Shown: piece by piece, positions 1 through 64,000 of the stretch
Layout: each line of letters begins with the position of its first letter
How positions within the stretch are numbered: position 1 is the stretch's first letter
NCBI GenBank assembly: GCA_024516035.1
Contig: CM044957.1
Location: forward strand, 21,864,570-21,928,569
Origin: Bactericera cockerelli
Lineage: Eukaryota > Arthropoda > Insecta > Hemiptera > Triozidae
Direction of reading: 5' to 3'
DNA: 64,000 nt
Notes under the pieces: generated by a model
Seen by the model: only the letters and a program-made list of their open reading frames with translations
The model's database searches: none
Told to the model about the DNA's origin: nothing
Position numbers and translations under genes: made by a program

Positions 1-84
1 GACTGCATCACTTAAAATGACTCACCCTGTACATAAAAATATCGGAACCCGTAGCAACCAAAAATTAATAAAACAACTAATGTT

Positions 85-280
85 TGTCACCGTGGCAGAG
101 TGAGTTAGCGCGCTAGGCATTGCACGCATGGTGACCTGGGTTCGATTCCCAGCGGGGTAGGATTTTTTCATCTCTGTACTTGGATGTTCGGGGTTCACTC
201 ATACCTCGTGAGGAAAAATGAGTAGTTGCTTTGATGTGAAGCAGCGACCAGTGGCAGAGTCATAGGCAAAAAAAAAATAA
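85..280 (+). repeat. tRNA-derived SINE, family A
   Basis: The head resembles a tRNA gene: an A-box-like segment (TGGCAGAGTGAGTTAGCG, about 93-110) and a B box GGTTCGATTCC at 139-149. A non-tRNA body and an A-rich tail near 270-280 follow. An inverted copy lies at 3700-3895 and tail fragments occur near 8540-8650 and 35300-35384. The body is too long and unstructured for a tRNA gene. Confidence 0.8.
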
Positions 281-466
281 TACAAGATATTGTAAATTGA
301 AGTGTTAAGTCCTATGATTCTGCGCTACCCACTAAAGTTGTGACATAATAACACAAGGAAAAAACAGTATTAATATAACTAATGTCTGTGAAAATATAAT
401 AGACAACATAAAAACTTTATATTTCTACTGATGTTCTATCCAGGCTGTAAAATTAATGAGGTTTAC

Positions 467-621
467 CTTTTCCTTACAAAGAGCATTGGTTTTATTCAGC
501 AGCCATTTTTCATGCAGCTCATGTAAGCTAGTCACATAGCTTAGAGAAATGCTGTTTTCTTCTGGGCGAGACCTTTGCTTTATTCTTTCATACACAACTT
601 CAGGACTGGTCTTCAGATATA
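467..621 (-). CDS. dNK: dNK exon 4 (LID region)
   Basis: The acceptor is TTTCAG at 627-622. The split Ile codon is followed by [18 protein letters not shown] and [10 protein letters not shown]. The probable donor is AAG|GTAAAC. If it is not used, the frame runs on through VNLINFTAWIEHQ to a stop at 425. Confidence 0.9.
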
Positions 622-2330
622 CTGAAATGAGAAATGTATTTATTCTAAAAAAGTTTAGGACAGTCAACATATCCCTTTAAGAGTTTCTTGAAAAAGACAA
701 TTTCAGCATTTACACGTCGATCAACTAAGGACTGCAACGTAAATGAGTTTAAATAATATCTATAACAGCTATAACACAGATAGTTTAGAAACTTTTTCTG
801 GACTCTTTCAAGGGAATCTTTGTGAACTGTGAAGTGAGGAGACCGTACTATGCAACTATATTCTAACAAGGAATGTATAAGTGGCACATACAAGAGAATA
901 AATGCTTCTGCATTAAGACCGTTGGAAGTTAACCTCCCATTTGGGATTTTTAGCACATAATAATACGTCTTGGGCTTACTGCTGGAATAATGGGGACTTA
1001 ATAGTCTTAATTGGGCAGTTTAAATAAGGTGATATTATTAGTATTATTGGAGAATAAGTAAAGTTGTGTGATGTTCACGCCAGTTCATTTATACGCGGTG
1101 GTGTCTTTTTTCTAATGGCAACTTCAAGTTACTTGGAACCTGTTTCAATTCGCGGTAATCAAAAAAAACTGTTTTTGTAAAGCTTACAACTTACTAATTA
1201 AATCTCCAGACACATCTAGTTGAGAGGTGATGAATTCATACCAAGAATCAAGCACGGCATGTTCAGCAGGTGGCATTGTACCACATTGAAGTAGATTGTC
1301 AACGAACACATACCTGATGGGGAAAGGTAAACAATCTTAATATACGAGTATCACTCCTCCTATACCTTTAAAATATATACAGGGTCTTCATAAAATCTCA
1401 CCCAGGCCTAGGTTTCTCGAAAACGACTCAGAATATCAAAAAACGCAAAAACCCGTATTCCTTTATATTTAGGGGGATTGATTTTCAGCAAAAAAAATTT
1501 TGCCTACACGGCCCCAGTCAGGCTGGGCATGGACCAACTTTAAAATCTTGTATAGAATGGTATGTCTTGTGGCATATTGTTTTAAAGGTCTTGTTGAGAG
1601 AAGTTCATTACAATAAATTTCAGTGTGCTACGACTTACCGTTCTCGAGATACAGGGTCGGACGTCCTGCGTAATATCCATATATTTTGACCTATAACTCG
1701 TTAACCGTAAATTATGGAGAAAATTTTTCTTGTTAAAATAACTCCTTATGGCAAGAACTTTCGAACAAGTTAAAACTTGATTTGTTTTTTCGTTAAATTT
1801 TTTTCGACTGTTCGTCCGGCTGGCTGACGAAACCGACCAGAAACTAACATCAACAGAGTATGTCGAGTTATAACTTGTTCGAAAGGTCTTGTCATAAGGA
1901 GTTATTATCAACAAGAAAAATTTTCTCCATAATTTACGGTTAACGAGTTATAGGTCAAAATATATGGATATTACGCAGGACATCCGACCCTGTATCTCGA
2001 GAACGGTAAGTCGTAGCACACTGAAATTTATTGTAATGAACTTCTCTCAATAAGACCTTTAAAACAATATGCCACAAGACATACCATTCTATTTAAGATT
2101 TTAAAGTTGGTCCATGCCCAGTGCCCAGCCTGACTGGGGCCGTGTAGGCAAAATTTTTTTTTGCTGAAAATCAATCCCCCTCAATATAAAGGAATACGGG
2201 TTTTTGCGTTTTTTGATATTCTGAGTCGTTTTCGAGAAACCTAGGCCTGGGTGAGACTTTATGAAGACCCTGTATGTTCACTAGCGGGCTGCACCCGATT
2301 CACCAAGCCATTACACACACACCACCCATA

Positions 2331-2378
<48 letters not shown>

Positions 2379-5300
2379 ACTCACTCACTCACTTATTCAC
2401 ACACACACACCCACCTATCCACACACACAAACCCACCCACACATACAACTACTATCATCGTAGTAAATTTCAAAATACCGAACCAAATCTATCATAGCGG
2501 ATATTGATATTGTAGCAAATTGGCCTATACAGGGTTCCCACCAAAGTTGGACGCCTCAAATTAATTGGCCCTTGAGTTTTTGAAAAATAAAAAATCCTAG
2601 GGTACATGTCCTAATTATGCGGTTTTAGTCATGATTTTTTTTTTTATTTATACAAGGTGGTTCAAAAGTTAGAAATCGAGGTGTCAACTTTCGATTTTTA
2701 AATAGATCGACCTGAATTTTATTTGATAATACTTCTAAATGGTTCCTGAGTACTTTTCTAAACAAAAATATTACATACAGGTTATTACAGGGTGGTTTTT
2801 TCCGACCAATTTTATTTGTAAATCTCGAATAACTCAAGTTCGTTTAATTTTTTGATAACAAGAATAGAAAGTGTTTGTGTAATGAATACACGCACTTTCA
2901 ATTGGCATCAAGAATTTTTACACAGGGTGGTTCACAAGTAAAAAAAATGTCTTGATTTTTTTTTAAACCGATTTTTTTTTTATTAAATTTTTTATTTGGA
3001 ATTGATAATTCTGGTCTAAATTTACACATTTTTTGTTAGTCATATGTTGTACGAAAAACAAAACTAAAATTTTGTACAGGGTGAGACATAATATTTTTGC
3101 AACACCCTGTATGCGGACAGTGAAAGAGACGTAAAAGTAAATAGAAATACTAAATATGCAAGAAAAACTTCGATTTTTAATGATATTAAAAAGTTATAGT
3201 GTTTTAACTAATATTGTCACATAGACTTAAACTATCACGTGGGTACTCGAAGTTGTATAAAATTCAACGAAGACTTCGAATCGTGGGGGAAAAACACCAA
3301 TTTTGAAGCCAATTTTAATTTGGTGTCCACACTGAATGATTTTAAAACTTGAAATAAAAAGTAAGTAGGTGTAAACACAAAATTGGAAATGGCTTTTTGA
3401 ATTCATTTTTTTCTTTCGGATTTGGACTCCTCGTTGAATTTTAGACAATTTCGACTACCCATATGATGATTTAAAAAATATCTACAGGGTGGTGGTCCAT
3501 GCGACATATTAGTTAAAACACCATAACTTTTTCATATCGTTAAAAATCGAAGTTTTTCTTGCCTATTTAGTCTTTCCATTTAATTTTCAGTCTCTTTGAC
3601 TGTCCATATACAGGGTGTTACAAAAAAAAATATGTCTCACCCATTTAGGGTAGCGCAGCATTACTAAGAGCCTCCTTTACTTTTCGAATTATTCTATTAC
3701 ATTAATTTCTTTTTACTCTGGCAATGCCGCCATTGGTCGTTACTCATACAAGTAACTACTCATTTTTCCTCACGAGGTATGAGTGGACCCCGAACATCCA
3801 AGTACAGAGCAGAGAAATTCCTGCCCCGCTGGGGATCGAACCCAGGTCACCGTGCGTGCAATGCCTAGCGCGCTAACTCACTCTGCCACGGTGACTACTA
3901 ATCAGTGGTACTAATCTTTCGGATATTCTTGCAAGAGCTGCTGACGTGATGCCAAACATAATTAAGTGGTTCAGTGCTAAAAAAGTTAGCCTGAACCAGT
4001 CTCAAGGGCGGAATTAATAGACGTTTTTGTAATACCTCTGTGGTGCTAAGCTATTAATTCCGCCCTAAAACTTCCTACATCTATTTCAACTCCCAACCAT
4101 TTTTCACCTATTAATTCCTTGGATATATCCATTTCCCCCACAACTGAAGTTAAATTCCTTACAATAGTAATTAACAGTAAATTAACATGGAAAACTCATA
4201 TCCAATTAGCTATATCTTTCAAAAGCTGTATTTGCTGTTTCCTCTGTCGGCAGGAATGTTAGCTCCAGCACTGCGCTCATTTCCTTCATATTACTATCAT
4301 GCTCAGCACCTAAAATTAGACTCATTTGATATGCCGCACTCTTAGTCTGAGATGGAAAAAAATCTCACACTCCCTTCCACACGCCTGTATGGAATGGCCT
4401 TGCTTACCAATGCCAAAAAAGTGGTTGGAGTATTCAGAAAAAGGTTAAAGTAGTCCCCTTCTATTTAATGAGACAAATCCGAATAAAAAAATAATAAAAA
4501 GATTTGTCTAAAATTTGTCTAAAAAATTTGTGAATAAGTCACGGAAAATCGATGGTTTTCCAAAGGAGATGTATCTTCAGAATGAGAGAAGCAATAGTGG
4601 ACACCAGACTGTGAATCTCTTTGCTGAATCTTTTGCGGCAGCCTACGCTAGTTCTGACATTCCGGTACCAGAGTATCCTCATCTGGATCACGTTGATTTT
4701 AATTCTCCTAATATTTCTTCCACTGATGTTTTTAAAGCCTTTTTGTCTTTGCCAGTGAAGTTTTCTTCAGGTCCGGATAATGTGCCCAGTTTCATTCTCA
4801 AGAAATGTGCTTCTTCTTTGGCAAATCCCGTGTCCGAATTATTCAACAAATCCTTATCTTCTGGTGTGTTTCCTCTTAAATGGAAATCAAGCTTTCTGTT
4901 TCCTATCTACAAAGCAGGTGATAGATCCAATGTTGCAAACTACCGCGGTGTTTGTGTGCAGTCTGCTTTACCAAAGGTACTTGACCAGTTGGTTTCCACA
5001 CAACTTTCCTTTGCTTGTAAACACTTTATAGCGGAGCAACAACATGGATTCTTAGCTAAACGATCGACTGTCACCAATCTTTTATCATACCAGCAAGACA
5101 TTCTGAACTCATTTCAATCCGGGAAGGACGTTCACTCTATCTATACGGACGTTGCCAAGGCTTTCGACCGGGTTGATACCAGATTTCTTGTAGCCAAATT
5201 AAGGTCGTATGGCATTGGAAACACATATCTTCGTTGGCTGAAAAATTCTTTGACAGGTCGTTCCCAGATTGTAAAGATTGGTGATGATGTATCTGGTTCC

Positions 5301-8300
5301 ATAAATGTATCTTCAGGTGTGGGACAGGGCAGTCACTCTGGTCCACTTCTCTTCAGACTTTTCTTTAATGATCTTCCCAAGGTTATTCGTAATTCTTCTT
5401 TCCAGATGTTCGCTGACGATGTTAAGATTTACAGATCGATAACATGCACTGAGGACTGTCTACTACTTCAACAAGATCTTGATTATTTTCATCATTGGCT
5501 AAACTCAAACAACTTGCAGTTGACGTTGAGTAAGTGTGCAGTAATGTTCTTTTCAATGCATCGAGAACACTTCCAATTTCAATATATTTTAAGTGATCAC
5601 CATCTTCAACGGGTTGAGCAGATCAAAGACCTGGGCATTATCATGGATCACAAACTCTCCTTCTCTGTTCACATTGCAAACCTTGCAATGCGGTGTCATA
5701 GCCTTCTTGGATATGTTTCGTTCATCTACAGGTTTATCTGCAACTTCTTTCCAAGTCCTGTATCTATCTTTAGTCCGCTCTCTACTTGAATATGGAGCCA
5801 TTGTATGGTCACCTCACTACAACGTACATTCCCTTTTGCTGGATAGAGTTCAAAAGCGGTTTTTTTTTTACTGCAGTCTGCGCTATCCTACTCATGTTGC
5901 TGACCTTGCTTCATTGTCAGAACGCCGTCATCAGGCTGATCTATGTTTCTTGAAAAAACTGCTTTCTGGTTTGGTTGACTGCAATCAGCTATTGTCCTAG
6001 GTATCCCTCAGTTGTCACAGAAGGTTAAGGAGGAACGATTTATTTTATGTAACGTCATGCCCCACAAACTACACTCTGTTTTCACCCCTGAACAGAATGC
6101 TACGGGCAGCCAATTCCAAGGGTGACATGTTTGATTTTACTTGATTGTTTATATCATTTTTGTTTAAAGTTATTTAATTTGACATTTGTATTTATTTATT
6201 TTTGACACCATATTGCTGTGATTATTGTGATTTGTTTTAATTTTTATTTTATTGTTATATTTTACATATTTTATTGACATATTGTACATAGGACTTGCTC
6301 CGTTAATAAACACCCGTTTACCGGGCAATTATTATTATTATTATTATTATAAAAAATGGTCAGAATCACAAAACAAAATTCATACGAACTAGGTTTAGCG
6401 TATTATAAGAGATTTCACTTTATTGATACATACATTATAATACATGTAAAATAAAGGTAATACGTCAGTCTATGGGCTACAAAGCAACATAGATGACGGT
6501 AATAAAGACTTGGTATGAATCGTTTGTTACATTTCTTCTGACAAGATTTTTCTTATGATGTTAGTGGTAGATAGAATCACGGATTTCTGGCATTTCCTTA
6601 TAACAGCATTCGGATTTTCAATTTGGAGCTTTTGTAAATTTTTGACATTGTTTTTGTGGATTAGTCCATTTGAAGAAATGACAATGGGTAAAATTGTTAC
6701 ATGATTTGTATTGTATATATGTTTCAACTGTCTCCTGAGTTCTTCATATTTGTTTATTTTCTGCGAGTACGCTGGGGCCAGGTTATCGTCAAGTGGTATT
6801 GTGACGTCGATAATATTGATGGTATTAGTATTTTTATCCACAAATAAAATATCTGGTCTATTGTGGATAATGTTGACTTCTGTTTGTAAAGGTAAATTCC
6901 AACAAATCTTTACATGTTCATTCTCAATGACAGGAGCTGGATTGTAGATGTAATGAGGAATTTGTGTTTTGTTACTGGATGTCTGTCACCTTCTTCAGTA
7001 GTTCTTGATGTAAGATGTTTCCCACAAGATTATGACGATTTGTATACTCCTTTGGTGCCAGTACACTACAACCAGATGAGAGGTGTTGGATGGATTCCGT
7101 GACTCGGTTACAGAGACGACATAGATCTGTTTCAATTGGTACTTTCATCACATATCTCATGTAATTTCGTGTCTTCATCACTTGATCCTGTATAGCATGG
7201 ATGAATCCCTCAGTCTCTGACATAAGGTAACCGTCAGTGAGATACGCTGTCGAGAGACTTTTGTCTACAAAGGGGTCATTGTAAAGTGACTTAGGATATT
7301 TCCCTTTCATTGGTCCAGCAAGTAAATCTGTTTTCAATTGTTCCTGTGTTCTTGGTAGCGAAATCGAGTAAGTTGCTTTTGCTAAATTTAATGGTGTGAA
7401 GAAATCTGATCTTTTAAAATATTCCATGAACGGTGTTTTGTTTTCAATGAAATATTGTCTGAACTTATTTACTTGTTTATAGTATAGCATTTGTAGGTCC
7501 AGTAAGCCTCGCCCACCTTCTTTCCTGGGTAGATAGAGCCTCTCTGTGGCAGAGTGAATATGGTGTGAGCGGTTATTGTATAAGGCCATTCGTACTTTCC
7601 GGTTGAGGTTTTGAAGATCAGTCTTGGACCAGGTGAGGATTCCAAAAGTATACATCAAAAACGGAATAGCCCATGAATTGATGGCTTGAATCTTGTTTTT
7701 AGCATTTAGTTCAGTTGTCAAGACAGTGTTTACTTTTTTCATGAATATATTTTCATACTCTTGTTTCATATTTGTATCATTAATGTTAAAATTTTGTTTT
7801 TTTTATTATTATTATATAATTCTTTATTAGATACAAAAGGACATTATGTACATATAAATAATAATATTAACAGTGAAAAAATGAAAAAAACAATATACAG
7901 GGTGTCCCGTATACAGATGCAAATATTTTGAGGGTAGGTTCAGCCCACCGTGGACTATCATATGAGCGAAACTTGCAGTGGGGCATTTTGCTTCGTTAAA
8001 GAGTTATGGCCAAATCCCTGTTTTTCCCACAGGTCTAGAGGTCACTTGGATCGATGCACGTTTTTAAAGAAATGATAGCCAGTAAGTAATTTTTGACTTC
8101 ATGTATGGATAGTCATGCATATTTCCCTTGAAATGCAGTTGGTTGCATGAAAAAATATTGAAAGACCAGAGAGATATTCAATCATAAGTTCAATACTTTT
8201 CTAAAATTTGATTTTTCCCTGTTTTCCCTTTCGTGAATTTAGAGTACTTCTACAATTGCAATTCTGCGTATCACTAGTTAAAAAAATACCCTATTATGTT

Positions 8301-10642
8301 TAGTTTTATAAAAAAGAAAGCTCATTTATATTACTTTAAAGATCATGGAACGCAGTACACACAAAGCTCAAAAAACACTTCTGAATCATGATGGAAAATT
8401 CAAAGTTGGCTGAATTTTAACAGAATTGGCGCGTAATTTGAGGTATAAATACACTGCTCTGGGATGTTTAACAGAGGGAAATTGATCATTCACAGTGGTC
8501 GGTCGGTGTGAACTTTTATGTGAATGGTGTCACGGAATCACAGGGTTATCATGAGGAAAAATGAGAGAGGCTGCAACGAAAGCAGCAACCAGTGGTGTAA
8601 TTATGGAAAAAGAATACACATGGAGAAAGACTCTGCGCTACCAACAAAAATTATGATTTTATTTTTAGAAGTAAAATTAAAAATATCATTTTTGTGTTTA
8701 TCAAAATCATGATATCAAAAACATAACAAATAGTGCCGAAAATTAACCTTGGGTAAAACTCGAACATCCAACCTTAAGGTTACTATTATTATTAATACTT
8801 TATTTTTATTTTATAAACAATTGGACCAAGCTTTATTTACATTTTTTTTTACAATGAACATGGTAACAATTTGTGAAATAAATATAAACAAAGACTGATC
8901 AAGGGTGGTGATACAGTGATACATGTTTGTAGTTTATTGATAAAATACAAACATGATACATTCTGCAACACAGGACATGAAATGAAAAGAACCCAAAAGA
9001 ATATGTAGCGAAACCAAGGGCGAGGTTTAAAGCTTGTGGCTTTCTCTTCCACCGAACAAATTGATCGCCTTGTTATTTTAACTATTAGATTTGATTGATA
9101 TAGTTGGTTAATAGAACTAATTGTACTCAGAAAATTTTCATTTATAACTTGCAGTTGGCACAAAAATAATCACACAAACCGCTTCAGGCATCGAGTGTTC
9201 TTCAAAATGCAATAGCGCCCAGATTCAAAATTTGAAAGATGTCTTTCTCTCCTTCTGGTGCCGTTTGATAAGGCGTATCTCATTCGTTCCTTCACGCGTC
9301 TGAAAGAACTTTGTATTTATTGAAACAAAATACCAAAGGGTATTTTTTTACCTAGTGATACGCAGAATTGCAATTGTAGAAGTACTCTAAATTCACGAAA
9401 GGGAAAACAGGGAAAAATCGAATTTTAGAAAAATATTGAACTTATGATTAAATATCTCTCTGGTTTTTCAATATTTTTTCATGCAACCAACTGTATTTCA
9501 AGGGAAATATGCATGACTATCCATACATGAAGTCAAAAATTACTTACTGGCTATCATTTCTTTAAAAACGTGCATCGATCTAAGTGACCTCTAGACCTGT
9601 GGGAAAAACATGGATTTGGCCATAACTCTTGTAACGAAGCAAAATGCCCCACTGCAAGTTTCGCTCATATGATAGTCCACGGTGGGCTGAAACTACCCTC
9701 AAAATATTTGCATCTGTATACGGGACACCCTGTATACAATAAAAATGAAAAATAATAGAAAATATTTGAAAACATATATCCTAACTAAAGGGCGGGGTTA
9801 TTGCCTATGGCAATCTCTTCCACCCAACCCTTGTTTTGTTTTTGTTGGCGTTGCAAAACTGGAGTTTTGCTTGATAAATCCTAATCTAAAGCTACTGTTC
9901 TTTATTTAGATTTCCATAAATCACAGGATTTTTTATCCCCATCAAGTAGATTTTCATTAAAAAATTTAACGATTTTAGTACATAAGGATAGAAGTCACCT
10001 TTTTAGTAGGACTTTTTAGAAATGTGATTACTGATTTTGTAAAAGAAAAAATATAATAATTTAGAATAATTTTGTTATTATAAAGATGAGATTAACTTAC
10101 AAACCTTGCACTGTGAATTGATCTTTCCATTATTTTAATAGGAGTCTTGGGTTGATCAAGATGGACTTCTAGCATAGTCTTCTGAACCATTGTTTGGAAT
10201 GTTAAACTCCATCTTGGAGCATTTTCATACATCAATGCCTAAAAAGGTAATATTAGTAATATTTAGAAATTTGCAAAGTATCTAAAAAAGTATTTCAAAT
10301 AAAAATTATTGAAATTACATTCTTTAAAAATACAAATACTTCGCTTAGGAAAGTATTTTAAATACCAAAGACGTACTTTAAAAATAATGAAAAACTTTAT
10401 CCCAACTAATTTTCACTGTTGTTTTTTTACTAGATAATTACAGTCAATGCTGTTAGATTATGGAATCAACTGCCTGATGAACTTAGAACTTTGGATAATC
10501 GCTTGGCTTTTAAGATCTTGACGAAGATACATTTCTTGGAAAATTAACACCCCCTCTCCCCCCTTTTTTTTTTTCACTATTTCCCCCTATTCTTTGTATA
10601 TATTTATTCCTTTTCGTTTCTCTTTTTTTTTATGTCTTTATT

Positions 10643-10673
<31 letters not shown>

Positions 10674-10897
10674 CTTTCTTCTATTTTATGCTTTTTTTCT
10701 ATCTTATATCTCTCACATTATTTTAGTTAGGCTTTTAAAAGGGTTGGGTGGAAGAGATTGCCACAGGCAATAACCCCGCCCTTTAGGTAGGACATTTCTC
10801 TTTTTTTTTTCGTTATTGTATATATGATTAATCTTTTTGTTTTTCTTTATATTTTATTGTGTTCTACTGTATATATTTTTTGTTCTATCTAATAAAG

Positions 10898-10931
<34 letters not shown>

Positions 10932-13900
10932 AATCTTAATATACTCTTCAGGGTGTCCCACGAGTCACGGACACTATTGATACCACGGTTCCTGTTGATC
11001 TTAAGTCAAATGGTTTTAACTTGTGCATAGAATGATGGACTATTTTTCATGCAGGGTGTAACAGAAGTAGAAATCAAGGTGTCGTTAACTTTCAATTTTC
11101 TAAAAATGTAATAATACTACTTTAACCCCGTAGGGAAACGAAAACTGATATTTTGGGTCAAGCAAAGCTCGACCCACCATGAGAGATATACTGTACACCC
11201 TTCCTCTGTCTGACCTACCCGAGCACCTACTTCCCAAGGTGTTTGACAACACCGTAGGGGATTACAGGAGCCAGGGATAAAATGGGACTCGTCCAATCGA
11301 GCAGAATGGACCTGCCTGAAAGCTCAAGCTGGTACTTGCCTCAGTGAAAAAAGGCTGGCAAGCATTTATGTGGGTGGGTCCAGCTTTGCTTGACCCAAAA
11401 TATCAGTTTTCGTTTCCCTACGGGGTGAAAACTGTAGTATTTTAGGTCAGCGCTGCAGCTCGACCCACCATGAGAGCGTGTTTGGTATCTGCCAGCTTGA
11501 GGTTGAACTGGAGAACAGAATACACTGTGACATATGTAAGTATAATATATTAACATCTTATAATTGAAGACATGATAAACACAATTATAATCGAACCGCA
11601 CTTTTGTAAACTTGAACATGGATTAATACATGGCCAAAAGTTGCGCAATAAGAGAGAGCTAAGCTGTCGGACGAAAATCCTTAGCGACGGGGTTGGATCC
11701 TCTAGAGCTAGGGACTGGAATCACCGGCCGAAAATAGTGTCTGAAGAATGTAGATGAGGAACGCCCATTTGCACGGCGCAAAATATCATCCAAAGGGATC
11801 ATATCCCTTGCCAGGCTGGAGTTTACCGCCGATCGGAAACTCCCAGCTGAGATGAGAGCGGACGACACCCATTTGGCAATAATCGCTCTGGAAGCTGGCT
11901 GAACTTTCCAAGGTATTGCAGTATTGTATTGCAGACGCCGGGGATCCGCACTGCTTGTATGGTGGATCTGAGGCCAAGAACCAAGCTGAGGAGCCTGACT
12001 ATTTCTCGATGTAGCACTGGAGAACGGAGGCTGCCCTGTTTCCGGATTAAGGCGGCTACGGATTAAGATGAGGAACCGATTCTATCGCCCAACTAACTGC
12101 AAATAGTTCCTGTAGGTTGATGTGCCAGGTGCTTTCTCGCTAAGTCCATTCCCGCTGAAGACAAATAGATCCCCGATGGATGCTCCTATCCCCCAGTCGG
12201 AGGCGTCGGTGGATAAAACCGTCACCGCCTGAAGAGGGGCGTAAAAGACGCCGTCCGCTAAGTGCTTTGCCCACCAGGTGAGTGCCAGTCTGCCGAGAGG
12301 GAATTGGCTTTGCCAGGCGAGGTTTGGACTGCGGAAGGGATTTTCCCGCCAGCTGGAGAGGGCGAAGATGAAGTTTTCCCAAGGGAACTGTAAAGGCGGC
12401 AAAGTTTAGAAGTCCGACCATCTTCTGCTGGGTTCGAAGGGACCATACGGGCCGGTGAATCAACGAGTGAATCAGGTGAGATATATTATGTTCTCCTGCT
12501 TTTCCACTGGAAGGCTGACGCGCTGTGATGCGGTATTCCAATTCAATCCCAGGAATTTCCTGTACTGGGATAGGTTGATCTCTGATTTGAGAAAATTTAC
12601 ATGCCACCCGAGCGAGGTCAGGATGTTCAGCGTTACTTCTATGTGCCGTTTTAGGAGGAGCTGGGACTGAGCGGCCAAAAGGAAGTCGTCCAAGTAAACA
12701 ATTATGCGGATCCCCAGCTCCGTAAAACAGACGATACCCAGTTGGTTAGCTGGCTGAACGCCTGAGGCGCCGAGGCAAGGCCGAACGGGAGGCAAGTCCA
12801 AGTGTCAGTTTTGTTCCCGAATCGAAAAGCGAGGGACCGGATCACCTCTGCTCTTTTCCCACAGGTATATTGAAGGAGACGGTTGGATGCAACCTGAAAC
12901 TCCGATGCTTCCCCGGTAAAAAGCTGTTTGAAGAGGGGTTCCGTCGCCGGAATCAGGTTAATCATTTGCGTCCTTGCGGCATGGAAGGCATCTCTTTGGG
13001 CAAGGAGACCAAAAGAGATATTACAGGCCATACGCTCCAGTTTCTTCAAATTGAAATCAGACACTTTGTTTCTGCGGGAAGGGAGGGGTTCGGCTGCAAA
13101 GGCTGAAAGGGAGGACCGTGCTTGAGCGCATTTTCGGCTTCCAAATACCGCACTCTGTTCCAACCAGCTGAGTCCAGGCTCTGGCATTTCATGAGCTGTG
13201 ACTTGAGGTTTTCGGGGGCATCCGGGATGTCTGGCTCCTGTTCCACGGTATAAGGAGCGAAGTCGGAGGTGTCCGGGGAACCGGGAGCACTCTGAACTTC
13301 TTCATCGGGGTTCCACGGATCCTCTGAAGGGGAGGGCTCACGTGAGACGATGGGAGAGTTAGCGTAAGCGGGAGGCTCGCTTTGGTCGCACCGAGAAGAA
13401 CTGGTCAGGAGCTCGGTGATGTTCGCCTGAATGCGGAAAACTGCTCCTCAAAGCGAGACAAACGGTCATGGACAGTCTGAATATTATCCATGACCAGCTG
13501 TCTCACTGCAGGGCCACAGGGAGAAAGGGGCTCAAAACTGGGCGATTCCACTTCCGGATTCCCTCCATCCATGAATTCCATGGGCCTTGACTTGCAGCTT
13601 AACTCCGCGTTGGCCGCCTCACGAGAGATGAAGAGGTGCTTCAGTGGCCTCAATTCTTCAGTGAATGAGGAGTAATCCTCTCTTGTCGGGCGTAAAGACG
13701 CCGCGTATTCGCTCGGCCCAATTAACAGAGCTCGCCCAGCCGCCCATGTAAAAAAGGAGGCCTTCAAAGTTTTGGCCGAAGCGGACGGATCATAGGCCTT
13801 GATGAGGTATACCGTTGGGAGGCCAAACCTCAGCTTGTTCCTGTCAACGCTGCTGACTGCGGGTGTCCCTTCAATGATGGGCCAGTTTGTCCAACCCTCC

Positions 13901-16900
13901 GGTAGACGGGAGTGAATGATGGCCTTGATCCGCTCAAGGAAGGGGCTTGTCGTCGGTTCCATCACTAGAGCACCCAGGGTCGTCACCTGCGAAGGAATGA
14001 GAAAGGACAGCGATGAATATCCAGTAGAGCAATCCTTAGCCTTATATGGACCTGCGGAAAGCCGCAGGTTTGGCGGTGAGTCGACGTTTGGCCGACCGAG
14101 AGCCGACATGTGGCCGTTTATGGACCGACATGAGGACATCTATGGCCTGACATGTGGCCGACACTTGGCCGCCGGGGAGCCGACATTAGGCCGTCGGAGA
14201 GCCGACATTTGGCCGTTGGAGAGCCGACATTTGGCCGTCCGTGAGCCGAACTTTGGAAATGGGGGGGCCGCCCCGACACATGGCCATCTGGGGCCGATGC
14301 GAGGAATTATGGCCGAGTCCCAGAGAACTGACATATGGCCATCGGGGGCCGATATGTGGAAAATTGTAAGCGGGCAAAAGGATCATTGTGCCCGCTTACA
14401 ATTGTGGCCACAGGGACCGACGAGAGTCCTAGAAGCTGAAATAAAGCCCATAGAGGACCGAGGGACCAAAATAACACGAGGTAGGGTAGATAGGCCATAA
14501 GACCCAAAGAGGGACCACACGGTCAGGACCAACTATCCAGGATGGAGTAGTGGACACCAGAGGGAAAATGCCCCAAAACATTATAAAACACAAGGGAGAC
14601 AAAGCATTATTATGTCCTCCCAGTCTGGAGTACAGAACTTACCCTGTACCAAGATGGCGATGACGTTTTGCACTGAAGGAGGAAGTCGAAACTTGAACTT
14701 CGAACTGAACCTTGTGAAAATCTTGCAGAAGAAATTAAAGACACTTCTTAGACAATCTTAGTCAAACTATTGAAAAATTAAATAAAAATAGGGGATTTCC
14801 AAAAATTGCAAAAATCAACAATTTTAAAAAGCAAAATTTGAACAGGTTCAGACAGATTCAAAGGAACAGAATACACTGAGGCAAGTACCAGCTTGAGCTT
14901 TCAGGCAGGTCTATTTTGCTCGATTGGACAAGTTCAATTTTGTCCCTGGCTCCTGTAATCCCCTATGGGGTTGTCAAACACCTTGGGAAGTAGGTGCTCG
15001 GGTAGGTCAGACAGAGGAAGGGGGGACAGTGTATCTCTCATGGTGGGTCAAGCTGCAGCGCTGACCTAAAATTTTAATTTCAATTTTCTTTTGGATATTT
15101 TGTTTTGTTATAGAGCAAAAGGGAGAACCAATGAGAGAACAATAGACGTGTACCAACAGAAGGAAAAAAAAAACATTTTTTTTTTTTTCATCTTAATTTT
15201 TAATGTTTAATTTTGTTAGTTTCATACTTTCACAAATAAAAGACAAAGGATTATTGTCTAATGGAATTTGATGCATAAATGAATTTTTTGTTAGAGGAAT
15301 TTTGTGGTTAGATAGGGTTAGGTAAAGTTAACAAGGTGAGATTGCACGATAGATCACTGACTTCAGTTTGTTGGGTAGGATGGTTGGGTGAGGGGCTTAG
15401 GTTAGGTTGAAATTAGTGCAGTTGGTTAGGCCAGGTCATGCAGTGACCCGGTCTAACCCTGTGCTAATTTCAACCTAACCTAAGCCTCTCACCCAAGCTA
15501 TGCTAGCCAGCTAACAAAACACAACATTTGGACTGACAGAAATCATTTATGAAAATTTCTCTTAGTTACTTTTTCTTAAAATATTTGTGGTTGTCTAACC
15601 TGCATTTTTTCCTTTTTCCGCTACATTCGTTTTTGAATTTCTCTTTCTCCTCTGATTCTTTGTTTTTGTGTTCAGTTGTTTCTTTTCACTTTTACAGTTA
15701 TCAAAAGATTAGTAAATTGCAATTTTTCATTTCTATGGAATGCATGCAAGTAATAATTTTCAATTCCAATTACTGTGATTTCTTGGTTCAAATTTTGGAT
15801 TAATTGGCAATGTAAGTATTGTGTGAGGGTCTCATAAAAATCTGTCAAAAAACACCTGTTTGGCAAGATCACAATGTACCCGAAAATTTGCTGGCTTGGG
15901 TGGCAGGTTTTAGGTTAGGTTTGGCAGAGTGAAAAAGGAGTGAAAATTAGCACAAGGTAATAATAATTTTAAAAAACCCCCAAGCCCAACTTACAAATAA
16001 TAGTATTGTATTAAATATAATAGGAAATTTTAGGATTTCTGTTGTATGAATAGTATTTTTAAGTCAATATGAGGTAATTTTATTAGAAAAAACCCAATGT
16101 CTCATTACTTGAATAGTTACCCAAAATAGCACCATTAAATATTATAATCCATGGATTTCTTCAGGAGCATTGACTAAAATCTAGAGAGAAATGCTGTGAA
16201 AGCCACCTTCCTGCCCTCCAGCAGGTTGCCAAGATGACAAAGGGTACCATATGTTTGTGTTGAAATACCAATGAAGATGAAAATGAGAACCGAGATGAAA
16301 GAGAGATAATTTATATAATATGAACAATTTGGATTTTATAGACAGAATATGGAGAAGTATAATTATGTAGATATGAAATTAGATGCCATAAATATGGTTA
16401 CGGAGTATCTGTATGGAGGCTCGTATAACTGATTGAGATATATTTTTGAGGCATGATTCAGGGATGTTGAATTCCGTAGAGAAACTTTTAACCTGAGATG
16501 TAATGGTTCCCCTTGCTCCTATCAATAGTCCTCGAACATCAATATCTATTAAATCATATTTTTCCTTGTAGTATGGAACTGTGGGAACATATATATTTCT
16601 CTTCTCCTCATTTACTTCTTCAGGTTGGTTTGGATTACTTTCAAATCTAATAGTTGGGTCTATGATTGTAGCCTTCTTCTCTTTTCTATTGATGGCTATA
16701 ATATCAATTCTGCGTGAAGATCCATCTGTTGCAATGCCCGTCACCTCATGGACTTCATATTGCTTTTTGAGTTCATTAGCAATCAAGGATTGAACAGCAT
16801 TATGTCGGTTGATACGGGTGAGATGACCGAAGGGACATGATCCTAATACATGGGCCAGTGTTTCTATTGGTTTATTCTTGCCTTGACATCGGCTGCACTG

Positions 16901-19900
16901 GTTACCATCTTGGGAACGTCCTGGTATTGCTCTCACAGCAGCTGTGTTTGTTGACATTTTTACTAGCTCTGTAAATTCGCTGTTTGTCAAACCTTCCTTT
17001 GTTGTTAGCCATTTGTTGTGTGACTTCACTTCTCCAAAGAGACAAACTCCAAGCCCCTTTGATTTCAGTTCGCTCCAGGATTGGAACTCTTGAAGGCGCA
17101 GATTTTCCCTGATCTTCTTTGTATTCAGTTCATCTACATTTGTAATTCTCAAGGTGGTCAAACATCTGGAAATCTCAAGGTCTAAGTTTTTGATTTTTTT
17201 AATAATATTTCCTTGCTTCTGTAGGTTTGAGAACAAATTTAGACGTTGGATGAGTATTTCCCAGGAAAATCTGAATACATTGAGACCTCTCATGTTTTTA
17301 TCAGAGTACAAAGCAGAATCAGGTACATCTTTAGGGATCTCAAGAATTTGCTTCACTGCAGAGCGGACCATTTTATCTAGGTCTTCAACAAAAGGTACAG
17401 TCCACCTATCAATTGGGGTATGTTGCAGTTTGAAGGTCAACATTGGCCAGACATAGGTATTGAGTATGTTCATCTTCTGTTCAGCTTTGAGGTAAGGTGA
17501 CGTGACAATCTTATTGATCTTTTCATTGAGATTTGACATTGTTGAATCTTTGTCTAAAATAATCTGGTCAGTCAGAGTTGTTCCCAAGTATTTTATGGTA
17601 TTTGTATTACTAGCTGGTGTGACGGTTATACCACTTAGATTGAATTCCGTAGTATTTAGGATACCTTTTTTAATGACTATACATTGGGTCTTGGTAGGAT
17701 TTAGTTGCATGCCCAACTCAGTAAGACGAGACTCTATTAGCTTGTACATGGTTTCTGCTGCATCGGTTGATTTACAAAGAATACACAAATCATCTGCAAA
17801 GGCTTGAGCTAACATCTGCACCCCATCAACAATTTTGACACCAAGATTTTTAATAATTCCATCTTCAGTAATTTCATCTATTATATGGTTTGTTGCAATG
17901 TTGTAGAGGAGCGGAGATAACGGGGCACCTTGCATCAGACCCTGTTTTATTTCAATTGATGTGGATTTGTTGTTTCCTACCTCAAGAACAATTTTATTGT
18001 GAGTTTGGCAGTCCATCACAATATTTTTTAAAATATCAGGAGTATTGGTTAAATCAAGAGCTTTCTTAACCTGACTGTGACCAACATTATTGTAAGCCTG
18101 GTTTATATCTAGAAAGATGCATACAAGGTCAGATTTTTCTTGTTTAGCTGTTTCCAATGCTTTTTCAACAATTGCTAAATTAATAGAGCATCCAGGTTTA
18201 GATATGAAGCCTCTTTGATTAGGATTGATGACCACATAATCTCTTAGTCTTTTTTCCATGATTATTTCAAATCCTCGTCTCAAGATTGGTAGGATGGTGA
18301 TTGGCCGCCAGTTTTTTATTTCCTCCGTTTGACCCCCCTTGTCAATTAATACAGTCCTAGCATTTTTCAAACAAGGAACAATCTTACCAATGGCCATCAT
18401 TCTGTTAAAGATTTGGTGTAGAATGTGGTTAACTCCTTTTATTCTAACTGCTCTAGTTAGTACACCATCGGGGCCAGCAGAGGAGTCCATATTTAGAGAT
18501 TTGATCATATTGTCAATTTCTTCAATAGAAATGGTGTCCATATCTTCATTAGAACCAGTAGGACACTGAGGGGTACGGGAGTCAGTATGAGGATTTGATT
18601 TTCCAAGAGTCGATTTAAAGTGGTCTGTTAAAGTCTCCATTTGAATGGGGCAAGCTCTGGATTTTTCATCAACAACTTTTCTGACTGCTTTCTTCCTGCA
18701 ATTGTAATACTGGAACTGTACTGATTCATAGATATAAGCTTCTCTTCTTTTTTCTCTGTCTCTTTTAGTTTTTCTTTGAGGGTTGGATGTGTCCTTGAAG
18801 TTAGAGTTTTGAGAGGCAACATTTTTCTTCTTTTTTCTTATTTCAAAATATTTGACTGCAGGATGTTTGGGACCTGGTAACTTAAAAATAGCATTTTTTA
18901 AGAAAATCTGAAATTTGTCAACTTGTTCATTAACTTCATCAGGATCCATACTAACCCAATTTTTCTTTGACCACTCGGATATACCTTTTTCAATTTCTGT
19001 TTTATCTGAATCACTTTTATCTTGCTCGGAGCTAGAAACATTGTTTGATTTTTTAGAGTATTTATTTGCCAATCTTTGTCTATATTCTTCAGGATGAGCT
19101 GCAGATATGTGTTTGTTGACATGTTTGTATAATTTACCACAGTAAACACAAGCAGTTTGCACTTGATCATCTGTAACTGATTTAATTACTGATTCACGAG
19201 GAAGAATACTATCCAATATCTCTTGACTGGAATCAATTACTGTGATATTTGGGTTGTTACTCACAATTCTTGTATCATTTGAATTATCAATTGTAATGCT
19301 TGGAATTTCTGGGTTGTTTTCTAGATTAAGATTATCAAGGCAACTATTTGTCACAGGTGTTACATCATTTTCTAATTGATTAGTATTGTATACAATTACT
19401 GATGATAAAGAAGAATCTATACTGTGATTACCATTAGAGACAGTGGAGAGGTGACGGACTGATTGATCTGGTATCATTTCATCTTGGGAGGTAGTTTCTA
19501 GTTGTGTAAATAGTGTATTGTTAACTGTGGACTCTATGAGGTCAATTGAATATCTATTATCTTCATTTGTAGGAAATGATTTACTGGGACTGATGGCTTC
19601 AGAAGCTTGGAGATTATCAGTAATTGTGCCATATTGGTTTTCTGTAAAGCTAGATTGATGGTATTGTTCTTCATTTGAACCTTCTTTTGTGTTAGTTTCC
19701 ATTGTATTGAAGGCTATTACCTGGGTTGGGGTAGCACTTATTTTTAGCTCAGGTGCTTCATTGACTGTTGGTAACCTTTTGATAACACTTTTCTTGTTAG
19801 TGTTGAGTATACACTCCTGTAGTCTTGCAGGAACTTTCCGCACCCTCTTGTCTGAGTTTCCTTCCTCCTCTAGCATAGTAGTTACTGGTAGATGGTCCAG

Positions 19901-20508
19901 TATATTAAAAATCAATCATTATTATACATCCCCGACCCCCACAATTTTGATGCCCCACCCTCATTAGTACACACGATCGATATAAGCTAGCTACATTTTA
20001 AATAAAAGACGGATTTAGAATACTTGAGAGGACATTAGGATGCGACCAAAGAGCTTCAGAGAGTCTATAACGCCATATTGAGTTCAATAGGCCACGAGGT
20101 CACAGCTTACCCTGATGCTTTCTGTCAAAAGACCCAGAAAAAAACCAAATATCGATGCACTCGCGATACACCTATAAAAAACTACTACTTTAGCTATGAA
20201 AAATAATCCGAACTTCCCTAAATAACGCCCTAATTAATATATAACCGAGACCGAAATTAAACTTTTCAGCCCCATAGAAAAACCAGCAAGCTCAGATCAA
20301 TAATTACATGTTTTGAACTAAGCAAGAGGAGTAAGATGCTCACCAACAAATTATGACCCCTGATATCTCTCCATTTATCCACAGGTTCTGCATAGGCTGT
20401 AACATTTTCACTATTTTTGAAAAATTCTAGGAATGTTGTCTTTCCACTTCCAATGTTTCCTTCAACAAACACAGTGAAATGCTTTTTGCTGCCCAAAGCT
20501 GAAGCCAT
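467..20508 (-). CDS. dNK: deoxyribonucleoside kinase (dNK/TK2 family), 5' part, four exons
   Basis: The gene phosphorylates deoxyribonucleosides in the nucleotide salvage pathway. The coding exons, in transcript order, are 20508-20344, 10238-10105, 1313-1195 and 621-467, with junction phases 0, 2 and 1, all consistent. The first exon carries the P-loop GNIGSGKTT and the sugar/base-site stretch EPVDKWR. The second has LMYENAPRW and ends in ERSIHSAR, the family's catalytic/arginine motif. The third holds DSWYEF. The fourth has [18 protein letters not shown], the LID region, followed by [10 protein letters not shown]. These motifs occur in the order known for insect dNK and vertebrate TK2/dCK. 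The last exon either ends at a GTAAAC donor (position 466) or reads on to a stop at 425; the C-terminal strand of the fold is missing, so a further exon beyond the window is likely. Introns 1 and 2 (10.1 and 8.8 kb) are filled by transposons. Confidence 0.93.
645..956 (-). pseudogene. LINE reverse transcriptase C-terminal fragment
   Basis: The translation contains [28 protein letters not shown] and [16 protein letters not shown]. This parallels the C-terminus of the plus-strand jockey-like LINE at 5770-6000 ([26 protein letters not shown]), so it is a decayed relative. It sits in dNK intron 3 in the same orientation as dNK. Confidence 0.75.
940..1050 (+). repeat. SINE family D tail fragment
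   Basis: The segment from CCTCCCATTTGGGATTTTTA through TTAAATAAGGTGATATTATT matches the tail of the SINE at 55690-55880 almost base for base. The tRNA-like head is missing. It ends in a TTA-rich microsatellite. Confidence 0.75.
1195..1313 (-). CDS. dNK: dNK exon 3
   Basis: The acceptor is CATCAG|G and the donor ATTA|GTAAGTTG. It encodes [20 protein letters not shown] then [12 protein letters not shown], the conserved segment between the ERS motif and the LID region. Phases match exons 2 and 4. Confidence 0.93.
1380..2272. mobile_element. palindromic non-autonomous DNA element (CAGGGTC ends, TA flanks)
   Basis: Two arms of roughly 400 bp are inverted copies of each other around a short centre near 1800-1860. 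The left end is TA|CAGGGTCTTCATAAAATCTC and the right end reads as its complement, GAAGACCCTG|TA. No coding capacity is visible. TA flanks and a near-complete palindrome suggest a Tc1/mariner-type MITE or foldback element; the autonomous partner is unknown. A single related arm lies at 61200-61570. Confidence 0.85.
2329..2450. repeat. compound microsatellite (TC)n-(CTCA)n-(CA)n
   Basis: A run of TC from about 2336 to 2372 grades into CACT and then CA repeats. Apparent ORFs here are only repeat translation. Confidence 0.95.
2529..3645. repeat. composite of ACAGGGTGG-type interspersed repeats with an inner foldback
   Basis: Several ACAGGGTG ends occur at about 2529, 2654, 2788, 2921, 3075, 3483 and 3611. 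Segments 3075-3240 and 3475-3645 are inverted copies. The same order of modules recurs in inverted orientation at 30610-31690, including the stretch around TAGGGTACATGTCC (2599 here; complement-oriented partner near 31613). No protein domain is recognisable. It is most likely a degenerate TA-inserting DNA element family. Confidence 0.7.
3700..3895 (-). repeat. tRNA-derived SINE, family A (inverted copy)
   Basis: Read on the minus strand, the head CACCGTGGCAGAGTGAGTTA, the B box GGTTCGATCCC and the body matching 160-230 are all present, with a few substitutions relative to the copy at 85-280. Confidence 0.8.
4008..4072. repeat. short hairpin-forming repeat
   Basis: AGGGCGGAATTAATAG at the left is mirrored by CTATTAATTCCGCCCT at the right. 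The loop holds GTAATACCTCTGTGGTGC. Parts of the same sequence recur at 36050-36092 (complement) and 45188-45220. Confidence 0.7.
4080..4500 (+). pseudogene. LINE reverse transcriptase 3' fragment with A-rich tail
   Basis: One frame reads [20 protein letters not shown], the conserved thumb motif of non-LTR reverse transcriptases. The frame then decays. The stretch ends with an A-rich tail (AATAAAAAAATAATAAAAA) near 4480-4500, just before the next LINE. The 3' part (about 4300-4360) is shared with the palindrome at 40650-40880. Confidence 0.65.
4507..6351 (+). mobile_element. 5'-truncated jockey-like LINE
   Basis: It contains a reverse transcriptase without the upstream endonuclease, followed by a 3' untranslated region that ends in a (TTA)n tail at about 6329-6351. 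Truncation at the 5' end is typical of incomplete target-primed reverse transcription. It lies in dNK intron 2, opposite to the gene. Confidence 0.85.
4515..6000 (+). pseudogene. jockey-like LINE reverse transcriptase, frameshifted
   Basis: The first frame (4515-5789, 424 codons) covers the reverse transcriptase fingers and palm: [14 protein letters not shown], the [10 protein letters not shown] box with the first catalytic Asp, [13 protein letters not shown], and the FADDVKIY active-site box. Near 5740-5790 the reading frame shifts by +1. The thumb/C-terminal part then continues to the stop at 6000 ([34 protein letters not shown]). The N-terminal endonuclease is absent. The element is therefore dead but fairly young, with a single frameshift. 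It could equally be called CR1/jockey superfamily; I cannot place the clade without a tree. Confidence 0.85.
6360..7797 (-). pseudogene. restriction-like-endonuclease LINE (R2/R4/Dong group) C-terminal remnant
   Basis: Two minus-strand frames, 7769-6972 and 6841-6527, separated by a frameshift and short gap, encode the post-RT region of a LINE. The first includes [35 protein letters not shown] and [16 protein letters not shown], then a CCHC-like knuckle [18 protein letters not shown]. The second reads [20 protein letters not shown] and [16 protein letters not shown], the PD-(D/E)XK-type nuclease. The reverse transcriptase core upstream is missing (5' truncation near 7797). The family is distinct from the intact R2-like element at 16379-19915. 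Confidence 0.8.
7898..9732. mobile_element. palindromic DNA element with CAGGGTGTCCCG ends and TA flanks
   Basis: The left arm 7898-8281 and right arm 9351-9732 are inverted copies; CAGGGTGTCCCGTATACAGA at the left equals the complement of the right end, and both ends abut TA. The ~1.07-kb centre holds a SINE-A tail fragment (about 8540-8650) and a LINE-H 3' end (8781-9170). No transposase frame is visible. A single related arm occurs at 44698-45160. Confidence 0.85.
8781..9170 (-). mobile_element. LINE 3' end (family H) inside the palindromic element
   Basis: On the minus strand it carries GGTGGAAGAGAAAGCCACAA, GCTTTAAACCTCGCCC and then a downstream AATAAAG near the (TTA)-rich end. These parallel the copies at 9735-9850 and 10441-10930. 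The stem of its hairpin differs by paired substitutions. Confidence 0.6.
10105..10238 (-). CDS. dNK: dNK exon 2
   Basis: The acceptor is CTTTTTAG|GCATTG and the donor GCAAG|GTTTGTAAG. It encodes [19 protein letters not shown] and then [11 protein letters not shown]. The 134-nt length ends in phase 2, which exon 3 completes. Confidence 0.94.
10441..10930 (+). mobile_element. LINE 3' end (family H): ORF C-terminus, 3' UTR, poly(A)
   Basis: 10441-10547 encodes [20 protein letters not shown] to the stop, the usual C-terminal signature of CR1/jockey-type LINE ORFs (NAVRLWN.LP). The 3' UTR has pyrimidine-rich runs and the hairpin ATTGCC-ACA-GGCAAT at about 10757-10771. AATAAAGC is followed by a poly(A) tract at 10900-10930. 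The copy is severely 5'-truncated. Confidence 0.8.
10948..11125. repeat. CAGGGTG-type repeat fragments
   Basis: AGGGTGTCCCACGAG at 10952 and GCAGGGTGTAACAGAAGTAG at 11053, with a following CAAGGTGTCGTTAACTTTC, resemble modules at 2654-2720. The DIRS-like element begins immediately after, so it may have landed in this repeat. Confidence 0.5.
11659..11868 (-). pseudogene. tyrosine recombinase C-terminal remnant of the DIRS-like element
   Basis: The translation has [40 protein letters not shown]. In DIRS-type recombinases the end of the catalytic domain reads H..R.. then ..L..A.W...STF..FY. Here the second Arg and the terminal Tyr can be aligned, but the conserved His position is Gly and the upstream half of the enzyme is missing. 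Assignment rests on this short motif and on gene order. Confidence 0.55.
12082..13187 (-). pseudogene. DIRS-like reverse transcriptase/RNase H, frameshifted
   Basis: Minus-strand frames overlap in series (13187-12702, 12801-12472, 12607-12140, 12402-12082), implying at least three frameshifts. Visible motifs are [20 protein letters not shown], then [17 protein letters not shown] (active-site YLDD) and [16 protein letters not shown]. After these come [19 protein letters not shown] and the RNase H start [16 protein letters not shown]. The first catalytic Asp motif expected upstream is missing, because the 5' part fuses gag-like sequence ([20 protein letters not shown]) directly to the LPFG box. 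That points to an internal deletion. Confidence 0.75.
13405..14139 (-). pseudogene. gag-like ORF of the DIRS-like element
   Basis: A 244-codon frame without recognisable zinc knuckle. Its first ~30 residues are translated from the GAGCCGACATTTGGCCGT-type tandem repeats, so the true start is uncertain. Residues such as [20 protein letters not shown] and a C-terminal coiled-like stretch [16 protein letters not shown] are of the kind found in DIRS gag proteins. Identification comes mostly from position upstream of the reverse transcriptase. Confidence 0.5.
14080..14350. repeat. degenerate ~18-bp tandem repeat in the DIRS-like element
   Basis: Variants of GAGCCGACATTTGGCCGT occur about a dozen times. 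They lie between the gag-like ORF and the right terminal repeat, in the element's 5' leader. Confidence 0.8.
15076..16378. other. dNK intron 1 spacer between DIRS-like and R2-like elements
   Basis: No gene is seen. A hairpin of about 115 bp lies at 15383-15497 (GCTTAGGTTAGGTTGAAATT mirrored by AATTTCAACCTAACCTAAGC). The part nearest 16378 may be the 3' UTR of the R2-like LINE, but no poly(A) or tail fixes its end. Confidence 0.5.
16379..19915 (-). CDS. R2-like LINE polyprotein: zinc finger, reverse transcriptase, restriction-like endonuclease
   Basis: A single uninterrupted 1178-codon frame. The N-terminal third is Ser/Asn/Thr-rich and ends in a C2H2 finger ([19 protein letters not shown], near residue 256). 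The reverse transcriptase follows: [42 protein letters not shown] with the first catalytic Asp, [14 protein letters not shown], and FADDLCIL at the active site. Next come a CCHC-type knuckle [20 protein letters not shown] and a PD-(D/E)XK-type endonuclease ([20 protein letters not shown]). This order is that of R2/NeSL-type LINEs, which encode one ORF and nick DNA with the C-terminal nuclease. No frame damage suggests recent activity. It lies in dNK intron 1, not in ribosomal DNA. Clade (R2, NeSL or related) is unsettled. Confidence 0.88.
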   Translation of the reverse strand: MIFNILDHLPVTTMLEEEGNSDKRVRKVPARLQECILNTNKKSVIKRLPTVNEAPELKISATPTQVIAFNTMETNTKEGSNEEQYHQSSFTENQYGTITDNLQASEAISPSKSFPTNEDNRYSIDLIESTVNNTLFTQLETTSQDEMIPDQSVRHLSTVSNGNHSIDSSLSSVIVYNTNQLENDVTPVTNSCLDNLNLENNPEIPSITIDNSNDTRIVSNNPNITVIDSSQEILDSILPRESVIKSVTDDQVQTACVYCGKLYKHVNKHISAAHPEEYRQRLANKYSKKSNNVSSSEQDKSDSDKTEIEKGISEWSKKNWVSMDPDEVNEQVDKFQIFLKNAIFKLPGPKHPAVKYFEIRKKKKNVASQNSNFKDTSNPQRKTKRDREKRREAYIYESVQFQYYNCRKKAVRKVVDEKSRACPIQMETLTDHFKSTLGKSNPHTDSRTPQCPTGSNEDMDTISIEEIDNMIKSLNMDSSAGPDGVLTRAVRIKGVNHILHQIFNRMMAIGKIVPCLKNARTVLIDKGGQTEEIKNWRPITILPILRRGFEIIMEKRLRDYVVINPNQRGFISKPGCSINLAIVEKALETAKQEKSDLVCIFLDINQAYNNVGHSQVKKALDLTNTPDILKNIVMDCQTHNKIVLEVGNNKSTSIEIKQGLMQGAPLSPLLYNIATNHIIDEITEDGIIKNLGVKIVDGVQMLAQAFADDLCILCKSTDAAETMYKLIESRLTELGMQLNPTKTQCIVIKKGILNTTEFNLSGITVTPASNTNTIKYLGTTLTDQIILDKDSTMSNLNEKINKIVTSPYLKAEQKMNILNTYVWPMLTFKLQHTPIDRWTVPFVEDLDKMVRSAVKQILEIPKDVPDSALYSDKNMRGLNVFRFSWEILIQRLNLFSNLQKQGNIIKKIKNLDLEISRCLTTLRITNVDELNTKKIRENLRLQEFQSWSELKSKGLGVCLFGEVKSHNKWLTTKEGLTNSEFTELVKMSTNTAAVRAIPGRSQDGNQCSRCQGKNKPIETLAHVLGSCPFGHLTRINRHNAVQSLIANELKKQYEVHEVTGIATDGSSRRIDIIAINRKEKKATIIDPTIRFESNPNQPEEVNEEKRNIYVPTVPYYKEKYDLIDIDVRGLLIGARGTITSQVKSFSTEFNIPESCLKNISQSVIRASIQILRNHIYGI
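19916..20343. other. dNK intron 1, 5' end, and possible LINE 5' leader
   Basis: Contains the probable 5' untranslated region of the R2-like LINE (extent unknown) and the dNK donor CATAATTTGTTG|GTGAGC at its right edge. I see no other gene. Confidence 0.4.
20344..20508 (-). CDS. dNK: dNK exon 1 (P-loop exon), cytosolic start
   Basis: Starting at Met 20508 it encodes [20 protein letters not shown] and continues through [10 protein letters not shown] and [15 protein letters not shown] to the donor. The frame is also open upstream to a Met at 20658. That adds 50 residues without Asp or Glu, a possible mitochondrial presequence. Confidence 0.93.
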
Positions 20509-20658
20509 TTTCCTTAATGCATAAAACTGGTGATTATTTTGACAAGAACACAAAAAGCAAATGGGTACTGACAGCAATACACTATTGTATAAATTTTTCA
20601 GAGATAACCAACGACTTGTTAGTTTGAAAAGTTGGATTTGACTAACCGCTTGAAACAT
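20509..20658 (-). CDS. dNK: dNK alternative N-terminal extension (possible mitochondrial presequence)
   Basis: In frame with exon 1 and without stops, it encodes 50 residues (MFQAVSQIQLFKLTSRWLSL at the start, FYALRK at the end). There are five Lys/Arg and no acidic residue, with hydrophobic and hydroxylated residues interspersed. This is the composition of a mitochondrial targeting peptide. Insect dNK is usually described as beginning near the internal Met, so this could also be untranslated leader. Confidence 0.45.
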
Positions 20659-20659
20659 T

Positions 20660-22500
20660 ATCTTAACGAATTTAACGACTTTTCTTTGTTTAACCGCACT
20701 TTTACATCTTTGTTTAATTCAAAATTGCCGCAATTTTTGGCTGGGGTCAGGGTGACAGGGTGGGTTCTACAATACGCGTGTTTTTTTATGTAACCAGACT
20801 TTACTAGAATTTACATTTTGGAATATTTCTGTTTTTTTATTGGATTAGGAAATTTCCCCTCCTTTCTGGTAAATTCTAGTAAAAATTATTCCTGTTTTCG
20901 GGGAAGAGAAAAAATCTCTCTTCCAGTCTTCCATAGATTTTTACCAGAGTTTACTAGAAAATCGCCATTTTATTAATTTGTTTTTGTTTGTGTTGTGATT
21001 TGTAATTTGTTGATGTCGCGTTATTTTTCAGTTCTATTATTTTATGTTTTAAAATTGTTGATCTTTTTATTACTTTAAGTTATTCTGTATTATTTCCCGA
21101 TTTACTTATAAATATTGTGTATACTAATTTACTTATAAATATATTGTGTATGCAATAATAATAAATATATAATAAATAAATTAATCATTTGTTTTATTTT
21201 TCTTTTCTTTTTTACAGAGGACCCATCCTAAGCCATTTTTAATTATACATATTAGATATTAGGGCAAAATCATTCAGAATTTTATTTTATATAATGTTTT
21301 GAAGAAAATCAGAAATTTATTGAATTGTAATTGAGAATGTTTACTTCCCCGAATGTTTTTTTTTATATATTGGTAGCATTCGGAGCGCACTCTCGTTTGA
21401 TTTGAGTAAGTATTAAAAAATTGTAGTGGGGGTAACTAGACTTTACCAGAATGGATTAGGATTTGGATTGTAGTAAACTTTAGTTACATAGAAAAACACG
21501 ACTAATGAGTTTGAAAATAAACTTGGGATCGACTCCGAATTCTTTTCAAGTATTAGCTTTCTACAATGCATTTTTCGCGGTTTGTTTACATCCCAAGTCG
21601 GCATGTCAGCTCGAAAATGATGCCAAGTTGAACTTGAAAAAGTTGGACTCCGCGAGGTGATTTCGATCGAAAATCATAAGTCGTATTTTTCTTTCTAACC
21701 AAAATTTTTTTCCAGGTTCGATATTTCCAAATATTTCCATTTTATTCCAAAGTCAACTTCACCACATTCGTAAAAAAAGCTGTATTTTTCTTTCTAACAA
21801 AAAAAAAATTCTAGAGTCGTATTTTTCTTTTTAACCAAAAAACATTTCGAGGTTAGGTTTTTTCCAAATATTTCCATTTTATTGCAAGGTCATTCGTGAA
21901 AGAAAAATGCGTTTGGTTACTTTTAAAGATAAACAATGGACTTAACCTATAAAAGAACTGGAAGCAAGAATTTTCTACTTCCACTTTGGTTAACTTTAGA
22001 AGTGGAAATTTTTCCTCTTCCAAAAAAAAAATGACTTGCTTCCAGTTTGGTTCATTTTATTCCCGTTTGGTTAACTTTGGTTAGAAGGAAAAATAGGGTT
22101 CAGGTTAGGTTTCTTCCAAGTATTTCCATTTTATTCCAAGGTCAACTTCAACAGATTCGTGAAAGAAAAATGCGTTTCGGTACTTTTAAAGATAAACTTA
22201 ACCTATAAAATTAAAAGAACTGGAAAGCAAGAATTTTCTACTTCAACTTTCGTTAACTTTGGAAGTGAAATTCCTCTTCCAAAAGAAAAATGACTTGCTT
22301 CCAGTTTGGTTCATTTTATTCCCCTTTGGTTAGAAAGAAAAATACGGCTCAGTTTAGTTCATTTTATTCCGGTTAACTTTGTTTAGAAAGAAAAATACGG
22401 CTCAGGCTCATAACTTCAGCCGGTAGAATGAGCTAAAAAAATTAATGGCGGCATTGGCGGCATAGTTTCAAATAATTTTTATTTATAAAAATGAAGAAAA
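20660..22500. other. intergenic region upstream of dNK
   Basis: No gene. It should hold the dNK promoter, but no TATA or initiator can be assigned safely. Short repeats of TTTACTAGAATTTAC type occur at 20800-20960. The right part (21843-22400) is a direct duplication described separately. Confidence 0.4.
21843..22400. repeat. direct tandem duplication, period about 252 bp
   Basis: GGTTAGGTTTTTTCCAAATA at 21851 recurs as GGTTAGGTTTCTTCCAAGTA at 22103. The following ~240 bp (ATTTCCATTTTATT, GAACTGGAAGCAAGAATTTT, CTTGCTTCCAGTTTGGTTCA) are repeated in the same order. Part of a third copy begins before and after. Confidence 0.8.
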
Positions 22501-22819
22501 AATTTTTTTTTTTTTCATAAATTATTTTAAAAGGGGCGCAACTTTAGGTTGAGTTATATGCCCCTTTCAAAATGGTATCATTTATTTACAAGTATGAGGA
22601 AATACAGAATAAGGAAAAGGGGTATAAATAAAAATATACAAGAAAGGATAAATATAAGGATATAACAAAAAAGGAAAAAGGGTATAAATAAAAATATACA
22701 AGGAATATAAATATAAGTATAACAAGTTAAAATAATAAGTAGAGGGGAAAAGATATCAGCGTACAATAGAATACAAATAATAAGGAAATATTAATAATAG
22801 GAGAAGGGGAGTATTCAGG

Positions 22820-25800
22820 TTAGATTTTTTTATATACATGTATTTCTTTTAGGAACATCATTAATTTGTCCATTTTAAAAGAAGAGTCTCCTAAAATATC
22901 CATTAATTCTTTATTGGTATAATTATATTTGATTCGGATATTTTGGTATTTTGGACAATATCTAAGAATATGATCAATTGATAATATAATGTCAGGGCAG
23001 TAAGTACATCTTGGAGGGTCAGTTTTCTCCATTAGAAATTGATGTGTTATTAAAGTATGCCCTATTCTTATTCTAGTGATTATTTTTTCTTCAAGGCGAT
23101 TGTTTCTATTAGAGCTCTCCCAAGGAAAAACATCTTTTTTAATTAATTTTATTTTGTTAGGAGTGTCTATGTCATCCCACCATGTTTGCCATTCTTTTTT
23201 AACTTTATCTTTTAAATAATTTTTTAAATCAGACATGGTAATAATGTCTATAGTATAATTATGGTTGTTGGATTTAGCTATTTTATCAACTTTCTCATTG
23301 CCGGAAATTCCACAGTGGGAAGGGATCCAGACAATAGATAGTTTAATCCCCATGGAAATTAAAAAATGGCAGAGTTCTTGAATTTTTTCAATAATTGAAT
23401 TTTTGGGACATATTTTGTTCATTGACATAGTTAAGCTTTGAGAATCAGTGAAAATAATAATTTCTTTGGATTTAGATGAAAAATCGTATTCTGATGCATG
23501 CTTTAGACACATTTCCATAGCAATAGCTTCAGCAGTAAAGCTAGACGATATGTTATTAAGTTTAGCACTTTTTACAATATCTAAAAATTTAAAGGCTGAT
23601 CCAACGCCAGATTCACTTTTTGAGCCATCAGTATAGCAAATAATTGCATTTTTAGATATTTTTGATAAAAATTCATTAAATTTATGTTTGAATTCTATTG
23701 GGTAGGCAGAATTTTTTTGTTGGTTTGAGATTTTATGAAAAGAGGGCAGGTTGTTTTTCCAAAAAGGAAGTAAATTATTAGATGTATGTAAGAGGGGGAA
23801 AAGAATTTTGATATTAGGATTATTTTCATAAAATCTCAAGCTTAAAGGTTTAGTTTTACCAAAGAAAATATGTATTATATCATATTCACTAATACCCATC
23901 ACTATGTCCTTCATTGGGTTTATGAATTGAAATAAAGTTTTAGCAACATAATTATTTATAAGATACATGCGTCGGTATTGTAAGGGAGGTTCGCCAGCAT
24001 CAACAAGCAGATTTTCAATTCTGCTTGATTTAAATGCACCAGTAGCTATTCTAATAGCATTATTTTGGATTGGTTCTAGTCGATTGAGTTGGAATTTACT
24101 AGCAGACCCATAAATTGGGGCACCATATTCAATAATTGGTCTAACATAACTTTTGTAGAGTCTTAATAAAAATTTTCTACTAAGTCCATGATTTTTGTTG
24201 TTTAAAATTTGTAAAATATTAGATGCTTTAATGGCTCTGGCTCTAGTGTAATCTATATGGAATTTCCATGTGAGGCGGGCATCAAATATCATACCTAATA
24301 TTTTAATTTGGTTAAACTTTTGAATTACAATATTGTTAAATACTAGATCAAAAGAAGGGCTAGGTCTTCTTCTAGAAAAAAATATCATTTTTGTTTTTTC
24401 TTCGGAAAATTTTGGGCCGTTAGATTTAGCCCAACGAGTCAAGGAATTTAATGTTTTTTGTAAAGCTAATTGGATGGATTCGGGATTTTTATGGGTCATA
24501 TAAAAAATGATATCATCAACATATATGCTATATCTCACAGGATTATTGAAACATTTGGAGATATCAGATATTACAATATTCCACAGTGTTGCGCTTAGAG
24601 ACGAACCTTGCAAGATTCCGTTCTCTAAATTATATAGTGAGGAAAGGGAGTTGTTTACTTTAACTTGAATGCTTCGGTTATTTAGGAATTTTTCAAGGTA
24701 AGTGAAAATTCTACCATTGATATTCCATTTATTTAATTTTTGTAGTATTTTGTGTTTCCAAGTGAGGTCAAAAGCTTTTTCAATGTCTAAACTCACCATA
24801 ACAGTATGTTCTTTACATGCAAATCCTTTAAGTATATGATGTTCTAACAGTGCTAAACTATCAATAGTTGATTTACCCTTAATACAGCCATTTTGGTATC
24901 TATCAAGGAGGTTTTTTGATTCTAAGATCCATCTTAATCTGTTATTAACCATTTTCTCCATTATTTTACTGGTACAACTTATTAAGGATATGGGTCTATA
25001 ATTTTTAGCGATTTTTGAATCTTTACCAGGTTTACAAATAGGAATAATGATGGACTTTTTCCAAATTTCTGGAAACAAGCCACTAGTCCAAACATGGTTA
25101 TAAAGAGAAAGTAATGCTTCCAGTGAGTGTTGTGATAGATTCTGTAACATAGGGTATGAAATTTCGTCTAAGCCAGTTGCAGAAGATCTGCAATTTTTAA
25201 GAGCCTCTTGTAATTCCTTATAGTTGAATTTTTCATTGTAACACTCAAGATTATCAGATATGTTGGTTATATTTATTTTTTCAGCATTATTTTTAAAGAT
25301 TTGAAATTCTTTATCATAATGTAAAGATTTGGAAACATTGGAAAAATGTTTTGCAAAAATTTCTGATTGTTCGTAAGAATCACTTATTATAATATTATCG
25401 TCTTTAATAAAAGTTATTGGGTTGTAAGGATATTTACCTTTTAATCTTTTTAGTTGTTTCCACATGGTTTTTTGGTCTAATGGTTTGTTGATTGAGGAGA
25501 GGAATTTAAGCCATGAATCACATTTTTTTGTTTGAACTATTTGTCTGGTTTGAGCTCTACATTTTTTAAAGTGAATAAAATTATCAATGGTAGGATTTTT
25601 TCGATATTTTTTTAATGCTTTTTTCCTAATGCGAATGGACTCAGCAATTTCTTCGCTCCACCATGGGACACATTTAGTTTTAATTTTGCATTTAGGGATG
25701 GAGAGAATACTAGCATTTAAGATAATGTCATTGAATTTTGATACTCCTAAGTTGATATTGTTATCATTTATTTGTATATCAACGAGTGATTTGGTTAATT

Positions 25801-26626
25801 CTTGGAATTTAACCCAATCAGCCTTTCCATAAGACCAAGGTCTTTGGGGTCTGTTGTATGTAAAATTTAGAGAAGGATGTAAAGAAATAATAATTGGGAA
25901 ATGGTCAGAGAAATAAATATCATCATGGGTCGACCATTCAAGGAGGGGAAGGAGTGAATCAGAAGCTAATGATAAGTCAATATGGGTGAAAATCTTGTGA
26001 GTTAGGTTGAAATGGGTAGGGGATCCATTATTAAGAATTCCTAGATCAATGTTATTGAAAAGGAAATTTTCCAAAACTAAACCTCTCGGATTATTGGAAG
26101 AACTTCCCCATAAAATGTGGTGGGCATTAAAATCACCAACTAGTAGACATGGTTTAGGTAATTGGTTGTATAAGGAATTCAGCTGATTATAATTAAGGGT
26201 AATGTTATGAGATATGTATATATTGCATATACAAACAAAATTAATAGATGGGTGGTATATTTTGACAGCAACAGCTTGAATTTCACTATTGATGTGTATC
26301 ATTTCAGAAAAAATAGATTTATGTACCAAAGTTAATACACCATTACACGCATGGAGAGAATTAGATATATGGTCATGTCTATAAGAGTTAAAAGTGTTGA
26401 AATTGATTTTGTTTCTGAAAGTTAAGTGGCTTTCTTGTAAGCATATAATTAAAGGGCAAAATTGTTGAATTAAAAGTTTAAGGTCATTTAGCTTACTAAA
26501 AAAACCATTACAATTCCATTGAAGAATTAAATTGTGACTAGTCTTATTTTGTGTTGTCATAGAATGATAAAATATGTATAAAAAAATCACAATATTATTA
26601 AAATATAAGAGACCTTGAAGGAACAT
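22820..26626 (-). CDS. I-like LINE ORF2: endonuclease, reverse transcriptase, RNase H
   Basis: A 1268-codon open frame. The AP-like endonuclease begins at LQWNCNGFFSKLNDLKLLIQ (catalytic Asn), followed by LQESHL (Glu), LVGDFNAHHILWG and FSDHFPIIISL. The reverse transcriptase has SSATGLDEISYPMLQ, YRPISLISCTSKIMEKMV, MVSLDIEKAFDLTWKHK, GILQGSSLSATLWN and the YVDDIIFYM box. RNase H follows with ICYTDGSKSESGVGSAF, AEAIAMEMCL, IFTDSQSLTM and WIPSHCGISGNEKVDKIA, supplying all four acidic residues. A CCHC-type knuckle CTYCPDIILSIDHILRYC is near the C-terminus. The presence of RNase H after the reverse transcriptase points to the I superfamily. The intact frame suggests recent insertion. Confidence 0.93.
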   Translation of the reverse strand: MFLQGLLYFNNIVIFLYIFYHSMTTQNKTSHNLILQWNCNGFFSKLNDLKLLIQQFCPLIICLQESHLTFRNKINFNTFNSYRHDHISNSLHACNGVLTLVHKSIFSEMIHINSEIQAVAVKIYHPSINFVCICNIYISHNITLNYNQLNSLYNQLPKPCLLVGDFNAHHILWGSSSNNPRGLVLENFLFNNIDLGILNNGSPTHFNLTHKIFTHIDLSLASDSLLPLLEWSTHDDIYFSDHFPIIISLHPSLNFTYNRPQRPWSYGKADWVKFQELTKSLVDIQINDNNINLGVSKFNDIILNASILSIPKCKIKTKCVPWWSEEIAESIRIRKKALKKYRKNPTIDNFIHFKKCRAQTRQIVQTKKCDSWLKFLSSINKPLDQKTMWKQLKRLKGKYPYNPITFIKDDNIIISDSYEQSEIFAKHFSNVSKSLHYDKEFQIFKNNAEKINITNISDNLECYNEKFNYKELQEALKNCRSSATGLDEISYPMLQNLSQHSLEALLSLYNHVWTSGLFPEIWKKSIIIPICKPGKDSKIAKNYRPISLISCTSKIMEKMVNNRLRWILESKNLLDRYQNGCIKGKSTIDSLALLEHHILKGFACKEHTVMVSLDIEKAFDLTWKHKILQKLNKWNINGRIFTYLEKFLNNRSIQVKVNNSLSSLYNLENGILQGSSLSATLWNIVISDISKCFNNPVRYSIYVDDIIFYMTHKNPESIQLALQKTLNSLTRWAKSNGPKFSEEKTKMIFFSRRRPSPSFDLVFNNIVIQKFNQIKILGMIFDARLTWKFHIDYTRARAIKASNILQILNNKNHGLSRKFLLRLYKSYVRPIIEYGAPIYGSASKFQLNRLEPIQNNAIRIATGAFKSSRIENLLVDAGEPPLQYRRMYLINNYVAKTLFQFINPMKDIVMGISEYDIIHIFFGKTKPLSLRFYENNPNIKILFPLLHTSNNLLPFWKNNLPSFHKISNQQKNSAYPIEFKHKFNEFLSKISKNAIICYTDGSKSESGVGSAFKFLDIVKSAKLNNISSSFTAEAIAMEMCLKHASEYDFSSKSKEIIIFTDSQSLTMSMNKICPKNSIIEKIQELCHFLISMGIKLSIVWIPSHCGISGNEKVDKIAKSNNHNYTIDIITMSDLKNYLKDKVKKEWQTWWDDIDTPNKIKLIKKDVFPWESSNRNNRLEEKIITRIRIGHTLITHQFLMEKTDPPRCTYCPDIILSIDHILRYCPKYQNIRIKYNYTNKELMDILGDSSFKMDKLMMFLKEIHVYKKI

Positions 26627-26691
26627 AAAAAATAGTATTTAAAAATAAAATATAAAATAAAATAGTAATAAGAATAATACAATGAATAAAA

Positions 26692-28212
26692 CTACTCCTG
26701 GGGGGGAGAGGCTTCTTCAAATTTAGAAGGCTCATCTCCAGTAGCTGTTTTATCTCTTGCTTCATCTTCATTTACAATTTCAGTGGTATCCATTGGGGAA
26801 TCAATATTAGGTATAGGACTATTTATAATTGGATCTTCAGTCTTTTCATGTGTATTATTATGAGGAACAGATTTTTGGGATTGAGAAAAATCAATTGTAG
26901 AAGAGTAGATCTTCTTTAATTTATTGATTACTGGATTCTTAAGAGGGGAAGATTGTGCATAGCTATGTTCAGAAAGTTTATTATCAATAGAGGAAATGGT
27001 ATTTTTGTTAAGACAAACACCATTGGGTCCTTTGTATTGGTCCACATTGATGAGTTGTTCTTTTATAATGTTTGATTGAAAATTTGGAAGATGCTTTTGA
27101 GGAGGAAAGGATTTTTTCTTAGGGATCTTGTTGCTGCCGGGAGGAGCTCTCCTCTTGTGGGTTTCATAGGTATTTGGACTGAAGTCATAGATATTCATGG
27201 AGCAGGAAGGAAGGGAAGGAGAATTTACAGCAGAAGTTAGAGGAACTACTAGACTTGGGATAGTAGGAGATTTGGATTGGTTGGACTGGAAATTATTGCG
27301 AAGAGTAGGAAAGTTTTGTTGATCAAGCCTTGATTGCACTTTAGAAGAGAAGGATTTGGCATTTTTTCTAGGGAATATGATTGCTGCTTCTTGAAAGCAA
27401 AGAGGTTGTACCATCATTATCTTTTTGATGTCACATTGTCTGATGTATTCTGGGCAATCTTTCTTGGAAATAGGAGAATGATTACCACGGCAATGTAGAC
27501 ATGAAGGAGTTGATTTTTGACAGTTGTGGGAAGTGGAGTTAGACATGGATTCAGAGCAATTTTTACATTTTTGTTCACTATTACATTTTTTGCTAGAGTG
27601 ACCAAATTGAAGGCAGTTAAAACATTGCATTACATTTTGAATGTATGGTTCAATTTCACCTCTTACATGAAATAAGTAAATGTAAGAAGGGAGGGATTGA
27701 CCTTCAATCATCAGTTTTACTGTATTGCTTGGGACATATTTACTTTCTCCAACTTCATTGGGTACTCGGCGATTAAGCCTTTGTACTCCAACTACATTGA
27801 AATTGCGAGCATCAATATTTTCTAGTATTTCATCATCAGTGAAGTCAGGATCGATATCTTTTAAAATTGCAAATTTGTATAGGTAATTAGCAGGAATATA
27901 GACATTGTATGTCTTTAGGATTTCAGGATTGGAAGCCAATGTATTGGCATCAGCACAGGAATTACAGCTTACCACAATTTTAGATCTGGTTATACGATTG
28001 AATTGAGGTATACTTGATGAAGGAAGGATAGTGGTTACCATTTGTCCAACTTTAAATTTGCATAAGTAGGGGTATTTCACATTAGGTTGTTTCTTGGTTT
28101 CAAAAATAACTTTATATTGTTCATATTTGACATCTTTATTGTATAAGGAGATTGGTTTAGGCACTTCATTGTCATTGGGCTGGGGGCATTTGCCCCCAGA
28201 GTTATCACCCAT
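26692..28212 (-). CDS. I-like LINE ORF1: nucleic-acid-binding gag-like protein
   Basis: A 506-codon frame upstream of ORF2. The middle carries three consecutive zinc-knuckle-type clusters: CFNCLQFGHSSKKC, then CKNCSESMSNSTSHNC, then CLHCRGNHSPISKKDC. They follow an RRM-like region (residues about 90-190, with VVGVQRLNRRV and SNTVKLMIEGQSLPSYIYLF). The C-terminal half is Ser/Pro/Asn-rich and low in complexity. LINE ORF1 proteins of this kind bind the element's RNA and form the RNP used for retrotransposition. Confidence 0.88.
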   Translation of the reverse strand: MGDNSGGKCPQPNDNEVPKPISLYNKDVKYEQYKVIFETKKQPNVKYPYLCKFKVGQMVTTILPSSSIPQFNRITRSKIVVSCNSCADANTLASNPEILKTYNVYIPANYLYKFAILKDIDPDFTDDEILENIDARNFNVVGVQRLNRRVPNEVGESKYVPSNTVKLMIEGQSLPSYIYLFHVRGEIEPYIQNVMQCFNCLQFGHSSKKCNSEQKCKNCSESMSNSTSHNCQKSTPSCLHCRGNHSPISKKDCPEYIRQCDIKKIMMVQPLCFQEAAIIFPRKNAKSFSSKVQSRLDQQNFPTLRNNFQSNQSKSPTIPSLVVPLTSAVNSPSLPSCSMNIYDFSPNTYETHKRRAPPGSNKIPKKKSFPPQKHLPNFQSNIIKEQLINVDQYKGPNGVCLNKNTISSIDNKLSEHSYAQSSPLKNPVINKLKKIYSSTIDFSQSQKSVPHNNTHEKTEDPIINSPIPNIDSPMDTTEIVNEDEARDKTATGDEPSKFEEASPPQE

Positions 28213-28260
28213 TTTGGGTTGTTTTAAATGTTCTAAGATTATAATTCACATTTTAGTTGA

Positions 28261-28796
28261 AAAATGGCCCGCACAGAAAGAGAAAGAACTATTTTATTAT
28301 ACACAGGAACACGATTCGAAACAGTAAAGGTTCTAACAATTTTACGAAAGACTCGAAATTTTAGGCTTTCTATGAAAACTTGGAAAAGGCCTAAAAATTT
28401 TCCGGAGAAAACCAGAAAAGGTCTTTACTCAACGAGTTTAGATAAGGGAATATGAAGAAAAAAAAATCATCAATTTCTCAGATTCAAATCGTTAGCGTCG
28501 ATGCAACGTCCAGCGAGGTGAAGACTTCGTGATGCTGGCATTCCGGTCCAAACCAGGCTGGGTGAGGTCAATGTAGGTAGCAGGGTTGTAAGTTTCCTGT
28601 GAATGAGAGGGCAAATAATACCATGATATTGAAGAACCTGGAGCCCAATCATAATAAATAAATACTACTACTACATACTCAGATTCATATCACACTTTAA
28701 AGTACATATCATAATTTTCTATATTATAATAACTGTAGGTGTAATCAAAATAATGTTCTAGTATTATTTGGTTCTTACATTATGATCTATATATCA
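28261..28796. other. intergenic stretch upstream of the I-like LINE
   Basis: No gene. 28480-28670 looks like a decayed interspersed repeat, ending CCAATCATAATAAATAAATA and ACTACTACTA, but I cannot name its family. Confidence 0.35.
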
Positions 28797-29557
28797 TCGC
28801 TTAAGAAGAGGTACCTCGTAAGTCCAAATTTTTCGATAATACGTTTTTGGTATCGTTGGAATTGGAAAAAATATCGAATTTTTTAAAATCGTTTTTATAT
28901 GACCATTCAAATACGAATAATGACACAATAATCGATTAAAGTTTACCTCGTAAATAGATATTTTTGTTTTGAAGAAAATTTCTGGTGAGACCTCGTATCT
29001 CCAATCAGTAATATATCGCCGCTGCAAACACAAACTGTAGTATCTGCAAATTTTCAGGAAGCGCACATGGTGGTTTGAAACTTCCTTTTTCACGTCACGA
29101 ACTGTTGTATCTGTATCTCAACTCCTTCCCGAAGTATTCAAGTTTTAAGGTTATTCGTATGTGAGTTTCAAAGATTCTCACCAAGCACGAACCACTATGT
29201 GCGCTTCTTAACTGAAAATGGCAAAATTTGCAGATACAACAGTTTGTGTTTGCAGCGGCGATATGTGTATTGTGTAAAATAAATCAGAGATACGAGGTAC
29301 CTCTACAAAAAATGCACACATGCTTTTCTGAAAATTTTACAAGAATCACTTGAGAGGTACCTCGCATGTCCAATATCTCCTAAAAATACAAGTTTTATCA
29401 AAAAAATAGTAATTTCAATTGATAAAACAGGTATATGTTTATGGTTAAACTGATTTTTTTATTTTTTTTTTAAACCTGACCACAACTTTATAATCAATTT
29501 TTACTGTCTCCTGAAAAGTTCAAAAATCGGACTTACGAGGTACCTCTTCTTAAGCGA
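28797..29557. mobile_element. foldback/palindromic element with TCGCTTAAGAAGAGG ends
   Basis: The left end TCGCTTAAGAAGAGGTACCT and right end AGGTACCTCTTCTTAAGCGA are exact complements over 20 bp, and similarity continues inward. For example, GCCGCTGCAAACACAAACTG near 29017 mirrors CAGTTTGTGTTTGCAGCGGC near 29240. No ORF is convincing. Flanks are AT-rich without a clear duplication, so the superfamily is open. Confidence 0.8.
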
Positions 29558-30610
29558 CAATATATATTCATCTATATAGATCTATATATAAATAAATAAA
29601 TGCAAATGTTAACACTCATTCATCTTGATTTTTCAGCACTGGTATGTTCTAGGAGGCTGAAATTCGGCATGTAGGTCACTTGTTTACCAGCATATCCTAC
29701 ACGCAATCCTCTTCCATCCAAACCACCCTTTGTACACACCAACTACTTACAAAATTCTTCATTGATAAGACTTCAACAGACAGCTAATACACTCAGGGAG
29801 CACCTAGACTTTTTCTGTACTACTGTCCATCAAATCAAAGAATTTTACAACAATAAGTTATTCTAAGTTGGTTAGATTGGGAAGTTATGGGTCATGCAGT
29901 TTTTTTTTTCTTTTCACTTAAGTCTTAAGATTAAGAAGGACCTAATTAATATTGCAAAAGTGTTTTTTTATATTATGATAAGTAGATAGTCTTATGTTAG
30001 AGATAGTTTTATTACAATTAGTTAGGGAAATTAATTGTAAAACTAGTTAGTACAGGATAAATATGCCCGTATGTTGTTGAAATAAATAAATAAATAAATA
30101 ATAAACTTTTAGGTCTTAGATGTGCACAAAGAAATAATTTATTATATTCTAACTGGGGCACCAGTCATGGGGGAAAAGGTCTCATTTACATGATAAAAAT
30201 TACATTTTCAACTTTTCATCACTGTTTGTCAGTACCGGTAAATTTCTGGTGGCTAAAAATTTATGTAAGGATTGATTTTATATTGTAGATGTCATACACA
30301 CAAACATGTCATACACACAAACAAAATAATATTACTGTGTGTATCCTAAAAAAGAGAAAAATAGCATTCTTAACATGAGTTTTTCAGAACAATAAAAATC
30401 AATAGTAGTACCTTTTTTTCTATTTTTTAAACCACCCTTTACAAAAACACTCCATGACTAGAAGTGCATAGTTAAGACATAATTTTATGTACCCTAGGAT
30501 TTTTTTTTTTCTTCAAAGATTCATTTCAAATTACTCAATTTTGCTTATTTTTAAAAAATAGAAAATCTTTTTAAATCAAGCACATTTAATTAGCAGCAAA
30601 AAAATATATA
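29558..30610. other. intergenic region with a probable LINE 3' tail
   Basis: No gene. 29870-30110 resembles a LINE 3' UTR ending in an (AATA)n tail at about 30075-30105. Nothing else is assignable. Confidence 0.4.
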
Positions 30611-31690
30611 CAGGGTGGTTCATAAGTGAAAAAATGACATGAATTTTTTAAATTGAGTTTTTTTAGAATTTTATTACAGATTCCTAATTTCTGCCTAATT
30701 TTACACACTTTTAGTTGCTCATATTGAAAAACAAACCTATAATGTTGTAAAGGGTGAGTAATATTTTTTTACAACACCCTGTAAGTAGGTAGTCTAAGTT
30801 TCTAAGAGATGTAAAATTGCATGGAAAAACTGAATAGACAAGTGAAACTTAAACTTCAATTTTTTGCAAAATAAAAAAGTTATGGTTTTTTAACTATTAG
30901 TGTCACATGGATTACCCTGTTGATATTTTCTTAAACCATCATGTGTATCCAAAATTGTCTAAAATTTAACAAAGAGTCCAAATCCCAAAGAAAAACACAA
31001 ATTTAAAAACCTTTTTCAATTTTCTACCTAGTTTTTATTGTAAGAAAAACTCAAATTCTTAGCAAAATAAAACTTATGGTCTTTTAACTAAAAATGTTGC
31101 ATGGACCACCCTTTAGATATTCTCTTGAACCTGAAATATCCTAATTGGCAAACTTTAAACCGCCTTCATACTAAAGTTTCTAAATGTAAGAAGAATTTCT
31201 TTCAGATTGGAACTCTTTGTTGATAAATAAGAGTACCCACATGATGGTTTAAGAGAATACCAACAGGGTGGACCATGTGACAATATTAGTTAAAAGACCA
31301 TAACTTTTTTATTTTGCTAAAAATTCATGTCATCAATTCTCTTATGTTTCATGTCATCAATTCACTGTATATATTATTTATTTATTTTTTGCTGCTAACA
31401 GAAAGTGCATGTTTGCATTGTACAAACATTTTCTATTCTTCCAATCCAAAAAATTAAACAAAATCGAGTTAAAACCATTTAGAAGTTTAATTATCAAAGA
31501 AAATTCAGGTCAACCCATCTAAAAATCGCAAATTTGACACTTCAATTTCTGACTTTTATACCACCCTGTATAAAATGAATTTCATGACTGAAAACGCATA
31601 ATTTGGACATGTACCCTTAGATTTTTTATTCTCTATCAGAGGCCAAGTAATTTGAGGTGTCTAACTGGTGGGACACCCTGTAAAGTGCAG
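30610..31690. repeat. composite CAGGGTGG repeats, inverted relative to 2529-3645
   Basis: ACAGGGTGGTTCATAAGTG at 30611, CAACACCCTGTAAG at about 30772, CAGGGTGGACCATGTGAC at about 31264, CCACCCTGTATA near 31561 and ACACCCTGTAAAG near 31673 bound modules seen in reverse order at 2529-3645. 30840-30905 and 31275-31330 are inverted with respect to each other. Confidence 0.7.
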
Positions 31691-31762
31691 ACCTTATTAT
31701 GACGAATCTGTTATTCATTCATGTTTTGCTAAAGTTTTGCAAACACTTACAATATGTGTTTA

Positions 31763-31922
31763 CAGGGTGATTCTGTTAGTGGCAACAAAAAATATGGTGA
31801 ATTTTCCACACCAAGAATATCAAAAAGTTTATAAAATGTTAATATAATTTGATGCTCTTCTGGCATCAGATAATTAATGTTACTTGACATTTATTTTGAT
31901 GCCACTTAACAGAATCATCCTT
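31763..31922. mobile_element. short TA-flanked palindromic MITE
   Basis: CAGGGTGATTCTGTTAGTGG at the left is mirrored by CCACTTAACAGAATCATCCTT at the right, with TA on each side. At 160 bp it ends only ~20 bp before the Use1 leader exon. Confidence 0.7.
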
Positions 31923-31943
31923 TATAAAGATTTTTATTTTCAG

Positions 31944-34900
31944 GGGAAGTATTTAGTACAATGGTGCTTTCTAGGACAGAAATCAACATCAGAAGACTTC
32001 TTGCTAAATGTGAATTCATGGTAGATGAGAACAATGAAGAAAACAGTTGGAGAATTGAAAAAGTAAGAACTCCTGTTGAATAAGTAGAATGGTTGTGGAA
32101 GTGATCAATGACTGGATTTTGTATGGATCACTTGCAACTGTTTGACATGAGCTCGAAAAAAATTAACAATGGAAATCCTTACAATAAACTCTTTCAATAG
32201 AGCCAGTAAAAAACACACTGCCAATTATGGACACAATACATCCTTGTGATTGTCTCACATTGTATACATGTGCCAATTTTGAGATTTTATACGAAATCAC
32301 TTGTATCTCCAAAACCACTTAACCCATTTTATTCAAATTTGTATTATTTGGTAAAATACTATTTTTTCTACGTTTTAGTTTCTGCAAAAAATTCTGTATC
32401 GGCAAGTGGTGGACCTTATTTTTTGACTTTTTTGTCCTAAATTTCGGATTATCTTAAATAGCTGAAATAGCCTCTTAAATAGCCTATGTAAAATGATAAT
32501 ATGCATATACATACAAAATTTCATCAAAATCGGATGTACCGTTCACGAGATATAAGCGTTTAAATAAAAAATTAGTGGTCAGGCGCATGGTCTCTTTCAC
32601 CTAGAACTGCTTGCACGAATTTGATTAATTTAAAATGGGACCATTTACAAAACGTCTCGCAAAATTTCATCAAAATCCGTTGAGTAGTTTCCGAGATTTG
32701 CGCGTTACAAGGAATATTTTTAACAGATCAACAGACGGACACAAAACCAAAGTTGCTCAAAAACAAAGTTGTCCAGAAATATTTTTAAAAGAAAAGCTGC
32801 GAGAGGTTCCCTAAAAACAGAGGTTAATTTGCACTTAACATGAATTTAGGTTCCGTTTAATTGCGCGAAAAATAATGTAGGGTAACACAAAAGGCTTTTT
32901 AAAAAAGCTTGATTCGAAAGTCGATTTATTTTGAACTTAGAAAAATTATAATTATTATAAAATTACAATTATTATAATGAAAACTTAAAATAGCGGGTGA
33001 GGACTGACTTGCTCCATGCAGGTAACAGAACTGTGGAGAGAATGTCAGTCGGAATTAGATCAAGTCCAAAAGCTGTGGATCAGCATTAATAATTAGGAAG
33101 TGCCTTTATTAGGAAGTCAGCAAGTATGGGGATATAACTTACATATACAGATACACACACACACACACACAAAAACGGACCATTTGATAAAAACTACTTT
33201 TTTGAAATCAGGAGAGTCTAATTCATCCAGAAATGTTATCAGCTCAATTTCGAAAATAATAATAATAATAAAAATCTTTATTTGTTTTCATGTACATTTG
33301 CATTCCCATTACATCTCCATGAAGTACTGTTGTACTTTTCGGGATATAATACTTTAAAACCGACCGAATATAATACTTTAGTTCTATAGGCAATAGAAAG
33401 TATTTATTTTGGGTGATTTCATTACTTTCCTTTCTACACTTGCGAGCAATGAAACTAGGACACTTAAAAATTCCAAATTTTAAACTCTCCGATAATTTTC
33501 TCCTGAAACATATTGATTTCATGTGAAAGGTAATTTTGTTTTCTTTTATTTTAAGAAAAAATTAGGAATTTTGGACAACTCATTTCAAAGTAACAGGGTG
33601 GAATGTAAGAAATGTCAAAAAAAGAATACATTTGGGTTTAACAAAGTCATTATAAACATTTTATTTTTTTACAAATTTATACCATTTTCAAGGTTTTCAG
33701 TAGTTTGTGTTTCCCCCCTGGCAATAATTACTGCTTCCAGTCGGTTTTTCATTGAAAAGATCAGATTTTTACCAACATCTTGAGGTAAATTGTCCCACTC
33801 CTCCCTTAGTGCCATTTTGAGCTCCCCTGTGGTCGCAGGAGACGGATTTCTAGCTCGAACTTTTCTCTTTAGCATATCCCATAAATGTTCAATCGGATTT
33901 AGATCCGGACTGTTTGCAGGCCAGACCAAAGTATCAGTTCCAACATCCTCTAGGTAACTAGTGACAATGATTGCCTTGTGCGGTCGGGCGTTGTCATGCA
34001 TGAGGACAAATTCTTCTCCATAAAATGCAGCAAAAGGTATCACCTGGTCTTCCAGCACTTCCTCTAGTACCTTTCTGCCGTCAAAATTCCCCCCACTTGT
34101 CCACAATTGATGAAAACAATGTCCGATTTAACTTCTGCTGTAATTCCACCCCAGAACATACAGGAACCACCACCAAATGCCACAGTTTCCTTGATACAGC
34201 ATTGAGCAAACGGCTCCCCAGGTCTTCGGTATACTCTTTCTCGTCTGTCATTCACATACAAGCATGCCCGGCTCTCATCCGTAAACAAAACATGGCTCCA
34301 TTGCTCATGGGTCCAATTGACATGTTGGAGTGCGAAGTCCAGGCGTGCTTGTCAGTGATGTGGGGCCAGCCTGGGCCCTATAGCAGCTCTTTTGGGGGTC
34401 AAGTTCTTCTCCTTCAGTCTTCTCCTAACTGTCCACTCGCTAACAGCTACATCCCGTGTCCTCTGCAGCTCGTGCTGGACACCAACTGCGGAAATGTAAC
34501 GATTTCTCAGAGAGGTCATCATGATGAATCGGTCATCTCGAGCTGTTATTTTGCGGGTACGACCTGATCCTGGTCTGCGATTGAAGCTATTGGTCTCCCT
34601 GTACCTCTTAAACAGTCTGCTGACTGTAGATTTGCTGATGTTGAGCTGATTAGCAACACTTCTCACTGATAAACCACTTTCAAGCAAAGCAACCACACTT
34701 GAAGCTACTTCAGGAGCTGTGTCCATTTTCACAGAACAAATGATACTGATATGATGTGAGAATTCATCATTTGAATAGCAAAAGAAAGAAAAATACTGGC
34801 CAAAATGGTTTAAAATGAAATTTTTACGTATTCAAAAAAAGGCTACCTTCTTGTTTATTTGGAGTTGTCTGTCTAAAATTGCCATAACTCGGTAAAAATA

Positions 34901-37900
34901 AAGCCGATTAGAATGAAACAAACTATGTTTGAGAGATAAAAAAAATTACTTTTCAGTAAGGTATAACATTGGGCCTAAAAAGCATGCATAGCGTCACAGC
35001 AATAGTAGAATTTAGAAGGAAACAAGTGTCCTAGTTTCATTGCTCGCAAGTGTATAAGATGAGAAAAGTAAAAAAGCTAGTTTTGACATAAATTTCTCTC
35101 TTTATTTTCAGTTTGTTGAGGGATTAGAAGACATGATTCTGACTTTGAAAAAAGAAAGTGCTGAGCAAGAAAACATTGATAACAGGTTTGTTTTATAAAT
35201 GTGTTTCTTGGTGTTATTTTATCACAATTTTAGTGAGTAGGCCAGAATTATAGGACATTTCCTTATCTTGAATATCCCAATATCTTAGTTTTGCCTATAA
35301 TTCCGCCACGGGCCGCCGCTCACATTAAAGCAGCTACTCATTTTTTCTTATAAGGCACGAGTGGACCCTGAACATCCAAGTAGAGTAATCACCTATATCA
35401 AATCTTTTACACCCTGTATATTCGTCTCTGTGGCTAAAATGGGAAAATGTTGTGAGCCACCACTGCCTTCTGCTCATGCGCTGAAGAAATGTGAGACGTA
35501 GGTTTAAAATAAATGAACGTTCAAGACTTAAGTTTAAAATAAATTCTGCCTCTGTGGCTGATCTGAGTCACTGATGTTGTTCTACGCATGCGTATCCGGA
35601 CAACCGTCACTCGATTCGGTCGAGGGTCGTTCAAGAATACGAGCCTAAGACCCGAATTATGAAACACGATTTTTTAATCTTTGTGGACACTGTCCCTTAA
35701 CTTTCGACTTGACAACAACTGTATATGTCATATCTAAGCCGGTCTCTGTAGCTTTACTGAAATATTTTTTAGAATAAAATCTTTTTTAGAAGACTTATCG
35801 GTCAGCTAATAAATATATAAGGTTTGGCTTAGATTTAGTAATCCTGTTTCATATTACGGCCCTAAAACAACTATTCTATTATTGTTATGTTCTGTGTTTT
35901 TCTCTTTTTTGTAAATTAATATTTAATAATGTATTTTTTTTCAATAGTGTAGAGATATTGTAGAATTGTAGATACCTATTGATTTTGTAACTGTCCTTAT
36001 AAGACGTAAAATCAATTCTTGAAAAAAAATGCGCAAAATATAGACGAAGCTCCACAGAGGTATTACAAAAATGTTTTTAATTCTGCCCTAGGTTTTATAA
36101 TTGAATGCATTGTTTCAAGCGATCTTTGAGAAAAAGATTTGCCGGGTGCTTAGAACCACCCTATACAGTGTACACACTAAGTTTTTGCCAAAGTGGTTAA
36201 AATACCATCATATTGAACATAATATCTGTATCTTTGTCTCATGCTTTCTATCATTTTCAGATCAAATAACGATGCCTTTGTCTCCTATGTAAAAAGAAAA
36301 GATTTCCTCAAAAGATATTTGAACACCAAAAAAGTGGTAAGTTTTTTGAGATAATTGTTCCGAGATGTCCAAAATCAGAGTCCTCAGTTTCAAGTTATAT
36401 CACTGAAAATTAGATATCTTATGCAGCCTTTTCTGGAGTTGGTGGGTGACACTTGAGTCTACTAAAAGCCCTCATTAAAAAAAAATCATCAATCGAAACT
36501 GCCGCTCAAAAGTGATGGTCATGATTTTTCTAAATATTTTAATCATAGTCAAATTCAATGGGCTAAAATGTGTGTTTATAGTTTACTGTAGGTTTTCTGG
36601 GTTATACTTCATGAACAGTTTTCAAATATTAAAACATCAGGTAGAAAGTTATTAACAAAATAGTGAAATTTTTAATTTATTTAGTAATAGGATAACATAT
36701 ACAAAGGTATTTTTCCTAAGCTAAAGCTTCTAAGAAATTTATCCAAAACATGTCACAAGATTGGTCATAATTCTGAGCCAATTTTTCATTTTAATTTGAT
36801 GTGTTACATTTATCTTTTGATGATCCCAACAATATTCTTGACCAGATATACACAAGACTGAATAACGTTTTTAAAGACCATGTTCCTCTCACTTCTATAC
36901 CCAAAATACATAAATCTCCACTATGGTACGGAACGAAAAAAGGTTGAGAACCGCTGCCCTAGTATGTAGTGTAAGATTTTCATTATTATATCCGAAGTAT
37001 TTTTTTCAACATTTTTGACCTGAAAAAGAGAATGATAGAACATGGATTGACTAATGTGTTTCAGAATCATACATCAAACAAGGTGATATCAATGCAGTCC
37101 TTACCGAAGAACAATAGTCCAGAATTGATTCAAAATGAAATCTACCAAAAAGTAACAAATCGATGTTTGGAACAAACCAGAGAGCAACTGTTTGATAGGT
37201 GAATACTTTGAATGTAACTAAATTAATTTTACCTTATGATCCTCTTGAACTGGCTTTTACATGAAAGAATTCAGGAGTTTTTCAATTGAAAGAAATGCAG
37301 TATACCCGTAAAGACAACAGTACAAAATTCTAAAGTACAATTTATATTAAGAGAAGTATATTATTTATATTAAATCATCAGAAAAGTGTTTTCCCAGAAG
37401 CTCACCGAGTAACTCTAATCATTCGCACGCTCCCGCTCTATTCTTGATCTATTCCCGATATCACCGACCTCAGTAGCTTGAACGGTAAGGCGATGGACTT
37501 GTAACCTGGAGGTCGGTGGTTCAAGTCACGGTTTCAACGTGAATTTAGTAAAGCGAGTTTGAGTAGTTGTGATATCACATAAGTGATTAACACAAATATG
37601 ATAACTCTATTCCCGATATCTTTGATGTCTCCTATTTTCACGATAACGAACTATTAGTCCTACAGAGTTCTAATTACACTGAAATTAAAGGTAAATAACT
37701 GCTCTACAACTTCATGACTTTCTCGTAGATAGAGTAGCTTAGCCAATTTTTTCCTCAAAAATCGACTAGAACTACAATTTCGAACTTTTGCGAAAATTTG
37801 TCTAATTTTAAAAATTAATGGCATATCTCAGAATTTATTTGACCTATAGAGCAGTAATTGCGCTCTATATATCTCAAGTTTATTTTTGCTGTCCAATCAA

Positions 37901-40900
37901 GCTGAAATTCTCAGGGTATCTTCTATACAATTCAGAATTTGCTTTATATTTTTGGACTACATCATGTTAAGCAAAATCGAGGTAGGATAAGAAATGGTTC
38001 AAATCTATTTCACGCAATAAAATCTGCCATTTTTGCCCAATCAAGCTGACATTTTCAGGGTATGTTCCCTACAAGCTTAGCTATCAATTAGCTTGGGTAT
38101 CAATGTACATTTTTGCCAGTGACACCATATTAAGAAACGCTGAGCTAGGCTAAGGATTGTTTCAAAATGGCTTATTTCGATAAAAGCTGCAATTTTTGAC
38201 CAATCAAGCTGAAATTTTCAGGGTATGTTTCATTCATGCTTGGCTATCAATGTACATTTTTTAATGACACCATATTAGGCAACGTTGATCTTGGCTAAGA
38301 AAACATTAATTTGTTATAGCGCTGGTAAGGAACAATTTCAGAACATACACTGAACACTATAATTTTCCTCTTTATTTTACCAAGCTTGAAATTCCATATA
38401 ATTAAAATTGTACGTAATATAGTTAATAAACTTGTGTGAACATCACAAATATCAAAAGAAATAAAAACCTCAATTTTTTTAAAACTTAAGTTCTTGACCT
38501 GTTTTTTTTTTTTTTTTTTTAGTTATTTTAAAATAAAATGGGTACTGTCTTATAAGTGAAAATCTAAAAGTGCAGTGGTCAAGAACGTAAGTATTTCGGA
38601 ATACTTTTATTGCTACATGAAACATTGACGCTTTTTGATATCAGTGCTTTTAGTCAAACCATTTTTTGACGAAAACCACATCACGAAGTATATTTTTGCG
38701 ATTTACTCGTATGAAAACACAGTGAATAAAAGGTTATTGGCTTTTTTCTCTTACCAGTACGAAGAAACACAGATGAGTTTGTGTTAAGTGAGTGACTTTT
38801 GCATTGAAAATAAAAGTATAGAAGATCCATGTCAAGTCTCTTTGCTAAGAGCGCGATTTTTACAATAAGCTTACAAAATAAAATTCACATTGATGCCATA
38901 GTTATGTCCAAATTACTCTAAAATCTAAGTAATAAAAATTGAAAATAAAATTTAATTTTTTTTCTTTTTTAAGAACAAAAGTGTCTTCTATGGAACAAAA
39001 TGATTTGGATTTGAACATAACTGATGAGCATAACGTCCAGGAGAAAATTGTAGATACAATGTTAGATATGGTGAAGAATATCAAACAGAGATCTATTGCT
39101 GCTAATCAGATTATCAAGCAAGACATAGTGGTAAGTGTGTAGATGAACTGTTCAAATTTCATTAAGCAAATGGATGTTTGTCCTTTAAAAGAAGTAATAT
39201 CAGTCCCTCCACCAACTTTTTTTTACTGCTGAAGTCTTTACTTTCATGGTTTCTAATCACATATTAATAACATTTACCTTTTCAAAAACTACATTATTTT
39301 AAGATGATTTATTTCTTCATAGGCAATTAATTCTTCAACTTCCATTAGGAAATATACTTACAATTCAAAGGGAAAAAATGAAATAATCGAATGCTACACC
39401 GTTAGTAGATCTACATTTTAAGTTAATGATATACGAGTATTCCATCTGCTAGTGAAAATGTTTTTTTTTTATATATACTAAATCTGTTAAAATCTGTGGT
39501 AGTGCGAATCAGGCGGTGCGGTGGTGCGATTTACGGAACAAGGTTTTAAAGGTTTTGTTTGCTATACAATTTTAAATATATTCTACAGGGGTCCCATTAT
39601 AAACGAGACATTCAAATATCTCGAGAAATACTGACGATAGTAAAAATCGAGGGTTTTGCTCGCGAAACCGAGGTGGCGTATTTTTTTGTGATATACGCTT
39701 AAGCTAGCAAAAAAGTAAAAGCGCCAAGGGACAGCAAGCATCTGATCCGTATCAGAGGGAACTGAAGAGGAATGTAGAGGGAGATCCCCAGAGCTTTGGT
39801 TCCGATACGAGACATTGGGTCTCGTGACAGGTTGAGCAGGAGAGGCGGCAGATGAGTCATGGTTAATTTCAATAGGTGAACTTTTGATAGGGGATTCGAT
39901 ATTTTCATTATTCTTCTTTGTAAACAAAGAAGATTTCGTGTTTCTTCAAGATCGGTAGAACCCTTTATTAATTTTGATCTCTTTTGTACCTGATGATTGT
40001 TTTGTAAACCCAGCGCCACCGGCCACCGCATCTTCCCCTTTATATTTATATGTATCCTCATTCGGAGCGAGAGGAGAGTTTCATACGCCTATCTAGAGCT
40101 CACTTACTGTAGGTTGTTCTAGTTGAAAAGATTGCAATTGCAATGAACATTAGTTATACATACTATAAACAGGAAGGCACTCTGGTCAGCACCTCTTATG
40201 TTTTTTGGACTAGTCATCTAGTGGAAGGATGGATCTGAACAAAGGCTCAGCCTCTTTTAGTATGAAAGCAGGTGCAGAAAACCCCTGATGTACCTTTGTA
40301 TTTGTACTAAATGTACACCTGTGGCCCGAGTTATGAAACAGGCTTTTTGGAGTTCCACAAAAGAAGCCCCAATTATTCACACCAACCTCAATTGGATCTA
40401 TTGTTACCAATTATTCCGGCAAATTACAGAAGAAATTTCAAACAATTACAGCGCCTATATCCCACTAGAGGGCGTGTCAGGCTTAAGTTTCTCTGATGAC
40501 CCCTTCAAGTTTATTTCAAGGTCATCTTTGGAATTTTAAATGGCGCTCTCTATTTTTATGACATTTTTGAAATCTAAACAAAATTTTAAGTTCAATAAAA
40601 TTCTTAATTGTAATTTTTGTCCCGCTCAGTTTCACACACTTTAGGGATTGAGAGATTTTTTTTTAATCTGAGACCATGAGTGCGGCATATCAAATCAGTC
40701 TAATTTTAGGTGCTGAACACGATAGCAGTATTAGTTTTTCCTAACTTTTTGGGTCTCAAGTATAGGGGACCCAAAAAGTTAAGTAACATGAAAAACCAAT
40801 ACAACTATCGTGTTCAGAACCTAAAATTAGACTGATTTAATATGCCGCACTCAAAGTCTTAGATGAAAAAAATATCAAACTCCCAAAGAGACGTGTGTGA

Positions 40901-42710
40901 CAAATATTACAAGCTCGTAGGGTTTTTTCTTCCATTTCAGTAAAGGATCGAGCCCATGATTTCTTACGTCATAATGTACAAAAATTTCAACCCCAGGTAT
41001 GATGCGGAATGGTCTAGATTCTAGACCACTCTAGAAACTCAGAAAAGCATAGTCTGCCTGGCTGCAGCTGAGGCGTTAACTCGTGGCGGGCGTATGAAAA
41101 ACGAAATGGGCCCAATTTCTACGTCATCAAACTTCTCCTACGTCATAAAGTACTTTATATTTTTTGTTTATAAATAAAACACTTCTTCTAGAACACTGAG
41201 TTCCTGGAAGTTTTGGGCCCCAAAGATGGTAAAAAGCTACATGAAGCTGGCCGCGCTACTTTGAGAAAAAAATTCGGCCAGCGTTAAGTTGATCAAACAA
41301 ATATTATTTTGACCTTTTTATCAAAGTGGGATAATTCATGAAAATGGGACGAAGCATTCGAAAGTTAGAGAGAGAGAGAGTCTAGAGAAGATTAGACAGG
41401 TGAATACATTGTTCCTTCTATTTTTGTGGGAGTCATAGAAATTCCAATTCACTAGTTAAAACCCACCTAATGTGTCCCATTTATTCTGTTTTTCCAGTCA
41501 GCTGAAAAGTCAAGTCGCATGGCGGATGTGAATCAGAGCCAAATGAAAGTCAACAATGATACCTTGAGTATTTATAACAAAGGCGCTTACAAGTGCTGGC
41601 TTTGGGTTATGCTCGCTTTTGTTTTTATTATATTCTTCTGTAAGTATGGGTGTTGGAGTTAGCATAACCTAAATTAGTATTCTTTAGCTATTTTTTAGTA
41701 TTCTTGTACTAGTATTAGTATTCTTGAACGTCACTCAAACAAATCGAGTTATGGTTTTTCGGATACGCATGCGCAGAATAATATCCGGAAGTTTTTTTTT
41801 CATTTCATTACTATCCACCGTTCGAACGGTGGATTTCGCGGTGTATCTGCGGAAATTTGGCCTCCTCTACAATGCGCCTCCATGCAATGCGGTCCTGAAC
41901 CTGGTTCCCCCATCCAGTCACTTGCATTGTCCTCAAATCACCCATCACCTGGTCTTGCCATCTCAGTCTTGGTCTTCCCCTTTTCCTTGAAGCATAGATC
42001 TTGGCATTGAGTACTTTCTTTGGCATTCTGGCGTCTTCCATCCTCTGAACGTGCCCAAACCAACGGAGTCTCTGGGCTTTCATGAACTTCACTATATCTT
42101 CACTCCCGGTTGTTGCGGATGTGCCATTCAGCCTCATTGATTCTAATTGCTCCATATATTCTTCTGATTATTTTCCTCTCACATCTTCTTGGTTTTTCTT
42201 CCGATAAATTCCGAGTAAAACTTCCGAAGTTGGTTCGAGAAAAAAATGGTTTCGACCTCTTTAATATTATTTGTTCTAACTTTTCATATTTTTTTGTGCC
42301 ATCTTATAAAGTGTGTGTAATGGCCATGAATTCCAAAAAAAACTTGCATATTTTATTGTGTAAAAAAAAATGTTTGATTTTTTTCCAACTCTAGGGTAGT
42401 CCAGAGAACACTTGATACCTAGCACGCGAGGTCCCCATTCTAGGTGCACCTAGGCTATTTGCCCTTAAAGCTAGGGGAGTGTCACTCCGTTAGAAAAGTG
42501 CGAAAACCTTTTGATATAAGTTGACCTCCTAAAATGGTACATAAAGCATGTGGTTAATGTAATTACATTTTTTTTTTTTTTTTCGCCCCCTAAAGTGATG
42601 AGAATGCCAATTAAACAATGTTTTTTCGGTTGTATCAACTTGTTTGTTGCTCCATTCTTGTTTCAGATATGATCATGTTTATAAAAATATTCAAGAAAAA
42701 AAGTTCATGA
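31944..42710 (+). CDS. Use1: Use1 vesicle-transport SNARE, complete coding sequence in seven exons
   Basis: Use1 is a tail-anchored ER SNARE acting with Sec20, syntaxin 18 and Sec22 in Golgi-to-ER retrograde traffic. Coding exons are 31961-32062, 35112-35185, 36261-36336, 37065-37198, 38974-39130, 41498-41639 and 42667-42710. Phases are 0,2,0,2,0,1, all matching, giving 242 residues against about 259 in human USE1. The N-terminus ([20 protein letters not shown], then [16 protein letters not shown]) matches the family's conserved opening. The SNARE helix is in exons 5-6 ([20 protein letters not shown] through [12 protein letters not shown]). The membrane anchor runs from about residue 214 ([15 protein letters not shown]) into [22 protein letters not shown] acceptor before 31944 suggests an upstream untranslated exon. 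The gene is divergent from dNK and convergent with stan. Confidence 0.92.
31961..32062 (+). CDS. Use1: Use1 exon 1
   Basis: ATG at 31961 opens [20 protein letters not shown]. The exon ends GAAAAA|GTAAGAAC in phase 0. A 17-nt leader precedes the ATG after a CAG acceptor. Confidence 0.92.
32063..33436 (+). other. Use1 intron 1, part before the Tc1 element
   Basis: Contains an interspersed repeat from about 32217. Its AATTATGGACACAATA and TCACATTGTATACA parts recur at 46200-46262 and, inverted, at 55200-55270; its far end, CAGACGGACACAAAACC (32732), resembles 53065-53090. An (AC)n microsatellite lies at 33150-33172. No exon is seen. Confidence 0.5.
33437..35052 (-). mobile_element. Tc1-like DNA transposon, DD34E, inactivated
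   Basis: Terminal inverted repeats CACTTGCGAGCAATGAAACT (left) and its complement (right) bound a 1616-bp element flanked by TA on both sides (33435-33436 and 35053-35054). It contains one transposase reading frame on the minus strand, now broken. It sits in Use1 intron 1, antisense. Confidence 0.93.
33669..34732 (-). pseudogene. Tc1-like transposase, one stop and one frameshift
   Basis: The N-terminal helix-turn-helix and homeodomain-like regions ([20 protein letters not shown], then [12 protein letters not shown]) run from 34732. A TGA at 34352-34354 interrupts the frame right after GPRLAPHH, probably a C-to-T change in a CpG of an Arg codon. The same frame resumes to [10 protein letters not shown], the first catalytic Asp, and continues to about 34064. 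A frameshift in 34064-34106 then moves the rest: [12 protein letters not shown] (second Asp) and [13 protein letters not shown] (Glu), 34 residues apart. The usual length (about 340 residues) is otherwise preserved. Confidence 0.92.
35112..35185 (+). CDS. Use1: Use1 exon 2
   Basis: Acceptor TTTTCAG, donor AACAG|GTTTGTT. It encodes [20 protein letters not shown] and ends in phase 2. It lies only 60 bp beyond the Tc1 element. Confidence 0.9.
35186..36260. other. Use1 intron 2
   Basis: 35300-35384 is a minus-strand tail of SINE family A. 36050-36092 is a copy of the short hairpin repeat at 4008. The rest shows no gene. Confidence 0.5.
36261..36336 (+). CDS. Use1: Use1 exon 3
   Basis: Acceptor CATTTTCAG, donor AAAGTG|GTAAGT. 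It encodes [20 protein letters not shown] with NTKKV, like the family's Y..KV.FLK segment. Confidence 0.88.
36337..37064. other. Use1 intron 3
   Basis: AT-rich sequence in which I recognise no gene or repeat. Confidence 0.4.
37065..37198 (+). CDS. Use1: Use1 exon 4
   Basis: Acceptor GTTTCAG, donor GATAG|GTGAAT. It encodes [20 protein letters not shown] and [18 protein letters not shown]. Phase 2 matches exon 5. Confidence 0.88.
37463..37610 (+). repeat. tRNA-derived SINE, family B
   Basis: The head CCGACCTCAGTAGCTTGAAC and a B-box-like GGTGGTTCAAGTC are followed by the body AAAGCGAGTTTGAGTAGTTG. A close copy is at 52541-52690. Confidence 0.8.
37880..38300 (+). repeat. three tandem copies of a ~145-163-bp unit
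   Basis: CCAATCAAGCTGAAATTCTC (37893), CCAATCAAGCTGACATTTTC (38037) and CCAATCAAGCTGAAATTTTC (38200) start three similar units that share AGGGTAT, CTATCAAT, ATGACACCATATTA-like segments. One more unit follows a SINE at 62941-63040. Confidence 0.75.
38301..38973. other. Use1 intron 4, right part
   Basis: Contains a poly(T) run at 38503-38520. No exon or recognisable element. Confidence 0.4.
38974..39130 (+). CDS. Use1: Use1 exon 5 (start of SNARE helix)
   Basis: Acceptor TTTTTTAAG, donor ATAGTG|GTAAGTG. It encodes [20 protein letters not shown] then [20 protein letters not shown], the N-terminal half of the SNARE motif with hydrophobic heptads; the Asp of IKQD may be the central-layer residue. 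Confidence 0.92.
39131..41497. other. Use1 intron 5
   Basis: A minus-strand frame at 39583-39927 encodes a Ser/Pro-rich stretch ([20 protein letters not shown]). It may be a LINE ORF1 scrap but I cannot identify it. A palindrome lies at 40650-40880. The remainder is unassigned. Confidence 0.4.
40650..40880. repeat. inverted repeat pair
   Basis: 40678-40760 and 40762-40860 are complementary: GAGTGCGGCATATCAAATCA versus TGATTTAATATGCCGCACTC, and CTTTTTGGGTCTCAAGTATA versus TATAGGGGACCCAAAAAGTT. The left half also matches 4290-4370, and GGGACCCAAAAAGTT recurs at 53454. Confidence 0.75.
41498..41639 (+). CDS. Use1: Use1 exon 6 (SNARE C-half and membrane anchor)
   Basis: Acceptor TTTTTCCAG. It encodes [20 protein letters not shown] and the start of the anchor, [16 protein letters not shown] place the donor at TTCTTCT|GTAAGTATG because exon 7 then restores the family's C-terminus. 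Without splicing the frame would end at a TAG after CKYGCWS. Confidence 0.9.
41811..42185 (-). pseudogene. LINE C-terminal fragment in Use1 intron 6
   Basis: The minus-strand frame reads [40 protein letters not shown] and [12 protein letters not shown]. This is the strongly conserved C-terminal signature of many insect LINE polyproteins ([10 protein letters not shown] followed by GRP..RW.D). The reverse transcriptase core is not present. Confidence 0.85.
42667..42710 (+). CDS. Use1: Use1 exon 7 (C-terminus)
   Basis: Acceptor CTTGTTTCAG. It completes the split Tyr codon and encodes [13 protein letters not shown] then TGA. The result, a hydrophobic anchor with a short basic tail, resembles the C-terminus of known Use1 proteins. 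Confidence 0.88.
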
Positions 42711-45700
42711 GCAGACAAATGATCGAATGAACAAAGTAAAATTGGAGTGCGATCCGTTCTACTTTATTGGAGGCTATGATTGCTAGGCAGAGCAAGATGG
42801 GACAATTTTCGTGTCTGTTCCTGAAAGTGAATTGACCATATTGTTTTATGGTCACAAATTTTATTATTGTTATACTAAATTATTCGAAATTTAAATGTCT
42901 AGATATTTCGAGTGGCTCCTTTTTTTGGCGGACCCTGTATGTAAAACTATATATGAAAAAATGACAAGATAAAAATTGCTAGGTTACTGGGACATGTCTA
43001 TTGTGTGACTCTTCCCTTCTTTTTCATAGAAAAATTAAATAAAAATCCAATTTTAAAATGGAAAACATACTTTTATTTATTAAGTACAATAGTTACAATT
43101 AAACATTTTCAATAAAAAAAGTCATGGGTGAAGTACATTGAATGATTTTTTGCATTTCTGAAAAGAAGGGCTCTGGGAATGTTACGTAAATATGTGCACA
43201 CTGCTTTGGGAATGTGTCTAAATGGAAGGATTGTGATAATCTAAGGGATTACAAAAAGAACTGTAAAATATTGTTACAGGAAAAAAATAAAGTTTTTCTT
43301 TTATAATACACACCAACAATGTGAAGGTATTGGAAAATGAAAAATCTTTTTTATATGTGCAATTTCTTAAATTTCAGTTTTGAAATTACATAAGTAAACT
43401 GATGTGAACATCTTAATTATTATACAGGGTGTATCTCACTTCATCGCCCTACCCGAAAAGAGGTTATTCAGTGGGTCTAAGGATACAGAAAATTCAAATA
43501 AATTAGTGGTCAATTTGATACCACTTCCGGTCGTCGTGGACCACACGTTTTCATTTTACTTCAAGACCATGACAGATATTGCAAGGGTGTTTTTTACGAT
43601 GGAGACCACGTCTTATTTATTACCTCAATAATTTCATCATGTCAAAGCCGTTTACGTTACAGCCTTCAAACTTATTGCAATTCTAGTGGGTTACACCCGC
43701 CGCTTCGCCAGCCCATCAAACACACACACCAACACCACACCCAAATATTCGATATATTTTTTTTAAAATTGAGGGGCGTGCCACTCCGTTACAAAGCATT
43801 TTCGAACCTTTTGTTATAGTTGACGCCCCCTAAAATGGTCCATAATACGAGATACAGTATGTTTCTGAAAAGGTGGCCATCTCTCGTAACTTTTGAATGC
43901 GTTGGAATTTTTCAATTCTGTAAAGTTCTGATGATAGGAAGTGCCCTATGGCCCATCCTGTGGTCATATTATTTTGGGGCCCGGCATATTATTTTGGGGC
44001 CATTTTGTGTGTGTGTGTAATAGCTTTGCGAAGCGGGTGCAGCTTTCAGGAGAGGAAATGCAAACTTTCTTCCAACAACAATAAAAAACCTTTTGCGAGG
44101 AATACAATCGCGTTCCCTTGACTTCGAGGACATGTGACGGTGCAAGACAGAGAAGCATAAGCGGGTTAGGCTGCTTTGTTTTGTAAGAAATTATTTTTTT
44201 TACGACTTGAGTTTTTTAGAAAAAACACTGATAACTTCTCATAGAAAAAGCAGTTGTGTTGCGATTTTTTAGGGATAAAAATATAGGAAAAGAGAATACT
44301 TATACTAAAGGAACGAAAAAATGAACGTTTGTATAGTGGGAGGCGATGTTTATTATTTAATTCAAGATGAATATGTTCCTTTATTAAAATTCGTACTTGA
44401 GTCTAATAAACAAGACTTATTCTTGATAGGAACCCTGCGAATAGGTATTTCTTGATGCGAATAGAAACACTTAGGTTTTTAATCGTAATAATAAAAATAT
44501 ATAGAGAAAATACAAATGATATGAAAATAAATTAAGCTCTATTAAAATGAAACAGATTTGATCGAAAATGGGTTAAAGCTGAAATATGAAGAAATAAAAA
44601 ACAAGTATCACAACAGAAGAAAAAAATAAATAAAAAAGATTGCACAAAAAATACAAAAATCAAATTGAGCAAAATGAAATTATTATACAGGGTGTTTTAT
44701 TCCCACATCATGAACTTAATATAAGACCAACTTGCAGTGGGGCATTTTACTTTGTTAAAAAATTATGGCCAAACCCCTCTTTTTCCCACAGATCGAGACC
44801 CTGGTCCATTTTGTTGCATTTTCTGAGCATTTATGACTAGCTAATAATGTGTGACAACTTTTAGGACTAGCCAAGAGACGAAATTGTCAGATAGAGTTTG
44901 TTGCATTAAAAAAAAATCAAAGAACTATTAAATTAAAAGTATAGTGTTTTTGTAAAACTTCGTTTTTCTCATTTAAATTGTGAGTAAATTTACTTACGAA
45001 AGTTGAGGAGTTACCATTATAAAAAAATTGCCCGTGAATTTTAGTTTTGTAAAGTTATCGCTCAATCAAGTGAGTAGAAATTTCGTGAAATTACAGACTC
45101 CAGAAGTCATAAATGTTGGTACAGAGCGAACGTTGTAGGTTTTGAATTTTTGCGGGTTTTAAAGCTATGCTACTAAAAGGAACATTAGGGGCGAAATTAA
45201 TACCTCTGTGGTGCTAAGTCTCGGATTGCGTACTGTCTTAGTTGGGGAAAGTGGTGTGTATAATTAAAAAGTTGAAAAACACCACTTTAATATAATAGAA
45301 TATAGATATAGTTGGGGAAAAGTGATGCTAAGCAATTACTTAAGTTATCGATTTTTTGTTATAAACTCTAATTTTTGCTCCCGTTTATTGACTCGAAAAA
45401 AATTATGCAAGTTTTTCTTAAAATATACATGAGTTACCTACTCTAATTTTACAGAGACAAAAAAAAATGAAATGTGTCTAATACTGTTATAAATAAGATA
45501 TTAAGAATTTAAAACATTATTTTGAGATCGAAATAATACATAGAAATACACAATAATGATTTATGTGTAAAACAATCGAACTATAAATGTATAATTGTAT
45601 ATAGAAATACGAGTGTTGTATAAAATATTAATTGCAAATAAATATTGAAATCACACACCTGAAAAGGTATCTTTTGTATTTATGTATAGTAAAAGACCGA

Positions 45701-46949
45701 AAAATAAAAAAGGTTAAAAAAGGAATAGAGATATAATAGAAGTAGACAGGAAGATTACCCACACTTTTAATTCAAATATTTTTTGTTTTGATTCACACTA
45801 AGAAATCTAATTGGCTAGAAAATTTAAAAAACTCAGTCTATAAAAATTAAGATACAAATATTTTGGTCTCTTCATATTCATCAACATTACATCATGTCAC
45901 ATCCTAACATGAATTCATTCTTCTTATACCAAGCATTCGAACTTGACATTAAATATGTTTTGCGGCAGAAAAATAAAATATTTACTATCTAAACCTATAA
46001 AAAACCTACGCAATTTTATACTACAAAAGGCAAAGCATTTTTTTATATGAGGTATTAGCCCAAGCAAAACACAAAGCATGGCGTATGGCACAACGTTGTA
46101 GAGTATAAAAAGTGTCCTTTGCATATAATTATAACTGTAGTGTAGTTAATATTATTTATTAACTGCGTAAAAAATCATGAAAGTGAAAGTATTTATTAAA
46201 AATACTCTGCCAATTATGGACACAATATGTACTTTTTCGTGATTGGTTCACATTGTATACAGAGTGAACGAAAAGTCCCGGAACGGATTTTTATCTTTTA
46301 AACGGCTCAAGATAGATAATTGAATTTTAGTTTGAAGTTCTATTGAAAAGTTGTCATTTTTTTTTTTTTTTTTTGGCGAAATTGAAATTACTATAGGGTG
46401 TCCCAAAAGTAGTGAAACAGGTATCAACTTTCGATTTTTAAAGAGAACTCCCTATTTTTTATTTGATATTCGAAATCTACGTTGAATATAACACGTATGT
46501 TTCTACCCCAACTTTGTCATGATAGCATTATTTCTTAAAATTTCAAGTTAAATATTTTTCTGCTATACTTGGCGCATTGTCAATATCAAAATTCATCAAG
46601 GCCTTTTCACTCACCACGATTTATTACAATAATTGAGAGGCAAAGGAAAATAATTGAGCGATATTAAGGCACAAATTAATAAATGTAATGAATTTTTTGT
46701 ACCAACGTAACTTTTTGATTGTTCCAAAAATAAACTGCTATAAAAATTTGGATATTTCATGAAAAAGAGATTTTATAGAAAAAGTTTTTCAAAAATAGTT
46801 ATAGATATTTATTAAAAATACCGTTAATCAATACAATCATTTAAAATAAATGTCCTCTTACGAGGACATTGGGCGCGAAGAGGAACAAATCAAATCTCCT
46901 TAAAAATTGAAGCTAAAGACCGACGGAATTATTTACACTTTGAAATAGA
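42711..46949. other. convergent intergenic region between Use1 and stan
   Basis: No gene is seen. It holds CAGGGTG-type repeat ends at about 43424 and 44698, and a half palindromic arm 44698-45160 matching 7898-8281 (CTTGCAGTGGGGCATTTTAC). There are repeats around 43690 and 44000 with the GGGTTACACCCGCCGCTTCG motif seen also at 58650. A copy of the short hairpin repeat is at 45188. 46200-46430 carries further repeat ends (GGACACAATATG, AGGGTGTCCCAAAAG). Confidence 0.5.
43287..43292 (+). other. candidate Use1 polyadenylation signal
   Basis: AATAAA about 580 bp after the Use1 stop; another AAATAAAAA lies near 43037. Choice between them cannot be made from sequence alone. Confidence 0.3.
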
Positions 46950-46955
46950 TTTATT
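46950..46955 (-). other. candidate stan polyadenylation signal
   Basis: AATAAA on the minus strand, about 150 bp after the stan stop codon. The region is AT-rich, so other signals are possible. Confidence 0.35.
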
Positions 46956-47101
46956 TATACAATTACACAAAATGATTTATATACAAATGAACCCTACATA
47001 CCGTTACAATGTCAGATGAATATAGGAAAATCAGGTACAATTTTTACAAATAGCTAATATAATTGGTTCTCTATAGCTATTCTAACTAGACAAGCTTTTC
47101 T

Positions 47102-47132
47102 TCAAACTGGAGTCTCTTCACTGACATCCTTT
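47102..47132 (-). CDS. stan: stan terminal exon with PDZ-type C-terminus
   Basis: Acceptor CTTTACAG. After the split Glu codon it reads KDVSEETPV then TGA. It is small, so the call rests on phase match, a good acceptor and a PDZ-ligand ending; a different last exon is possible. Confidence 0.7.
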
Positions 47133-50100
47133 CTGTAAAGCAAAAGAAAAAGAAATTAAAGTTAAAGATCGTTTAAAAACGCAATGATTGTTTTTCCAAA
47201 GCATTCTAGTTATTAGATCCATCATATACAGATACACTTTAGAGCATAAGTGAGACAGAATTTTTTAAAGTTTCATTTTATTGAATATCTTTGAAATACT
47301 TTATATTGGAGGGCCAAAACATACCTAATACAAAGAATAAGTCTCATCATACAGCGTGGTAATACTGCAAGTATAATGGCAGCATTACCAGCAGAAGAAA
47401 AAATGGATGCCATTTACTACCTTTAAATGTGAGCGGTTAACTATGTACTCATAATTGTGCAGTATAATAAATTGAGAGTATAATGTAATTAGCTTTATAC
47501 ATTTGATCCGAATTTACTAGATACATTGGAGAAATGTGTCTATTAAAAGGCCATCAAGTGACCATATCGAAAAACAAATTTCATCAACAGAAAATGGCCT
47601 ATTTATATGACTCACTTTTACACCGACCTAATAAACACATAAAATTGGGAGTAAAGTTGATGTTTTCCGAATTTTCAATTGAACCAGATACTTGTTATCA
47701 TTTTATATGATAGTGTGCAAAAATTCAATTTTTTTAAAGCCTTCATTACAATGGTAAAAAGGAAACAGTGTCAATCACACATGTGCAAAATCTCTTAGAC
47801 CAGAGGCTATCTACTCACCAAAACTTGAGTATATTGAGTACTAATCATTCTAGTGTCCAGTGGATAAGAAATGAGCTCCAAAATTTACCCACAACTATCT
47901 TAAAAGGCCACCTAATCAATTTGACACCCCCAGATCAAAGGTCTTGATCCGATAAGTTGCCCTTGGCAACGTCTCTTCTACTTCTGAAGCTTCATATCTG
48001 AGTAGAGTATTAAAATTGGTGAGTATTACAATAAATGGCATTTTCTTTTCTAGCATTCTACCAAAGAAAAAATCATTTTGAAACTTCAGTTGTGAAAATA
48101 TAGGCATTTGAAATGTCAAGAACTCATGAGAGTCAGTTCTTATTTTAATACCCCCCCCCCCCCCTCCCCGAAAATGACTGATAGTATCCTCAAATCCAAA
48201 ACCAGACCACAGTCAACTTTGAGTTGCTTGATGAGTATCCAGTTGGGACGCAACTGTGATAATTATATAAGCGGTGGTGTGTGATTTTACCTTTGTTATA
48301 TTCATCTGTTTCTGATTCTTCCTCACTTGATTAGGGTAAGCATTAAATCAAGAACACAAGCAGGTGAGTATAATTACAATTTCATTATTATATAGACACT
48401 TTAATACTATAAATATTATTAGACTTTTTTTTCTTTTGTTTAAGTTTGCTTTGAAGATGCCCTTAGTAGCGCAAACATTTAGTATGTATGTATATTATGT
48501 AAATAAGATATTTGAGGACGTTAAACAGGAAGAAGACCAGTGTCTTGCTAGATAAACAGACTAGCCAACACCCTAACAAGCGAGGCTAGCTTGCAGTTTT
48601 TTCCAAGATTGTAATGGCTTATAAAAAAAATCTAAGTTCTCATGATGGTTGATCAATGATCATGATCACACGGGACGAGCGAACCAAAGTTGGCAAGAGA
48701 ACATCACTCCTCCAGCTCTAGCACTGCTGATTACAACAAAAAACAGTTTTAACACATAGACGACCGGCATGTTTTTAGTAAGTTCTCCCGTGGGACCGGC
48801 GATGTTTAGGCTATTCACAGGCGTAGTACATGCGTGTACCACCGGTGGTACACCCGGTCCATTCCGTACAGACACGCGTGTACTACCGGTGGTACACGTA
48901 AGTTCGTACGGAATGTACCACCGGTGGTACACCCGGTCGGATAGCCGTATTATCGCCGATCCCACAAGAGAATTCACGAAAAACCATGCCGGTCGTCTAA
49001 GTGTTAAGTTCAAGTTAATAAAAAAAATCTTCTTCTTTAATAAATCTAATCTACAAAATGAAAGATAAAAATGACTAATTTAGTTTTATGTTATGTTGGG
49101 TTGGATTGGCAACTCACATAGTAAGCATTTCACAAATAAATTTAAGTTATACAGGGTGGACCAATAAAACGTTTACACCCGTTGATGGTAGATTACTGAT
49201 GACATTTCCAGCCCGGATCTGCAATCCGTTTTTTCGGATTCGCCTTTGTAACTGCACAAAGTGATTTTTTGCAACTTTCTGAAAAAGTCCGACTTTGGCT
49301 TATTCTTCAGGTCAGTACTTTTTTCCTGTTTAAGATGAGTTGATTCTGAACAATTCTGCTGGAATAACGAAAAAATCTATTAGGAGATAATTTTTTTAAC
49401 TCACGGGAGGACGGACACTTAATGGTGACCTTTGCGAATCTATCAAGGTAAATTCAAGATCAACTTCAGAATCTTAAATGGATCGAGTGAACTTTATTGC
49501 ATATTCATGTTTTCTGTACATATTTAATCTTATTTGACTATTTTCATTCTACTTTTTCCCCCCATTTTTTCAAGGTCATTTTTTTTGGACTGTATCATAC
49601 ACGTGTGACGTATCAAATTAAACGTAAAAAACAATACAACAGAAAAAAATACCGTTGGTCATTTTTATTACGTGTAATCATTAGTCTTGAATTATAAAAT
49701 CAATTATGGAAAACGGGGAAAAAGTTAAAGTGAAATGTGATATTTGCCCTATTTTCACATTCAGCATTACAAGACCTTTAATTTAATGTTGATGTTACAG
49801 TTGAAGAAAAAGTTGACCTTGAAAAAATTAAAGTGAAAATGTGTTATGAATAGTTTAATAAGATCAAAATTACATGGATAGTCTCAATATGCAATAAAAT
49901 TCAGGTCAATCCATTTAAGATTTTTTTAAAAGAAATTTAGCCCAGATGGAAAGCAAACCCACAATCTTGAAGCTCTATCGCTGGCGCATTAGTGTGATAC
50001 TTACTCAGACTCAGGAATGGTATACTCAGGGGTGGCTCTTTGCTGGAGATGCAAGGGGCTAGGTGCCATCGACCTCCTACTCAGAGAAAGCTCCGGGGGC

Positions 50101-53100
50101 CTCATACCGAGACTATACGGACGCAGAGGGGATGGTCTGCCCCCGTCCTCTCCCCCCAGGTAGGTCGAGGAACAGTGGTCTTCCTCGGCTGTGGAACAAG
50201 AGAAAAACATTCATATGTACATATATCATTAACCTATCCAGACCTGCTGGAGGCTCACTTTAGGGACTCAGGGGGCCGAATCGGGGATCAAAATATAAAT
50301 TGACCTTGGCAAAATTAAATACACCTCCTGGTAAAACTATATCTTTAAAATAAAACAACAACAAAAAAAATTGGAATGTAAGCCAACTTTGTACATTCAC
50401 ATTTTTCCAGCTTATTTACTTTTGTTATTCATAATGTTTTAGTTGTGCATGAACCTAGATTTTCGTACAAAAAGAACTGATATCCCTCCAAAAACACCAC
50501 TTCGTGTTTACAAACGCACACACATAACCCCCCTCCCCCCCCCCCACACACACACTTTTCTGGCCTGATCTTTTTTTGGATCGGAACTTTGCCTATTTTT
50601 CACATTTTAATTTTTGTGGGATACTAAATACTAAGAACATTGCTTGAAATAGAAACCACTCACCTGTATAAGGGAACGAGTACTTGTCGTTTCCATAATT
50701 GCTCATCTTTTCTTCTCCATCTGAGGGTAGATAGGAGGCGATATAGGGATCAGTGGCGTAATTTACACCTACAGAAGCCACAGTATGACACACGGTGGAT
50801 TTACTAGGTAGAGTGTCAGTGTCAGATGTTGAAGAGAGAGACAGGTTTGTCCAGCGATGTTGTTGAGTGGGCGACGCGGAGTAGATCTCTTGATCTGGGA
50901 GGAAAAGAGAAACGAGAACTTTGTCAAGTTATGTTTTTTCAAAAACAATTAGAGTTGGTACAATTGTACACATAGAATTATGAGTAATTTTCCGTACGGG
51001 GTCTGTTATATTTATCAGATAAGGAAGGCGTAAGTAAAGCCGCATGTAAGCACTTTTAGAAGGCTAATCTCATAACATCAAAAAAACTTACACATTTCAC
51101 ATTATTAACAAACAAAAAACCAACAATCCCTGAAAGTTTCAGAGGGGGTCTAATTTTTTTTAGTGAATTTCTAGAGTTCTGGGCTTAATAGCTTTACTTA
51201 TAAAACTTTGCCCTTATAAGATTTTTTATTATTATTATTATATTCTGCAGTCCAGGCCCCCGCGTTATTTTCCAAATAACTGGATGAGTGAAAAACCATC
51301 GTGAGGACTTGAAGCTTTCTTTTTAATCCAAGCTTTTTAGTTTTTGTTACTCTTAGTTGCCACTCCTCATAAGTTATGTTATATTAGCTTAGGAGATGTT
51401 ATTTTTGTAAATTTAAAATTGTTAATTAAATAAAAATAAACCAAATCAAATCAAAAAAAAAAATCATGCGACAGCGGAAAAATCTTGTCGCGGGCACCAC
51501 ATGGGTTCACTTACCGGGGTACTGGTGCGGGCACCACATGGGTTCACTCACCGGGGTACTGGTGCGGGCACCACATGGGTTCACTCACCGGGGTACTGGT
51601 GCGGGCACCACATGGGTTCACTCACCGGGGTACTGGTGCGGGCACCACATGGGTTGACTTACCGGGGTACTGGTGTGGGCACCACATGGGTTCACTCACC
51701 GGGGTACTGGTGCGGGCACCACATGGGTTCAGTGGTTCACTCACCGGGGTACTGGTGCGGGCACCACATGGGTTCACTCACCGGGGTACTGGTGCGGGCA
51801 CCACATGGGTTCAGTGGTTCACTCACCGGGGTACTGGTGCGGGCACCACATGGGTTCACTCACCGGGGTACTGGTGCGGGCACCACATGGGTTCACTCAC
51901 CGGGGTACTGGTGAGGGCACCACCACATGGGTTCACTCACCGGGGTACTGGTGAGGGCACCACCACATGGGTTCACTCACCGGGGTACTGGTGCGGGCAC
52001 CACACTGGTTCACTACTCACCGGGGTACTGGTGCGGGCACCACACTGGTTCACTACTCACCGGGGTACTGGTGCGGGCACCACACTGGTTCACTACTCAC
52101 CGGGGTACTGGTGCGGGCACCACACTGGTTCACTACTCACCGGGGTACTGGTGCGGGCACCACACTGGTTCACTACTCACCGGGGTACTGGTGCGGGCAC
52201 CACACTGGTTCACTACTCACCGGGGTACTGGTGCGGGCACCACACTGGTTCACTACTCACCGGGGTACTGGTGCGGGCACCACACTGGTTCACTACTCAC
52301 CGGGGTACTGGTGTGAGGGCCAGCGCGGGGTGTACACGGACTTGACGTTGGCGCTGGTGGGGAACAGCTGGGAGTTGGATATGATGTTGAGCTGGGCGGG
52401 GGGAGGGGAGGAGACCCCGCCCACCAGCTTAGCACGGCGCCGGGTGGAGGAGGGGGGGTGGGAGCTCTCGTCGTCGTCACTCGAGTGGGACGAGGCCAGG
52501 TCCAGACTGCGCCCATCCACCGACTGGAAAGAAAATGAATAACCGACCTCAGTAGCTTGATCGATAAGGCGGCGGACTTGTAACCTGGAGGTCGGTGGTT
52601 GAAGTCCTGGTTTCAGCGTAGATTTGGTAAAGCGAGTTTGAGTAGTTGTGATATCACGAAAGTGATTGACACAAATATGATGAATAAGTAGTACTCATCA
52701 TAATAGGACTCCCTGCTTCGAATCGACATCTATCCTTCCAAGAAAGATGGTCTTTTTAATATTGTCACTGAGCTACCCTTACTAAATACATTAAAATTAT
52801 CAAGACACCTATCTATAGTAATCAACTCAAAAGTCTCGCTTGTAGGTTACAGCAACAGCAGTGAACGTGCTATGGGCTCATGCGTACTCGCTCACGTAAT
52901 ACATCCTGATAATTCTACTCGTCATGTTCATCTTGTTTGCGCAAAATCAAAAGTTGCGCCTATGAAAAAATTAAAGTATGTCACAATACCACGTCTCGAA
53001 CTTTGCGCGGCACTCATACTAGTTAAGTTTATTTCAGTCGTTCTCGAGATATCGTGTTCACAGACACACATACAGACGGACGAACAGACCAATGGCCGAA

Positions 53101-56100
53101 AACAACTTTTTTGATAGGTTATGAACTTTTTTGGTAGGTCATGTCCAGAAATATGAAAAACTGGGTAGGTCAAATTTTCGAAGAATACAATACTTTCCTG
53201 ATTATTTAGAGAAGGAAATTCAAAATATCCAAGACTATTAGATTTGATATACCTACCTCGGAATCAGAATCACTGGTTTGGTGTTTGCTCACTGATTTCT
53301 TGAAAGTAGTAGTGTCGGAATTGGTACTCTGGTCATAGTTACTGGTGCTAGTAGAATTTTGTCTCAGCCCTGCATCACTCCTAAGAAATAATGAACAATA
53401 GGAAATTAATTAATTCTTTCTACATTTCTACACAAGTGAAAGTCAAGTATAGGGGACCCAAAAAGTTGAGATGGAAAAAATCACTCACTCCCAAAAGAGT
53501 GTGACATCTAAGAAACTTCTAGAGGTCACCACTAAATGTCATTTAAAAAGGTAAGTGTGCCCCGGAACCACTTTCGCATTACTTCAGGGCACTTTACCTT
53601 ACATCCAAAGGAACACTAAACGGAAAATTTCGGCCAGAAATTTCCGCTCCGGCCGGGATTCAAACTCGCAACCAATGCTCTTAACCACTGAGCCACGGAG
53701 GTCGGCTCTAGGCTAAATGTCCCCTTTAGAGCTATGAAAATAATCCTTGGACTGATTTAATGTTGGATTATCATCTGTTTGTTAAGGTTTTAATTATTTT
53801 AACACTTTCACCGCCAACTGTATTTTCGACTATTTTCATTCATAGGCCAGGCGTGATTTTGATGTGGTGATACTTCAAAGTATCACTAGCCTGGGGAAGA
53901 GATTTCATGTCTACGCCAAGTGATACTTTTAAGTATCACCTTCATTTCCTGACCGACATGTTCTTGGATACTGCTAGGCCAGAGCAACACATTCCTCATG
54001 TTAAACATATAGAAAGTGTTACTCACAAGTATCACCAGCGTCTTATAGAAGACTCTGTGGGTGATACTTTTAAGTATCACCATGTTCATACTAGCGCATA
54101 ATAGCGCAGAGGTGGGTGATACTTCCATGTATACACCTGGCGCTGAAAGTGTTAAACTACAATGTCTACCTGTAAGGACTACAATGTCTACCTGTAAGGA
54201 CTACAATGTCTACCTGTAAGGACTACAATGTCTACCTGTAAGGACTACAATGTCTACCTGTAAGGACTACAATGTCTACCTGTAAGGACTACAATGTCTA
54301 CCTGTAAGGACTACAATGTCTACCTGTAAGGACTACAATGTCTACCTGTAAGGACTACAATGTCTACCTGTAAGGACTGCAATGTCTACCTGTAAGGACT
54401 ACAATGTCTACCTGTAAGGACTACAATGTCTACCTGTAAGGACTACAATGTCTACCTGTAAGGACTACAATGTCTACCTGTAAGGACTACAATGTCTACC
54501 TGTAAGGACTACAATGTCTACCTGTAAGGACTACAATGTCTACCTGTAAGGACTACAATGTCTACCTGTAAGGACTACAATGTCTACCTGTAAGGACTAC
54601 AATGTCTACCTGTAAGGACTACAATGTCTACCTGTAAGGACTACAATGTCTACCTGTAAGGACTACAATGTCTACCTGTAAGGACTACAATGTCTACCTG
54701 TAAGGACTACAATGTCTACCTGTAAGGACTACAATGTCTACCTGTAAGGACTACTGGAAGTTTTCGTGCTCGACCTGGAGGTAGTGCTGCATGCAGAAAT
54801 GCCAACATTTCTTCTCAGTATCTCAGTGGCCACTCCAGTGTTTCTATAGGAGAGAGAAGATTTCTGTTGGCGATAGAAAACAGATCGGAGAGTTATGGTA
54901 ACAAATATAGAATTTGGTTAAAATGCAAAACAAGAAAAAAAAAAAAAATACAAATATAGAAACAACAATGATTAAGCGTCGGTTTAAAGTGAGTGGTCAG
55001 TTTCTAATTTTCCTGCGAATGGATGGAGCGTAAACCGCCGTCACTAATGACCTCGACATTCAGCATAAAGTGTTACAAAATAGTTATCCTTGTATATTTA
55101 TAATCTAGAATGTAGGAAAAACGGTTTTCTACCATATAAAACAAATTTGAAGAAAATCGGTTATACAGTTTTGAAGATACAAGTGATTGAGTTTAAAATT
55201 GCCACGTGTGTACAATGTGGATCAATCACAAGGAAGTATTGTGTCCATATTGTGGATTAATAAGAACCCCCTTATATGAAAAATAATGGGCCCAGGAAAA
55301 TAACGTGATTTAGAGGTAAAAGATAGATTTTCTTATTTTGTAAGGAGAAAAGAAAAATGCAGAATATCAATGGGAGAAATGGCATGTTTTTGAAATTGGG
55401 CCTTCTTGCATAACATGCAATTCTCAAGGTATCTACCAAGTGGCTGTCGCGTAGCCTTGATCTATAATTGGTCTTAACACTATTGATATAAAGTGAGGAG
55501 TTTGTTTGTAAGCTAGTTTTAGCAAGTTAAAGTACTTTTTAGAACTTTCTTACACTAAAACTCTTCGGTCAATACTGTCTCTTTGCACATTTTTAGGACA
55601 ACTTCTTCTTGCAAATCATTTTTTTTTTGAAAAAAGAGAAAAAAATGATTATTTTTCGGGCCTCTAATTTTGTTCGAGATTTATTAATCAGTGGTAAAGG
55701 CGGCACTCTGTGAATCCAGAGATTCCAGAGGTCATGGGTTCGAAACCCAGCCGGGACATGACAAGTTATCCTCCCATCTGGGATTTTTACCGCATAATAA
55801 TATGTCTTGGGCTTACTGCTGGAATAATGGGACTTCAATAGTCTTAATCGGGCAGTATAAATAAGGCGATATTATTATTAATATTTAATTGCCGACCGAG
55901 AATTTAGAGTAAGTTGAAACACTCACCAGCGGGCCGCTGAAGTTCTGGCTAGTGTCTGGTTCGTCCTCGGGGAAGGGAGGCAGTTTCCTCCCCATGAGCC
56001 TCAGCACGCTGCGCACGAGACTCACTCGGATGCGCGGGTTACCGAAGCAGTAGCCGGTCAGCAGGAACCAGGCATGGGCCGGCACCAGCAGGGACATGGC

Positions 56101-59100
56101 GTACAACAGTCTGGCATCACGTTCCGTGGCAGACACCAGCTCCAGGATCAGGGAGCCTACGAGGAGAGGCAGAGCTACCACGTTTAGCCAGAGGAGCGTC
56201 CTGAAAAAATAGTATTATTATGAAACAAATTCGCGTGTTTGCTAGAGGAAAAATGGCGAGGCAATTAAAAATACTTGTCCCTCGATAGTAAAAGGGATCA
56301 GCACGAATACTTGTCCCTCGATAGTAAAAGGGATCAGCACGAATACTTGTCCCTCGATAGTAAAAGGGATCAGCACGAACGACAGATTACAAAAGTAGGT
56401 TAAGCGCTTTACGTGAAGAAATAAATAAGATAATTTTACCAAATTCTGTTAAAGTGGGAGTTACTAGGTTTGATAGAAACGCCGACTCCAACTACACACT
56501 GTTGTGTTTTATCGAAAAGTATTTTTTTTTTTTTTAAATTTAAACTTTTACAATACTGCTATTCCGATGTTCCCTTTGCTTTAATTCTATTTTAGAAGAC
56601 ATATGCCGAATTTTTCCATATTTCCTCATATAGGTACAGAGTGGTCCAGAAAAACGTTGAGAGCCGTTAATGGTGGGTACATACAGTAATTCCCAATGGG
56701 GATATATAAAGTGTTTTATTCGATGGAAAATCAGTTGTTATTAAGATATCAGTTTTTGGGGCTGAAATTTAGGTAAATAAAATTGAGGCTGAAATTACGG
56801 CAGTGTAAGCATCTTGAGACATCAATAGTTCGTAATAGTTCAAGTAAGTGGAAAAGCTATTGAACTGAAGATAAAAAAAATATGATCTTACCTCAAATTT
56901 CCATAGCCTGCTACATGATGCTTCAGTGTGAACGCAGCCCTCAGTGACAGGAGCATAAGAAACAAGTTGATGAACACCAGTAAGCATACGGGGCCTATCA
57001 AACTCCACACCACGCTCTCATACAGGGAAAGCCAGCAGCTGAAATGAAACCAGAAAAAATGTTAAAACCGGGGTTTAGAGTAAGTGAGCACAACGTTTTC
57101 TACTATCGGCGTTGCATAACTAGTGTGGTATAGTTACTCTATATACGAGGGGGGTACCCAAAAAAAAACCGGAATGGTGTTGTTGCACTATCTGTACTAG
57201 ATGTAAAGTGTTGCTATGCATATCAAATGAAAGGAAATTTTCTTTTGAGTTAGTTTACAGAGTTGGATCAATATATTACAACGGATTGAATTTTTATGTC
57301 GATTTAATTAGAGCATGTTTTGTGCTCTTGTTACATTGAATAATGTTAATTTTCTTCGATAAATTGCGGCTGTAAAGACATGCCTTTTTCTTGGCTATTT
57401 TTTTAAAATAAATAAATTAGGTAATAAAAGATTGTATGTAAAATTCAAATTGGAAAGTCGTAATAATAGGTATTGTAATTTTGTTCAGGATATCTAGAGT
57501 TTTATTTATATAGATACCATATTATCTTTTTTTACCATATTTACGAGTAGAGTAGGCTTAATTGAGTTATTATTTTTGTTGTTTGCTTAGAACTATAATA
57601 TGTGTTAACGGGGTCAACCTTTATTGTAAATATTTTACATATATATAAATACAAATATTTTCTACTACTACTACTACATTTTCTGAGGGGGGAACTCACA
57701 AGACAGAGTTCCCGTACAGGGGGGCGCGCACCCCCACAGCCAGCCCGGTGATGACAGCCGGCAGCCCGTATCCCAGAGAGTAGTAGAAGCCCATCTGACC
57801 GTGGTTCACATCTCTCAGCTCCGTGAGCATCCGGTAGAGATGCAGCACTGCAACCAGCGCCCAGCAGAGGGCCGCCAGCCACAGGTATTGCAGCGAGATG
57901 GCGCTGAGCCGGCACCACAGCTCGTGGGACACCTGCGGCCAAAGATACGTAGTTTTGCAATAGTTCATTCATTTACGGGGGTCATTCGGTCATCTTATTT
58001 ATTTACGGGGGTCGAATCAAACGTACATGGTGCAATGTACTATACAGGAATACGCCCTATCAATGTGATGCATACGAGTGGTGAGAAATACTAATATGCT
58101 GTAAAAAAAAAAAAAAAAAAAACAGTCACAAAATTTGATAAGTTGGATCGAGATGTAGATTGTAAAATATGACAATCATTTAATTCGTAGATGGGAAATC
58201 TATTACACGGTAAATAAATATTTTAATTGATATAGGAAGATTGAAAAAACACACTCACCATGTAAATCCTAGCTTTCATTGCTACAAGGTAGAGAACATG
58301 CACTAGTAAAAGACAGAACGCTTGGTTGGTATAGATACTTGATGAGTTGGTCTTGGCTCGTAGTAACCCCAAAAGTAGAGTAGCTATTACTAGAGCCAGG
58401 ATAGCCATGCCAAAGCCAACCCAGGTAGCCAGCTCTTCATAGGGGTTCATCTCCAGGACGAAGTTTGAATCCAGAAGATCCACTAGTACCGCGTACGTGG
58501 ACAGCTGGTTGCAGGTGCAGTTCACGAGTATGGGATCAGGTGACCTCCACCAATCTAGAAATGGTTATTTAGGTGGTTACAGTGAATACAAGGAACAATT
58601 TTGTATATATACTATTACTACAGAGTAAATATTTATAAAAGTACTATTGGGTTACACCAGCCGCTTCGCTAACCCATCACTCTCTCTCTCTCTCGCGGTC
58701 CGGATTTGGACCGCGGTCCGCTAATTGCCAACCGAGGGGCTATAAGGAACAAATCAACCTAATTTATCATCACCTGGTAAGACTCTGAAGCAAATCTCAG
58801 GCGCAAGTAAACTCTCTCATGAAAACTCTCATAAAGCTCTTCAGAAATCCTTTTTTACCCCCCAGCTAAGCAGGTCAGCACTGCTATCCCCCAGCCGGAG
58901 ATGGGGAAAAAAGTATGAGCAGTGATAATATAGATAGACGCGTTACCTGAGTCATAGGGCATTTCCGTCTTGCAGCCTATCCTGGTCCATTCTCTATTCT
59001 CCTGCGACCACCTCACACATTGGGGATTAGACTTGGAACTGAGGGGAGTATGCCACAGCCATAACCTCACTCTGATTGGCTGCTCTAGAGGTTTTTGCAT

Positions 59101-62100
59101 ATTAGGGAACGAAACTGATTTAACCTAAAACAGTAAGACACAAAAAAAATACTGTAAAATGTTTTTGTGCAAAACAAACAGCAATTATAACTTTTTTTTA
59201 TATAAAAAAGACAGGGGGAATAGAAGTGCGTTACGAAGACTCCATTTCTAGTTATGCTTCACACTTCATACATTTCTAGTTATGCTTAACCCGATTACTG
59301 TTTCCAAGTTGATGTAAGCAAATAACTGCTCAGAAACAACATTTTCTACTTATTTTTCATTTTCAAGATCATCGTCAAAATCATCAAACTTTAGAGTATC
59401 CGTTTATGATGACGATGACCTATCACTACTTGATGAGTAGCTACAGCTTTTTTTTTCTTTTCTTTTTTTATACCTCGGAGCGAATATGTATTAGTGATCT
59501 TAAAATCATTTCCATAAATGGATAAATACATATGCAGGAATAAAATGGCACATCTAGAAGAAATCCAGCCTCCGTGGTGTAACGGTTGTGACTATTTCCC
59601 GTGGTCCAGAGATCCTGATTGCCGGGTGGGGCACAATTTTACCAAAAAATTCTATTCCCTCCGAAATAAAAAAAAAAAAAAATGGTTGTGTGGAAGAGCT
59701 TCTTGAAGGAGAATCCTGCCATATAAAAGAAAGCAAAAAAAAAAAAAAAAAAACAAGAATCATTAGACATAAATAATGCCAAAACATGGAATCTGGGCGT
59801 CCATATAATCCTCTCACCACCGTGATAAAGGGTGTCTGTGTCTATCTAACGAACACGGAATTATTATTATTATTACCTGGCGGTCTTCGGTCCTATGGTT
59901 GACTGAGATGATAAGCACCAGCACGGGAGACCCCAGCACCAGGGAAACCCCCCAGCGTGACGTCACGGTGTCATCCACGTCCAGAGGCATGAGTGCGCCG
60001 AGCTCCTTGTACTGCGTGTAGCCTACCACGGCCGTGTCCCCTGCGAACAGAGGTATAAATAAAAAATAAAATATAAAAATAAAATAGCCTTTATTGAAGA
60101 GTTAATCATTTAAAGAAATTTACAAACATAAGGGTTTCAAAATATACTAAAGTTATCTCTTTTCAGCTTAGGTGGCAAAATAGGTAGTAACAAAATAATA
60201 ATCTAAGTTTATATAATTATCAAAAGATTATAAACTACCTATTTTTCACTATTCTCATATTTACAGTTTTAGAATTCTGCTAGGCTGAAGGCCGAACAGA
60301 GGTATAAATGTTTATTATAGAAGTCATTATCTAAGTGCGCAATGCGCATACACAACGGAGCCCCGCGCCCTAGACCCTAGATATACCTTCGTAACAACGG
60401 CTCGATATTGACGATTTTCGGGACTCCGTTGAGGCCGCTAACAGTTAATAACATGGTTAAAACAACTGAATATTAAAACACTGGAGGATAGAAGAAAAGA
60501 CCAGAGTATCATATTTATACTAAAACTTTGCAATAAGATGATAAATTCAAAAGAACTTCTATCTTACCTTAAATTCAAAATACCCAATATTAGATACAGA
60601 AATAACAACTATAAATTATTCGATATTGATCCAAGAAAAATCGCATCATCCTTAGATCTAGCTATGGCAAACTTCAATTACAAGTATGACCAGTTAGACA
60701 TATCGATGAATATCTCACAACTATTAAAACAATTAAGAGGTTGATATACCTACTTATACTATACTATAAAGTCATAAATAGTTTTTATATATTCTTAAGT
60801 ATACAGAATTACAGATAGTCATAGATAGTTTTTAAAGTCAGAGTTTTTATATAGGTATTTCTAGTTATAAGATTTTTTTTCTTGTGATGGCTATTAAGAA
60901 ATAAACAAAACACTTAGACTTACCCTTCAATTTATCCACACTAAGCTCGCCTTCTTCCACATTGTCGATTCCCAGCAAGTTGAGAGGTATAAGCACGTGA
61001 GAGTACGGATCAAACTTGCTCTTGTCTTGAAGGAAGTTATTGTACTTGGGGAAGATAACAGAGGGTAGACCTCGGTCTCTGGACTTGAGAGCGGCAGGCT
61101 GAAGAGGCTGAAATAGTACTTGGGAGTTGTCCGGAAGTATTACCTGGCAGAGGAAAAGACCAGGTACAAAGTCATGATATTCACCGAGCAATTCTTATAC
61201 AGGGCTTCCATAAAGTATCACCCAGGCCTCGGTTTCTCGGAAACGACTCAAAATATAAAAAAAACACATAAACCCTTAAAATATGTTTATAGAGGATTTA
61301 ATTGTACCAATTTTTTTGCATTAAATATATTGGTATGTCGTGCCTCGTGTGGCATATTGTTGTAAGAGCCTCATTAAGGGAAGTTAATTGCAACAAATTT
61401 CTGTGTGCTATGACATACCTATGACTCGTTAACAGTATGTTTCAGAATAATAAAATATGTTGTTATTAACTCCTTATTGCGAAATCCTTCTAACAGGATA
61501 TAACTCCGTTGGTTTTTTCGTTAAATATTTCCGGCTGGTCGTCCGTATCACTCGAAAAGAAGTCAAGCTCCGCCAGTGGTGACTCAACGGTAACAGTTCG
61601 CTAAAAATCAATGTCAAATTCGTAATTAGCACCTCAAAATTATTGGATTTGCTATGTCACGACCTACATCTAGGATGAATTGTTTTTGTGTTTGTCGGAC
61701 TGTTGTTGTTGGTGATAGTGTTTATCCTGATGTTGATTTTGCCAATCTTGTTGCAAGTTTTATTGGTGACAAGGCAAAATTATGTGTTAGAAAACATACA
61801 GAAGTAGAAGAGCACCCAGACAACAATACAAGTGAAATGGGCCAAAACAGTTCTGAAGAGAAGGTGAAACTGACCATCGGACTTATGCTGGGAGAGGGGC
61901 GCTATGCTTTCACTGTAACTGTATATAAAAATTGTAAATAAAGTTTGATCAAAATTGTTGAATAATAAAAATAAGATAGTTTAATATTTCATATCGATTT
62001 TTCGAGTCGAAAAACCCCTTTTGCACCAATTTGTACACAATCAATACCTACTGCCGAATTTTGAGGGCTCAAAATCAGTTTTGATTTTCCTATGGCACAC

Positions 62101-63454
62101 ATCAAACCTCCTGAGCAAATTTGGTAAAGTGTCTTGTTTGTTATTTCCATTTTTTTGTAACCGCCAAATCTCACAAACTCCGGATATTAACGAAATTTTG
62201 TACACATAATTATAGGAAAGGTGTTGTAGATTGTTTAAACCGTGGTTAAAACCAATTAGTTCAAACCATGCCAATCCTGATGTATTCAAACCAGGCGATA
62301 GAAAACTCTTACCTTCTCAATGGTAAGGTAAGTGTTGGCTCCTTCATGAGTAGATCTGTCCGTTTCATATCCAAACAAACTGCGAGCACTGACAATATCG
62401 ACTCCAAGGGCCATGTTTGGGGCTGTTATTTCAAATGGATCTGTGTACGTATCTTGCTGACTGGTTGTCAAGGAGATGAGGTACTGATTAAACGTGTCAA
62501 CCAGAACACCGGGGGAATCTGTCAGACGAGTCAGGGTTTTAATGCGGGTCCAGTGAGATTTCTCTGCAGATGAGAGAAGACGAGAGGCTGAGTGAACCTG
62601 GAATACAATAGAATATTTTTTTTTAGTTTACGGAACAAGTTCCATTTGTACAAAAAATGATCTTAAAATTAAATAAAAATAATCTTAAAATTATAAATCC
62701 TAGATCTTACTAGAATATCGTGAAACGCTGGTTAGAAACAAAAGGAACTTGACCTACTAGCATTGGCGGTCCAGTGGTTAGAGCGCTAGTCTGGTGATCC
62801 TACTGTAGGGATTCGTGAGTTTGGATCCCACACAATGCATTGACTTTTTGTTATTTATCTGAGAATTCGACTACATAATACCACAATCCATTCATTATGC
62901 AAGTGTGAGACCAAAGAGTCCGTAAAGCGATGTTATTCTTGTCCAGACGAGCTGAAATTTTCAGGGTACGTTCCCATACATGCTTGGAATTAAATGTGTA
63001 ATCTTTGAATGACACGTTGACCTAGTCTAAGATTTGGGTAAAAAATTATGTCCCGTTTCGGGCCATTTAGTTTTTTATTTATTTATTATTATTTGAAACC
63101 AGAAGTGAGCTCTGATCAGTTTGATCAACTAGTTATATACCATGTTGTAAACAAAATCCTTATCCTGGCTGTGTGTCAAGTTCAGTCCGCTTTGATCGAT
63201 CTCGTAGTGAAGCATTCGCTGCAGAAGCTGCTCAGCTATCAGCACGTCTGATCCATGCAGCCTTCTCAGAGCCCGCAAGGCTTTCCTCATGGAACTTGCT
63301 GACTCTACAGCTACGAATGTGGTGATGGTGACGTCATTGGTTTCTAGGGACCCAAGCAGCTTCCGAAGAGTGACGAACTGATCCGACGTACAGTTGAACA
63401 TGTCGGGCAAACGCCAGCCTGGGGTGTTTTCATCGCAGGAGCGCGAGGCTTTAC
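47102..63454 (-). CDS. stan: Flamingo/Starry night seven-pass cadherin (Celsr family), 3' fifteen exons
   Basis: Stan is a homophilic cell-surface cadherin/adhesion GPCR of planar cell polarity. Exons in transcript order: 63454-63141, 62597-62313, 61143-60924, 60040-59877, 59124-58947, 58554-58259, 57932-57700, 57038-56892, 56200-55927, 54863-54742, 53380-53257, 52523-52301, 50894-50664, 50188-50005, 47132-47102. All phases match, giving about 1007 residues. Order: end of the hormone-receptor-like domain (WRLPDMFNCTSDQF), GAIN domain, GPS (NCTCNQLSTYAVLVD, near residue 402), seven helices from about 434 to 675, then a ~340-residue tail. Family tail motifs include TTSRSSTKTSSSPYRSD and SVDGRSLDLASSHSSDDDES. 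The C-terminus EETPV is a class I PDZ-type ligand. The cadherin, EGF and laminin-G exons lie beyond the right edge. Confidence 0.96.
48753..49003. mobile_element. piggyBac-type MITE with internal 20-bp palindromes
   Basis: TTAA at 48749-48752 and 49004-49007 flanks a 251-bp element whose ends are CACATAGACGACCGGCATG and the complement of CACTTAGACGACCGGCATG. The perfect palindrome GTGTACCACCGGTGGTACAC is at 48834-48853, with near copies at 48878-48897 and 48913-48932. No coding. Confidence 0.85.
49150..49330 (+). repeat. CAGGGTGGACC-ended repeat
   Basis: TACAGGGTGGACCAATAAAA at 49150 resembles the start at 56636 (TACAGAGTGGTCCAGAAAAA), including the following GTTGATGGT/GTTAATGGT. The right end is not defined. 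Confidence 0.5.
50005..50188 (-). CDS. stan: stan cytoplasmic-tail exon (14th in window)
   Basis: Acceptor TTCCACAG, donor TCTGA|GTAAGTATC. It encodes AEEDHCSSTYLGGEDGGRPS and continues with Pro/Ser/Arg-rich sequence to EYTIPES. Phase 1 in, phase 2 out. Confidence 0.88.
50664..50894 (-). CDS. stan: stan cytoplasmic-tail exon (13th in window)
   Basis: Acceptor CCTCCCAG, donor TATACAG|GTGAGTGG. It encodes QEIYSASPTQQHRWTNLSLS and KMSNYGNDKYSFPYT. Its first two bases complete the Asp codon begun at the donor preceding the 37/40-bp array. Confidence 0.9.
51235..51465 (+). repeat. probable LINE/SINE 3' end with A-rich tail
   Basis: Begins after a TTA microsatellite and ends AAATAAAAATAAACCAAATC then poly(A) at 51454-51464, directly before the minisatellite. 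The family is not identified. Confidence 0.4.
51490..52315. repeat. 37/40-bp minisatellite built on a stan 5' splice site
   Basis: The core CACCGGGGTACTGGTGCGGG recurs 21 times. Units near the exon (about 51980-52300) are 40 bp with CACTGGTTCACTACT; distal ones (51490-51970) are mostly 37 bp with CATGGGTTCACT, a few with an extra GTGGTTCA or CAC. On the gene strand each unit contains CAGTACCCCG|GTGAGT, identical to the true donor of the exon 52523-52301 (distal variants GTAAGT twice). The last ~17 bp of the exon belong to the unit. Long open frames through the array are repeat artefacts. Confidence 0.97.
52301..52523 (-). CDS. stan: stan cytoplasmic-tail exon (12th in window), ending in a minisatellite
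   Basis: Acceptor TTTCCAG. It encodes SVDGRSLDLASSHSSDDDES, a conserved Flamingo tail motif, then RRRAKLVGG and TPRWPSHQYP. The donor CCCCG|GTGAGT is the first of 21 tandem copies. Read-through would add GE and stop. Confidence 0.95.
52541..52690 (+). repeat. tRNA-derived SINE, family B
   Basis: CCGACCTCAGTAGCTTGATC and the B-box region GGTCGGTGGTTGAAGTC, then AAAGCGAGTTTGAGTAGTTG, closely match 37463-37610. It lies about 17 bp upstream of a stan acceptor. Confidence 0.85.
52850..53060 (+). pseudogene. Pao/BEL LTR-retroelement polyprotein fragment
   Basis: The plus-strand frame reads HVHLVCAKSKVAPMKKLKYV then TIPRLELCAALILVKFIS. CAKS(R/K)VAP..K.TIPRLEL.AA is a hallmark of Pao/BEL polyproteins, just after the reverse transcriptase. 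No LTRs or other domains remain. It lies in a stan intron, antisense. Confidence 0.8.
53257..53380 (-). CDS. stan: stan cytoplasmic-tail exon (11th in window)
   Basis: Acceptor TTTCTTAG, donor TCCGAG|GTAGGTAT. It encodes SDAGLRQNSTSTSNYDQSTN and KKSVSKHQTSDSDSE. Confidence 0.92.
53540..53706 (-). repeat. tRNA-derived SINE, family C
   Basis: On the minus strand: GACCTCCGTGGCTCAGTGGT, TAAGAGCATTGG and a B-box-like GAGTTTGAATCCC, then a body ending GGTTCCGGGGCACAC. No second copy is seen in this window. Confidence 0.7.
53803..54151. mobile_element. piggyBac-type MITE with repeated short palindromes
   Basis: TTAA at 53799-53802 and 54152-54155 flanks a 349-bp element. Its ends are CACTTTCACCGCCAACTGTA and the complement of CACTTTCAGCGCCAGGTGTA. 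Inside, GTGATACTTTTAAGTATCAC (a perfect palindrome) occurs twice (about 53920 and 54061), with three degenerate copies near 53866, 54016 and 54115. The right TTAA abuts the 22-bp array. Confidence 0.85.
54156..54755. repeat. 22-bp minisatellite built on a stan 5' splice site
   Basis: The motif AATGTCTACCTGTAAGGA recurs with exact 22-bp spacing from 54168 to 54740, 27 copies including the exon's own; one unit has a G for A near 54379. On the gene strand each unit reads CCTTACAG|GTAGACATTG, that is the last bases of exon 54863-54742 plus its donor. Near-identity of units indicates recent expansion or homogenisation. Confidence 0.97.
54742..54863 (-). CDS. stan: stan cytoplasmic-tail exon (10th in window), ending in a minisatellite
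   Basis: I chose the acceptor CGCCAACAG|AAATCT because only it keeps the frame open after the preceding phase-0 exon. It encodes KSSLSYRNTGVATEILRRNV and STTSRSSTKTSSSPYR. The donor TTACAG|GTAGAC is the first of 27 tandem copies; reading through gives TAG at once. Confidence 0.93.
54880..55690. other. stan intron between exons 9 and 10, repeat-bearing
   Basis: 55095-55275 (minus) is a copy of the interspersed repeat seen at 32217, with GGACACAATACTTCCTTGTG and ATCCACATTGTACACACG on the minus strand. Nothing else is assignable. Confidence 0.5.
55690..55880 (+). repeat. tRNA-derived SINE, family D
   Basis: Head GTGGTAAAGGCGGCACTCTG, B box GGGTTCGAAACCC, body TCCCATCTGGGATTTTTACC and a (TTA)n tail at the right end. 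Its tail matches 940-1050. Confidence 0.8.
55927..56200 (-). CDS. stan: stan exon with helices 6-7
   Basis: Acceptor TTTTTTCAG, donor CCGCTG|GTGAGTG. It encodes TLLWLNVVALPLLVGSLILE (helix 6), LLYAMSLLVPAHAWFLLTGY (helix 7) and the start of the tail, GRKLPPFPEDEPDTSQNFSG. Confidence 0.96.
56271..56378. repeat. three identical 36-bp tandem units
   Basis: ATACTTGTCCCTCGATAGTA opens each of three units, which continue AAAGGGATCAGCACGA. It is intronic, 70 bp upstream of the acceptor of the helix 6-7 exon, and does not include the splice site. Confidence 0.95.
56892..57038 (-). CDS. stan: stan exon with helix 5
   Basis: Acceptor CATTTCAG, donor TTGAG|GTAAGATC. It encodes CWLSLYESVVWSLIGPVCLL and LRAAFTLKHHVAGYGNL. 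Confidence 0.96.
57700..57932 (-). CDS. stan: stan exon with helices 3-4
   Basis: Acceptor GGCCGCAG, donor GTCTT|GTGAGTTCC. It encodes VSHELWCRLSAISLQYLWLA, LVAVLHLYRMLTELRDVNHG and GLPAVITGLAVGVRAPLYGN. GC-rich compared with its surroundings. Confidence 0.96.
58259..58554 (-). CDS. stan: stan exon with GPS and helices 1-2
   Basis: Acceptor ATTTCTAG, donor TACATG|GTGAGTG. It encodes WWRSPDPILVNCTCNQLSTY (GPS end), then helix 1 (GMAILALVIATLLLGLL) and helix 2 (AFCLLLVHVLYLVAMKA). At the GPS the usual His before Leu-Ser/Thr is Gln. Confidence 0.96.
58640..58740. repeat. GGGTTACACCAGCCGCTTCG repeat with GC palindrome
   Basis: TTGGGTTACACCAGCCGCTT and CTAACCCATCA are followed by (TC)n and the palindromic CGCGGTCCGGATTTGGACCGCG. 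The first motif also occurs at 43690, 44020 (complement) and, weaker, at 63665. Confidence 0.55.
58947..59124 (-). CDS. stan: stan exon, GAIN domain part B (GPS Cys/Trp segment)
   Basis: Acceptor CTGTTTTAG, donor GACTCAG|GTAACG. It encodes VKSVSFPNMQKPLEQPIRVR and NPQCVRWSQENREWTRIGCK, the Cys-Trp...Cys portion of the GPS. Confidence 0.94.
59566..59685 (+). repeat. tRNA-derived SINE, family E
   Basis: CAGCCTCCGTGGTGTAACGG (A-box-like), GTGGTCCAGAGATCCTGATT, GCCGGGTGGGG, then a short body and poly(A) at 59668-59683. It is single-copy in the window. Confidence 0.6.
59877..60040 (-). CDS. stan: stan exon, GAIN domain
   Basis: Acceptor TGTTCGCAG, donor CGCCAG|GTAATAAT. It encodes DTAVVGYTQYKELGALMPLD and VSLVLGSPVLVLIISVNHRT. 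Confidence 0.94.
60479..60744 (+). pseudogene. LINE C-terminal fragment in a stan intron
   Basis: The frame reads LEDRRKDQSIIFILKLCNKM, INSKELLSYLKFKIPNIRYR and a stop after LLKQLRG. L..RR...D..F..KL..G.I.S..LL is the usual end of jockey/CR1-type ORFs. It may be the tail of a family different from the others here. Confidence 0.75.
60924..61143 (-). CDS. stan: stan exon, GAIN domain
   Basis: Acceptor CTCTGCCAG, donor AAGG|GTAAGTC. It encodes VILPDNSQVLFQPLQPAALK and FPKYNNFLQDKSKFDPYSHV. Confidence 0.95.
61200..61570 (+). repeat. single arm of the CAGGGTC palindromic element
   Basis: CAGGGCTTCCATAAAGTATC and CCCAGGCCTCGGTTTCTCGG match the left arm at 1380-1430, and similarity continues at lower identity (GGCATATTGTTGTAAGAGCC). 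The second arm is missing. It begins 57 bp upstream of a stan exon. Confidence 0.7.
61654..61941 (+). other. unidentified 95-codon ORF in a stan intron
   Basis: Encodes RTVVVGDSVYPDVDFANLVA, HTEVEEHPDNNTSEMGQNSS and LTIGLMLGEGRYAFTVTVYK then a stop, followed within 2 bp by AATAAAG. I do not recognise it. It might be a retrocopy or transposon scrap, or a chance ORF. Confidence 0.3.
62313..62597 (-). CDS. stan: stan exon, GAIN domain
   Basis: Acceptor TATTCCAG, donor GAGAAG|GTAAGAG. It encodes VHSASRLLSSAEKSHWTRIK and ITAPNMALGVDIVSARSLFG. 95 codons, phase 0 on both sides. Confidence 0.95.
62763..63040 (+). repeat. tRNA-derived SINE (family F) followed by one ~145-163-bp-type unit
   Basis: GGCGGTCCAGTGGTTAGAGC and GATTCGTGAGTTTGGATCCC form the tRNA-like head. 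From 62941, AGCTGAAATTTTCAGGGTAC and AATGACACGTTGACCTAG match the tandem units of 37880-38300. Confidence 0.65.
63141..63454 (-). CDS. stan: stan exon, end of hormone-receptor-like domain and start of GAIN
   Basis: Acceptor ATCCCCCAG, donor AACATG|GTATATAAC. It encodes KASRSCDENTPGWRLPDMFN and VESASSMRKALRALRRLHGS. It is the most upstream stan exon in the window; none is seen from 63455 to 64000, where a CAGGGTGTTTCTG repeat end lies at 63495. Confidence 0.94.
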
Positions 63455-64000
63455 CTGGGGGATATTTTTACCACAATGTAATATACACTTATACAGGGTG
63501 TTTCTGAAATGAGTGCAAATATTGATACCATGGGTTCCGTCAGTAAATAGGCATGGGTCAACTCTTTACAACTAGGGGTCAAAAATGGACTCTTAACAGA
63601 ACTAGATCCTCGTAAAGTTAAAATTCAAAAAAACAATTATTAAAAATTGAATTCATATGTTACTAGCTGGTTAACCCGCACTTCGCTACGGGAAATAATA
63701 TTGTTTATAATTATGTAGCGAAAAGACTTAGCAGGCTTTGATTAATGTAGTTTTTTTTCGAATATAAACATGGCGTTTTTCTTCTGCAGATGCGCCCGTC
63801 TCCGTTGGAATATTGAAAAAAAAAACATGTAAGGGTCAGATTGAAAACTAGGACCACCAAGAGGAGTAAAACTTGCCAAGTTAGGGGATAGTGGGCAGTT
63901 AATAACATACAAAATGAGGAACTCAGAAAACGGGTTTTAATAAAAAGAAATGGTTCAGTACCAAGATAACTTGGCGGCAAACAAGATCGCTATCTTCATT

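Follow-up and report, generated by a model that had tools for sequence, protein, structure and literature searches.

Tandem arrays spanning exon-intron junctions in the stan gene of Bactericera cockerelli

The stan locus and its arrays

The window, by which we mean the whole stretch of 64,000 nucleotides that was analysed (contig CM044957.1 of assembly GCA_024516035.1, positions 21,864,570 to 21,928,569), carries on its minus strand a stan/CELSR gene, 13 exons of which can be joined into one stop-free frame. The joined exons match the Pfam domains GAIN and 7tm_2, and the PDB matches of the product include CELSR1 (chain 8vy2). Together with four dNK exons, the 13 stan exons gave a set of 33 junctions placed in the window. 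A tRNA scan of the whole window and an Rfam scan of positions 50000-58000 returned no matches, and a search for stan relatives in viral contigs yielded none that could be confirmed.

TRF reports 31 distinct loci in the window, of which arrays 1 and 2 alone span any of the 33 junctions (Table 1), and TRF, the exon map and the copy tables all bear out the original prediction that two unrelated arrays extend across exon-intron junctions and include the donor. A third repeat had been predicted to exclude a splice site, and indeed array 3, at a distance of 70 nt from the 56200 acceptor, covers no known junction.

Table 1. Arrays, exons and associated features of the stan region, in window coordinates (a slash marks a splice junction)
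Feature	Position	Strand	Basis
stan exon next after array 1	50664..50894	-	exon joining
Array 1, 21 copies, 37/40/45-nt unit, TRF score 1080	51490..52313	-	TRF, copy table
Array 1, first 5′ splice site, CCCCG/GTGAGT, frame-keeping copy	52295..52300	-	exon frame, read-through
stan exon, cytoplasmic tail, ...WPSHQYP; 3′ end inside array 1	52301..52523	-	in frame with 12 other exons, AG/GT ends
stan exon next after array 2; phase 2 junction, R/SDAGLRQNS	53257..53380	-	exon joining
TTAA-ended MITE-like element, adjoins distal end of array 2	53799..54155		inverted ends TTAACACTTTCA.CGCCA
Array 2, 27 copies of 22-nt unit + GTAGT (TRF 27.2 copies, score 1191)	54156..54754	-	TRF, copy table
GTAGT, distal copy of 5-bp direct repeat, intron side of array 2	54156..54160	-	sequence
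stan exon, ...TSSSPYR; 3′ end inside array 2	54742..54863	-	exon joining
GTAGT, exonic copy of 5-bp direct repeat, exon side of array 2	54750..54754	-	sequence
Array 3, 36 nt x 3.1, TRF score 220, intronic, without known splice site	56270..56379	-	TRF, junction map

Array 1 starts 13 bases within the exon ending at 52301 (ACCCCG/GTGAGT), and each of its units takes in the 5′ splice site, with 13 nt on the exon side and 24, 27 or 32 nt on the intron side. The sequence CACCAGTACCCCG/GTRAGT is kept in 21 of 21 copies, as is the 15-nt stretch CACCAGTACCCCGGT, all variants being located deeper into the intron; with a tally of about eight variant events, the chance of a variant-free exon/donor part is (22/37)^8 = 0.016. 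Closest to the exon, eight 40-nt copies, junction copy included, do not differ from one another, indicating that the junction copy itself participates in turnover. A perfect direct repeat was sought at the ends of array 1 and was not found, and the AGGT count in this array is zero.

The 22-nt unit of array 2 has 13 nt from the exon, microhomology included, and 9 nt from the intron, where the 5′ splice site lies; the array starts 13 bases within the exon that ends at 54742 (TTACAG/GTAGAC). All 27 copies contain CAG/GTAGAC, and AGGT was counted 27 times. Neither the 37/40-nt nor the 22-nt unit has an exact match in viral contigs; the 22-nt unit also has none in prokaryote genome contigs, a set which is little informative here.

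The 5′ part of stan, which was read after the original prediction had been made, contains three more junction-spanning arrays: two lie on donors, the third on a 3′ splice site. Five of the gene's eight larger arrays are hence junction-spanning. A 37-nt array lies on the donor at 5p 31668, which has been lost in at least one copy; CELSR1 aligns gaplessly across the exon-proximal splice at this site, and domain matches run across the exon-proximal splices of the other two arrays. The second donor array has a 78-nt unit made up of 74 nt of exon and 4 nt of intron, and reads GAGAAG/GTA. The 58-nt array on the 3′ splice site shows, over 12 copies, 13 variant cells in 20 exon columns versus 8 in 38 intron columns; its copies were picked by the word TTGCAGAG, which is hence constant by construction, and four copies past an inserted element were left out. 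Array 1 had hinted that the copies are constrained in their exon part; this variability contradicts the idea. In all four donor arrays, continuing the frame beyond the first donor leads to a stop that starts 1 to 5 nt inside the intron (5 nt in array 1). The TRF percent matches of the five junction arrays are 99, 98, 95, 93 and 80, and such differing divergence suggests that their births were probably separate in time.

Chance and junction preference

The occurrence of two such arrays in neighbouring introns had been taken to argue against chance, a claim which survives under some null models only. If each array is treated as a single unit placed at random, 0.6 junction arrays are expected among the eight versus the five seen (P = 9e-5); without the discovery pair, i.e. 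arrays 1 and 2, the count is three of six (P = 0.009), and in the newly read 5′ part alone it is three of five (P = 0.004). Placing whole arrays under a limit of 80 covered exon bases yields P = 0.0019 for five of eight and 0.035 without the discovery pair, while eight free placements under the same limit give P = 0.0003 for junction crossing. With no limit on exon overlap, however, P rises to 0.095 for at least five of eight and to 0.22 for at least three of six without the discovery pair, which weakens the claim of an excess. Within the window, random placement, limited to 20 covered exon bases, puts at least two of the three big arrays on junctions with P = 2.5e-4; the same type of null gives P = 0.013 when the three are confined to 50600-57100, and at least two of all 31 TRF loci span junctions with P = 0.043. 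Counted by position, junctions are not over-represented: arrays cover 6.4% of the bases and contain 5 of the 68 stan junctions (7.4%).

Overall, the excess of arrays at stan junctions is suggestive but not settled, depends on the null, and is not donor-specific. Specificity for donors is not supported, since one of the five junction arrays sits on a 3′ splice site, and a donor-only explanation was dropped upon finding the 58-nt array. The shared direction of expansion, which had also been offered as evidence, follows from geometry: a duplication across a donor that is spliced at its first copy always looks this way, and nothing independent is added by it.

Coincidence, in which a minisatellite-rich genome and the many exons of stan would produce some crossings without any bias, has an appreciable chance of being the whole story, albeit one that we would not bet on. 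Arrays are common: the 180 kb analysed outside the window contain 26 TRF loci with a score of at least 130 (14 and 12; 25 if a split array is counted as one), and the flanks of seven copies of the TTAA element contain five arrays with a score of at least 150. The neighbouring 100 kb has 12 array loci with a score of at least 130, one of them coding (27 nt, in frame), and no array was seen there on the junctions of the few exons recognised by eye, which are too few for a test. The idea of decayed duplications at other window junctions was dropped, with 31 of 33 junctions at background; junctions lie within duplicated sequence in 2 of 33 cases versus 11.5% of random stan-region positions (match of at least 20/24). 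These observations and the absence of a positional excess agree with coincidence, as does placement with unlimited overlap; the single-unit null and all placements limited to 80 exon bases speak against it.

Origin of the arrays

We consider it probable that the junction arrays are ordinary minisatellites, and probable VNTRs, born by DNA duplication across the junction and tolerated via splicing. Birth would have occurred as a short tandem duplication of DNA crossing an exon-intron junction, by presumed slippage or unequal exchange, and the same processes may account for subsequent enlargement and homogenisation. The spliceosome is predicted to use the exon-proximal copy, i.e. the first donor or the last acceptor, in which case the remaining copies would become intron, the mRNA would be unchanged and the array could be tolerated; low-level use of wrong copies might yield transcripts that are bound to be degraded, an outcome reported for the VNTR in human ABCA7. 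The exact exon content of the units, the two copies of GTAGT that bound array 2 and the stops after the first donor support this origin by duplication, and the CELSR1 alignment and domain matches across the predicted exon-proximal splices lend it further support, as does, by analogy, ABCA7, which shares the architecture and for which there is RNA evidence (PMC5954066). Against it, direct-repeat microhomology is present at only one of the two window arrays. Slippage, already named as a possible cause in the original prediction, finds its mark at array 2, bounded by GTAGT, but not at array 1, which has no perfect direct repeat.

Since plain random birth predicts 0.6 junction arrays and five were seen, the model of random duplication may be incomplete. 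It is conceivable, though on balance unlikely, that junctions, donors and acceptors alike, are preferred birthplaces or refuges of minisatellites in this genome: exonic sequence may have a higher birth rate and often duplicate, with only the junction-straddling copies, hidden by splicing, surviving; alternatively, arrays anchored to a conserved exon copy, which would reseed them, may live longer. If so, amplification of exon edges would lengthen introns from their ends.

Seeding by a transposable element, whereby the TTAA element would have landed 14 nt from the donor, its palindromes then provoking repair or fork stalling that amplified the exon-element stretch, is an improbable origin for array 2. 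The element, which has at least 39 other scored places in the genome (90-98% over 53799..54155), ends at 54155, directly meeting the array start at 54156, and holds several palindromes of about 22 bp. Among seven other copies, an array lies 15 bp from the end of one and an A-run directly at the end of another, but none of the seven abuts a listed array, on which ground such seeding was rejected as a general rule; no such element was recognised at array 1.

An equally improbable origin is intron gain by tandem duplication, or a dual-specific AG/GT array in which multiples of the unit would be spliceable and the array self-erasing, as in UBC or fission yeast (PMC10809524, PMC3629103, PMC4974935). 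It would fit the AG/GT in each unit of array 2 and in the 78-nt array, but not the lack of AGGT in array 1, and the introns extend past the arrays to acceptors of their own, leaving a new intron unneeded. Selection for splice-site clusters, with extra donors or acceptors aiding recognition of weak sites or regulating splicing, is slightly less probable still. The invariance of CACCAGTACCCCGGT, with GTRAGT in every copy of array 1, could be read in its favour, and by U1 pairing the array 2 donor is middling (-8.0 kcal/mol, rank 11 of 17, tied with the next); the array 1 donor, however, is already strong (-11.0 kcal/mol, rank 5 of 17), the 37-nt array at 5p 31668 tolerates loss of the donor, and the early stops in all four donor arrays, together with the more variable exon part of the acceptor array, disfavour the donor clusters that had been proposed. 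Finally, reverse splicing or template switching on pre-mRNA, suggested originally as a way to copy junctions into the gene, is hardly credible: the units do hold exon and intron bases around the splice site, but they are unspliced, short, arranged head to tail and without exon-exon joins, a unit of 74 nt of exon and 4 nt of intron is what plain DNA duplication yields, and the direct repeat that bounds array 2 points to slippage of DNA.

Arrays with dozens of identical splice sites next to the real one are natural tests of spliceosomal choice between equivalent sites. Were the excess at junctions to hold genome-wide, junction-crossing minisatellites would be a route of intron lengthening, and splice errors would vary among individuals, as with the ABCA7 VNTR in humans.

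Comparison with known systems

A literature search at the level of titles and abstract openings yielded no arthropod case, and absence from print is not claimed. The model of Haber and Louis (1998), as recounted in PMC6947457, places minisatellite birth between short direct repeats of 5-10 bp. Array 2 resembles it in being bounded by GTAGT at both ends; array 1, in contrast, has no perfect direct repeat, and expansion at a junction does not figure in the model as told there. In the intron gain by tandem genomic duplication of Rogers (1989) and Hellsten (2011), as presented in PMC4974935, the duplicated AGGT provides both ends of the new intron; the 24-nt repeats of fission yeast, as described in PMC3629103, are a precedent for such duplication. 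The stan arrays are similar in having short tandem units with splice signals that are predicted to be removed from mRNA. They differ in extending an existing intron that reaches an acceptor beyond the array, and neither array 1, which lacks AGGT altogether, nor array 2 has an AGGT segment supplying both ends of a new intron. In UBC, according to PMC10809524, dual-specific splice sites occur in tandem repeats, the same AG/GT serving as donor and acceptor; array 2 and the 78-nt array likewise carry an AG/GT per unit, its use as an acceptor being putative, but the stan repeats, unlike those of UBC, are not coding domains.

The closest parallel is the VNTR in intron 18 of human ABCA7, a named precedent for this architecture, for which the original prediction knew of no named system. 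As described in PMC5954066, its copies extend into the intron, use of the second-copy donor shifts the frame, copy number differs among individuals, and low-level unit retention and an effect on neighbouring splicing are seen. As in ABCA7, the units of the two window arrays, and of three more in stan, directly flank an exon and contain its splice site. In ABCA7, however, the donor GT forms the first two bases of the array, while in stan arrays 1 and 2 the unit includes 13 exon bases; and ABCA7 has one array, for which length variation and splicing effects have been measured, whereas stan has five, one of them on an acceptor, known from sequence.

Tandem arrays across exon-intron borders of stan

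The window was placed at G000:C3:21864570-21928569 of the 565-Mb genome assembly (1032 contigs), and the stan gene occupies its minus strand with 13 exons, from 63454 to 50664, in one open frame without a stop. GAIN and 7tm_2 domains are present in the protein of these exons, its matches of solved structure include a CELSR1 chain, and two 5′ exons in the flanking DNA have CELSR1 as their best match (8vy2, E = 1e-101), which together bear out the identity of the gene as stan/flamingo/CELSR. The window also contains a deoxynucleoside kinase (dNK) gene (467-20508, minus strand, 4 exons placed), the long introns of which hold long open frames resembling mobile-element reverse transcriptases, e.g. 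at 16379-19915.

The original prediction singled out two unrelated arrays in stan, each with a unit taking in an exon end and its donor, and the anatomy of both arrays confirmed this observation. In array 1, every copy opens with CACCAGTACCCCG, which forms the final 13 bases of the exon ending at 52301, and continues with GTGAGT or GTAAGT; along the gene, eight identical 40-nt copies by the exon precede two 40-nt copies of another type and then the 37- and 45-nt types. The 15 bases made up of the exon part and GT are invariant in all 21 copies, with variants located further into the intron, and for the approximately eight variant events of our own tally such spacing has P = 0.016 if events fall evenly, which is at most a hint that the exon part and GT are spared. 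In array 2, the exon end is TTACAG at 54742 and the donor is GTAGAC. SINE-like repeats with a tRNA-derived look (by eye), about 90% alike, are found at 52539-52681 and 37460-37602, and at 55763-55885 and 926-1048; one SINE-like repeat has its end ~16 nt away from the acceptor that precedes the exon bearing array 1.

In the 80 kb upstream of the window part of the gene (L009-L016, G000:C3:21928570-22008569), analysed after the claim had been made, TRF revealed three further arrays across stan junctions, one on an acceptor and two on donors, so that donor specificity was not supported: the 58-nt array spans a 3′ splice site. An insertion with long inverted ends (ACAGTATGTTTCAGAAAAGGTGGCCACC; L009 6903-9030) divides this array in two. 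The TRF range of the 37-nt array stops at 5p 31656 and was extended by eye. In all three cases, exon-proximal splicing yields cadherin or laminin-G domains running over the junction, and the CELSR1 alignment is gap-free at that of the 37-nt array.

Arrays across stan junctions and the adjoining element (5p, coordinates in the 80 kb upstream of the window part of the gene, counted from L009:1)
Feature	Position	Strand	Copies	Junction or neighbour
Array 1	window 51490-52313	minus	21 whole copies	
Array 2	window 54156-54754	minus	27 of 22 nt plus GTAGT; one variant base in all	
58-nt array	5p 6146-6897 and 9023-9245		~17	3′ splice site TTGTGTTGCAG|AGCGCC at 5p 6165; 20 exon bases
37-nt array	5p 31513 to ~31680		diverged copies	donor GGATAG|GTAAGT at 5p 31668
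78-nt array	5p 28151-28617		6	donor GAGAAG|GTAAG at 5p 28544; 74/78 bases exonic
TTAA-ended element, inverted termini	window 53799-54155 (357 bp)			adjoins distal end of array 2

Placement of arrays relative to chance

The shared direction of expansion had been counted as evidence against chance. A donor-crossing duplication spliced at its first copy always seems to grow from exon into intron, and the direction is therefore no second coincidence; the crossing of junctions by units is the sole thing needing explanation.

Among the 31 distinct TRF loci of the window, where 33 junctions were placed (17 donors and 16 acceptors on 13 exons of stan and 4 of dNK), two span a junction, and those two are the largest arrays. 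With random placement and no more than 20 exon bases covered, at least two of the three big arrays fall on a junction with P = 0.00025 over the window and P = 0.013 if confined to 50600-57100, while P = 0.043 for at least two of all 31 loci. The other 31 window junctions have no trace of local duplication, and a near-identical copy within 1 kb is commoner at positions drawn at random from the window's stan region (11.5%) than at junctions (2/33).

Over the 49.7-kb stan region, in which 34 exons (7501 nt) were placed, eight array loci were counted at a TRF score of ≥130, a threshold chosen after seeing the list, with the split array taken once; five span a junction and three do not. We prefer a birth-based null, in which each array starts as a single unit placed at random anywhere except wholly within an exon, because array growth proceeds from a unit and coverage of a whole exon would harm the gene. 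Its expectation of 0.60 for the five of eight seen (P(≥5) = 9e-5) is a little low, as small exons are probably missing among the 34. Without the pair that prompted the claim, 3/6 were seen and 0.51 expected (P = 0.009); at a score of ≥200 the count is 4/6 (P = 4e-4), and the 5′ part alone yields 3/5 with 0.38 expected (P = 0.004). Under whole-array nulls, the P values for 5/8 and 3/6 are 2.5e-5 and 9e-4 with ≤20 exon bases, though one real array covers 74, and 0.0019 and 0.035 with ≤80. The argument against chance thus stands in part: the excess at junctions, in this one gene, appears under the birth-based null, but P rises to 0.095 (0.22 for 3/6) with an unlimited whole-array null, and a count by position shows no excess, with 5/68 stan junctions (7.4%) inside arrays covering 6.4% of bases. 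The outcome being null-dependent, we regard the excess as suggestive rather than settled.

On the window's other side, 12 array loci of score ≥130 were found over 100 kb, none of them on recognised exons, few of which are recognisable there. The unit of a 41-bp array (13.4 copies, L014 425-973, joined 50425-50973) resembles by eye part of the SINE-like sequence of the window described above, and this array is possibly a SINE fragment turned minisatellite. A 27-nt array (L024 7942-8064) lies in frame within a minus-strand open reading frame and encodes an ERVPEDDAD-like repeated peptide.

Splice-site choice and origin of the arrays

Translation continued beyond the first donor runs into a stop, which starts 1 nt into the intron in array 2, 5 nt into it in array 1 and immediately behind the split last codon in the 37-nt and 78-nt arrays; in the 58-nt acceptor array, the next copy upstream would add 58 nt and a stop. 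These immediate stops imply that, judging from the reading frame, a full protein requires splicing at the exon-proximal copy, the rest being intronic. In U1 pairing energy, the donor of array 1 ranks 5th and that of array 2 11th of 17.

The arrays are best read as minisatellites, each probably begun by a short junction-crossing duplication of DNA and tolerated because splicing would hide the extra copies. In array 2, GTAGT is present at both ends, inside the exon and against the element beyond the array, and a short direct repeat at array ends is expected if slippage or unequal exchange produced the first duplication (PMC6947457, recounting the model of Haber and Louis 1998); slippage is the likely source of this first duplication. 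TRF percent matches of the five arrays (99, 98, 95, 93 and 80) differ enough in divergence that their births probably took place at different times.

The TTAA-ended element, which contains several ~22-bp palindromes of the type GGTGATACTTTTAAGTATCACC, occurs in at least 39 other genome places at 90-98% identity (40 of 9427 candidates scored). None of seven other copies read has a listed array abutting it; near one of them an array ends at a distance of 15 bp, and another is bordered at one end by a run of A. A second TTAA-ended element (window 48751-49009; inverted termini TTAACACATAGACGACCGGCATG, three near-copies of the palindrome GTGTACCACCGGTGGTACAC) has ends resembling those of the first in TTAACAC.

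Selection for working extra splice sites is spoken against by the 58-nt acceptor array, in 12 copies of which 13 variant cells fall in 20 exon columns versus 8 in 38 intron columns, so that the copies are unprotected in their exon part. Reverse splicing or template switching, the RNA-based option in the original prediction, left no sign in the arrays and was not borne out. What survives of its interpretation is the within-gene excess under the birth-based null and the likely slippage in array 2, but not donor specificity, an RNA-based process or the lack of a named system. Whether junctions attract or preserve minisatellites genome-wide is a testable point.

Known relatives

A precedent exists in the human ABCA7 intron 18 VNTR, which has the same architecture, with a splice donor inside a tandem unit beside an exon. 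According to PMC5954066, its 25-bp unit (23.7 reference copies) adjoins exon 18 and takes in the donor of that exon; low-level splicing from the donor of the second copy shifts the frame, and exon 19 is skipped more often where the array is longer. Duplications carrying splice signals are also described for intron gain in PMC4974935 and PMC3629103. PMC10809524 counts 792 human introns that lie within tandem repeats, and describes AG|GT sites in the tandem repeats of UBC that are used both ways. Array 2 likewise carries AG|GT in all 27 units, so that the mRNA would stay the same if any whole number of 22-nt units were excised, whereas AG|GT is absent from the units of array 1.
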